A stretch of DNA of 39,956 nucleotides from an uncultured Chitinophagaceae bacterium (GTDB lineage Bacteria > Bacteroidota > Bacteroidia > Chitinophagales > Chitinophagaceae): NCBI GenBank assembly GCA_903895845.1, contig CAITVK010000076.1, positions 1 through 39,956 on the forward strand, in the 5' to 3' direction. Of the stretch, positions 1-39,956 are shown piece after piece. A model generated the notes under the pieces. It ran no database searches and was not told the origin of the DNA. It saw only the letters and a list, made by a program, of their open reading frames with translations. The translations under genes were made by a program, and so were the position numbers. Position 1 is the stretch's first letter. The number at the start of each line of letters is the position of its first letter.

Positions 1-152
1 GGCACAGATCAGTCAATGGTTTCTTGTTCAATATAATGTCTGCTCTCGCAGCTTATTCATTCTTCCCAAAGAAACCTTCCCTAAACATAAAAATGGAACA
101 TTCAAACCAACTTAAACTCGCAGCTTAACCCGAACTCACGTTAAATAAAAAG

Positions 153-225
<73 letters not shown>

Positions 226-242
226 TTTGTTTGAGTGAGGTG

Positions 243-275
243 CAAAAGTAGGAGTATGAAACCAATTAACACAAA
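243..275 (-). promoter_or_regulatory. Bacteroidota-type promoter of tRNA-Ala
   Basis: On the minus strand TACTTTTG (243-250) matches the TAnnTTTG -7 consensus exactly. TTTG (272-275) lies 21 nt upstream as the -33 element. The start point should fall a few bases before the tRNA 5' end at 225. The -7 box is followed by CACC, as in the tRNA-Ser promoter at the other end of the window. Confidence 0.75.
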
Positions 276-282
276 AAATCTA

Positions 283-573
283 TTACCTAATTGAGTTAGA
301 AAAAGATTCATAGAATATTTGAGATGCAATAAAGAAAGCAATGGACAAATGAATGATAACGGTAACACTATTAAGGATAATTCTAAACTTTCGCCATCTT
401 AAGAAGTCTTCTCTTCTTACTTTGTAGGCATGATGATAAGTAAAGATGTGTTTAACAATATATTCCTTGTCTTTAGGCTTGTATATATACAAAATAACTA
501 CTTTTATGATTAAAAGGAGGCCAAGAAATATTAATCCATATCTATAGAAGCAGACAATCAAAAAGTTCAGCAT
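283..573 (-). CDS. small two-helix membrane protein, unknown function
   Basis: This encodes 96 residues of unrecognised family. A first hydrophobic stretch (about residues 3-30, MLNFLIVCFY... to VVILYIY) is followed by a basic, charged, aromatic middle (about 32-63, with YKPKDKEY and RREDFLRWRKFR). A second hydrophobic stretch lies at about 64-88. The pattern suggests an inner-membrane protein with two transmembrane helices joined by a positively charged, probably cytoplasmic loop. The ATG at 573 is the only sensible start. The gene lies alone between the tRNA-Ala promoter and the divergent phosphoesterase gene. The orderly helix-loop-helix hydropathy supports a real gene, but without a family match it could be a chance frame in AT-rich DNA. 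Confidence 0.5.
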   Translation of the reverse strand: MLNFLIVCFYRYGLIFLGLLLIIKVVILYIYKPKDKEYIVKHIFTYHHAYKVRREDFLRWRKFRIILNSVTVIIHLSIAFFIASQIFYESFSNSIR

Positions 574-857
574 AACTCAATTTTGGATATCAACTAGAAA
601 GTGCTTTTATGTTTTAATGACACAAATGCAGCGGCAGCATTCATCAATTAGTAATAAACAAACTTTTTTTTCAAACCAATAAAAACAAACATACTTTTAG
701 CAAATATAGTATTCTTGGCTTTAAAACAGCTTTGTTCAGACTTTAGAGGACATGAAAAACGACTGATAAGGCATTGTTTAGTAGAATATAATGTTACTTT
801 TCTGTACATTGCAACACTAAGAACAAACTGTTTATTATACTTTCAAACAAAATAATC

Positions 858-2225
858 ATGAAACAACTTTTTACTCTATCATTTTGCTTACTGTTAATCA
901 ATACGGGGCTCAAAGCACAAAAGCAGCCAGATCATGTTTTGGTATTAATGCTAGAAAATCATTCATACTTGGAAATTAAAGATAGTACAAAGGCTCCGTA
1001 CATCAACTCTTTGTTGATCGATTCTTTCGCTGCAGCTTTCACACAATCATTTGCATTAACTCATCCTAGTCAGCCAAACTATATAATGTTATTCTCTGGC
1101 TCCAATCAGGGAGTGACAGATGATAATGTTCCATCAGTTTTGCCATTTAAGACACCTAATTTGGGCTCTTCTCTTTTGCAAAAGGGCTTCACCTTTGTTG
1201 CCTATTCAGAAGATTTGCCATCAGTAGGGTACACAGGTGCAACATCTGGTTCCTACGCAAGAAAACATTGCCCATGGGTTAACTGGCAGGGTTCTCCAAC
1301 TAACGGTATCCCTAGTAACTTAAATCAGCCATTTAACGCTTTTCCTAAAGATTTCACTAAGCTACCAACCCTGTCTTTCGTAATTCCCAACTTATTAGAT
1401 GATATGCATGATGGAACTGTTGGAGCAGCAGATGCCTGGATTAAAAATAATTTAAGCAAATATGTAGAATGGTGCAAGACTAACAACAGTCTTTTCATTC
1501 TTACTGTTGATGAGGATGACAAAACAGATGGTAATCAAATCTATTCAATTATTCTAGGTCAAGACGTAAAAGGGGGCACTTATGCACAACCTATCACACA
1601 TTACAATTTCTTGAGAACAATAGAAGATCTTTATGGATTGCCTTATGCTGGTGCAAGTAAGGATTCATCTGATATTGTAGGAATCTGGAAAACAACTTTG
1701 CCTATTCAACTAGAAAGCATCTCTGCCAAGAGGGTAGGCAATATAAACATGATTGAATGGAAGTGCGCTGCCGAAACCAATGGCGCTTATTTTGAAGTGC
1801 AAAGCAGTCCAGATGGCCGAAGCTTTACAACTATTGGAAAGATAAGCGTTACAGGTAATAATAGCAAATACAGTTTCCCAGATAGCAAGGCTCAATCGGC
1901 CAGCACTTATTATCGTCTCAAGATGGTTGATAAAAATGGTAGTGCCGCCTACAGTAATGTTGTCAGAGTTACAATGGCTACTAACACAATCACTATTTCT
2001 CCCAACCCCGCAAAGAGTTTTGCTACCATCAACTTTAATCAGTCGGTTAGTGATGGAAAGATTTCCGTAACCAACCTAAATGGAAAGACTGTATTTGAGC
2101 AATCCTTTAAAAGTAACTTGAGTGCGTATGAATTGAACACACAGTCATTGGTGAACGGGCTTTATATTGTAACTGTAAAAACCAGTACTGGTAGCTATAC
2201 AGAAAAGCTGCTGATAAGTAAATAA
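858..2225 (+). CDS. secreted phosphoesterase (PF04185-like acid phosphatase) with T9SS sorting domain
   Basis: The protein has 455 residues. A signal peptide of about 20 residues (MKQLFTLSFC...) is followed by a phosphoesterase/acid phosphatase domain at about 25-275. Visible motifs are MLENHSY (31-37, metal-binding ENH), THPSQPNY (68-75, likely containing the nucleophile, by family analogy S71), DEDD at 218-221 and THY at 247-249, in the order expected for the phospholipase C/AcpA-like alkaline phosphatase superfamily. A fibronectin-like module (about 285-372) leads to a C-terminal type A T9SS sorting domain with SPNPAKS and GLYIVTV, ending in KLLISK. The enzyme should be exported, moved across the outer membrane and attached to or released from the surface, where it would hydrolyse phosphate esters; the exact substrate cannot be read from sequence. 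A terminator hairpin follows, so it is probably monocistronic. Confidence 0.88.
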   Translation: MKQLFTLSFCLLLINTGLKAQKQPDHVLVLMLENHSYLEIKDSTKAPYINSLLIDSFAAAFTQSFALTHPSQPNYIMLFSGSNQGVTDDNVPSVLPFKTPNLGSSLLQKGFTFVAYSEDLPSVGYTGATSGSYARKHCPWVNWQGSPTNGIPSNLNQPFNAFPKDFTKLPTLSFVIPNLLDDMHDGTVGAADAWIKNNLSKYVEWCKTNNSLFILTVDEDDKTDGNQIYSIILGQDVKGGTYAQPITHYNFLRTIEDLYGLPYAGASKDSSDIVGIWKTTLPIQLESISAKRVGNINMIEWKCAAETNGAYFEVQSSPDGRSFTTIGKISVTGNNSKYSFPDSKAQSASTYYRLKMVDKNGSAAYSNVVRVTMATNTITISPNPAKSFATINFNQSVSDGKISVTNLNGKTVFEQSFKSNLSAYELNTQSLVNGLYIVTVKTSTGSYTEKLLISK

Positions 2226-2250
2226 TCCCTAACAGTTATAATTAGTATCT

Positions 2251-2288
2251 AAAGAGAGAAGATAATCAACTAACCATCTTCTCTCTTT
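2251..2288 (+). terminator. terminator hairpin after the phosphoesterase gene
   Basis: A perfect 13-bp stem pairs AAAGAGAGAAGAT with ATCTTCTCTCTTT around a 12-nt loop, 26 nt after the stop codon. T-rich sequence follows (GATTTTTC). Confidence 0.7.
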
Positions 2289-2340
2289 GATTTTTCTTCT
2301 CTCTTGTAGATAATCATCTTTTTATTACAGAAGGAACTGC

Positions 2341-2348
2341 TACTTTTG
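2341..2348 (+). promoter_or_regulatory. possible -7 promoter element of the YD-repeat-like gene
   Basis: TACTTTTG matches TAnnTTTG exactly and lies 20 bp before the ATG at 2369. I see no TTG/TTTG at the usual 17-23 nt upstream, so support is partial. Confidence 0.35.
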
Positions 2349-2368
2349 GGCGATATATTTATTTGGAT

Positions 2369-3220
2369 ATGAAAGTAGTTTTGTTTGCCTTTGGTTTGTT
2401 TGTAGCCATCACTTCTGCAAAGAGTCAGTATTATTTTACGGATATAGTTTCGCATCGACAAAGCGATTATCAGTACAAACAACTGATTGCAGCTAAAGTA
2501 ACACACATGCAGGCAGTTAGTTATGGCAAGGATAGCACAACTGTTTCAACAACGTTTACTTTAGAACAAGATATTATCGACGGTGGTAAAAAGGTAATTA
2601 CCAAAACTACACTTGCTAATAGCGGCACCACAATCATAGAGAATAATTATAGAAACGATCAACTCATTATATCTCTTAATAGCATCGTACAGCCATTGTC
2701 TACTGTTGTTACAAAAACAGCTTACACCTACAGTGATCAAGGTGAGATATTATCTATTGTTTCAAATTCGTTGGATACAATTGCATCGGTTAGTGGCTTT
2801 TCAGAGAGACACATTTGGCAATACAATGACAAGAATAAGCCTACAAAAATGTTGAATATCAAAAACAATAGTGATACGCTAACAGTACTATTTACTTATG
2901 ATGAAAAAGGTAATGTTGCGGAAGAGAAATGGTTCAGAAAAGGACTGACTATTGAAAAATACTACTATTACTATGATAGTGATGGCTTGCTAACAGATGT
3001 GGTGCGCTTTAATGATCGTGTGAGAAAACTTCTTCCAGACTTTGTATATGAATACGATGATAAGGCCAATATCATCAAGATGACACAGACCATTAAGGGT
3101 GGGACAGACTACTTTATCTGGAAATATACCTACAATGATAAAAATCTTAAAGCAACTGAGTCTTGCTACACCCGTAAGAACGAGTTGCAAGGGAAGGTGG
3201 TATATGAATACAGTTTCTAG
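2369..3220 (+). CDS. exported YD-repeat-like protein, unknown function
   Basis: The ATG at 2369 gives 283 residues beginning MKVVLFAFGLFVAITSAKSQ, a clear signal peptide. An in-frame TTG two codons earlier would only add two residues, so the ATG is preferred. The mature part contains repeated tyrosine-rich segments such as FTYDEKGNV, YYYDSDGLL, YEYDDKANI and YTYNDKNLK, spaced about 25-35 residues apart. These resemble the YD/RHS-type beta-strand repeats seen in many short secreted Bacteroidota proteins. No catalytic motif, lipobox or T9SS tail is visible, so it may stay in the periplasm. It converges on the TamB-like gene with only 24 bp between stop codons and no hairpin there. Function unknown. 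Confidence 0.8.
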   Translation: MKVVLFAFGLFVAITSAKSQYYFTDIVSHRQSDYQYKQLIAAKVTHMQAVSYGKDSTTVSTTFTLEQDIIDGGKKVITKTTLANSGTTIIENNYRNDQLIISLNSIVQPLSTVVTKTAYTYSDQGEILSIVSNSLDTIASVSGFSERHIWQYNDKNKPTKMLNIKNNSDTLTVLFTYDEKGNVAEEKWFRKGLTIEKYYYYYDSDGLLTDVVRFNDRVRKLLPDFVYEYDDKANIIKMTQTIKGGTDYFIWKYTYNDKNLKATESCYTRKNELQGKVVYEYSF

Positions 3221-3244
3221 TTATGAGATAATTGCCAATGTTTG

Positions 3245-6200
3245 TTATTGAATAAAATCCTCATCAGCGCTTTGCCGTAGAGGGATTCTTACTTCTTTTG
3301 ACTTAATGCCTAACAAGTGATCAAAATCTAGCTTGTACGATAAGCTGACACCTTGCCTGTTGACACGACCTAATGTAGAGCCACTGATGTCGAGACTGTT
3401 TTTGTTGAAGACAATACCTCGTAATCTTTTGTCTTTTGAAAGTATCAATTCGATATTGAGGTCGGGTAGCCATTGAAAGTTTCCGTTTGCAATAGTAGAG
3501 GTGGATCCAGGTGCTGAGAAATCCAGATCGCCACCGAAGGAGACAATCACGTTGTCGTTGAAGAAGCTTTTACCTATCTTGAAGTTGACATTTGTTCTAT
3601 CGAGATGACTGCTACTGCTTGTTGCAGTTAATCCGCTGGACTGATCGAGAATGCTGGAACTACTATAGACCGAAGTGCCCAGATCGAACTGAAGACCTCT
3701 GTCGCCAGTAAGCTTATAGAGTAAGTTGGACACGGCTTTATTGACCTGTTTAGTGAGCAACTGAGAGATTGTGTTGACGCCCAAGCTATTGATGGTGGCA
3801 CCATTGCCGGCCAATAACCCTTGTCCGTAAGGAGCAAATGAACCGAAAACAATGAGAGAGGTTGCTTGAGAAAGCATCTCATTCTGGTCGGATTCAATTC
3901 TGTTAACAAACTCCATAAAGACAGGATCCGTCTTGACGGGGCTAGACTGAGGGAAGTCTAGTTTGAATGTGATTTGAGGTTTTATCAGTTGTTCCCTCAA
4001 TGAGGCGATTACAAATACTTGTCCACGATATGATTTGGTAGAGCTATTAACAGCTGCTTGTTGAGAAGACAATAGATCGCCAACGCTTACCCTATCAGCA
4101 ATATATTGTGCGTCGATATGTATTTCGGCATTGGAAGGATTGCCTGTCCACTCAATATAATTACCTGCATTTGGCAAGAGAATAAACGGTTTTTTGATGA
4201 AGGACTGAAAGCTAAAGTCGTAACTACCCTGATCGATATTGTATCGTCCCTTCATTGTGAAAGGAGCGGATGTGCCTGCAATTATCTTGAGGCGTCCATT
4301 ACCAACGGCTTTGATGACATCGCCAGACTGGTCATCAAGAATTACATCGATGCCTACATATTTATTGGCAGTGAGGTCCAGATCGACTGTTAAATCAAAA
4401 TCGCTTTTAGTTCCTTCAGACTGCACTTCAGTTCCATACTTTTTGAATACGATAAAGTCGGCGCTGCCACTTTCTTTGTTGATACTATTTGGGATGTAAA
4501 GATGAGAGGAGTCGTTAGCTTCGGCAACCATTTTGAGGTACGTTTTCTTTTCGGGACCCTTGAAGCTCATAGATGCCTTACCTATGGCACGGCCATAGAA
4601 CAACTTATTGTCCTTGAGTTTAGTGTCAATCAACAGGAGTTTTGGGGTGTTGAGGGTGAAATCGAAATTCATATCCTTGAATCCTTTCTCATAGAGTTTA
4701 CCTTTAACAGTCCCTTTGTTTTTGAACCTATCCTTGATGACCAGTTCCCCAAAATTGATTCCATCTTCATCAAAACTGATTGTAGCACTGTCAATGGAGT
4801 AGTAGACCTGGGTATAAATGACTTTGAGCCCTGCATTTCGGAGGGTTACTTTGCCTAGTAATTGCGGGCTATTGGGGTCTCCTTGTACAATAAGATTGCC
4901 AGTGACATTGCCTGTCATGTCTGAAAATATATCTCCTAGGAATCGTTGTACAAAGCCGGCTTTGGCATCTTCCAGATCAGTCGAAATGTATAAAGCCTGA
5001 CCCGTTGAGTCTTTGGTATTGTAATGACCCTGGCTGTTAAGTTTATAGCTTTTGTTGGGGGAACTAGCTTTGAAGTTGACTATCCCGCTTTTGTTGTCGT
5101 AATCAGCAGCAAGGTTTAATACCCCAATGGAGTCGGCATCCATCCTGAACTGCTCTGCCTTGATGTTGGCAGCGGCATTGAAGTTTCCATAAAAATCTTT
5201 CAACTTTACTTCGCCGTTTGCCAGGCCTTCAAACTGTGGATCTTTGACAAACAAGGAGGTGATATCCCCTAACACAACATTCTTTAGTTTAAGGGTGAGG
5301 TTATCGGTAGCACTTTCCGAATTGTCAGACTCTGTTTCTACCTTTATTTCTTGCAACCCTTGTGTGAACTTTACATTGTCGGCACTTACAATGTTTCGTC
5401 TGATCTCAATCTGACCTGTGTTTTCCAAGTTCCATTTCTTATCATTTAAAACGAAGTAAGAGGGCTTGAAATTTATTTTCACACCATCCTCCAGTGTAGT
5501 AATCGCTGCATTGAAGTTTGCTTCATTTAAGGTGTTGTCAGCTTTCGTATTTAGCTGCAAGTCGGAATGGTCATTGCTGGAAACGACAGCAATGCTGGTA
5601 TTGGGGAAATTGAGGCTATCCCCGATACGTATGTTGGTGATATCGCCATTTAACTTCAAGGAATCCAGAGTACCCTCGCTGGTAATACTGGCATCTGTGA
5701 AACGATATTTATCAAAGGTTAGCGTGGGGACATCAGCCAGAATAGAGAACCTATTAGAATTCGTGTTTATACTTCCAGAGATGGTTGCATAATCAAGCCC
5801 ACTAAGTCTTTTGTCAATTATTTTGAGGTAGTCGTTAAAGTCTCTGGTATACAGTATTGCCCTGAAATCTTGTTTAACCGGAGGCGTTGTTGGAGCAATA
5901 AAGTAGGAAGGGAAATAATGGCTCATATAGGTTTGGTAAGCAGTTGGCAGATCTAAAAGCTTATAAGATTTACCAGCTATCAAAAGGGTAAATTCGTTGC
6001 TTTGAAGACTAAGTGTATGTTCACCACTGCCGTTTTTGCCCGTACTCAAAACAAGAGAATCGAAACTCAATTTATTGTTTTCATGCAGTAAGCTCGCATT
6101 CAATATTTTTGCAGTACCAACAAAGTTGTCAATATCATTTCCTTTAAAGTTCATATCCAACAATCCTGTCAGCTCAATATTTTCATGTGTCAATTTAAGG

Positions 6201-8038
6201 TTCTTAAAGTTACAGGTATGAAGATCTCCCAGTACATTTATGCTTGCATCTGTCTTGCTGAGGTTGGTTTCTATTGTGCTTGTGAAATCAAGATTAGGGT
6301 CATCAATCTTCACATCTCCTTTAAAAAGATTTTTAATTAAAGTTGCATCTGTTGTTATGTTGGTGTAGTTGTATCCATTGAATTCGAGGTTGTTGAAAGT
6401 ACCATTGATACTCGTGTTTATTTTGCTTAGGTTGAAGCTGCTACCCGTAATCTTACCCTGAAAATCGACTAATCCGAATTGGGTACTGTTTACAAATTTT
6501 CCTAGATTGAAACGGTTTGCCAACAGGTTGCCAGAATAAATGGCCTCTCCTTTGTCGGGGAACTTCATTGTGACATCGGCATTAACAGCACCAATGTTAG
6601 AACTTAATACGCCATTTGTTTTAAAATCGTAAATGGTGCCATTGAAACTACCTCGGAATAAGATAGTACCAAGCGCATCTAGATTAACTGCATCAAGGTC
6701 TTTAACCGCAGGAATAAATGTTTTGATATCTGTGCTATTGGTTTTGATGGTGCCATTGGGGAAGTTGATAACCATTTTATCTACATCGGGGATTCCTTTG
6801 ATGCTAAGGTTGCCTTGCACGTCACTGGTGCCACCAGAGCGTATAAAAAGATTCTTGACATCGAAGTTTGCGACTGTTCCCAAGAAGTTTCCGGAGATGT
6901 ACGCTTCTTTTTTCCAAGGCTTTAAATCAGGGGCGAAGTAAGCAATATCGTCACTACTAACCTTGGAATCCCTTATTTTTCCATCCATCACCACTTTGGT
7001 GATATAGTCTTTGAAGTCGTTGTTGAAATGCTTGAATCGCATGGCGTAGTAGTCACCCAAGTGGCTTCTTGGGGTCACAATATCTAGTTTTGCCAACTCT
7101 ATTATCTCGGGTGTTATCCTTAGATTGGCCTTCAGTTTCTTTAATTCAAACCCACACCTGTCTTTACAAGCCAGGTTAATGTTGCTACGGAGGGTATCTT
7201 TATCGAAATGTACATTGCGGAAGCTACCGTTGATCTGAGAAAGTTTGATGTGTGTGCCATCAAAATGAGCTGCGGGCAAGTCATCATCACTATCCAGCAT
7301 AAAGACGCCGTTATGAATTTTGAGACTATCAATCCTTAATAAAATGCCGGGATTAAAGCGTAATGCTGTTGGCTTTTCCTCACGCAATTGTCTTTGTCTA
7401 ACCGAGTCGGGGCGTGTGCCGTCATACTCATACAATTCAAACCGAGGTTGCTCCAGACGGAGGTTATTGATGGCGTATCTGCCTTTGATGAAATCTACTT
7501 TTTCTGCATCAAGCAACAACGCATCTACATGTGCCGTCATCTTTTCACCTACCCAACCATCATTCTGTATAAAGGTTACATTCTCCAGATCTACCTTTTT
7601 AAGGTTAAAATAGATGCCAGCATCGGAGGAGTGAGAGGTATCTGAAGAGGAAAGTTTGTCGATAATAAACTGGTAGTTCCAAGTAGCTTTTGTTCGTTTG
7701 AGATTGATGGATGCATCTTCCAAACCAATATATTTAAGCTCCGCTTTCTTTTGAAGGAAGAACCAGTCTGTGATGCGGACCCTAAATGTGCCAGCATACA
7801 GCAAAGTATCTTTATGTTGATCACGAATAAGGAAGCCGTTGAAGTCGAACTTATCGAAAAGAGAGAAACTTACATTATTAATCCGGACTTCGGTTTGTAG
7901 TTGTTTGGATAATTTATCTGCTGCCTTCTTTGCCAACCAAGACTGAACAGAAGAGAGTTGCACCAACAGCAGCAACACCAACAAAAATGCGATGAAGGAT
8001 AAAATGACCCGACCAGTTATCTTGATATATTTCTTCAA
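3245..8038 (-). CDS. tamB: TamB-like translocation/assembly module protein (AsmA superfamily)
   Basis: The 1597-residue protein starts with a basic N-terminus and one membrane helix (about residues 9-30, ILSFIAFLLVLLLLVQL), a signal anchor leaving the rest in the periplasm. Next comes an AsmA-like segment (SWLAKKAADKLSKQLQTEVRI...). The very long middle consists of repeated short beta-strands, and the C-terminal roughly 450 residues match the TamB/DUF490 type, with recognisable stretches such as VQGDPNSPQLLGKVTL and GRYNIDQGSYDFSF. Known TamB and AsmA-like proteins bridge the inner and outer membranes, helping outer-membrane protein assembly and probably moving phospholipid along a beta groove. 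The length suits the family in Bacteroidota. The start (MKKYIKITGRV) is preceded by a T-rich leader. No TamA (BamA-like) partner gene is in the window, so the symbol is by homology only. Confidence 0.88.
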   Translation of the reverse strand: MKKYIKITGRVILSFIAFLLVLLLLVQLSSVQSWLAKKAADKLSKQLQTEVRINNVSFSLFDKFDFNGFLIRDQHKDTLLYAGTFRVRITDWFFLQKKAELKYIGLEDASINLKRTKATWNYQFIIDKLSSSDTSHSSDAGIYFNLKKVDLENVTFIQNDGWVGEKMTAHVDALLLDAEKVDFIKGRYAINNLRLEQPRFELYEYDGTRPDSVRQRQLREEKPTALRFNPGILLRIDSLKIHNGVFMLDSDDDLPAAHFDGTHIKLSQINGSFRNVHFDKDTLRSNINLACKDRCGFELKKLKANLRITPEIIELAKLDIVTPRSHLGDYYAMRFKHFNNDFKDYITKVVMDGKIRDSKVSSDDIAYFAPDLKPWKKEAYISGNFLGTVANFDVKNLFIRSGGTSDVQGNLSIKGIPDVDKMVINFPNGTIKTNSTDIKTFIPAVKDLDAVNLDALGTILFRGSFNGTIYDFKTNGVLSSNIGAVNADVTMKFPDKGEAIYSGNLLANRFNLGKFVNSTQFGLVDFQGKITGSSFNLSKINTSINGTFNNLEFNGYNYTNITTDATLIKNLFKGDVKIDDPNLDFTSTIETNLSKTDASINVLGDLHTCNFKNLKLTHENIELTGLLDMNFKGNDIDNFVGTAKILNASLLHENNKLSFDSLVLSTGKNGSGEHTLSLQSNEFTLLIAGKSYKLLDLPTAYQTYMSHYFPSYFIAPTTPPVKQDFRAILYTRDFNDYLKIIDKRLSGLDYATISGSINTNSNRFSILADVPTLTFDKYRFTDASITSEGTLDSLKLNGDITNIRIGDSLNFPNTSIAVVSSNDHSDLQLNTKADNTLNEANFNAAITTLEDGVKINFKPSYFVLNDKKWNLENTGQIEIRRNIVSADNVKFTQGLQEIKVETESDNSESATDNLTLKLKNVVLGDITSLFVKDPQFEGLANGEVKLKDFYGNFNAAANIKAEQFRMDADSIGVLNLAADYDNKSGIVNFKASSPNKSYKLNSQGHYNTKDSTGQALYISTDLEDAKAGFVQRFLGDIFSDMTGNVTGNLIVQGDPNSPQLLGKVTLRNAGLKVIYTQVYYSIDSATISFDEDGINFGELVIKDRFKNKGTVKGKLYEKGFKDMNFDFTLNTPKLLLIDTKLKDNKLFYGRAIGKASMSFKGPEKKTYLKMVAEANDSSHLYIPNSINKESGSADFIVFKKYGTEVQSEGTKSDFDLTVDLDLTANKYVGIDVILDDQSGDVIKAVGNGRLKIIAGTSAPFTMKGRYNIDQGSYDFSFQSFIKKPFILLPNAGNYIEWTGNPSNAEIHIDAQYIADRVSVGDLLSSQQAAVNSSTKSYRGQVFVIASLREQLIKPQITFKLDFPQSSPVKTDPVFMEFVNRIESDQNEMLSQATSLIVFGSFAPYGQGLLAGNGATINSLGVNTISQLLTKQVNKAVSNLLYKLTGDRGLQFDLGTSVYSSSSILDQSSGLTATSSSSHLDRTNVNFKIGKSFFNDNVIVSFGGDLDFSAPGSTSTIANGNFQWLPDLNIELILSKDKRLRGIVFNKNSLDISGSTLGRVNRQGVSLSYKLDFDHLLGIKSKEVRIPLRQSADEDFIQ

Positions 8039-8276
8039 AAAAACGAAAGCTTTTAGATGCTACAACAAAGAAACAAGCTTATAGCCAAATTCAATACCAA
8101 AAATTGTTTTGTGGAGATTATTTAGGTTTTTAGTTTGAAAATCAACATTTTTAATACAGAATAAAAAGAAAAGAAGAGCACAATACTTGGCTTTTATACT
8201 GAGTTATAGATTGAGATATCGATTAAATATGTTAGTTGCCAAGTAGATGATTAATAAAATTCACTCGTGTCCCTGT

Positions 8277-8511
8277 CAAGCCAATCGATTAGGTTGAGTA
8301 TGCCAATTGATTAGGTTAGGCAGGTTAATTGATTGGCTCGCCAAGCCAATCGATTAGGTTGAGTATGCCAATTGATTAGGTTAGGCAGGTCAATTGATTG
8401 GCTCGCCAAGCCAATCGATTAGGTTGGGTAGGTCAATTGATTAGGTTGGGTAGGTTAATTGATTGGCTCGCCAAGCCAATCGATTGGGTTGGGTAGGTCA
8501 ATTGAATGGCA
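8277..8511. repeat. 65-bp tandem repeat array, about 3.6 copies, with 21-22-bp sub-repeats
   Basis: CAAGCCAATCGATT recurs at 8277, 8342, 8407 and 8472, an exact 65-bp period. Within each unit three related 21-22-bp monomers are built on CAAT(C/T)GATT(A/G)G(G/T)TT, each holding an ATCGAT or CAATTG palindrome. The array occupies the upstream side of the TamB-like gene and the far downstream side of the FN3/MBG gene, and codes for nothing convincing. Confidence 0.93.
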
Positions 8512-8516
8512 TAACT

Positions 8517-8740
8517 ACATAAGAACAACCTGTGGCAACTGATGGCATAGTGTCGTTTACAGAAGAAATTGTTCTGAAGTATTATTAGAACCCACAGAAA
8601 AGTTAGTTGACTGTGCTGCAAAATCGTTGGCATTAACAGTGTAAGCTTATCCTTTCAAAATACCATTGTAACAGATGCTCCTTAATTATCATAGACATCA
8701 ATAGCGTATCTATTGGCTTATTGCGGCTGAGAAGAGAGGC
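8517..8740 (-). pseudogene. decayed fragment of an FN3/MBG-type gene, paralogous to the neighbouring gene
   Basis: Two blocks resemble the 5' part of the adjacent 1537-residue gene. Bases from 8517 (ACATAAGAACAACC, then TGGCAACTGATGG) align with those from 12724. Bases from 8591 (CACAGAAAA..TTAGTTG..CTGTGCTGCAAAA) align with those from 12892 and continue weakly to about 8740 / 13060. Roughly 90 nt present between the blocks in the intact gene are missing here, and substitutions and small indels have destroyed the frame. The fragment corresponds to about residues 137-250 of the paralogue and has the same orientation. It is a remnant of a duplication, not an expressed gene. Confidence 0.82.
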
Positions 8741-8751
8741 TCATCTCAAAC

Positions 8752-8791
8752 AAAAAGTGCAGCCCCATCTGTAGATAGAACTGCACTTTTT
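8752..8791 (-). terminator. terminator of the FN3/MBG T9SS gene
   Basis: A perfect 11-bp stem AAAAAGTGCAG/CTGCACTTTTT encloses an 18-nt loop. Read on the minus strand it ends in a T run and sits about 65 nt after the stop at 8856. Confidence 0.85.
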
Positions 8792-8855
8792 AACTTAGAG
8801 CTTAACCCGTATTACGTTTTGCTTACAACGTTCTACGTGTAACAAATATCTAATC

Positions 8856-11800
8856 TTATTCTTTAATAAACTTCTCTTGTTGTCTGTTACCCTTTGCATC
8901 AACCAACTCTAGTACATATACACCTGATGCAAAGTTGCTTGCATCCAAAGTAAGCTTTCCATTAGTAAGTGTAGCGCCAGACTTGCCAAATACTTGCTGT
9001 CCGGCAATTGTTGCAATACGAACATCATAGTTACCATTGGTAGATCCCAATGTGATGTTAAGTGCAGTCTTAACTGGATTAGGATAGATGGAGATAGTGC
9101 TGAGTGATGAATTATGAGTGCTGAGTTTGGCAATTGCACTGTATTCAGTTGTTCCATCTGTACCGATTGCCTTGATGCGGTAGTACAAAGTAGAAGCTGT
9201 TGCAGGGATGCTTGCATCTTCGATAGCATAGCTAGTTGCAGCCTCTGCTTTTGTTGAGTTGATTGTAGTGAATGCAACACCGTTGCTGCTTCTTTCAACT
9301 TCATAGCTTGCAATGTTTGTTTCTTTTGCAGTGTTCCATTTTACATTTACTGCATTACCTGCTTTTGTTGCAGAGATAGCAGTGAAGCTTACTGGCAATG
9401 CACTTGTATTTGTACCACCAACAATCACTTCAAAACGGTTATAACCTACACTTGTCGTATCGCTTGTTACTTTGAAATCGTACACTTGGTTCGCCCTGAT
9501 GTCTTGTTTAGTACCCAAGAACTTATCTACCAGGATGATAGCTTTAGCATTATCGATATCCTTGAAATCGCTGAAAGACAATTTGAAAGCACCAACACTT
9601 GTACTCTTTACATACAATTTTGTGGTATCGGCTGTTGCTGCATCTGAATGCGTTGCTATTGCCAAACGTTTTGTTCCTTTTACTGAAGCCAATGCCTGGC
9701 TACCACTGCTTAATGAACTTGCATCCCAGCCTTGTGTGTACACCTCGGAACCATTGCTGTTGTAACGAACAACAATCTCATCCAACACGCTGCTGTCCTT
9801 TTCATCTTTCAAAGCAACCCTTACCATCTTGTTTACAGTAGTACCGAAGTATTTTGTGTTTGGCAATGCACCGCTTGTCTTGTGACTTTCGTGGAAAGTA
9901 ACAGTACCAGCCGCATTTGCTTGTACAAAGAAAGCCTGGCCACTTGCGATGTAGTTGCCGCTGGTGTTATCGAAACTTGTAGCACCGTTCACGATAATGC
10001 CATTTGAATAAGTTGTGTAGTTACCATTGCCTGTAGGATTGTATGTCCACATGGTACCATTGATGTTGCTGTTGCTTGCCTGGAAAGCAGTGAAGCTGAT
10101 TTGGCTAGGGTAAGGATTTGCCAATAAAGTAAAGGCATATACAGAAGGATTGTTCAAAGCAACAGTAAGGTCGCCAGTTGTAACAGTACCAGTTGCACTC
10201 AAAGTAACTGCCTCGGGTGCAGTTGGGTAATTTGAAGCCAATTGGTCTGCACAAGTAACAGTAGCACTGTTTCTGTTGCCACGAACATTGACAACATAAC
10301 CAATACCAGGGGTAAGATTTGTTGATATTGTGTTTGGAATGCTCACATAACGGCTACCGTTTACCAGAGTGGCGCTGTAGGTGAACATACTTGTAGCATT
10401 GATTGAAGTGGCATCGAAACCATTGGTGTTGTATTTGTCTGTGCTAGCTGCACCATTTCCTGTTGTTGCACCACAAGGTGAACCACCACGACCTGCACCA
10501 GTGATGTAGATCTGTTGTTGCCAGCTGTTGCGGATGTTTGCTGTAACAGGGCTACCGATGTAGCTATACTTGCGGGCAGTCTTGGCAGAAATATATCTTT
10601 CCACAGTTACATTGCCAGAGATGCTGCCAGCAGACTGGGCGATTCTTGCTGTACCATTGATGTCTGATTTAAGAACTAGGTTACCGCCTGTAGTCAATGT
10701 TGCACCACTTGCGATGGTAACAGTACCAGCGTTTGAACCAGCAACTATATTTAATTGTGTACCCAATGTAGCAGTCGCTCCACTGTTTAAGGTAAGATTT
10801 TGTATTGTATTGCTACCAGATGTAAAGTTGATTGTTCCAGCAGCACCATTTATCACAAGACTAGAGGTAGGAGTACTGGTGAGTGTACCACCACCAGATA
10901 TGGCTCCATCTATTATTAATGTCATACCATTGAGGCTAGGAGCTACACCAGTGGCGATATTTAAATTATTAACCTCGGCGATTGCTGCTAAAACAGGGAC
11001 ATAAGGTGTACCAGCAGGAATAGTAATATTACTAGAGGCAGGAGGTACTGAATAGCTCTGCCAGTTTGATAATGTATTGATGTCAGAACTTGTAAGACCT
11101 ACCCAAAGACCTACTGCTCCTGCATTTACAGTCAATGTACTATTGGTATAAGTAATTGTATAGTTACTGCTTGATCCAGAAGAGAAAACCGCAGCACTAG
11201 GAACGATTGAATAAACACCAACAGCCGCAGTGTTCACAGTTCCTGCACTTGTTAAGGTTACTGCACTTATAGCATCTGTACTTTTAAGGCCAGTTGCAGT
11301 GAATGCAGTTGTACCCAATGATAAAGTAGTACTGTAAGTTTTGCTTTGTGCAGAAGCTGTAATTGTAAGAGGAGCAGGGTTAACAGTTAAAATACCATTC
11401 ACATAAGTGATTGTATAGTTGCTCAATCCAGTTCCAACAGCGTTACTTGGGGTAATTGGGTAAGTCCCAACATTTATAGTACCTTCTGTTGACAAGGTTA
11501 CTGAAGTTACTGCATCACTACCTACAAGGCCACTTGTAGTAAATGCAGTCGTACCAGCATTAAAAAAGGCGCCATAAGTTTTGCTTTGTGCAGAAGCTGT
11601 GATAGTTAATGAAGCTGTTGCAATAGTAAACGCTGTTGCAGAAGAACTTGCAGAAGTATAATTGCCGTTAGCAGCTACTGTAGCAGTTACTGTATAAGTT
11701 CCTGCATTTGTTGGGGCAGTAGCAGTAGGTCCGTAGGTAGTAGCACCTGTACCTGCATAGCTAAATGTATAAGAAGTTCCTGTGCCGGTATTCGTTGCCG

Positions 11801-13469
11801 CATTAGGTCCTGTAGCAGTACCAGTGTAGGTGTAGGTACCGATTGGGGTTACAGTTACTGTAGGCGTAATTGCTGCACTTGGTGTACCAGTGGCAGTCTT
11901 TGCACTTGCAGTGAGGTAGTTGTAAGTTGAAGTATTTACGCCATCCCATGTGTAAGGTATCAATAATAAATTGTAAGTAGTTCCAGAAGTCAATCCTGTG
12001 ATAGTTGTTGTTAAGGCAGGAGTAGTTGGCAATGTGGTTGAAGTGATGTTAACTAATGTACCTGCGCCAGCTACTGGGGTATTACCATTAGCAGAAGACA
12101 ATGAAGGAGTTGTACCAGAAGGAGCATAAATAACTAAATAACCTGCTTTGGTAGCACCAGAAGCTGGGAAAGAAGCGGTTGTCCAGTTAGCAATAATTTG
12201 TGTTGAACCAACTGATGTAGTGAAGCTAGATGGCTGAGCAGTTGCAGGATTAGAGAAAGTATAAAAGCTACTTTCAGAAGAATAACTTTGACCAGCACCG
12301 TTTGAGTATCCTTTAAAATAAATGTGTGTTTGTGGAGCAAGACCAGTAAATGATACAGTATAAGCACCAGCAGAAGTTGCTCCGTCAGTAGCAGATCCGT
12401 TTGTACTAGAATTAGGATTGTAGAAATTTTCGTTTCCAGAAGTAGTACTCCATTCTATACCTCTTGCGGTTATTGTACTACCACACAAACTGATAGTTGC
12501 ACCTAAAGTTGCAGCGGTAGATGATGTTACTGAGTTAGTAAGTGAAGCAAGTACAGGAAGACTGTATGTTGTTTGGTTGGCTGTTGGAGCACCAGTAGTA
12601 AAGTAGTTGTAAGTAGCCGCATTACTGCCATCCCAGGTGTAAGGCACCAACAAGAAATTGTAGTTGACACAAGAAGAAAGTCCTGTGATAGATGTGTTGT
12701 TATTGTAAGCATTTGCAATTGTTACATAAGAACAACCAGTGGCAACTGATGGACTAGTACCGTTTACAGAAGAAAGGGTTGCAGTAGTTCCAGCGGGAGC
12801 ATATATTAGCAGGTATCCAGCATTACTTCCATAATTAGTAAGTGAAGGAATAGTCCAGCTTGGAGAAAGTGTCCCTGAAGTATAGTTAGTTACCACAGAA
12901 AAATTAGTTGGCTGTGCTGCAAAACCATTAGTCGCAACAGTGTAAGCTTGTCCTTGTAAAACACCATTTGAATAGGTAACCGATGCACCGTGATCATCAT
13001 AGCCGTAAATAGCGTAGCTATATTGAGAACTTGCAGATAATGAAGAGATAGCTGCGGTGGTTGAAGTTCCTACATAAACAACAGTTGCATTGCCTAACGT
13101 ATTGCCAACAGTATATCCCATTGCATTTGCAGGAGAAGTGTTAGGGTAAGTAGAACCAGATGAAGTTGTTCTCAAAACAATATAGCCAGTTGGGGCAGAT
13201 GCCGGAGCAGTCCAGCCGATGGTCATACTTGTTGAAGTAATACTGGAAGCCACAAATGAAGTTGGTGCTGATGTAGCCATAGCCTTTTTTATTGCTTTGC
13301 CAGTATTTGTTGTTGCATTGGCACTCAAAACAATTACTAAAGTAGCTAGGGTGAATAACATTTTACTTTTAACCATTATATTTCTAAGTTTATTTGTAAT
13401 AGGCAGTAGGGAACTGCTGTAAACATTGTTTACTTGACTTACGAGATAAGAAGTAGAAAGGTTTGCCAT
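8856..13469 (-). CDS. large secreted FN3/MBG repeat protein with T9SS sorting domain
   Basis: The frame holds 1537 codons. A signal peptide begins at internal Met32 (MVKSKMLFTLATLVIVLSANA, coordinate 13376), making that the likelier functional start, although the A-rich leader and promoter fit the ATG at 13469 too. Domains in order: several FN3-like modules with recurring (Y)LLI/VIYAPxGTT and LVPYTWDG motifs (about 70-530); one to three MBG-type modules with TITASAQSKTY (about 545-780); a segment starting WVGLTSSD and NLSNW-like residues near 790; a low-complexity beta-rich stretch; and a C-terminal block of about 690 residues shared with the 3816-residue protein. The last roughly 75 residues form a type A T9SS tail (IYPNPVKTAL ... 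GVYVLEL ... EKFIKE). Probably a surface-exposed or secreted adhesin-like protein; no enzymatic motif is seen. Confidence 0.9.
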   Translation of the reverse strand: MANLSTSYLVSQVNNVYSSSLLPITNKLRNIMVKSKMLFTLATLVIVLSANATTNTGKAIKKAMATSAPTSFVASSITSTSMTIGWTAPASAPTGYIVLRTTSSGSTYPNTSPANAMGYTVGNTLGNATVVYVGTSTTAAISSLSASSQYSYAIYGYDDHGASVTYSNGVLQGQAYTVATNGFAAQPTNFSVVTNYTSGTLSPSWTIPSLTNYGSNAGYLLIYAPAGTTATLSSVNGTSPSVATGCSYVTIANAYNNNTSITGLSSCVNYNFLLVPYTWDGSNAATYNYFTTGAPTANQTTYSLPVLASLTNSVTSSTAATLGATISLCGSTITARGIEWSTTSGNENFYNPNSSTNGSATDGATSAGAYTVSFTGLAPQTHIYFKGYSNGAGQSYSSESSFYTFSNPATAQPSSFTTSVGSTQIIANWTTASFPASGATKAGYLVIYAPSGTTPSLSSANGNTPVAGAGTLVNITSTTLPTTPALTTTITGLTSGTTYNLLLIPYTWDGVNTSTYNYLTASAKTATGTPSAAITPTVTVTPIGTYTYTGTATGPNAATNTGTGTSYTFSYAGTGATTYGPTATAPTNAGTYTVTATVAANGNYTSASSSATAFTIATASLTITASAQSKTYGAFFNAGTTAFTTSGLVGSDAVTSVTLSTEGTINVGTYPITPSNAVGTGLSNYTITYVNGILTVNPAPLTITASAQSKTYSTTLSLGTTAFTATGLKSTDAISAVTLTSAGTVNTAAVGVYSIVPSAAVFSSGSSSNYTITYTNSTLTVNAGAVGLWVGLTSSDINTLSNWQSYSVPPASSNITIPAGTPYVPVLAAIAEVNNLNIATGVAPSLNGMTLIIDGAISGGGTLTSTPTSSLVINGAAGTINFTSGSNTIQNLTLNSGATATLGTQLNIVAGSNAGTVTIASGATLTTGGNLVLKSDINGTARIAQSAGSISGNVTVERYISAKTARKYSYIGSPVTANIRNSWQQQIYITGAGRGGSPCGATTGNGAASTDKYNTNGFDATSINATSMFTYSATLVNGSRYVSIPNTISTNLTPGIGYVVNVRGNRNSATVTCADQLASNYPTAPEAVTLSATGTVTTGDLTVALNNPSVYAFTLLANPYPSQISFTAFQASNSNINGTMWTYNPTGNGNYTTYSNGIIVNGATSFDNTSGNYIASGQAFFVQANAAGTVTFHESHKTSGALPNTKYFGTTVNKMVRVALKDEKDSSVLDEIVVRYNSNGSEVYTQGWDASSLSSGSQALASVKGTKRLAIATHSDAATADTTKLYVKSTSVGAFKLSFSDFKDIDNAKAIILVDKFLGTKQDIRANQVYDFKVTSDTTSVGYNRFEVIVGGTNTSALPVSFTAISATKAGNAVNVKWNTAKETNIASYEVERSSNGVAFTTINSTKAEAATSYAIEDASIPATASTLYYRIKAIGTDGTTEYSAIAKLSTHNSSLSTISIYPNPVKTALNITLGSTNGNYDVRIATIAGQQVFGKSGATLTNGKLTLDASNFASGVYVLELVDAKGNRQQEKFIKE

Positions 13470-13511
13470 GATTGTTTTTTTGTTGTTTATTTTTCTGTTG
13501 TTTTAACGATA

Positions 13512-13542
13512 CAAAAATGCAGGCATAAGAAAGGGTGTACAA
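13512..13542 (-). promoter_or_regulatory. putative promoter of the FN3/MBG gene
   Basis: On the minus strand TTG (13540-13542) is separated by 20 nt from CATTTTTG (13512-13519), one mismatch from TAnnTTTG. The predicted start point is about 30-40 nt before the ATG at 13469, or about 130 nt before the ATG at 13376. Confidence 0.5.
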
Positions 13543-13770
13543 TCCCTTGAATTGGGGGTATATGTTTAATATTTAAAATAAAAAATGATTTAATAGATAA
13601 AACAAAAAGAATAATTTCTTCATTACATAAAATTATTTTAAACTTTTATTTGACGAAAAGATAGATTCATATTTATGTATGGAGCGTCCTTAAGAGCGGG
13701 CGATATGACGCCGAGTAAATAAGAAGGTGTTGTTGATGATTACTTAATGTAAACCAAAGGCTGTAACTAT
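13543..13770. other. AT-rich divergent intergenic region
   Basis: This separates the FN3/MBG gene (minus) from pafA (plus). It is strongly AT-rich apart from a short GC-richer patch around 13680-13715 (GGAGCGTCC, GAGCGGGCG). No gene, clear hairpin or repeat was seen beyond the promoter elements listed on either side. Confidence 0.5.
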
Positions 13771-13778
13771 TACATTTG
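13771..13778 (+). promoter_or_regulatory. -7 promoter element of pafA
   Basis: TACATTTG matches TAnnTTTG exactly, 16 bp before the ATG at 13795. No TTG lies at the usual distance upstream, so the -33 element is weak or the gene needs an activator. Confidence 0.45.
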
Positions 13779-13794
13779 CGACAAATAAGCAATT

Positions 13795-15456
13795 ATGAAA
13801 CGTGTATTATATGTATTAATGGGAATATTATTGTTGCAAACAACCATTGCACAGACTAAACCTGCGGTTGATTCCAAAGTAAATACTGCCTTAAAACGCC
13901 CTAAATTAGTAGTGGGGATAGTGGTAGATCAGATGCGTTGGGATTTTCTATATCGTTATTACAATCGTTATAGCAGCAATGGCTTCAAGCGTCTTTTAGG
14001 CGAAGGATTCAGTTGTGAAAATACTTTCATACCCTACACGCCTACTGTCACTGCTGCGGGACATACCTGCATTTACACTGGTTCGGTGCCTGCCATACAC
14101 GGCATTGTAGGTAATGACTGGTATGATAAACTGGCGCAGAAGAAAACCTATTGCAGTGAAGATAATAGTGTAACCACCGTTGGAAATGAGGGTAATAATG
14201 GCAAACAAAGTCCGAAGAATATGTTGGTGACCACCATTGGAGATGAGATAAGACTGGCAACCAATTTTAGAAGTAAAGTAATTGGTGTGGCCTTAAAAGA
14301 CAGGGGTTCTATACTTCCTGCAGGACATAGTGCCAATGCGGCTTATTGGTACGATGTTACCACCGGTAACTGGATTACCAGTACTTATTACAGGACTACT
14401 CTCCCTAATTGGTTGAGTGATTATAATACAACGAAAGCCGTTGATAAATTCTACGAAAAAGGCTGGAATACACTCTATCCAATTGAAACTTATACTCAAA
14501 GTACTTCTGACGAAAAGGACTATGAGAACAAACCTTTCGGAGCAGAACAAACCAAGTTTCCCTATAGCCTTTCTAAGTTTAAAGGCAAAAACTATCAACC
14601 AATTGCAGCAACTCCATTTGGCAATTCAATGACTCTGGAAGTGGCAGAAGCGGCATTGGATAATGAACAACTAGGAAAAGGAAGCGAAACAGATATGCTT
14701 TGTGTAAGCTTGTCAAGCACAGATTATGTAGGGCATAGCTTCGGTCCTAATTCAATAGAGACAGAAGATACTTATTTGAGGTTAGACAAGGACTTAGCCA
14801 ATTTTATCACTTATCTGGATGAGAAAGTAGGTAAGGGTCAGTACACCCTTTTCCTTTCTGCTGACCACGGCGTAGCACATGTGCCAGGCTTTATGAAAGA
14901 AAATAAATTGCCAGGTGGCTTGTTTAGTGAAAATGAATTAGTAGCAAGTGTAAATGCCAAGCTGAAAGAATTATATGGAATAGACAAGGTAGTGACTGGA
15001 GTGATGAACTACCAGATACACCTTAATCATTCAGTGATTGATTCTGCTAATGCAGATGAAAAGGCAATAACAAACACTATCATCAAATACACAGAACAAA
15101 ATGAAGCGGTATCGCGTGTATTTGCCTTAAAGGACATTGCAGTGACTGCATTGAATGCTAAGGAAAAAGATATGCTGACCAATGGCTACTACCCTAATCG
15201 AAGTGGCGATATACAGATTGTATTAAAACCTGGATATATTGAGGCGTACGGCAATGGAAAAGCAGGTACTACCCACGGTTTGTGGGCGCCTTACGATGCG
15301 CATATCCCTTGTTTATTTTATGGATGGGGAATTAAGCAAGGGTATACCAACCGCGAGACTTACATGACAGATATCGCTGCCACCATCACTGCTTTATTAC
15401 ACGTACAAATGCCTAGCGGTTGCGTAGGGAAAGTGGTGGAAGAAGCGTTGAAGTAG
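13795..15456 (+). CDS. pafA: PafA-type alkaline phosphatase
   Basis: The protein has 553 residues with a 19-residue signal peptide (MKRVLYVLMGILLLQTTIA). The alkaline phosphatase superfamily core shows the residues known from Elizabethkingia PafA, all shifted by +7: metal ligand D45 (VVDQMRWD), nucleophile T86 in YTPTVTAAGHT, N107 in GIVGNDW, and the substrate pair K169/R171 in LKDRGSILPAGH. Further metal sites follow in STDYVGHSFGP, SADHGVAHVPG and, near the end, GTTHGLWAPYDAH. The length fits the family. PafA enzymes are broad phosphomonoesterases that act outside the cytoplasm and, in Flavobacterium, tolerate product phosphate. There is no T9SS tail, so a periplasmic enzyme is expected. 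It is alone on its strand and converges on dnaE; no Pho-box was identified. Confidence 0.93.
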   Translation: MKRVLYVLMGILLLQTTIAQTKPAVDSKVNTALKRPKLVVGIVVDQMRWDFLYRYYNRYSSNGFKRLLGEGFSCENTFIPYTPTVTAAGHTCIYTGSVPAIHGIVGNDWYDKLAQKKTYCSEDNSVTTVGNEGNNGKQSPKNMLVTTIGDEIRLATNFRSKVIGVALKDRGSILPAGHSANAAYWYDVTTGNWITSTYYRTTLPNWLSDYNTTKAVDKFYEKGWNTLYPIETYTQSTSDEKDYENKPFGAEQTKFPYSLSKFKGKNYQPIAATPFGNSMTLEVAEAALDNEQLGKGSETDMLCVSLSSTDYVGHSFGPNSIETEDTYLRLDKDLANFITYLDEKVGKGQYTLFLSADHGVAHVPGFMKENKLPGGLFSENELVASVNAKLKELYGIDKVVTGVMNYQIHLNHSVIDSANADEKAITNTIIKYTEQNEAVSRVFALKDIAVTALNAKEKDMLTNGYYPNRSGDIQIVLKPGYIEAYGNGKAGTTHGLWAPYDAHIPCLFYGWGIKQGYTNRETYMTDIAATITALLHVQMPSGCVGKVVEEALK

Positions 15457-15458
15457 TT

Positions 15459-15512
15459 ATTAGATAGTAGATAGTGTAAATTAAAAAAATTATATAACTA
15501 CTACTATCTAAT
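15459..15512. terminator. convergent hairpin between pafA and dnaE
   Basis: ATTAGATAGTAG (15459-15470) is perfectly complementary to CTACTATCTAAT (15501-15512), with a 30-nt AT-rich loop. It begins 3 bp after the pafA stop and ends 12 bp before the dnaE stop, so it could end transcripts from both sides. It uses the same TAGATAGTAG word as the inverted repeat upstream of dnaE. Confidence 0.5.
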
Positions 15513-15524
15513 GCCTACTATCTG

Positions 15525-18500
15525 TTATGCTACAGCTACGCTCACATCTATATCTAGATTATTCATCAGGAAGTCGGCTAAGTCATCATTCATTACAAAG
15601 CCTTTATCGCTGGTGTGTAGACTTACTTTCAAGTTCTGTTCGGGGTCATAGACATTTAATTTCAACACAGACTTACCCGGATTCTGCTTCATATTCCTCG
15701 TAAGGAAATCTACAAACTCCCTGTTGATGGCAGTAGGGGTGACACTTATCTCTACATTTTTGGTAAGATTAGGCTTTACCGTTTCCAGTAAACTTATACT
15801 AGAAACCTTAAACTCATAGGCTGCACCTTCTTTCCATGGGGCTTTGAATATGCCTGTTATAAAAAGGCTCTTCCCAACTTCTATGTAATGTTTAAAGCGA
15901 ACATAGTCCTCTCCAAAAAGGGCAAGCTCGGTCTTACCGCTATAATCTTCTAAAGCTAGAATGCCGAAATCCCTGTTGGTCTTTGTCTTTCGATGTTGTG
16001 CTTGTGTAACCAACCCAGCAATTTTAAAGTTTTTACCTACATTGGCTTGGGACAAAGTGATACTTTCTTTAATTTCATTGAAGTCACTGAGTATCATTAT
16101 ACCATAATGTTTCAACTCAAACCTATAATGATCAAGCGGATGTCCACTCATAAACATCCCTGTCACCTCTTTTTCATGGTCTAGTTGTTCCGTCAAAGAC
16201 CATTCAGGACAAGGCGCAATCTTGGGCTGAGGGACATCCATTGCTGATGGCAACTCTCCAAACAAGCTATTTCCCGTATTTGCTTCCGAAGAAAGTTTCG
16301 TTTGTCCATAGTTGATAATCTTCTCTAACCCTGATGCCTTATCTCCTTCCGCAGTATAGAAATATTGAGCCCGATGCAGTTCGGGAAAACAATCAAATGC
16401 TCCACTCTGTGCAAAGGTCTCCAGGGACTTTTTATTTACATTCTTACTCACTATCCGCTCACTAAAATCGAATATATCTTTATACGGGCCATTCTTCTTA
16501 CGTTCTGTAATTACATTCTCCACTGCATTTTCTCCCGCACCTTTTAATCCACCGAGGCCAAAACGTATCTGCCCTTTACTATTCACCGCAAACCCTTTCA
16601 AAGATTCGTTTACATCAGGCCCCAATACTTTAATGCCCATACGCTTACATTCTTCCATAAAGAACGTAATCTTATCGATACTTCCTGCGTGGTTTAGTAC
16701 CGCAGCCATATACTCACTTGGATAATGCGCTTTCAGATACCCAGTCTGGTAAGCCACAAAAGCATAGCAGGTACTGTGCGATTTATTGAAGGCATATTGT
16801 GCAAACGCTTCCCAGTCAGTCCATATCTTCTCCAGTTTATCAATCGGATGACCTTTGGCGGTTGCTCCATCCATAAACTGCTTCTTCATTTTATCCAGTA
16901 CAGAAAGCTGCTTCTTACCCATGGCTTTACGGAGTACATCCGCATCTCCTTTAGAGAAGCCTGCCAGTTTCTGGGAAAGCAACATCACCTGTTCCTGATA
17001 TACTGTAATACCATAGGTTTCCTCCAGGTATTCTGCCATATCATCCACGTCATAAGTTATCTCCTCCTTACCATGTTTACGCAAGATAAACTTAGGGATG
17101 TAGGCAATTGGCCCCGGACGATACAAGGCATTCATCGCAATCAAATCCGCAAACTTATCGGGCTTCAACTCACGTAGGTACTTCTGCATCCCCACACTTT
17201 CAAACTGGAACGTCGCGTTAGTTTCTCCTTTCTGGTATAATTGAAAAGTAAGTTCATCATCCAATGGAATATCATCAATCACAATATCCTCTCCATGATT
17301 CTGCTTAATCAATTCCAAGGCAGTCTTCAGGATAGACAGCGTCTTCAATCCCAAGAAGTCCATCTTAATTACCCCTGCTTCTTCAATAGAATTACCTTCT
17401 ATCTGCGTCAGCCACAACTCCGATTCCTTCGATGTCGCTACCGGAATCAACTCCGTCAAATCCCTTGGGGCAATGATAATTCCCGCCGCGTGAATGCCAG
17501 TATTACGCACACTTCCCTCTAGTCTCTCTGCCTCATGCAATACCTGCGAACGAATATCTGTTCCATTATAGATCTCCCTTAGTTGTCTGATATTATCTAA
17601 GTCCTCAGGTTGTAAACCCTCCTTTTCTTCCAAGCTTTTTTCTCCGTCTTTCTTGGTTAATGGCGCTTGCAATACCCTACCTAAATCTGTCCCCGGTTTG
17701 TCAGGAACCATTTTAGTCAAGGCACGACTCTCTGCCAATGGCAAATCCATCACACGCGCCACATCGGCAATACTACTTTTGGCAGCCATCGTACCATAGG
17801 TAATAATTTGAGCCACCTGCGACTTGCCATACTTCTGCACCACATAGTCCATTACTTTTTGCCTACCCTCATCATCAAAGTCTGTATCAATATCGGGCAT
17901 TGATTTACGATCCGGATTCAAGAAACGCTCAAATAGCAGGTTGTATTTAATGGGGTCGATGTTGGTAATTCCAGTACAATAGGCCACCACACTACCCGCA
18001 GCTGAACCACGACCAGGCCCAATGAACACACCCATATCACGGCCTGCTTTGATGAAGTCACTTACGATGAGAAAGTAACCCGCAAAACCCATGATACGAA
18101 TGGTATTCAGCTCAAAATCTATCCTAGTCTGCGCTTCCTCGCTAATTTCAATATAGCGTTCTTTAGCCCCTTCATACGTTAGGTGTTTCAGGTATTCCCA
18201 TTGGTTGAGGGTATCATCTGCATGCACTTTAAAAGACTGAGGGATAGGGAAATTGGGTAGCAGAATATCCTTCTTCAGGTTCAACACTTCTACCTTATCT
18301 ACTATCTGATTGGTGTTATCGATACTCTCCGGAATGTCGTGAAAAAGTTGCTGCATCTCCTCTGGCGACTTGAAATAGAACTGATCATTCGGGAATTTAA
18401 ACCGACGGTTCTTAATCATGATGTCGTCATTGGAGAAGTCATCGAAGCCTGGTGTAGACTGCTTTTCACCGGTATTGATACACAATAATATATCGTGGGC

Positions 18501-19199
18501 ATTGTAATCGTCTTGATTGGTATAGTGACTGTCATTGGTAGCAATCACTGGTACGTTGTGCTTCTTTGCAAACTTCAACAACGTCTGGTTGATGATTTCT
18601 TGCTCTGGTATCTGATGTCGTTGAACTTCTATATAATAGTCCTCACCAAATAAATCCAACCACCATTTAAACTCCTTTTCAGCCTCTTCTTCTCCTTTCT
18701 TCAATATGGTTTGTGGCACATACGCACCAATACAACAGGTGGTTGCAATCAATCCTTCATGGTATTTTTCAATCAGTTCCTTGTCTACACGTGGATATTT
18801 ACTATACATCCCCTCAATAAACCCAAGGGAAGTAAGCTTTATCAAATTCTGATATCCTTGTTTATTCTTTGCCAATAATACCTGGTGAAAGCGATGGTCT
18901 TTCTTATCCTTAGTAAAAATCTTTGCATGCCTGTCTTCTACCACATAAAACTCACAACCCACAATCGGCTTTACTGTTGGTTCCAGAATATCCTTGCCAT
19001 CTGCATTCTTACCTACTACTTTGGTGTTCTTCCATGCCTGCGCCACAAACTCGAAAGCGCCGAACATATTACCGTGATCGGTTATAGCGATGGCAGGCAT
19101 ATTGTACTTTGCTGCCTTCTTATAAAGGCTACCAATGCTAGCCGCCCCATCCAATAAGGAGTACTGCGTATGAACGTGAAGATGAGAAAATTGACACAT
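15525..19199 (-). CDS. dnaE: DNA polymerase III alpha subunit
   Basis: The 1224-residue replicative polymerase starts with a PHP domain (SHLHVHTQYSLLDG, then AITDHGNMFGAFEF). It continues with the C-family polymerase core, holding the catalytic motif PDIDTDF (435-441; D436 and D438 are the metal-binding pair) and GPGRGSAAGSVVAYC just before it. The finger segment (YAFNKSHSTCYAFVAYQTGYLK), helix-hairpin-helix region and an OB fold (about 990-1100, KIAGLVTQAQHRKTKTNRDFG) follow. As the catalytic subunit of the holoenzyme it copies the chromosome. Length and motif order are normal for Bacteroidota DnaE1, and nothing is missing. The start MCQFSHLHVHTQYS is the usual short N-terminus. An unusual inverted repeat lies directly upstream and a single DnaA-box match about 150 bp upstream. 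Confidence 0.98.
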   Translation of the reverse strand: MCQFSHLHVHTQYSLLDGAASIGSLYKKAAKYNMPAIAITDHGNMFGAFEFVAQAWKNTKVVGKNADGKDILEPTVKPIVGCEFYVVEDRHAKIFTKDKKDHRFHQVLLAKNKQGYQNLIKLTSLGFIEGMYSKYPRVDKELIEKYHEGLIATTCCIGAYVPQTILKKGEEEAEKEFKWWLDLFGEDYYIEVQRHQIPEQEIINQTLLKFAKKHNVPVIATNDSHYTNQDDYNAHDILLCINTGEKQSTPGFDDFSNDDIMIKNRRFKFPNDQFYFKSPEEMQQLFHDIPESIDNTNQIVDKVEVLNLKKDILLPNFPIPQSFKVHADDTLNQWEYLKHLTYEGAKERYIEISEEAQTRIDFELNTIRIMGFAGYFLIVSDFIKAGRDMGVFIGPGRGSAAGSVVAYCTGITNIDPIKYNLLFERFLNPDRKSMPDIDTDFDDEGRQKVMDYVVQKYGKSQVAQIITYGTMAAKSSIADVARVMDLPLAESRALTKMVPDKPGTDLGRVLQAPLTKKDGEKSLEEKEGLQPEDLDNIRQLREIYNGTDIRSQVLHEAERLEGSVRNTGIHAAGIIIAPRDLTELIPVATSKESELWLTQIEGNSIEEAGVIKMDFLGLKTLSILKTALELIKQNHGEDIVIDDIPLDDELTFQLYQKGETNATFQFESVGMQKYLRELKPDKFADLIAMNALYRPGPIAYIPKFILRKHGKEEITYDVDDMAEYLEETYGITVYQEQVMLLSQKLAGFSKGDADVLRKAMGKKQLSVLDKMKKQFMDGATAKGHPIDKLEKIWTDWEAFAQYAFNKSHSTCYAFVAYQTGYLKAHYPSEYMAAVLNHAGSIDKITFFMEECKRMGIKVLGPDVNESLKGFAVNSKGQIRFGLGGLKGAGENAVENVITERKKNGPYKDIFDFSERIVSKNVNKKSLETFAQSGAFDCFPELHRAQYFYTAEGDKASGLEKIINYGQTKLSSEANTGNSLFGELPSAMDVPQPKIAPCPEWSLTEQLDHEKEVTGMFMSGHPLDHYRFELKHYGIMILSDFNEIKESITLSQANVGKNFKIAGLVTQAQHRKTKTNRDFGILALEDYSGKTELALFGEDYVRFKHYIEVGKSLFITGIFKAPWKEGAAYEFKVSSISLLETVKPNLTKNVEISVTPTAINREFVDFLTRNMKQNPGKSVLKLNVYDPEQNLKVSLHTSDKGFVMNDDLADFLMNNLDIDVSVAVA

Positions 19200-19205
19200 A
19201 GACTT

Positions 19206-19297
19206 CTAGATAGTAGATAATAACTAGTAGATAATAACTAGTAGATAGCATTCGACAACTTGACTTAATATCTACTAACTAATATCTACTATCTTTT
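19206..19297. repeat. imperfect inverted repeat of TAGATAGTAGATA units upstream of dnaE
   Basis: The left arm (about 19207-19248) holds three AGTAGATA words spaced about 17 bp apart. The right arm (about 19266-19293) is TATCTACTAACTAATATC followed by TACTATCT. Arms are complementary over about 26 bp with 3-4 mismatches, leaving a loop of about 20-40 nt. The element starts 7 bp upstream of the dnaE ATG, so it lies in the dnaE promoter or leader. Confidence 0.8.
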
Positions 19298-19345
19298 CTT
19301 TCGCCTCCAAATATCCAACAAAGCTTCGTGAAAATGACTAGGGTT

Positions 19346-19354
19346 TTATCCACA
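19346..19354 (+). promoter_or_regulatory. single perfect DnaA-box match
   Basis: TTATCCACA is identical to the consensus DnaA box and lies about 150 bp upstream of dnaE. No second box is seen within several hundred bases, so this is not an origin signature and may be coincidental. Confidence 0.25.
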
Positions 19355-19579
19355 GACAGTATAAGTATTTTGCAATAACAAGCTAAGAATATCTGTTTAA
19401 TTCTTTTTTGGCTATGACCGTTGGGAATCGTTTCTTATCGTGACACGGGTCTTCTTTAGATGGCTTCTGACTTAAATCCGAAAAAAAACTCAATACCATG
19501 TGACTCTGACAATTTTTTGGTCTTGAAAATATCGGGAAATGCTTGTTTAAGCATCCATTTATATAACTTATTATAAACA

Positions 19580-19611
19580 AAAAGAGACCACCCAGTTAGG
19601 CGGTCTCTTTT
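19580..19611 (-). terminator. terminator of the 226-residue hypothetical gene
   Basis: A perfect 10-bp stem AAAAGAGACC/GGTCTCTTTT with a 12-nt loop is followed on the minus strand by TGTTTATAA, about 37 nt after the stop at 19648. The rest of 19355-19579 holds no supportable gene. Confidence 0.85.
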
Positions 19612-19647
19612 GCTTATAACCCAATATTTAAAAGTAAAAGGCTTTTA

Positions 19648-20328
19648 CTATACCTGAAATTTAATTACGTTACTATAAGTGCTTACCCCAGCGGCACTTG
19701 TAACCACACAAACACATTGCAATTTAGTACCTGCAGGTAAGCCAGTAACCAAAGCCTCTTTTTTACCAGTAATACAAAATAATCGAATGGAAACATCTGT
19801 GCAAAACATCAAATCGCCACTACGGGTAAGGGTATCCAAATCGCTTCCTATTACATAAGTAATGGTAGGATGATCCACCGTAATGCTTTTTGTTTCTACT
19901 TGCAACAGCACGGAACCTGCTTGCTTTTGAGGGGTGAAATCCAAAATTGGTTGACCATTAATAACGCCAGGCGTAGTGGTTGCACTTGTGGCATCGAAAC
20001 CAGATGAAACAATAATAATTGAATCTCCATTGGCAATCAAGTCAACAAGATCGGCCCAGTTATCAATAAATTTTTCAGCCGCTATCACTGCTTTTGCCAC
20101 TGCATCAGCAGTTCCGTTGCCACCATTTGCTTGAGCGTTCAGGGCCGTGGTGATAGCATTTATTTTGATTAATCCAAGTGCATACGTAAATACCAAGGAG
20201 GTGTTGATGAAGACACTTCCCGATGCCGACATTTTGCCCTGAATTTGTAGGTACTTAATTACTTTTTTCTCTGGAGTGAGGTGTCGGTAGTCTCTGGCAA
20301 CATTTTGTTTTCTTTGCATAACAATCAT
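19648..20328 (-). CDS. hypothetical protein with FN3-like C-terminus
   Basis: The protein has 226 residues (223 if Met4, MQRKQNVARDY, is used). No family recognised. There is no signal peptide. A basic N-terminus (RDYRHLTPEKKVIKYLQIQGK) is followed by an alanine-rich helical part (about 55-95: ITTALNAQANGGNGTADAVAKAVIAAEKFIDN...). The second half looks beta-rich, ending in a segment like the last strands of an FN3 module (EALVTGLPAGTKLQCVCVVT, then STYSNVIKFQV). It is transcribed alone, ends in a strong terminator, and its upstream region carries two unusual repeats. A cytoplasmic or non-classically exported structural protein is possible, but no function can be assigned. Confidence 0.75.
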   Translation of the reverse strand: MIVMQRKQNVARDYRHLTPEKKVIKYLQIQGKMSASGSVFINTSLVFTYALGLIKINAITTALNAQANGGNGTADAVAKAVIAAEKFIDNWADLVDLIANGDSIIIVSSGFDATSATTTPGVINGQPILDFTPQKQAGSVLLQVETKSITVDHPTITYVIGSDLDTLTRSGDLMFCTDVSIRLFCITGKKEALVTGLPAGTKLQCVCVVTSAAGVSTYSNVIKFQV

Positions 20329-20458
20329 TTTTTTTAATGAGAAACGAAACTAACCTTATCCAACCACAACCCTCTCAACTATATTTTTATTTGAAAAAGT
20401 TGTTTGCCCTAACTTCAAAGGCTTTTGTTTTTGCCTCATTTTCAGCCCGAAAAGAGAC

Positions 20459-20496
20459 AAAGTCAGCACTCTTTTACATAAAGTCAGCACTCTTTT
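20459..20496. repeat. 17-bp direct repeat pair, 21-bp spacing
   Basis: AAAGTCAGCACTCTTTT occurs exactly at 20459-20475 and again at 20480-20496, two helical turns apart. It sits about 130 bp upstream of the 226-residue gene start and just before the 62-bp hairpin array. The geometry would suit a regulator operator, but no regulator is known. Confidence 0.75.
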
Positions 20497-20502
20497 TATA
20501 AT

Positions 20503-20720
20503 TCTGGGCGGGATGAGTACTCATCCCGCCCAGATTACCCCAACTCTTGTCGGGTTTTAGCAAATCTGGGCGAGCGGAGTGGTTATCCCGCCCAGATTAC
20601 CCCTACTCTTGTCGGGTTTTGGCATTTCTGGGCGAGCGGAGTGGTTATCCCGCCCAGATTACCCCTACTCTTGTCAGGTTTTGGCATTTCTGGGCGAGCG
20701 GAGTGGTTATCCCGCCCAGA
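20503..20720. repeat. four tandem 62-bp hairpin repeats
   Basis: Four 32-bp inverted repeats start at 20503, 20565, 20627 and 20689, exactly 62 bp apart. The first is a perfect palindrome (TCTGGGCGGGATGAGT and its complement). The other three share TCTGGGCGAGCGGAG, a GTGGTTATC centre and CCGCCCAGA, keeping a GC-rich 8-bp stem. The 30-bp spacers are also conserved (TTACCCC(T/A)ACTCTTGTC). Much higher in GC than their surroundings. Frames crossing them are open only because of the repetition. Confidence 0.93.
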
Positions 20721-20829
20721 TTACTACTACTCTTGTCGGGTGTCTTATCCCACATGTTTGTTGGATAATACTGTAGTAAGTTTATCTTCCACCATATATT
20801 TTCAGGCTTATTTGTATTAATAATTAAGT

Positions 20830-21825
20830 TTGCAATTAAACAGCAATGCGCCTGTAACTAAACACAATATTTTGATTACAACGAATTTAGATTTAGCAAA
20901 ACAAGTACTTAGCAATGATGGGATTATTGCTATACCTACCGAAACGGTTTATGGTTTGGCTGGTAATACATTTAGTGAAATAGCCGTAAATAAAATATTC
21001 GCTTTAAAAAAAAGACCGCATTATAATCCGCTGATAGTACACATTAAGTCTGCGGATTGGCTAAATGAGGTTGCTTGTGATATTCCTGATGCTGCAATGT
21101 TGCTGGCAACAAAGTTTTGGCCTGGCCCCCTGACCTTACTTTTAAACAAGAAGCCCAATATTCCTGATCTGGTTACAGCGGGCAAACCAACTGTTGCCGT
21201 AAGAGTACCCAATCATCCGCTCACCTTAAATTTATTGGAACAACTAGATTTTCCGTTGTCGGCACCAAGTGCTAATCCGTTTGGATCAATTAGTCCTACT
21301 AGTGCTGAACATGTTTACAACTATTTTGAAGATAATCTGGAAGTTATTTTAGATGGGGGTGAATGTAATAATGGGGTTGAATCTACAATTATTGGCTTTG
21401 AGAACAATCTGCCAGTTTTGTACAGGCTTGGGGCAATTTCGCTGGAGGATATTGAAAAAGTAATTGGGGAAGTGCATACCCATACTAAAAATGATAAAGA
21501 CCCATCTGCACCTGGCATGCTGTCGAGGCATTATTCGCCCAATACAACTACTTATTTAGCAGACAATGTGGTTGAATTGATTAATCTTTATCCCAACAAA
21601 AAGATAGGGTTATTATTATTTAAAGATTTAGTAAGAAATAATCCAGTTTTACATCAAGAAATTCTCTCCAAAAATGGAGACCTATCCGAAGCTGCAAGGA
21701 ATTTATATGCTGCATTGCACCGTTTGGACAAATTGAACCTTGATATAATTATTGCCGAGCGATTGCCCGACAATGGACTTGGCAAAACAATAAATGACAG
21801 GTTGCAACGAGCAGTTGAAAAATAA
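20830..21825 (+). CDS. L-threonylcarbamoyladenylate synthase (Sua5/YrdC/TsaC family)
   Basis: Up to 331 residues. The YrdC domain (about 18-200) shows IAIPTETVYGLAG, the KKRPHYNPLIVH nucleotide-binding loop, FWPGPLT and PLSAPSANPFGSISPT. A C-terminal Sua5 domain follows a proline-rich hinge (about 230-245, DPSAPGMLSRHYSP). The enzyme makes threonylcarbamoyl-AMP from threonine, bicarbonate and ATP, the first step of t6A37 tRNA modification. The two-domain length is the Sua5 type, so the symbol could be sua5 or tsaC. No in-frame ATG exists near the front: the first usable start is TTG at 20830, and a second TTG at 20872 would begin MITTNLDLAKQVL, a more typical N-terminus. TAAGTTTG (20825-20832), a possible -7 box, overlaps the first TTG. 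Confidence 0.93.
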   Translation: MQLNSNAPVTKHNILITTNLDLAKQVLSNDGIIAIPTETVYGLAGNTFSEIAVNKIFALKKRPHYNPLIVHIKSADWLNEVACDIPDAAMLLATKFWPGPLTLLLNKKPNIPDLVTAGKPTVAVRVPNHPLTLNLLEQLDFPLSAPSANPFGSISPTSAEHVYNYFEDNLEVILDGGECNNGVESTIIGFENNLPVLYRLGAISLEDIEKVIGEVHTHTKNDKDPSAPGMLSRHYSPNTTTYLADNVVELINLYPNKKIGLLLFKDLVRNNPVLHQEILSKNGDLSEAARNLYAALHRLDKLNLDIIIAERLPDNGLGKTINDRLQRAVEK

Positions 21826-21871
21826 TTGGTAGTATATTCTTGGTTTACGCCACAAATGCTGCAAATGACAA

Positions 21872-21915
21872 AAAAGGAAGAAAGAAGCAACGATTAGTGC
21901 TTCTTTCTTCCTTTT
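21872..21915 (+). terminator. strong terminator after the Sua5 gene
   Basis: An 18-bp perfect stem pairs AAAAGGAAGAAAGAAGCA with TGCTTCTTTCTTCCTTTT around an 8-nt loop, followed by GTATTTTTAATTT. It lies about 45 nt after the stop codon. Confidence 0.88.
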
Positions 21916-22027
21916 GTATTTTTAATTTATTGCAATAAAATATACTCCAAATGGGAATTTCACCAAAGCATACATTTTAATCCACTACCCCAAAGTGTTT
22001 AGGAAAGGACTTGCAGTTGGAAGTAAG

Positions 22028-22061
22028 TTGGCAATAGTGCTTTCTTTTAGCAGTAGTTTTG
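22028..22061 (+). promoter_or_regulatory. possible promoter of the Crp/Fnr regulator gene
   Basis: TAGTTTTG (22054-22061) matches TAnnTTTG exactly, and TTG (22028-22030) lies 23 nt upstream, the long end of the usual spacing. The leader to the ATG at 22171 would be about 100 nt. Nothing else was seen in 21921-22170. Confidence 0.35.
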
Positions 22062-22170
22062 GCAGACCTAACACTATGGGACAATAGAGCAAGAATTAAG
22101 CAATGGAAATTTGAACCATTTTATTCGTATGCTCCTAACCAATTCAGACCTAATAACATACATTTACCAA

Positions 22171-22761
22171 ATGATAATCGAAAATAAAATAGTAGAATAC
22201 ATCAAAAGATATGTTAGCTTGACAGATGAAGAAGCAGAACAGTTCAGCAATGCTTTTAGGGAAGTGAAGATTAGAAAGAGACAATTTATTGTTCAACCAA
22301 ACTTTACCGTAAAACAGAGACATTTTGTTTTGAAGGGTGCTTTCAGGGCTTATGTGGTTGGGGATGAGGGACAAGACCATACCATCGCATTTGCTATTGA
22401 AGATTGGTGGATTACCGATTACAATAGCTACATTTTACAGAAACCTGCTACTATGTTTGTTATTGCCCTAGAGGATAGTACAATCCTGGAAATAACTTAT
22501 GAAAAGGAACAAGAACTAAAACTTGCAAATCATAAGTTTGAAACTTTTTTTAGGATAAGAGCAGAACGCACGGCGGCATTTATGCAACAAAGAATTATAT
22601 CCAACCTTACCCAAACTGCCGAAGAACGCTTTGAAGGGTTTGTTGAAAAATATCCCTCGATAGTACAAAGGATACCTCAATATGCCTTAGCCTCTTATTT
22701 AGGAATGACTACCGAGTTTTTATCGAGGATAAGAAATAAACGTACAACCAAAAAAAGTTGA
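22171..22761 (+). CDS. Crp/Fnr-family transcriptional regulator
   Basis: From the ATG at 22171 the protein has 196 residues (MIIENKIVEYIKRYV). An upstream TTG at 22111 would add 20 residues without similarity to the family, so it is not preferred. A cyclic-nucleotide-binding-like beta barrel (about 10-120) contains FVLKGAFRAYVV and YEKEQELKL, without the arginine/serine cAMP pocket of classical Crp, so the ligand is unknown. The C-terminus carries a helix-turn-helix (about 166-190: IPQYALASYLGMTTEFLSRI). No FNR-type cysteines are visible. In Bacteroidota such regulators often sit beside small redox or stress genes; here the AhpD-like and DUF1348-like genes follow on the same strand and are candidate targets (inference). 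Confidence 0.9.
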   Translation: MIIENKIVEYIKRYVSLTDEEAEQFSNAFREVKIRKRQFIVQPNFTVKQRHFVLKGAFRAYVVGDEGQDHTIAFAIEDWWITDYNSYILQKPATMFVIALEDSTILEITYEKEQELKLANHKFETFFRIRAERTAAFMQQRIISNLTQTAEERFEGFVEKYPSIVQRIPQYALASYLGMTTEFLSRIRNKRTTKKS

Positions 22762-22793
22762 ACTACATCAACCAAATTTCCTAAACTACATCA
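22761..22793. repeat. 10-bp direct repeat, possible operator
   Basis: AACTACATCA occurs at 22761-22770 and 22784-22793, 23 bp apart, in the gap between the Crp/Fnr gene and the AhpD-like gene. It precedes a CATTTTTG promoter-like box (22817-22824). It could be a regulator site, but no second locus is available for comparison. Confidence 0.35.
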
Positions 22794-22865
22794 TTTTTCA
22801 CCTTTGTAGGTCGTCGCATTTTTGCACTGTCAATAACGACAAACAAAATAATAAATTAAAGTAAA

Positions 22866-23414
22866 ATGACAACGACACAAGAAAGAACTTTTACAGTTCC
22901 TACAAGAGCAGAAGTTTCAGAAAACAATCAAGGTATTTTCGACAACCTTCAAAAGGGGTTAGGCTTTGTTCCCAATCTGTACGCCTATTTCGCTAAAAGC
23001 GAAACCGCACTAGGCGATTATCTTGCTTTACAAAATCGCAAAAGCTCGTTGAAGGCAAAAGAAAGGGAAGTGATTAATTTGGTGACCAGTCAAATAAATG
23101 GTTGCCGCTATTGCCAATCTGCCCACACAGTTTTAGGCAAAATGAATGGCTTTACAGACGAGCAAGTTTTAGAAATCCGTAAAGGGTCAGCATCATTTGA
23201 CCCAAAGTTGGATGCACTTGTGAAATTTGCCGCATCTACTGCAGAAAACCGTGGAAGAGCTACTGAAGAGAGCAAAGAAGCTTTTTTTGAAGCTGGATAT
23301 ACTGAAGCTAACTTGGTAGATGTGGTGATAGTAATTGGTGATAAAATAATCAGCAATTACATCCATAATCTCACTGGTTTTGAAATTGATTTTCCTGTAG
23401 CAGAAGAAATCTAA
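22866..23414 (+). CDS. carboxymuconolactone decarboxylase / AhpD-like peroxidase-related protein
   Basis: The protein has 182 residues and no signal peptide, hence cytoplasmic. The all-helical AhpD/CMD fold is shown by the redox motif CRYCQSAH (C80, C83, H87), as in peroxidase-related members of the family. It is preceded by KEREVINLVTSQINGC and followed by TVLGKMNGFTDEQVLEIRKG. AhpD-type proteins use the CxxC pair for thiol-disulfide exchange and peroxide reduction; the physiological partner is not evident and no ahpC is nearby. The gene follows the Crp/Fnr gene by 104 bp and is separated from the next gene by a hairpin, so it may be regulated by the upstream regulator. Confidence 0.9.
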   Translation: MTTTQERTFTVPTRAEVSENNQGIFDNLQKGLGFVPNLYAYFAKSETALGDYLALQNRKSSLKAKEREVINLVTSQINGCRYCQSAHTVLGKMNGFTDEQVLEIRKGSASFDPKLDALVKFAASTAENRGRATEESKEAFFEAGYTEANLVDVVIVIGDKIISNYIHNLTGFEIDFPVAEEI

Positions 23415-23418
23415 ATTT

Positions 23419-23450
23419 ATAAAAAGGACAGTTACGACTGCCCTTTTTAT
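23419..23450 (+). terminator. hairpin after the AhpD-like gene
   Basis: A 14-bp stem ATAAAAAGGACAGT/ACTGCCCTTTTTAT with one A-C mismatch and a TACG tetraloop begins 5 nt after the stop codon and ends in a T run. It lies only 25 bp before the next ATG, so it may be a partial terminator inside an operon. Confidence 0.75.
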
Positions 23451-23474
23451 GTTATACAAAATAAAGAAGTTAAA

Positions 23475-23978
23475 ATGAAAAATGAATCTGAAATAGCCGC
23501 AGATAGTGAAAGGAATAAACCTTTTGTAAATGAAGAATGTGGCGATACAATTTGGGATGAGGTATTGATTGAAAAAAGACATCCATTGCCACCTTTTACA
23601 TTAGAGACTGCCTTGCAAAAAGTAAAAGCAGCAGAAGATGCATGGAATACAAAAGACCCTGAAAGAATTTGTTTGGCTTATACCATTGATACAGAATGGC
23701 GAAACCGAACTGATTTTATTAATGGACGGGAAGAGGTAAAGCAATTCTTGAAAAAGAAATGGGAAAGGGAATTGGATTATAAACTTAAAAAAGAATTGTG
23801 GGGATTTCTTGATAACCGAATGGCTGTTAGGTTTGTGTATGAATGGCATAATGCTGAAGGGCAATGGTTTCGTAGTTACGGCAATGAACTATGGGAATTT
23901 GATGAAAACGGATTGATGCAAAAGCGTTTTGCGAGTATCAATGACTTGCCCATTAAAGACAGTGATAGGTATTTGTAA
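23475..23978 (+). CDS. DUF1348 / NTF2-like family protein
   Basis: The protein has 167 residues. From about residue 38 it follows the DUF1348 pattern closely: [99 protein letters not shown]. These are SnoaL/NTF2-like cone-shaped folds, usually small cytoplasmic proteins of unresolved enzymatic role. The N-terminal roughly 37 residues ([15 protein letters not shown]...) are an acidic, probably disordered extension not typical of the family. Same strand as, and 60 bp behind, the AhpD-like gene. No catalytic activity can be claimed. Confidence 0.88.
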
Positions 23979-24041
23979 AAACAACAATATACAAATTTAT
24001 TACAGGAATTTACTGGTAAAAATAAGTAAGACGTGAGCATG

Positions 24042-24080
24042 AAAAAGGAAGGGATCGTTCTAAATGATACCTTCCTTTTT
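24042..24080. terminator. bidirectional terminator between converging genes
   Basis: AAAAAGGAAGG (24042-24052) pairs with CCTTCCTTTTT (24070-24080), with an inner ATC/GAT pair. It lies between the plus-strand stop at 23978 and the minus-strand stop at 24100 and has T runs in both directions. Confidence 0.88.
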
Positions 24081-24099
24081 ATCCTCCGCACATTAAATA

Positions 24100-27000
24100 T
24101 TAATTGCTTTCCTTCAAAAACTTCTCTTGGTGCTTATTGCCTTGCTTGTCTGTTAGTTCGAGTAAATAGACACCGCTTGCCAGGTTACTTGCATCCAGAC
24201 TCAACTTGCCATCTGTTACCGTAACACCAGCCTTACCATACACTTCCTTACCTGCTACTGTTACAATCCGCACATCATAATTACCTGTTGCTGCATTACT
24301 CAAAGTAATGTTTAGCGTACGCTGAACAGGATTGGGATAGACATTAATAGTGATGAGTGATGAATTATGAGTACTGAGTGACGCAATGGAACTGTACTTA
24401 ACTGCCCCATCAGTGCCAATTGCCTTAATGCGGTAGTACAAAGTTGTTGCATTCACCGGAAGGCTCGCATCTTCAACCGAGTAGTTGTTTATACCTGTCG
24501 CCTTCTCCGTTGTAATCGTGCTGAATACCGCGCCATTGGTGCTTCTTTCTACTTCGTAACCAACGATGTTTGCTTCATTGGCAATACGCCATTTGATAGC
24601 TGCCCCTTGTGTATTTTGTACCGCACTGATATTGGTAAAGTCTACAGGCAATGGTACTATATCACCAAACAACAACGCAAAACGATTCTTACCCTTACTA
24701 GCAGTGTCGCTGGATACATTGAAATCGTAAACAGGTGTTGCCTTTACATCTTGGTTAATACCCAAGAACTTGTCTACCAAAGTAATAGTTGCGGCACTAT
24801 TGATGCCCGCATAATCACTAAAAGTTAGCCGGAATGCACCTGTGGTACTACTGGTTAAACCTAGTTGTATTGTATCTGTCGCTAAGTTATCTGGTAAGGT
24901 GGCAATAGCCAAGGTCTTACCGGGTTTGGCAACAGATAATACCTGGCTAGAAGTGTTTAAGGACTCAGCATCCCAATCTGCGAGATACCCCTTAGAACCA
25001 TTACTGTTGAACCTGATGACAACTTCATCCAATGCATTATTGGCCGTTGTCTTTAGTCCAACCCTTAGCAACTTATTGTTAGCAACACCAAAGTATTGTG
25101 TGTTTGGGATAGTGCCACTTGCTTTGTGTGCCTCGTGGAAAGTAACACTTCCTGCTGTGTTGGCTTGCACAAAGAATGCCTGACCAATAGCTATAAAGTC
25201 GCCATGAGCATCGTCATAACCTGTAGCGCCATTGGCAATCACACCCGCAGAATAAGTGCTGTAGTTGCCATTTCCAAACGGACTATAAGTCCACATTTTA
25301 TTATTGATATTGGCATTGGTAGCTTGAAAGGCTGTATAACTCAACTGGCTAGGATAAGGGTTAGCCAACAAAGTATATTTATGAACCGCAGGATCATTCA
25401 ATGCTACCGTAACATCTCCTTTGGTAATTGTACCAGTAGCACTTAATGTTACAGCTTCTGGTGGGGTAGGCGCACCTGTTTCCAGCTGATTGGCACAAGA
25501 AACCGTTGCACTATTTCTGTTGCCACGTATGTTTACAACATAGCCAGTGCCAGGGGAGAGTGTTGTCTGTTCTGTATTGGCGATGCCAACATAGCGGCTT
25601 CCGTTAACTGGAGTAGCCACATAGTTATAAATAGTCGGTGCATTGTTTTGGGTAGCGTCGAAGCCATTGTTGTTGTATTTGTCTGTACTACCACCATCTC
25701 CCGAAGTAGTTCCGCAAGGGACACCACCTGTTCCATAACCAGAAACATAAATCTGTTGTTGCCAGCTGCTGCGGATTGACTGCGCCACCGGACTACCTAT
25801 ATAACTGTACTTACGGGCAGATTTTGCAGTGATGTATCGTTGGACTGTAACGTTGCCAGAGATTGTTCCCAATACTTGGTCAATACGGGCAGTACCATTA
25901 CTATCAGAAAGCAAAGTAAGGTTGCCACCAGTGTTAAGCGTACCTCCCGTAGGTGTAACAGTTCCCTTGATAAATAAGGCATTGCCCAACGTAACAGTAC
26001 CGGATGTATTGATTGTCATGTTGTAGAGTGCATTGGTTGTATCTGCTTTAGTGGCATCAAAATATACAGTGCCAGCTGCACTTCCTGTCAAAGAAAGACT
26101 AGATGCAGGAGAACCCGTTATACTACCAGAGCCAGTGATAGTTCCATTGATGGTCAATCCAAAACCATTCAGGTTAATGCCTCCCGTTAGCGACAAATTA
26201 TTTACAGATAGATTAGCAGAGAGCTTAGGTGTAGTATTGCTGATGATCACATTGGTTGCTGAAGTAGGAAGACCGCCACACCAGTTAGTAGCACTGTTGG
26301 CATCACCACCATTTAAACCAGTGTATGAACCAGTGACACATCCAATTGCCCCAGTGTTGCCCACGACAAACAAGTTTGTGATGCCACTGCCCAACCCAAT
26401 GCCAGTTTTATTTAGGGTGTAGGGGTTTGAACCAGAAGGCGTACCAACAGTATACACTGAATAACCAGCTGCTGAGATACCTAAGTCGCAAGAGGTTGTC
26501 GGACTGAAGCTTGCGGCACCATCTGTGTTATTAAACTGATAGGTGATACTTGCAGTTGTTGCCGCAGAACTGAGTACAGACCATTGGAGATTGACTATTT
26601 GAGAAGGCGTATTAACCGTTAATGTAATTGGACTCGTTACTGCAACAGAAAGATTGGATGTTCCAATGGTATTGGCAATGGAAATAGGTGCATAAGAAGT
26701 AGCTGTTCCCACAGGGAAAGTAATACTCGTTGTAGAGACACTATTCTTGATAAGTAACCCTGTACCTGCCGTAACGATATAACTAGTAGAAGATCCCGAT
26801 GGCATGGTAGCCACGGTAAGATTGCTGTTTCCCAAAGATAAATAACCACTTGTAAGTGTTAATGTGCCAGACACCGTGAAGTTGCTAGTGCTTAATGCAA
26901 TAGTATTGGAACCACTACTTGTATTATTTATAGTTAAATTGTTGAATGTTTCTGTGGTAGCAGCAGAAATGGTTTGATTACCAGTACCATTAAAGACTAT

Positions 27001-30000
27001 CGTATTTCCAGAAACAACCAATGAACCAGTTGTGAAAGTTGCAGAGCGGGTATAGTTTCCAGCCACATTGATAGTGCCACTTGCTAGGGTAACATTACCA
27101 CTTCGTACCCCACTAATCGTCAGGTTATTATAGCTGTAAGCAGGAACAGTCTGAGTACCCATACCATTAAAGTTTATTGTACTACCAGTTGTTACAAAGC
27201 TGCTGGAAGTGTAGGAAGACGTGTTGGAATAGGTGTTTGCTACGCCAATTGTTCCACTACTGGCCAAAGCCACATTAACCGTTCTTGCACCCGAGATTGT
27301 AAGGTTGTAGTAGTTGAAAGCAGGAATCGTTTGTCCTGGTTGTGCCACACCACCACCCGAAGGAATGATAAATGAGATTGTACCTGCTGCTATACGGGTA
27401 AATAATCCCGGGTTGAATGTATTGGATACCGCAATGCTTGTAAATGTTGGCGGCTTTGTTGTATCGGTGCCAGTGAACCCAACGTTATAGAAGTTAAATG
27501 ATGGTAGTGCTTGGTTGTTTCCAGCAATATTTACAGTAGTTTTATTAAAGACTACACCACCCGTATTTGAACAAGTGATGGTGCCATTGAAAGTGAAAGT
27601 TCCTGTGCCTAAACCCGAACCTGCATCCATATTTCTTGATGCACCTGTACCTCCATCGATATCTATATTGTTGTAGGTACCTGGTTGTATAGTGTAATAT
27701 GCCGTTGCACTGTAGAATATGACAGAGCCTGTCCAAATCTTGTTAGCAGGGAAAGTACCAGTTGTCTTGATGGTTCCCAATCCTGCATTGCTAAAGCTAG
27801 CACCAGCCGTTAGGGTATTAGAACCCATATCCAGAAGACTTCCTGTATTTAGTGTAAGTAGTCCATTCACGATGATTGCGCCACTTGCAGTTTGAGAACC
27901 ACTAGTATTGCTTATGGCAAGTCCGGTAGTATAAGTACCCGCCATGACAGATTGCGCGCCTGCCGCGTTATTATAATTTACGGTAAATGCCCAGGTTCTA
28001 CCAGTTGGTACAGGCGTAGCTGAAGCATATTGGGTATTGAAGGTTCCTGTGCCAGAAGTGGTGAGTGATGCTCCACCCAACAACTGATTGGCTCCCATAT
28101 CTAAAACAGCACCAGAAGCAATAGTAACCAACGCAGACGTACCTACAGTTAAGTTATCAGAAGCAGAAACAACACCACCTGTATTAGTTACAGAAAGGCT
28201 ATCAAAGGTTTCCCCTCCTGCTCTGGTAATTAATTGATTACTTGTACCATTAAAGGTGACAGTAGTCGTTTTGATTGGCGTAAAAGTGCCATTGTCAGAC
28301 CAGTTGCCTGAAACATTGATATTGCTACTAGAATCTGTAAGTGTACCGCTCGCAATAGTCAAGTGATTAAAGTTACTTATACCTGTGCCAGCTACCTTGG
28401 CTGTGCCAGAGAAAATAGTAGTACCAGTCTGACCATTGAATATACCGTAGTTTACAAAGTTGCCATTAATAGACAAAGTATTAGTTAATAAGGAAACCGT
28501 ATTGCCCGCATTGATGGTAATGCCTGCAACTGTCTGAGAAGTTTCAATGGATAAGTTGTTAGAACCTGTTTTAGCTACCACAACACTATCAGTAGTTCCT
28601 GGCAGATGTGCAGGAATCCAGTTGGAAGTATTGCCCCAAGTGGTATCTACAGCACCAACCCATTTGTAAGATGCAGCACCAAAGTTCCAGTTGGTATTAT
28701 CCCCAAAGTTGTAGCTGTTAGTGGTACTGATGGCTGTTGTATTACTATTCAGATTATCCGTAACGGCAACATAACTAATGGTTCTCTTTCCGATGGGGTT
28801 GATGAGAGCCTGAGTACCTGCGGTGCTGGATAATAAATACAACACATTGCCAGAAGTGCCCGTTAAGACAAGAGAGTCATTGATGGTCTGTGTTGATCCT
28901 GCAGGAAGGTAAAGAGTATCTGAAGCCGACACAGACTTTGTTAGCTTATTAAAGGTATTGTTCCCTATGATTGACTGTTTAACACCATTCAATATTACCT
29001 TACCTGTACTTGCATTGAATGTTCCATTGTTAATAAAGTTACCCGCTATACTTAGGTTAGCAGCAGCATTTAAAGTAGAAGAGGCGGAAATGATGATACT
29101 ATTAAAGCTAGTAGCGCCAGAAATAGTTGTGTTTCCATTAAAGTTGATAGTGTCTCCTGTTACAGTAATGGTGCCTGTTCCTGAATTGGAGGTGTAGTTG
29201 CCAGAAACATTGATGGTACCTGCAGGGAGTATTCTACCACCCGTAGTTCCTCCCGATACATCTAAATTATTATACGTACCAACAATAACAGACTGTGTTC
29301 CGGTTGTACTATAATACTTTACAGTGCCACTGTAAGTAAGTCCTGAAGGTAAAGGGGCATTACTTACACTCTGCGTTTTGATGGTACCCGCATTGCCCGT
29401 TCCTGTTGCTAATGTAAAGGAGCCACTTAAGTCGAAAGTAGACATATCTAGCGTTGCGCCTGTACTGACTTGTAAGTTACCATTGAGTGATAAATGGTTG
29501 GTAGCAGTCACACTTGCAGTGGTATTAGATATTATTAAGCTGTTAAATGGAATGGAAGACGAACCATAAATTGTTTGCGCAGCAGTACCATTCATTGTGA
29601 TTACGGAACCTGAGTTTACCAATGAACCACTAGTAAAAGATAAGCCATTCAAGGAAAGATTACCACTCACACCAATCGTACTTCCCAGTGTTACACTGTT
29701 TGTTTTTGTTCCACTGATTGTAAGGTTGTTATAATTAAAGCTTGGGACAGTCTGTGCAATAGTTGTTCCATTGAAATTGATTGTTCCTAAACCACCAGCA
29801 GTAGTTATACTACCCGGCTTAAACACACCGGCTATATTAATAATCCCATTATATAACTGTGTTTGAAAGCCTCCGGTTAAATCGAGGTTATAGAAATTAC
29901 TGGCAGGAACTGTCTGGTTATTTCCCTGAAAGGCAACAGTAGATTGCAATGGTGTTGTTGTACCTGATGTAGGCGTAAAAGACCCCGTCAGCTTGATAGT

Positions 30001-33000
30001 GTCTGTCGGATTACTTATACCACAAAATACACGAGGTCCGTTGTTACCACCCGAAATGTCTAGGTTACTGTAAGTACCCGCTGAAACTGTTTGCGAACTG
30101 GTGTTATAGTAAACAACGGTCCCACCCCATGTTTGATTAGGAGGTAAAGCCCCTGTTGTATTTGTATTAGCTGTCTTTAGGGATCCTGTTCCTATAACGC
30201 TGGAAAGTGTACCTCCCATCTGATAGGTACCCATATCCAGTGTACTTCTATAAGCAAGATTCAATGTATCATTTACATTTACATTGCCATTAGCAGTGTT
30301 ACTGTTGTAGGTATTTGAAACCAGTAAACTTCCGTAGGTTCCACTTTGCACCGTTTGATTTCCATTGACATTGTTGTAGTTTACATGACCTGTCCATGTA
30401 GCACCACCAGGTAGTGAAGCAGCGGCAGTGGATTGTGTCCTAAGTGTACCTGTGCCTGTTGAAACCAACATTGTGCCTGTGAGAGAATAACTACTCATGT
30501 TAAGCGTATCTCCTGTCCCAAGATTCAGCGTATCAGAAACGGTTATATTACCACCTGCGGTAAACAAACCATTGCCAGTTGCATTAACAGACAAGCTTTT
30601 ATAATTACCGGGAACTACTGTTTGACCTCCTGTTCCATTATTATACTCAATCTTTACCCCCCATGTAGTGCTAGGTGTAATAGGAGTAGTGGAGATACTA
30701 GTTGTTTTGATGGTACCCTTTCCGGCTGTTGTACCATAACATACTAAATCACCACTTAACTGAAGTGTACTGTCAATACGTATGGATGCCCCGGATTGTA
30801 TGGTGATGGTGCTTGCAGAATCTGTCATTCCTCCTATATAAGGGAAATATAGGTTGTTAGAAACTGTTGGGGCTGTATCATCATTCAAAGAAGGATCGCC
30901 CACATTTTGTAGTGTAGTAATACCAATATTCGGAATTACAACAGAAGAAGAAGAAGTTGGTACCGTAAGTGTTGACCAATTATTGGCATTATTCCATAAA
31001 CTATCCTGAGCGCCCGTCCAGTAAATAGCTGTATCTGTAGGATTTAAACTGATGGTAGTCCTACCCGCTGAATTCAATGAAAAAGCAATGGTATTCGTAA
31101 CCCCTTTATTATAAACATATAACCTGCTCTTATCATTATTCCACGTAGTAATAGGTAATGAGTCTCCGTTGTTATAAGCAAATAGTAATACCTTAAACTG
31201 AGGATCCACACTATTGCTTTCTACCATTAATCTGTTTAATCCGGAGAGGGCATAAGCCCCAGCATCCGAATACCCAGGAACAGTATTGCTGATAGCCCCA
31301 TTGTTATTTAATACACGCACTAGTAATCTTCTGTTTCCAGAGGCTTCTTTCAATATGATATCATTCTGATAATTTGCATTGGTTAAGTTAACAGCTGTAC
31401 TTGCAATTGTAACATCCGTAGGCAATTGACAAAACCACTTATAGTTATTAGTACTACTATTCAATTGGTTATCATCTGCGATGATCACATACGGGTTAGT
31501 GGCTTGAATTAAAGAAACGGTACGGAACATCTTTTTATAAACACCATTAGGTGTAGCATTTTTTTGAGCATACCGCAAATAGGATGGCTGCGTAAAAGCC
31601 TGATCACTGTAAGAAAGCCTGTTGTAGTAAGAAGTATTGTCGAAGCTATAGTATGGAGAGTACCTGAAACTATTTGGACTAGCCGTTACTGCTGTTACAC
31701 TTGGTGGGGATAGGTTGGGATTATCACCTGTCCAGCCGCCAAACTGGCCATACCATTTGTAACTGTAAGGGATTGTAGCGTCACCTGCTATGGACAGCAT
31801 ATTGCTGCTGTCTTGAAAGTAAACGATTTTTCCGGGAACAGATAGATTTCCCCCATCGGCACTTGAAGCAGATGTATCCAATGTTGCACCATAATTATTA
31901 ACCAATATACCACTCGCCGAACCTACACCCGTTGCAGCTAGAGCATCAAATTGAGAGTTGGCATCACTACTTGGTCGTGGAAACCAGATACGACCTAAGG
32001 CACTTAACACTACTTCGTTCTTATTAGCATAAGTATGACCACCCATATCTTGCCTGTTGGCGAAGAAAACCGTGGTAGCGGTAGAATCGAAACCACTTCT
32101 TAAAGTAGCAAACCCTCCCAGAGAATCAAAATACATGGGGTTATTGTTGAATGCTGTCTTTGCTTCGGTAGGTAAGGAAGAAGTGAAATAATCGGATGCA
32201 AACAACAAGCCTGTTAAGCGGGTGTTGAAATAACTACCTGCACCAACACCACTTGCATAGTTATCATTAATAGCGGTATAGAAGTAATAGTTAGGACTGA
32301 GGGATGAATTGTAAGGATAATTTGCAACTGGTTTTTGCATGTAGTTCTTCCATACGTAATCAATCGCAGTATCATAGGGGAAGATCCACTTTAATCCTAT
32401 CACATCAGTAGCACCCTGCCTCCAGCCACCTGTAGATGGAGAAGTAAAATTAGGATACGCATAGTTATTGCTTTGCGTACCACCTAACAAATCCGTTCCC
32501 AAAAATGAATACCCGAATGGCTGTACAATAGCAGGCAAATATTTGGTTCCATAACTTCTTACGGATGGATGGCCAAGCATGCTGTACCCCCTTTTTGCAG
32601 CAGCATATAAATCGGGGATATCTAGTTGGTCTTTCCCTAATCCTTCATATACATTACCCGTTTTACTATATACACCATAAGTAAGAAAGTTCCATACACC
32701 CCTTAGATACAAGTTTACTGTAGTAGTATCTTCAGCAGTGTAACCGGGTTCTCCCTCAACTGCAAAGAAATAAGTTACACCCTGAGGGAAGGTCATCCAG
32801 TTGGATGTATTTGTATAAGAAGCTGCTTCCATACCATGAAAGTTGCTACTATCTGGCAACATCGCCATCAATGCCATTCTTACCGTGTCCTGTTGACCTG
32901 TTGTCATCTGGTCATATAAGAAATCATATACATAGTACATATTCGCTCCACCAAACTGCGATGCATTTGCGGCATTCAATGGAGTTGTCGTATTCGCCAA

Positions 33001-35550
33001 TGCCTCTTTCGCCCAAGTAGTGATAGCATTTGCCAATTTGTTGGCACGGGTTGAATAGTTGAGACCTGTTGCAGGGTCATTTTGATTTCTAAACAACCAA
33101 CACTCCATAGCTTCTTGTGCAAACATATAGGTCATTTTGCCGCCGTTACCATTCCACAATGTACTGTAGTTATAAGCACTGTTTGTACTGGTATCCCCTG
33201 CTGCCAGATAATTATAGTAAGGTTGAACATTCCATTCACCACCATTGGTAATATATTGATTACCTAGCGTGTCTTTATTGTAGTAGCCCGTATAACTGAA
33301 CGTTCCAGCAAATCTGCCAGCAGTAGTTCCATAACCTAAATTCAGCATGGTAGTAAACGCATGTATCCAATGGGCTGCTGATTTACCACTGTACGTATTT
33401 GCCAAGCGCCATCTGATGCTGGTAGAGTCACTTGGATTAATAAATACTCGTGGGTGTTGACCAACAGGTGCTGCATGTGAAATCATACGCAGTCCTGTCA
33501 TATCTTCTGTTGCCGGCGTAATGTCAGTTGCGGGACCAATACCATTTGGTGCCCATATCGTAGTTGGATCTAAGAAACTAAGATTATAAGTAAACCCTCC
33601 TTGCGCAGAATCTGCAACTAATACAGACTTTTGAGACGACCAGTTAGATGCACCTGAAATTCCTACAACGGTATCTATAAACTTATATTGATACGTGTAA
33701 GTATTGCCACTAGTAAGCAGTGAATCGTTGTAATAAGTATTTGTTTGATACCCACTGTTGGTACTGTTAGTTACATTCTGAAAATACACCTTAATAGGTA
33801 GTCCTGTTCCCGGCAAGGAGGCCGACATATAAGTTTTTCCTGTACCTGCATATTGTGGCAATGTACCCCACGCTGGAGTAAAGGTATTAGGTATGGCAAA
33901 GATGGAGTTAGAAAAGGGACTTTCTTTTCCTGGAGCATAGACTGCACTCACCGTGTAGGTATAGGTGTTTCCGTTTGTCAGATGGTAATGTGCATAATAG
34001 GAAGGAACCCCACTAACGCTATCAATTGCAGTTGTTGCCCCCCCATTTACACTTACATAAATTTTAGTATATGCAACAGGATAGGTGAGCGCAGATGAAT
34101 CTATAAACAAGTAGTCGTAGGTATTGCCTGCAAAAACAGAGGTGAGTGTAGGAGCCGGAGAAACACTAACGGTAGTAGAAGTAAAAGATGAAATCAAAGG
34201 TATGGTAGAAGTCAGGCTGCCTTTTGGCGCGTAAATTATGGTGTAATAACCATTAGACAAATCATTTCCATCTAACCGAAAGGACAATTGATTGGTGCCT
34301 GCGTTGATGGTATACGAATTAACTGCAACAATATAATTGTTTCCACTATTAAAATAGCCACTTGTTGGGTTATATAGAAGATAGTAACTGTTATTTGCTG
34401 TATCTGGTGCGGATAGTCCATAAGCACTAAAATCAAAATATACATTCACCAAACCACCGTAACCACTCGCATCTGTTTTATTCAGGAACCATGCTCTGTT
34501 CCAACGGCTAAATCCACCAGTACCTTGCGCAACTGTTCCGGTAAGTTTATTATCTGCCGCCATAATGTAACTACCAGCAGATCGTAAAAAGCCAGTAATA
34601 CCATTTACATTTATTAACCCTAATCCATTTGTAGAACTTGTGTAAGAAATACTGTCATTGCCCCCCTCTGTTCCAATACCTACAAGGTCATTAACAAAGG
34701 CAGTATTGGTTGGATAATAATAAGAAGACCCCACATAGGTCTGTAACGTATCTAACATGCCCCATTTGGCCGCCAGATAGGTTTCTACAATTCTTCTGCC
34801 CGACTTTTTAGTATCAAAACCAGCTAATACAGTTTCACTCACTCCCCAATGTACAGACGAGTAAAAACCAGTTCTGTTACCAATAGTGCCGCTTAAAGTT
34901 GTTGCTGCTGTAGATACGCCATTAGAGCTTAAAGACCCTGTTCCGTTATAGTAGTAATAAGAATAAGTACTACTTTTTGGTGTATAGTTCTCAGGGATAA
35001 GCCATTGCCCACGCAAATCGTTGTAAACACTATAATAATAACCGGTATTATTCCGCATAGCGGTTACTTCGTACTTAGAATCAACTGTTACATAACGCAA
35101 ACCTATTAATGGTGTGCCTTGCGTGCTGTTGGTTGAGTTAGAGAAAGTGCCATATCTAAAATCCGTTAAAGCAGATGGAGCATCCGGGTACACATGAACT
35201 ACCTGTGCAATGTTAAATCCATTTTGAGGTGCAACTAATGCATTAGTTGCAATATCGAGACCTTGAATTCCATTAAACTCTACAATGTTATTTCCATCTT
35301 GTGTAGATAAAACAGGTTGTTTAGAGGTGGTAGCCTGGGTAGCAGAAACATTATTCGATTTATCCTTCCATCCGGTTATTAATCCTGCGGACTTTGTGAA
35401 AGTGGAAGTGTCAGAAGCATCAAACCATAGGTTAATCTTGCTTTGAGCAAACCCACCAGGATAATATTGAGCATTTGTTGAGGAAACAGAAACGACGATA
35501 CAGAAAACAAAAACAAGCAATTGAATAAGACTCTTTTTCATAAATGGCAT
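24100..35550 (-). CDS. giant secreted heparinase II/III-like lyase with long beta-repeats and T9SS domain
   Basis: The frame has 3816 codons. Met4 (35541, MKKSLIQLLVFVFCIVVSVSSTNA) begins the signal peptide and may be the true start. Regions: a LamG/DUF8202-like segment at about 30-280 (INLWFDASD ... RRIVETYLAAKWGM); FN3-like modules at about 455-650; an alpha/alpha-toroid-like region at about 690-1130; and a beta domain with RSGF and GHTYANKNEVVLSALGRIWF (about 1145-1190), the heparinase II/III signature of polysaccharide lyases, to about 1500. From about 1510 to 3070 come roughly 20 beta-repeats with NLTISG and GNNQTVPxxNFYNL-type words, broken by W(T/V)GAxDxxWxNxxNW motifs at about 1510 and 2295. 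The last roughly 690 residues match the 1537-residue neighbour, ending in a T9SS tail (VYPNPVQ ... GVYLLEL ... KFLKESN). Probably a surface polysaccharide-cleaving protein; substrate unknown. Confidence 0.9.
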   Translation of the reverse strand: MPFMKKSLIQLLVFVFCIVVSVSSTNAQYYPGGFAQSKINLWFDASDTSTFTKSAGLITGWKDKSNNVSATQATTSKQPVLSTQDGNNIVEFNGIQGLDIATNALVAPQNGFNIAQVVHVYPDAPSALTDFRYGTFSNSTNSTQGTPLIGLRYVTVDSKYEVTAMRNNTGYYYSVYNDLRGQWLIPENYTPKSSTYSYYYYNGTGSLSSNGVSTAATTLSGTIGNRTGFYSSVHWGVSETVLAGFDTKKSGRRIVETYLAAKWGMLDTLQTYVGSSYYYPTNTAFVNDLVGIGTEGGNDSISYTSSTNGLGLINVNGITGFLRSAGSYIMAADNKLTGTVAQGTGGFSRWNRAWFLNKTDASGYGGLVNVYFDFSAYGLSAPDTANNSYYLLYNPTSGYFNSGNNYIVAVNSYTINAGTNQLSFRLDGNDLSNGYYTIIYAPKGSLTSTIPLISSFTSTTVSVSPAPTLTSVFAGNTYDYLFIDSSALTYPVAYTKIYVSVNGGATTAIDSVSGVPSYYAHYHLTNGNTYTYTVSAVYAPGKESPFSNSIFAIPNTFTPAWGTLPQYAGTGKTYMSASLPGTGLPIKVYFQNVTNSTNSGYQTNTYYNDSLLTSGNTYTYQYKFIDTVVGISGASNWSSQKSVLVADSAQGGFTYNLSFLDPTTIWAPNGIGPATDITPATEDMTGLRMISHAAPVGQHPRVFINPSDSTSIRWRLANTYSGKSAAHWIHAFTTMLNLGYGTTAGRFAGTFSYTGYYNKDTLGNQYITNGGEWNVQPYYNYLAAGDTSTNSAYNYSTLWNGNGGKMTYMFAQEAMECWLFRNQNDPATGLNYSTRANKLANAITTWAKEALANTTTPLNAANASQFGGANMYYVYDFLYDQMTTGQQDTVRMALMAMLPDSSNFHGMEAASYTNTSNWMTFPQGVTYFFAVEGEPGYTAEDTTTVNLYLRGVWNFLTYGVYSKTGNVYEGLGKDQLDIPDLYAAAKRGYSMLGHPSVRSYGTKYLPAIVQPFGYSFLGTDLLGGTQSNNYAYPNFTSPSTGGWRQGATDVIGLKWIFPYDTAIDYVWKNYMQKPVANYPYNSSLSPNYYFYTAINDNYASGVGAGSYFNTRLTGLLFASDYFTSSLPTEAKTAFNNNPMYFDSLGGFATLRSGFDSTATTVFFANRQDMGGHTYANKNEVVLSALGRIWFPRPSSDANSQFDALAATGVGSASGILVNNYGATLDTSASSADGGNLSVPGKIVYFQDSSNMLSIAGDATIPYSYKWYGQFGGWTGDNPNLSPPSVTAVTASPNSFRYSPYYSFDNTSYYNRLSYSDQAFTQPSYLRYAQKNATPNGVYKKMFRTVSLIQATNPYVIIADDNQLNSSTNNYKWFCQLPTDVTIASTAVNLTNANYQNDIILKEASGNRRLLVRVLNNNGAISNTVPGYSDAGAYALSGLNRLMVESNSVDPQFKVLLFAYNNGDSLPITTWNNDKSRLYVYNKGVTNTIAFSLNSAGRTTISLNPTDTAIYWTGAQDSLWNNANNWSTLTVPTSSSSVVIPNIGITTLQNVGDPSLNDDTAPTVSNNLYFPYIGGMTDSASTITIQSGASIRIDSTLQLSGDLVCYGTTAGKGTIKTTSISTTPITPSTTWGVKIEYNNGTGGQTVVPGNYKSLSVNATGNGLFTAGGNITVSDTLNLGTGDTLNMSSYSLTGTMLVSTGTGTLRTQSTAAASLPGGATWTGHVNYNNVNGNQTVQSGTYGSLLVSNTYNSNTANGNVNVNDTLNLAYRSTLDMGTYQMGGTLSSVIGTGSLKTANTNTTGALPPNQTWGGTVVYYNTSSQTVSAGTYSNLDISGGNNGPRVFCGISNPTDTIKLTGSFTPTSGTTTPLQSTVAFQGNNQTVPASNFYNLDLTGGFQTQLYNGIINIAGVFKPGSITTAGGLGTINFNGTTIAQTVPSFNYNNLTISGTKTNSVTLGSTIGVSGNLSLNGLSFTSGSLVNSGSVITMNGTAAQTIYGSSSIPFNSLIISNTTASVTATNHLSLNGNLQVSTGATLDMSTFDLSGSFTLATGTGNAGTIKTQSVSNAPLPSGLTYSGTVKYYSTTGTQSVIVGTYNNLDVSGGTTGGRILPAGTINVSGNYTSNSGTGTITVTGDTINFNGNTTISGATSFNSIIISASSTLNAAANLSIAGNFINNGTFNASTGKVILNGVKQSIIGNNTFNKLTKSVSASDTLYLPAGSTQTINDSLVLTGTSGNVLYLLSSTAGTQALINPIGKRTISYVAVTDNLNSNTTAISTTNSYNFGDNTNWNFGAASYKWVGAVDTTWGNTSNWIPAHLPGTTDSVVVAKTGSNNLSIETSQTVAGITINAGNTVSLLTNTLSINGNFVNYGIFNGQTGTTIFSGTAKVAGTGISNFNHLTIASGTLTDSSSNINVSGNWSDNGTFTPIKTTTVTFNGTSNQLITRAGGETFDSLSVTNTGGVVSASDNLTVGTSALVTIASGAVLDMGANQLLGGASLTTSGTGTFNTQYASATPVPTGRTWAFTVNYNNAAGAQSVMAGTYTTGLAISNTSGSQTASGAIIVNGLLTLNTGSLLDMGSNTLTAGASFSNAGLGTIKTTGTFPANKIWTGSVIFYSATAYYTIQPGTYNNIDIDGGTGASRNMDAGSGLGTGTFTFNGTITCSNTGGVVFNKTTVNIAGNNQALPSFNFYNVGFTGTDTTKPPTFTSIAVSNTFNPGLFTRIAAGTISFIIPSGGGVAQPGQTIPAFNYYNLTISGARTVNVALASSGTIGVANTYSNTSSYTSSSFVTTGSTINFNGMGTQTVPAYSYNNLTISGVRSGNVTLASGTINVAGNYTRSATFTTGSLVVSGNTIVFNGTGNQTISAATTETFNNLTINNTSSGSNTIALSTSNFTVSGTLTLTSGYLSLGNSNLTVATMPSGSSTSYIVTAGTGLLIKNSVSTTSITFPVGTATSYAPISIANTIGTSNLSVAVTSPITLTVNTPSQIVNLQWSVLSSAATTASITYQFNNTDGAASFSPTTSCDLGISAAGYSVYTVGTPSGSNPYTLNKTGIGLGSGITNLFVVGNTGAIGCVTGSYTGLNGGDANSATNWCGGLPTSATNVIISNTTPKLSANLSVNNLSLTGGINLNGFGLTINGTITGSGSITGSPASSLSLTGSAAGTVYFDATKADTTNALYNMTINTSGTVTLGNALFIKGTVTPTGGTLNTGGNLTLLSDSNGTARIDQVLGTISGNVTVQRYITAKSARKYSYIGSPVAQSIRSSWQQQIYVSGYGTGGVPCGTTSGDGGSTDKYNNNGFDATQNNAPTIYNYVATPVNGSRYVGIANTEQTTLSPGTGYVVNIRGNRNSATVSCANQLETGAPTPPEAVTLSATGTITKGDVTVALNDPAVHKYTLLANPYPSQLSYTAFQATNANINNKMWTYSPFGNGNYSTYSAGVIANGATGYDDAHGDFIAIGQAFFVQANTAGSVTFHEAHKASGTIPNTQYFGVANNKLLRVGLKTTANNALDEVVIRFNSNGSKGYLADWDAESLNTSSQVLSVAKPGKTLAIATLPDNLATDTIQLGLTSSTTGAFRLTFSDYAGINSAATITLVDKFLGINQDVKATPVYDFNVSSDTASKGKNRFALLFGDIVPLPVDFTNISAVQNTQGAAIKWRIANEANIVGYEVERSTNGAVFSTITTEKATGINNYSVEDASLPVNATTLYYRIKAIGTDGAVKYSSIASLSTHNSSLITINVYPNPVQRTLNITLSNAATGNYDVRIVTVAGKEVYGKAGVTVTDGKLSLDASNLASGVYLLELTDKQGNKHQEKFLKESN

Positions 35551-36136
35551 ACTAGTGTAAAATACGCTTACAAAATAATGCGTTCTCTTTTAGATAAACT
35601 TTACTGTATGTTGCAAAAGATGGTTTTCAAACAGATATTTTTCAGTTGCATGTATTAAGTTAATAGTAGCACCTAAAACGTTTTCGAATAAGATATACTA
35701 TTACAAGCTGTTCAAGATTGAGTGTTCTGAACAGATAATTGAATATCTAAATTCATACAACTAAATCAATCTGTATTATTCTTTTTTCTTTACTAGAGGA
35801 TGTCTAGACAATCGTGATATCTATTTAGGAGAATTGGAAAGCTTTGTATAGTATGAACTTACACCACTTTTGAAGTTAATAGAAAGTATTCGTATTAATT
35901 TATAGCATTAGTCAATCGTAATGTCTATTTAAAGCTACTTGGTGGCTAAAAGAAAAAATAGTTAGGGAATGGATAGAAAAGTAGAAGTTACATGGATAGG
36001 TCAAATTACTTAATTCACTAGAAAATTAAAAGTTTAAACAAACTCAATGTGTATGTATGCTCTAGTATGCGATAATCCGAATGATTAAGGACAATCCCCT
36101 TCCCTTAATCATTTCAATATTTGACAATGAATATGC
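35551..36136. other. AT-rich intergenic region without a supportable gene
   Basis: This is the first part of an 878-bp gap between the giant lyase gene and the 5'-nucleotidase pair. It is uniformly AT-rich. Reading both strands shows only frames shorter than about 20 codons, no strong hairpin and no cluster of DnaA boxes. The promoter of the giant gene should lie in its first 150 bp, but no full TAnnTTTG match was seen (nearest TTATTTTG on the minus strand at about 35571-35578). Confidence 0.5.
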
Positions 36137-36280
36137 TTAGTTTTGAGTTGTCTTTCCAATCGAGGATACTAATGTCAAAAGGAACTTATAAACATTTGTT
36201 TCGAAGTAGATTAAAATAATCACTAATAAGAAAAGCCCTGTTGTTAAACATAAAATTAGTCCGATTTTTACTCGTTTCAT
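36137..36280 (-). CDS. possible 47-residue single-helix membrane protein
   Basis: On the minus strand an ATG at 36280 opens 47 codons ending TAA at 36137. The start is basic (MKRVKIG), a hydrophobic helix LILCLTTGLFLLVIILIYF follows (about 8-26), and a short polar tail contains ETNVYKFLLTLV and ends GKTTQN. The positive-inside pattern, long helix and clean end look like a real small membrane protein, and it is the only coding candidate in an 878-bp gap. No Shine-Dalgarno or exact promoter box was found and no family recognised, so chance remains possible. Confidence 0.35.
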   Translation of the reverse strand: MKRVKIGLILCLTTGLFLLVIILIYFETNVYKFLLTLVSSIGKTTQN

Positions 36281-36428
36281 ATTGCTCAGGTACATACAAA
36301 ATGGTTACATTCTTAAAATCTATCACTTAAATAAATATACCATTAAAATCGTAAGCATGTAATTAAATCGAACTAACGCTAAAATAATCATAATTTCAGC
36401 TATCTTCACCACCTAACCGTACAACTAA

Positions 36429-37169
36429 ATGCGCATATTACTCTTAATCATTCTTTCTTGCATTTTTTTCCTCCCACAAAATACAAGTGCTCAAAAGATA
36501 ACTGTCACATATAGTGGCTATCCTATCGACCCAAATATCAGAAAAGACTCCTCAATGCTTAGCTTCCTTTCTAGCTACCGAGACAGCGTTATTAAATCTA
36601 TGGGAGCAGTCATTGGATTCTCTACAACAGGTCTCAGCAAGCATCAACCAGAAAGCGGTTTGGGCAACTTTATGACCGATGCCTTGAAAACAATTGGCGA
36701 GCAAGTATTCGGGCAACATATAGATGCAGCATTTGTAAACTATGGAGGCGTGCGGTCTTACCTACCCAAGGGAAATATTACAGTAGGAAATATCTTCGAA
36801 CTGATGCCTTTTGACAACGTACTGGTACTACAAAAAGTTAAAGGTGATTCATTGCTTTCCTTTCTCAACCATATTGCGGATAAAAATGGGTGGCCTGTTA
36901 GTGGCATCACCCTTGCAATTAAAGAAAAAAAGGCTGCAAATATTTTAATTGGAGGTAAACCACTCTCTACAGACAGCGTCTATACCATTGCAAACTCCGA
37001 CTATATTGCAAACGGTGGCGACGATACCAACATGCTAAAAGTTTTTCCACAAGAGAAGAAAGGTTACCTAATAAGAGATGCGCTGATAACTTACGTAAAG
37101 TTGCTGACGGAAGAAGGAAAACCCATTGACGCTAAAATTGAAAAAAGAATTGTCTATGCCGATCAATAG
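36429..37169 (+). CDS. 5'-nucleotidase C-terminal-domain protein, exported
   Basis: The protein has 246 residues with a signal peptide (MRILLLIILSCIFFLPQNTSA). The rest is the substrate-binding domain of UshA-type 5'-nucleotidases (PF02872): ESGLGNFMTDALK (about 76-88), DAAFVNYGGVRS, GNITVGNIFELMPFDNVLV, then YTIANSDYIANGGDDTNML near 190. In ordinary enzymes this domain follows a metallophosphatase domain in the same chain; here it is encoded alone and the catalytic domain is the next gene, overlapping by 14 bp. The two proteins presumably assemble in the periplasm to hydrolyse nucleotides or sugar nucleotides (inference). Such split pairs are known in Bacteroidota. Confidence 0.9.
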   Translation: MRILLLIILSCIFFLPQNTSAQKITVTYSGYPIDPNIRKDSSMLSFLSSYRDSVIKSMGAVIGFSTTGLSKHQPESGLGNFMTDALKTIGEQVFGQHIDAAFVNYGGVRSYLPKGNITVGNIFELMPFDNVLVLQKVKGDSLLSFLNHIADKNGWPVSGITLAIKEKKAANILIGGKPLSTDSVYTIANSDYIANGGDDTNMLKVFPQEKKGYLIRDALITYVKLLTEEGKPIDAKIEKRIVYADQ

Positions 37170-38094
37170 AAGGAAATTTATTCAGCAATCTGCTCTTACA
37201 GGAGGCGCATTGCTTACGTCTTCCATAATTGGAAAAGCTTTTGGGGAAACAAATTCTTCAAAAGATACACTTACCATACTTCATACCAATGATGTACACA
37301 GCCGATTGGATCCCTTCCCAATGGATGGCAGCAAAAATGCTGGATTGGGCGGAGTGGCTGCCAGGTCAACCATCATTCAACAAATAAGACAGGAAACAGA
37401 TAATGTTTTATTGTTGGATGCCGGGGATATATTTCAAGGTACTCCTTACTTTAATATATATAAAGGCGAACCCGAAATAAAAGCAATGAGTCTGATGGGC
37501 TACGATGCCTGCACAATGGGCAACCACGACTTTGATGCTGGCATCGAGAACTTTGCAACACAACTGAAGCACGCCAATTTTCCAGTACTACTTTGCAATT
37601 ACGATTTCACAAATACACCCATGGAGGGCAAATCGGTTCCTTACAAGATATTCCAGAAAGGCAATATAAAAGTGGGTGTATTTGGTGTAGGCATCGAAAT
37701 GAAAGGACTGGTGCCAGACAACCTTTATGGTAATACAATTTATAAAGATCCTATCGAATGCGCCAATACAACGGTAGACTTTTTAAAAAGACATGGTTGC
37801 GATATGATTATTTGCTTATCGCACCTTGGGGATAAGTATGATGACAACAAAGTGAGCGATGAAATATTGGCAAAAGAGACTTATCACATCGACTTGATAT
37901 TGGGAGGACACACACACCGTTTTTTTCCTGAACCCAAGAAGTATTTGAACAAAAATAGTGGGGATACTTTGGTGAATCAGGTAGGTTGGGCAGGGCTTCA
38001 ATTAGGTAGATTGGACTATAATTTTGATGGTAAGAAAAAGAAAAATTTGCTGAAAGCCAATGTGGTATTGATTGGAGGGAAAATTGGAAAATAA
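37156..38094 (+). CDS. 5'-nucleotidase metallophosphatase-domain protein with Tat-like signal
   Basis: The ATG at 37156 gives 312 residues beginning MPINRRKFIQQSALTGGALL, a twin-arginine signal (RRKF). An ATG at 37126 would prepend ten residues and is less likely. The calcineurin-like core carries the metal-site motifs in order: HTNDVHSR, LLDAGDIFQGTPY, MGNHDFD, SHLGD and GGHTHRFF, so the two-metal active site is complete. The chain stops where the 5'-nucleotidase C-terminal domain would normally start; that domain is the preceding gene. Translational coupling through the 14-bp overlap is likely. Role: phosphate and nucleoside release from nucleotides outside the cytoplasm. Tat export would fit loading of metal before export. 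Confidence 0.92.
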   Translation: MPINRRKFIQQSALTGGALLTSSIIGKAFGETNSSKDTLTILHTNDVHSRLDPFPMDGSKNAGLGGVAARSTIIQQIRQETDNVLLLDAGDIFQGTPYFNIYKGEPEIKAMSLMGYDACTMGNHDFDAGIENFATQLKHANFPVLLCNYDFTNTPMEGKSVPYKIFQKGNIKVGVFGVGIEMKGLVPDNLYGNTIYKDPIECANTTVDFLKRHGCDMIICLSHLGDKYDDNKVSDEILAKETYHIDLILGGHTHRFFPEPKKYLNKNSGDTLVNQVGWAGLQLGRLDYNFDGKKKKNLLKANVVLIGGKIGK

Positions 38095-38225
38095 AAATTT
38101 TTTTTTCAACAAAAAGTATCCATATTCGCAGTCCCAATGAATTTTAAAGGGGGAAATCTCGATATATCTACGTCAACTCTAACTGAGAAAAAACATTTTA
38201 CTGACAAAAAATTTTTGAATGAATT
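38095..38225. other. short upstream region of dnaA
   Basis: These 131 bp are AT-rich, with homopolymer A/T runs. AATTTTTG (38210-38217) resembles the -7 box but lies too close to the ATG. No DnaA box matching TTATNCACA is present, so nothing here supports an adjacent oriC or classical DnaA autoregulation. Confidence 0.45.
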
Positions 38226-39668
38226 ATGGGTACTACGAACGTTTCCAAGACTGCCGAAAATGTGTGGAGCAACTGCTTAAAAATCATCAAAGACATTGTT
38301 GAATGGCAACATTTTAAGACATGGTTTGAACCAATTACCCCGGTAGAATTAAAAGGCAATGTATTGATGATACAAGTGCCTAGCCAATTTTTTTATGAAT
38401 ACCTCGAGGAGCATTATGTAAACCTGTTAGCAAAGACACTCAAGAGAGAGCTAGGCAAAGATGCTCGTTTGGAATATAGAATAATGGTAGATAGTGGAAA
38501 CGGTCGCAGTGGCAGTATGGATGTACCTACTAGTGGTAGCAAAACTTTTAACCACAACGAAATGAATTTTCCATTGGTAATTGACAATCCTGTCAAGAAT
38601 CCATTTGTGATACCTGGTTTGAAGAAGATGCAGATTGATCCTCAGTTAAACCACAATTATACTTTTGATAGTTACGTAGAAGGAGATAGCAATCGTGTAG
38701 CACGCAGGGCAGGTAAAACGGTAGCAGATAAACCAGGCGGAAACTCTTTTAATCCTTTGGTTATATATGGCGGCGTTGGTCTAGGAAAAACACACCTAGC
38801 ACAAGCAATTGGTAACGATGTTAAACGCTTGCATCCAAACAAAGTGGTATTATACGTAAGCAGCGAAAAGTTTATTAACCAGTTTCAAGATCATAGCCGC
38901 AACAATGCCATTAACGACTTTATACATTTCTATCAATTAATAGATGTATTGATTATTGATGATGTACAATTCTTTGCAAGGGCAGAAAAAAGTCAAGACG
39001 CCTTCTTTGCAATCTTCAATCACTTACATCAGACAGGCAAACAATTGGTATTGACAAGCGATAAGTCCCCTAAAGACTTAGATGGCTTACAAGAGCGTTT
39101 GTTAAGCCGTTTTCGCTGGGGATTGAGTGCAGACATTCAATTGCCTGACTACGAAACAAGAATTCAGATTCTTGAGCGTAAAATGAAGAACGATGGTCTT
39201 GATATGAGCAAGGAAGTGGTTAAGTATGTTGCCTACAATATTACCACCAATGTAAGAGAATTAGAAGGCGCCTTGATCTCCCTATTAGCGCAGTCTTCTT
39301 TAAATAGAAAAGAAATTGATCTTGAGTTGGCGAAGAAGGTACTCCGCAATTTTGTGAAGACTAGCAGCAAAGAAATTACTATTGACGCTATTCAAAAGAT
39401 GGTTTGCGAATATTTTGGTGTTCATTACGATAAGTTGTTGCAAAAGACCCGTAAGAGAGAAATAGTTCAGGCCAGGCAGATTACCATGTTCCTAGCTAAA
39501 TCTTTCACTAAGAACTCTTTAAAAACGATTGGCGAACATTTTGGTGGCCGAGATCACACCACAGTTATACATTCTTGTCAGACTGTGAAAGACTTAATGG
39601 ATACTGATTCTGTATTCCGCGAGAACGTAATGGAGATTACACAGAAAGTACAATTAGCTTCTATGTAA
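38226..39668 (+). CDS. dnaA: chromosomal replication initiator DnaA
   Basis: The protein has 480 residues with all four DnaA domains. Domain I (about 8-85: VWSNCLKIIKDIVEWQHFKT) binds helicase and partners. A variable linker (about 90-145) follows. The AAA+ domain III has Walker A GGVGLGKTH (about 181-189), Walker B LIIDDVQFF (about 241-249) and the sensor stretch SRFRWGLSADIQLPDYETR. Domain IV ends with the DnaA-box-binding signature GGRDHTTVIHSC (about 437-448). It is the ATP-dependent initiator that melts oriC and loads DnaB. Length and motifs are normal. The neighbours here are the split 5'-nucleotidase and a tRNA gene, not dnaN, which is common in Bacteroidota. Confidence 0.98.
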   Translation: MGTTNVSKTAENVWSNCLKIIKDIVEWQHFKTWFEPITPVELKGNVLMIQVPSQFFYEYLEEHYVNLLAKTLKRELGKDARLEYRIMVDSGNGRSGSMDVPTSGSKTFNHNEMNFPLVIDNPVKNPFVIPGLKKMQIDPQLNHNYTFDSYVEGDSNRVARRAGKTVADKPGGNSFNPLVIYGGVGLGKTHLAQAIGNDVKRLHPNKVVLYVSSEKFINQFQDHSRNNAINDFIHFYQLIDVLIIDDVQFFARAEKSQDAFFAIFNHLHQTGKQLVLTSDKSPKDLDGLQERLLSRFRWGLSADIQLPDYETRIQILERKMKNDGLDMSKEVVKYVAYNITTNVRELEGALISLLAQSSLNRKEIDLELAKKVLRNFVKTSSKEITIDAIQKMVCEYFGVHYDKLLQKTRKREIVQARQITMFLAKSFTKNSLKTIGEHFGGRDHTTVIHSCQTVKDLMDTDSVFRENVMEITQKVQLASM

Positions 39669-39702
39669 GTTCATTTAGAATACTTGCCTAAACAATAATA
39701 AT

Positions 39703-39755
39703 CGGGCTTGTAAAATGAAGGTTTCTTTAAAAGGACGCTTCATTTTGCAAGCCCG
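39703..39755 (+). terminator. long hairpin after dnaA
   Basis: CGGGCTTGTAAAATGAAG (39703-39720) pairs with CTTCATTTTGCAAGCCCG (39738-39755) over 18 bp with a single mismatch, loop of 17 nt, 35 nt after the stop codon. No immediate T run follows, so it may act as a processing or stabilising structure as well as a terminator. Confidence 0.7.
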
Positions 39756-39809
39756 CTTCAGTTTATACAACTAATACTTAACTTTATTTTCAAATTTAGC
39801 CATTTTGAT

Positions 39810-39840
39810 TTTGCCGTTTAGTTTCACATCCCTATTTTTG
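39810..39840 (+). promoter_or_regulatory. Bacteroidota-type promoter of tRNA-Ser
   Basis: TTTG (39810-39813), 19 nt of spacing, then TATTTTTG (39833-39840): an exact fit to TTTG / TAnnTTTG. It is followed by CACC as in the tRNA-Ala promoter, with the tRNA 5' end 28 bp downstream. Confidence 0.78.
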
Positions 39841-39868
39841 CACCCCGCTCTGAAAAAGGAGTTAGGAC

Positions 39869-39956
39869 GGTGAGATGGATGAGTGGCTGAAATCAGTAGT
39901 TTGCTAAACTGCCGTACGGGTTAAACTGTACCAAGGGTTCGAATCCCTTTCTCACC
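39869..39956 (+). tRNA. tRNA-Ser (anticodon GCT)
   Basis: The 88 nt have a perfect 7-bp acceptor stem (GGTGAGA/TCTCACC) and an anticodon stem GTAGT/ACTGC around the loop TTGCTAA, giving anticodon GCT, which reads AGC/AGU. A long variable arm with a GTAC/GTAC stem marks a class II serine tRNA. The T loop is TTCGAAT. The gene ends exactly at the window edge, so whether CCA is encoded cannot be seen. Confidence 0.96.

Follow-up and report, generated by a model that had tools for sequence, protein, structure and literature searches.

The lyases built on the heparinase II/III-like scaffold and human DS-epimerase share a Tyr-His-Asn set of active-site residues, whose roles are disputed from family to family (PMC12088678, PMC8006597, PMC11848413), and the published tables consulted give a catalytic Tyr for every lyase with this scaffold (PMC12088678, PMC12915356, PMC11848413). 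The sets reported are Asn192/Tyr246/His401 in GAGase II, His311/Tyr365/His531 in Atu3025 and His337/Tyr390/His555 in exoHep (PMC12088678 Table 4, PMC7904915), Asn238/Tyr291/His444 with Tyr470 in PL33 (PMC11848413), and His205/Tyr261/Tyr473 with His450 and a metal site at His452 in human DS-epimerase 1 (DS-epi1; PMC8006597). Tyr261 of DS-epi1 has been equated with PL33 Tyr291 and PL15 Tyr365 (PMC11848413). For the PL40 enzyme Uly1040, the residues described are Asn245, Trp246, Glu301, Tyr305, Asp358, His485, His487 and Tyr511, and the mutations Y305K and Y305R abolished activity (PMC12915356). The second active-site Tyr lies 23 residues past the His in DS-epi1 (PMC8006597) and 26 residues past it in PL33 (PMC11848413) and PL40 (PMC12915356). 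A Lys has been proposed as the acid in uronate beta-elimination by the ulvan dehydratase P29_PDnc, whose K303I mutant is inactive (PMC8511951); this is a different enzyme, used here as a chemical precedent only. In the open-licence literature searched, titles and abstract openings did not name a catalytic Lys in the heparinase II/III-like scaffold.

Giant T9SS-exported proteins with a sorting domain and Gly/Ser/Thr/Asn-rich repeat modules are known from Bacteroidota. The giant described here is encoded in a contig of 39,956 nucleotides from an uncultured Chitinophagaceae bacterium, the whole of which was analysed (the window), and it differs from other T9SS giants, several of which occur in this window and genome, in adding a lyase-like core of a rare type with Lys at the catalytic Tyr position (Lys-type). 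The point of interest is the Tyr-to-Lys group rather than the giant size, an elaboration on a core that is found as a stand-alone protein in other cases. A natural Tyr-to-Lys group with fixed Asn, Glu and His is a direct test of the role of the Tyr. If the Lys-types are active, another residue can stand in for the Tyr and the scaffold supports a broader chemistry than has been stated; if they are inactive, they represent a conserved family of acidic-glycan binders, which annotation would label as lyases. Either outcome would correct the reading of such genes in Bacteroidota.

Coding sequence and parts of the giant

The giant is a single ORF on the minus strand (24100-35550) with an ATG start, 3816 aa and zero internal stops, which is exactly the uninterrupted 3816-codon frame described in the initial annotation, and blastp identified two full-length relatives (L034, 3990 aa, 49% identity; L041, 3952 aa, 45% identity). 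Complete fused-type frames are 1637 to 4672 aa long, and the source genome assembly comprises 4.0 Mb in 138 contigs. Comparison of the core with those of L049 and L034 gave pN values of 0.09 and 0.13, respectively, and pS values of 0.73-0.79, at or near saturation; the low pN at near-saturated pS indicates that the frame is coding and under selection rather than open by chance. The parts of the giant are as follows.

24100-35550, minus strand: giant with T9SS sorting domain (ORF listing, Pfam, full-length relatives)
35470-35550, minus strand: signal peptide, residues 1-27 (judged by eye from the sequence)
34141-35469, minus strand: conserved N-terminal module, residues 28-470 (profile A6, relatives)
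33571-34140, minus strand: FN3-like modules, weak, residues 471-660 (fn3 matches of relatives; boundaries by eye)
31036-33483, minus strand: heparinase II/III-like core, residues 690-1505, ~820 aa (family profiles; toroid and beta-sheet region by homology)
28681-31020, minus strand: repeat module 1, residues 1511-2290 (search of own genome; boundaries by eye)
26371-28662, minus strand: repeat module 2, residues 2297-3060, which partly duplicates module 1 (limits set by eye)
24343-26370, minus strand: C-terminal region, residues 3061-3736 (resembles that of the neighbouring T9SS protein by blastp)
24121-24342, minus strand: T9SS sorting domain (Por_Secre_tail), residues 3737-3810 (Pfam)

Por_Secre_tail was the sole above-cut-off Pfam match of the giant (residues 3737-3810, E = 6e-12), a firm match that bears out the T9SS tail noted initially, and the search of the whole giant against NCBIfam returned nothing meaningful. 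The N-terminal ~470 residues are conserved (profile A6). The LamG-like label originally given to this region was not borne out, as none of nine N-terminal regions matched a LamG model at E values up to 1. The FN3 assignment is weak: four of the nine relatives matched fn3 (best E = 0.0011), and the giant's own copy matched no family.

In two of three pairs, no other part of the giant is as well conserved as the core (85% identity to L049 and 81% to L034, against 26-73% for the other parts); the L041 pair is the exception, with 57% identity in the core and 29-60% in the other parts. Against L034 and L041, the least conserved part is the sorting tail, followed by the stalk formed by the repeats (37-49% identity, against 81% and 57% for the core). 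The last ~80 residues of L034 and L041, though these are otherwise full-length relatives, share 26-29% identity with the sorting end of the giant, and the tails look as if they had been exchanged or were evolving fast. The longest fused-type protein seen (4672 aa; L037, positions 719-14737) has an end that is by eye unlike Por_Secre_tail. Another locus (L042, positions 1380-14423) contains two fused-type genes in tandem (2115 and 2105 aa); it gives two matches to the N-terminal module and lacks room for the long stalk.

Superfamily placement and active-site residues of the core

Searched as a single sequence, the core alone (residues 690-1520) gave nothing meaningful against Pfam, NCBIfam and the PDB (phmmer), and neither the giant nor its core matched Hepar_II_III_C (PF07940) or DUF4962 (PF16332). 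Two relatives, both paralogs, showed sub-threshold matches to Hepar_II_III_C (0.0048) or DUF4962 (2e-4). Profiles of the fused type alone (A1), of the fused type plus stand-alone paralogs (A2) and of the broadest set (A4, 23 rows) were searched against the PDB. A1 matched a single lyase, the alginate lyase Atu3025 (3e-6, or 3e-4 for the best single stretch), and A2 matched Atu3025 at 1.8e-10. With A4, the best match was PL15 Atu3025 (3A0O; 8.7e-13), and matches were also obtained to PL35 GAGase II (8KHV; 6e-8, spanning both regions), human DS-epimerase 1 (6HZN; 2.5e-6), heparinase III (2.7e-4), PL15_2 exoHep (6LJA; 7e-4) and, more weakly, a PL35 chondroitinase (0.15) and heparinase II (0.2), part of this reach coming from the paralogs in A4 with a weak Hepar_II_III_C or DUF4962 match. 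The profile matches to solved lyases make it well supported that the core belongs to the heparinase II/III-like superfamily, and at this level the initial call was right. The predicted fold, an alpha/alpha toroid plus a beta-sheet region, rests on these profiles. AlphaFold, with three input sequences, gave a mean pLDDT of 28 for the core (831 aa) and of 33 for its first 440 residues. Two database records match the core at 85% and 80% identity.

Four candidate active-site residues were located.

32800-32802, minus strand: Asn917 codon, neutraliser position (GAGase II Asn192, Uly1040 Asn245), with Trp918 next (alignments)
32644-32646, minus strand: Glu969 codon, the E that never varies in the E-x3-(K/Y) motif (alignment of 56 frames, Uly1040 pattern)
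32632-32634, minus strand: Lys973 codon, at the catalytic Tyr position (DS-epi1 Tyr261; alignments)
32035-32037, minus strand: His1172 codon, catalytic/activating His (Atu3025 His531, DS-epi1 His450; alignments)

In the HMMER alignment of A4 with 6HZN, YEGVAY of DS-epi1 and YEGLGK of the giant are aligned ungapped, with chain Tyr239 (Tyr261) on Lys973 (core position 284), chain His428 (His450) on His1172 (core position 483) and the Asn before His205 on Asn917 (core position 228); adding 22 to the chain numbers gives His205, Tyr261 and His450 all at once. DS-epi1 has this motif and the His450 loop in common with the giant, but its His205 corresponds to Trp918, its Tyr261 to Lys973 and its His452 to Tyr1174, which occupies the second (metal-site) His position. 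The His531 loop of Atu3025 and the His555 loop of exoHep align to His1172; the toroid His and Tyr of both enzymes lie outside the printed local alignments and correspond, via DS-epi1, to Trp918 and Lys973. PL15 and the giant differ with respect to DUF4962, which the giant's core does not match. GAGase II, a profile match in both regions, has Asn192 followed by Trp, and His401, in common with the giant.

Uly1040 was compared by its published residue pattern alone (PMC12915356). Its Asn245-Trp246, Glu301 four residues before Tyr305, and His485 resemble Asn917-Trp918, Glu969 four residues before position 973, and His1172 of the giant, whereas its Tyr305 is Lys973 and its His487 is Tyr1174. The PL40 pattern of Asn-Trp, Glu-x3-Tyr and His-x-His is thus represented in the giant by Asn-Trp, Glu and the first His, and the Tyr and the second His are absent. 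The entry 9VTK did not appear among the A4 matches in the PDB copy searched. Since GAGase II and Uly1040 also have Trp after the Asn, Trp918 is unremarkable, and it is Lys973 that stands out. No second active-site Tyr was found 20 to 29 residues past His1172 in the giant.

The placement of the GAGase II Tyr against this Lys differs between methods. The HMMER alignments with 8KHV (A2 and A4) set Tyr246 opposite Tyr968, not Lys973, with a gap near the Lys, whereas in the MAFFT alignment of 56 frames the PL35-like L107, with the motif EGYGY (DGAYPEGYGYWGY), has its Tyr on the Lys973 column. The printed A2-profile alignment with the PL35 chondroitinase 9O3Q stops before the Lys973 position. The 8KHV alignments would suit a canonical Tyr-dependent lyase, in which our alignment is off and the neighbouring Tyr968 or Tyr961 is catalytic. 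We consider this highly improbable, as the Tyr968 column, which is Leu in some of the Lys-types, varies (Y 28, F 11, S 5, L 3, K 1, T 1, V 1), and so does the Tyr961 column (Y 24, F 14, D 8, T 5, S 2, N 1). Moreover, the Tyr-type paralogs align with the giant ungapped, EGIVY against EGLGK, and like L107 they put a Tyr on the Lys column.

The initial annotation had stated that loss of the His/Tyr pocket residues would refute its lyase reading, and half of that loss is observed. Asn917 and His1172 of the pocket are kept, but the catalytic Tyr is Lys973, as in 42 of 53 frames; the GGHTYANKNE...SALGR signature is present as described, and its His is residue 1172. Because Lys replaces the catalytic Tyr, the lyase label is one that we infer rather than read from an intact active site. 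The earlier interpretation is half right, in the superfamily and the export signal but not in an intact lyase pocket.

Lysine and tyrosine at the catalytic position among relatives

The 56 frames are the matches of profile A5 (E = 1e-5) among the loci collected for this comparison, aligned with MAFFT. The catalytic-Tyr column contained K in 42 frames, Y in 11 and a gap in three, and no other residue; the pocket columns were uniform wherever a residue was present (Asn 54/54, Glu 53/53, His 53/53). Five of the Tyr-types are 850-aa paralogs from the same genus (EGIVY), another is L126, and the remaining five are distant PL-like proteins. The Lys-types consist of 12 fused-type frames, nine from families f12 and f18, ten of ~860 aa, six of 1180-1556 aa, in which the motif is one residue shorter so that their Lys rests on gap placement, two of 1070-1092 aa, one of 1060 aa, one of 823 aa and one fragment. 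Their pairwise identity is 17-97% (median 27%), and Asn and Glu are invariant, as is the His in those that reach it. Among the 520 columns that are at least 95% filled, 17 are invariant in the Lys-types, including N, E, H and K, in sequences that are related by descent, and since K is the selection criterion of the set, only the invariance of N, E and H counts. In a tree built from 52 frames, after removal of four fragments and of the Lys column, the Lys and Tyr states need two changes, with a program warning of long branches, and the Tyr/Lys swap may have had a single origin.

The H-x-H pair is kept in all nine f12/f18 Lys-types, eight of which have a Tyr 20-26 residues past the first His. 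In the 12 fused-type cores, the second His is replaced by Y, F or L; no Tyr occurs from His+20 to His+27, and three of the cores have one at +28 or +29. The second His was found in none of the ten ~860-aa Lys-types and, as the metal-site His, in 10 of the 11 Tyr-types. If H-x-H is the metal site, as it is in DS-epi1 and Uly1040, the fused type would have lost this site.

We put at about even the chance that the giant is a T9SS-exported, multi-domain heparinase II/III-like enzyme that cuts a uronic-acid polymer extracellularly by beta-elimination, with Lys in place of Tyr. Asn917, with Trp918, would neutralise the uronate carboxylate, His1172 or Lys973 would take the C5 proton, Lys973 would give a proton to the leaving glycosidic oxygen, and Glu969 would position the substrate; the activity, the uronate substrate and these residue roles are what we infer for the core. 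Somewhat more tentatively, the Lys-types may constitute a new enzyme family that has the heparinase II/III-like scaffold, acts on uronates and depends on an invariant Lys in place of the catalytic Tyr; its members would extend from stand-alone proteins of ~860 aa to the T9SS giants, 3800-4700 aa long, of uncultured Chitinophagaceae.

The strongest counter-evidence to Lys catalysis is the inactivity of Uly1040 Y305K and Y305R (PMC12915356), which suggests that a natural Lys needs a re-tuned pocket or that the protein is now a binder. The missing metal-site His and second Tyr, the 8KHV alignments and the narrow reach of A1 also count against the lyase reading. As a binder, the giant would be a pseudoenzyme whose core has lost beta-elimination and holds an acidic glycan in a lectin-like manner, with the repeat stalk serving adhesion. 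We regard this as rather unlikely, although the loss of activity in the engineered Tyr-to-Lys Uly1040 (PMC12915356) and the lack of the metal-site His and of the second Tyr in the giant speak for it, because N, E and H are unvarying across the Lys-types reaching them, exactly the residues that a binder need not keep, and because the core is under strong purifying selection.

T9SS export, which is usual for degradative enzymes, argues against a related but different uronic-acid reaction (C5 epimerase, dehydratase or exolytic oligosaccharide elimination) with Lys as the natural acid/base, and we judge such a reaction to be quite improbable. It would fit the presence of human DS-epimerase among the A4 profile matches and the Lys acid proposed for uronate dehydration by P29_PDnc (PMC8511951).

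At the genus level, 12 fused-type copies were found in 7 of the 13 genomes searched. At the order level, outside the genus, A1 detected the core in 10 of 297 other genomes, in families f12 and f18 and as one fragment in f2; these frames are 1017-1175 aa when complete and shorter at contig ends, all too short for the giant's stalk. At E = 1e-10, A1 matched 2 of 395 genomes of the phylum sample and 11 of 298 of the order, and A5 at E = 1e-8 matched 6 of 296 genomes, the source genome being counted in each, indicating that the family is rare in these samples. Pfam DUF4962 matched 15 of 61 genomes, three above cut-off, in short pieces, and only those matches that also matched A5 were used. Two scans of viral sequences for further relatives found none.

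Repeat stalk, export and genomic setting

The long repeats pointed out at the start are real and comprise two related modules, both of which open with the motif W-x-G-A-x-D-x-x-W-x-N-x-x-N-W (from residues 1511 and 2297). When the source genome was searched, residues ~1638-1994 matched ~2434-2802 at 43% identity. The beta-helical nature of the repeats is a guess from composition, on which the profiles searched are neutral. In the exported enzyme, the modules would serve as a spacer that separates the enzyme from the C-terminal sorting domain, and it is plausible that they hold the enzyme far from the cell surface. Stretches similar to the stalk are present in two other giant frames of the same genome (4260 aa and 3569 aa), and in an unmasked blastp without composition correction a neighbouring 1537-aa T9SS protein matched the stalk and the C-terminus with 40% identity across 1553 aa, so that this likeness is partly compositional. 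This makes the stalk a generic part, and the recurrence of such modules in these proteins would also agree with an adhesive acidic-glycan binder. The 1537-aa neighbour lies at 8856-13469 on the minus strand and contains MBG_2, fn3 and Por_Secre_tail domains.

Export by the T9SS is plausible, given the sorting domain and the presence in the own genome of an SprA gene, the sole T9SS component searched for. A search for the SusC/SusD families found none in the giant or in the 14 other window ORFs of at least 150 aa, the contig being no longer than the window, which agrees with the initial observation that such genes do not flank the giant. Their absence nearby in the window points towards the binder, but the own-genome stand-alone 857-aa Lys-type adjoins a TonB-dependent receptor, a frequent arrangement for degradative enzymes, and this favours an enzyme.

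Contig C34 of the same genome (L035, positions 3439-11526) carries the 857-aa Lys-type and an 850-aa Tyr-type with the TonB-dependent receptor between them, and the locus appears to be a PUL-like setting with both catalytic-residue states. Around the relative in genome G004, the four scanned frames of at least 400 aa encode a PKD/Ig protein, an IgGFc-binding-like protein, an OmpA protein and a tRNA synthetase, the first two with T9SS C-termini. In the window, two slightly overlapping ORFs at 36429-38094 encode a 5'-nucleotidase C-terminal domain (246 aa) and then a metallophosphoesterase (322 aa), with the C-terminal domain first.
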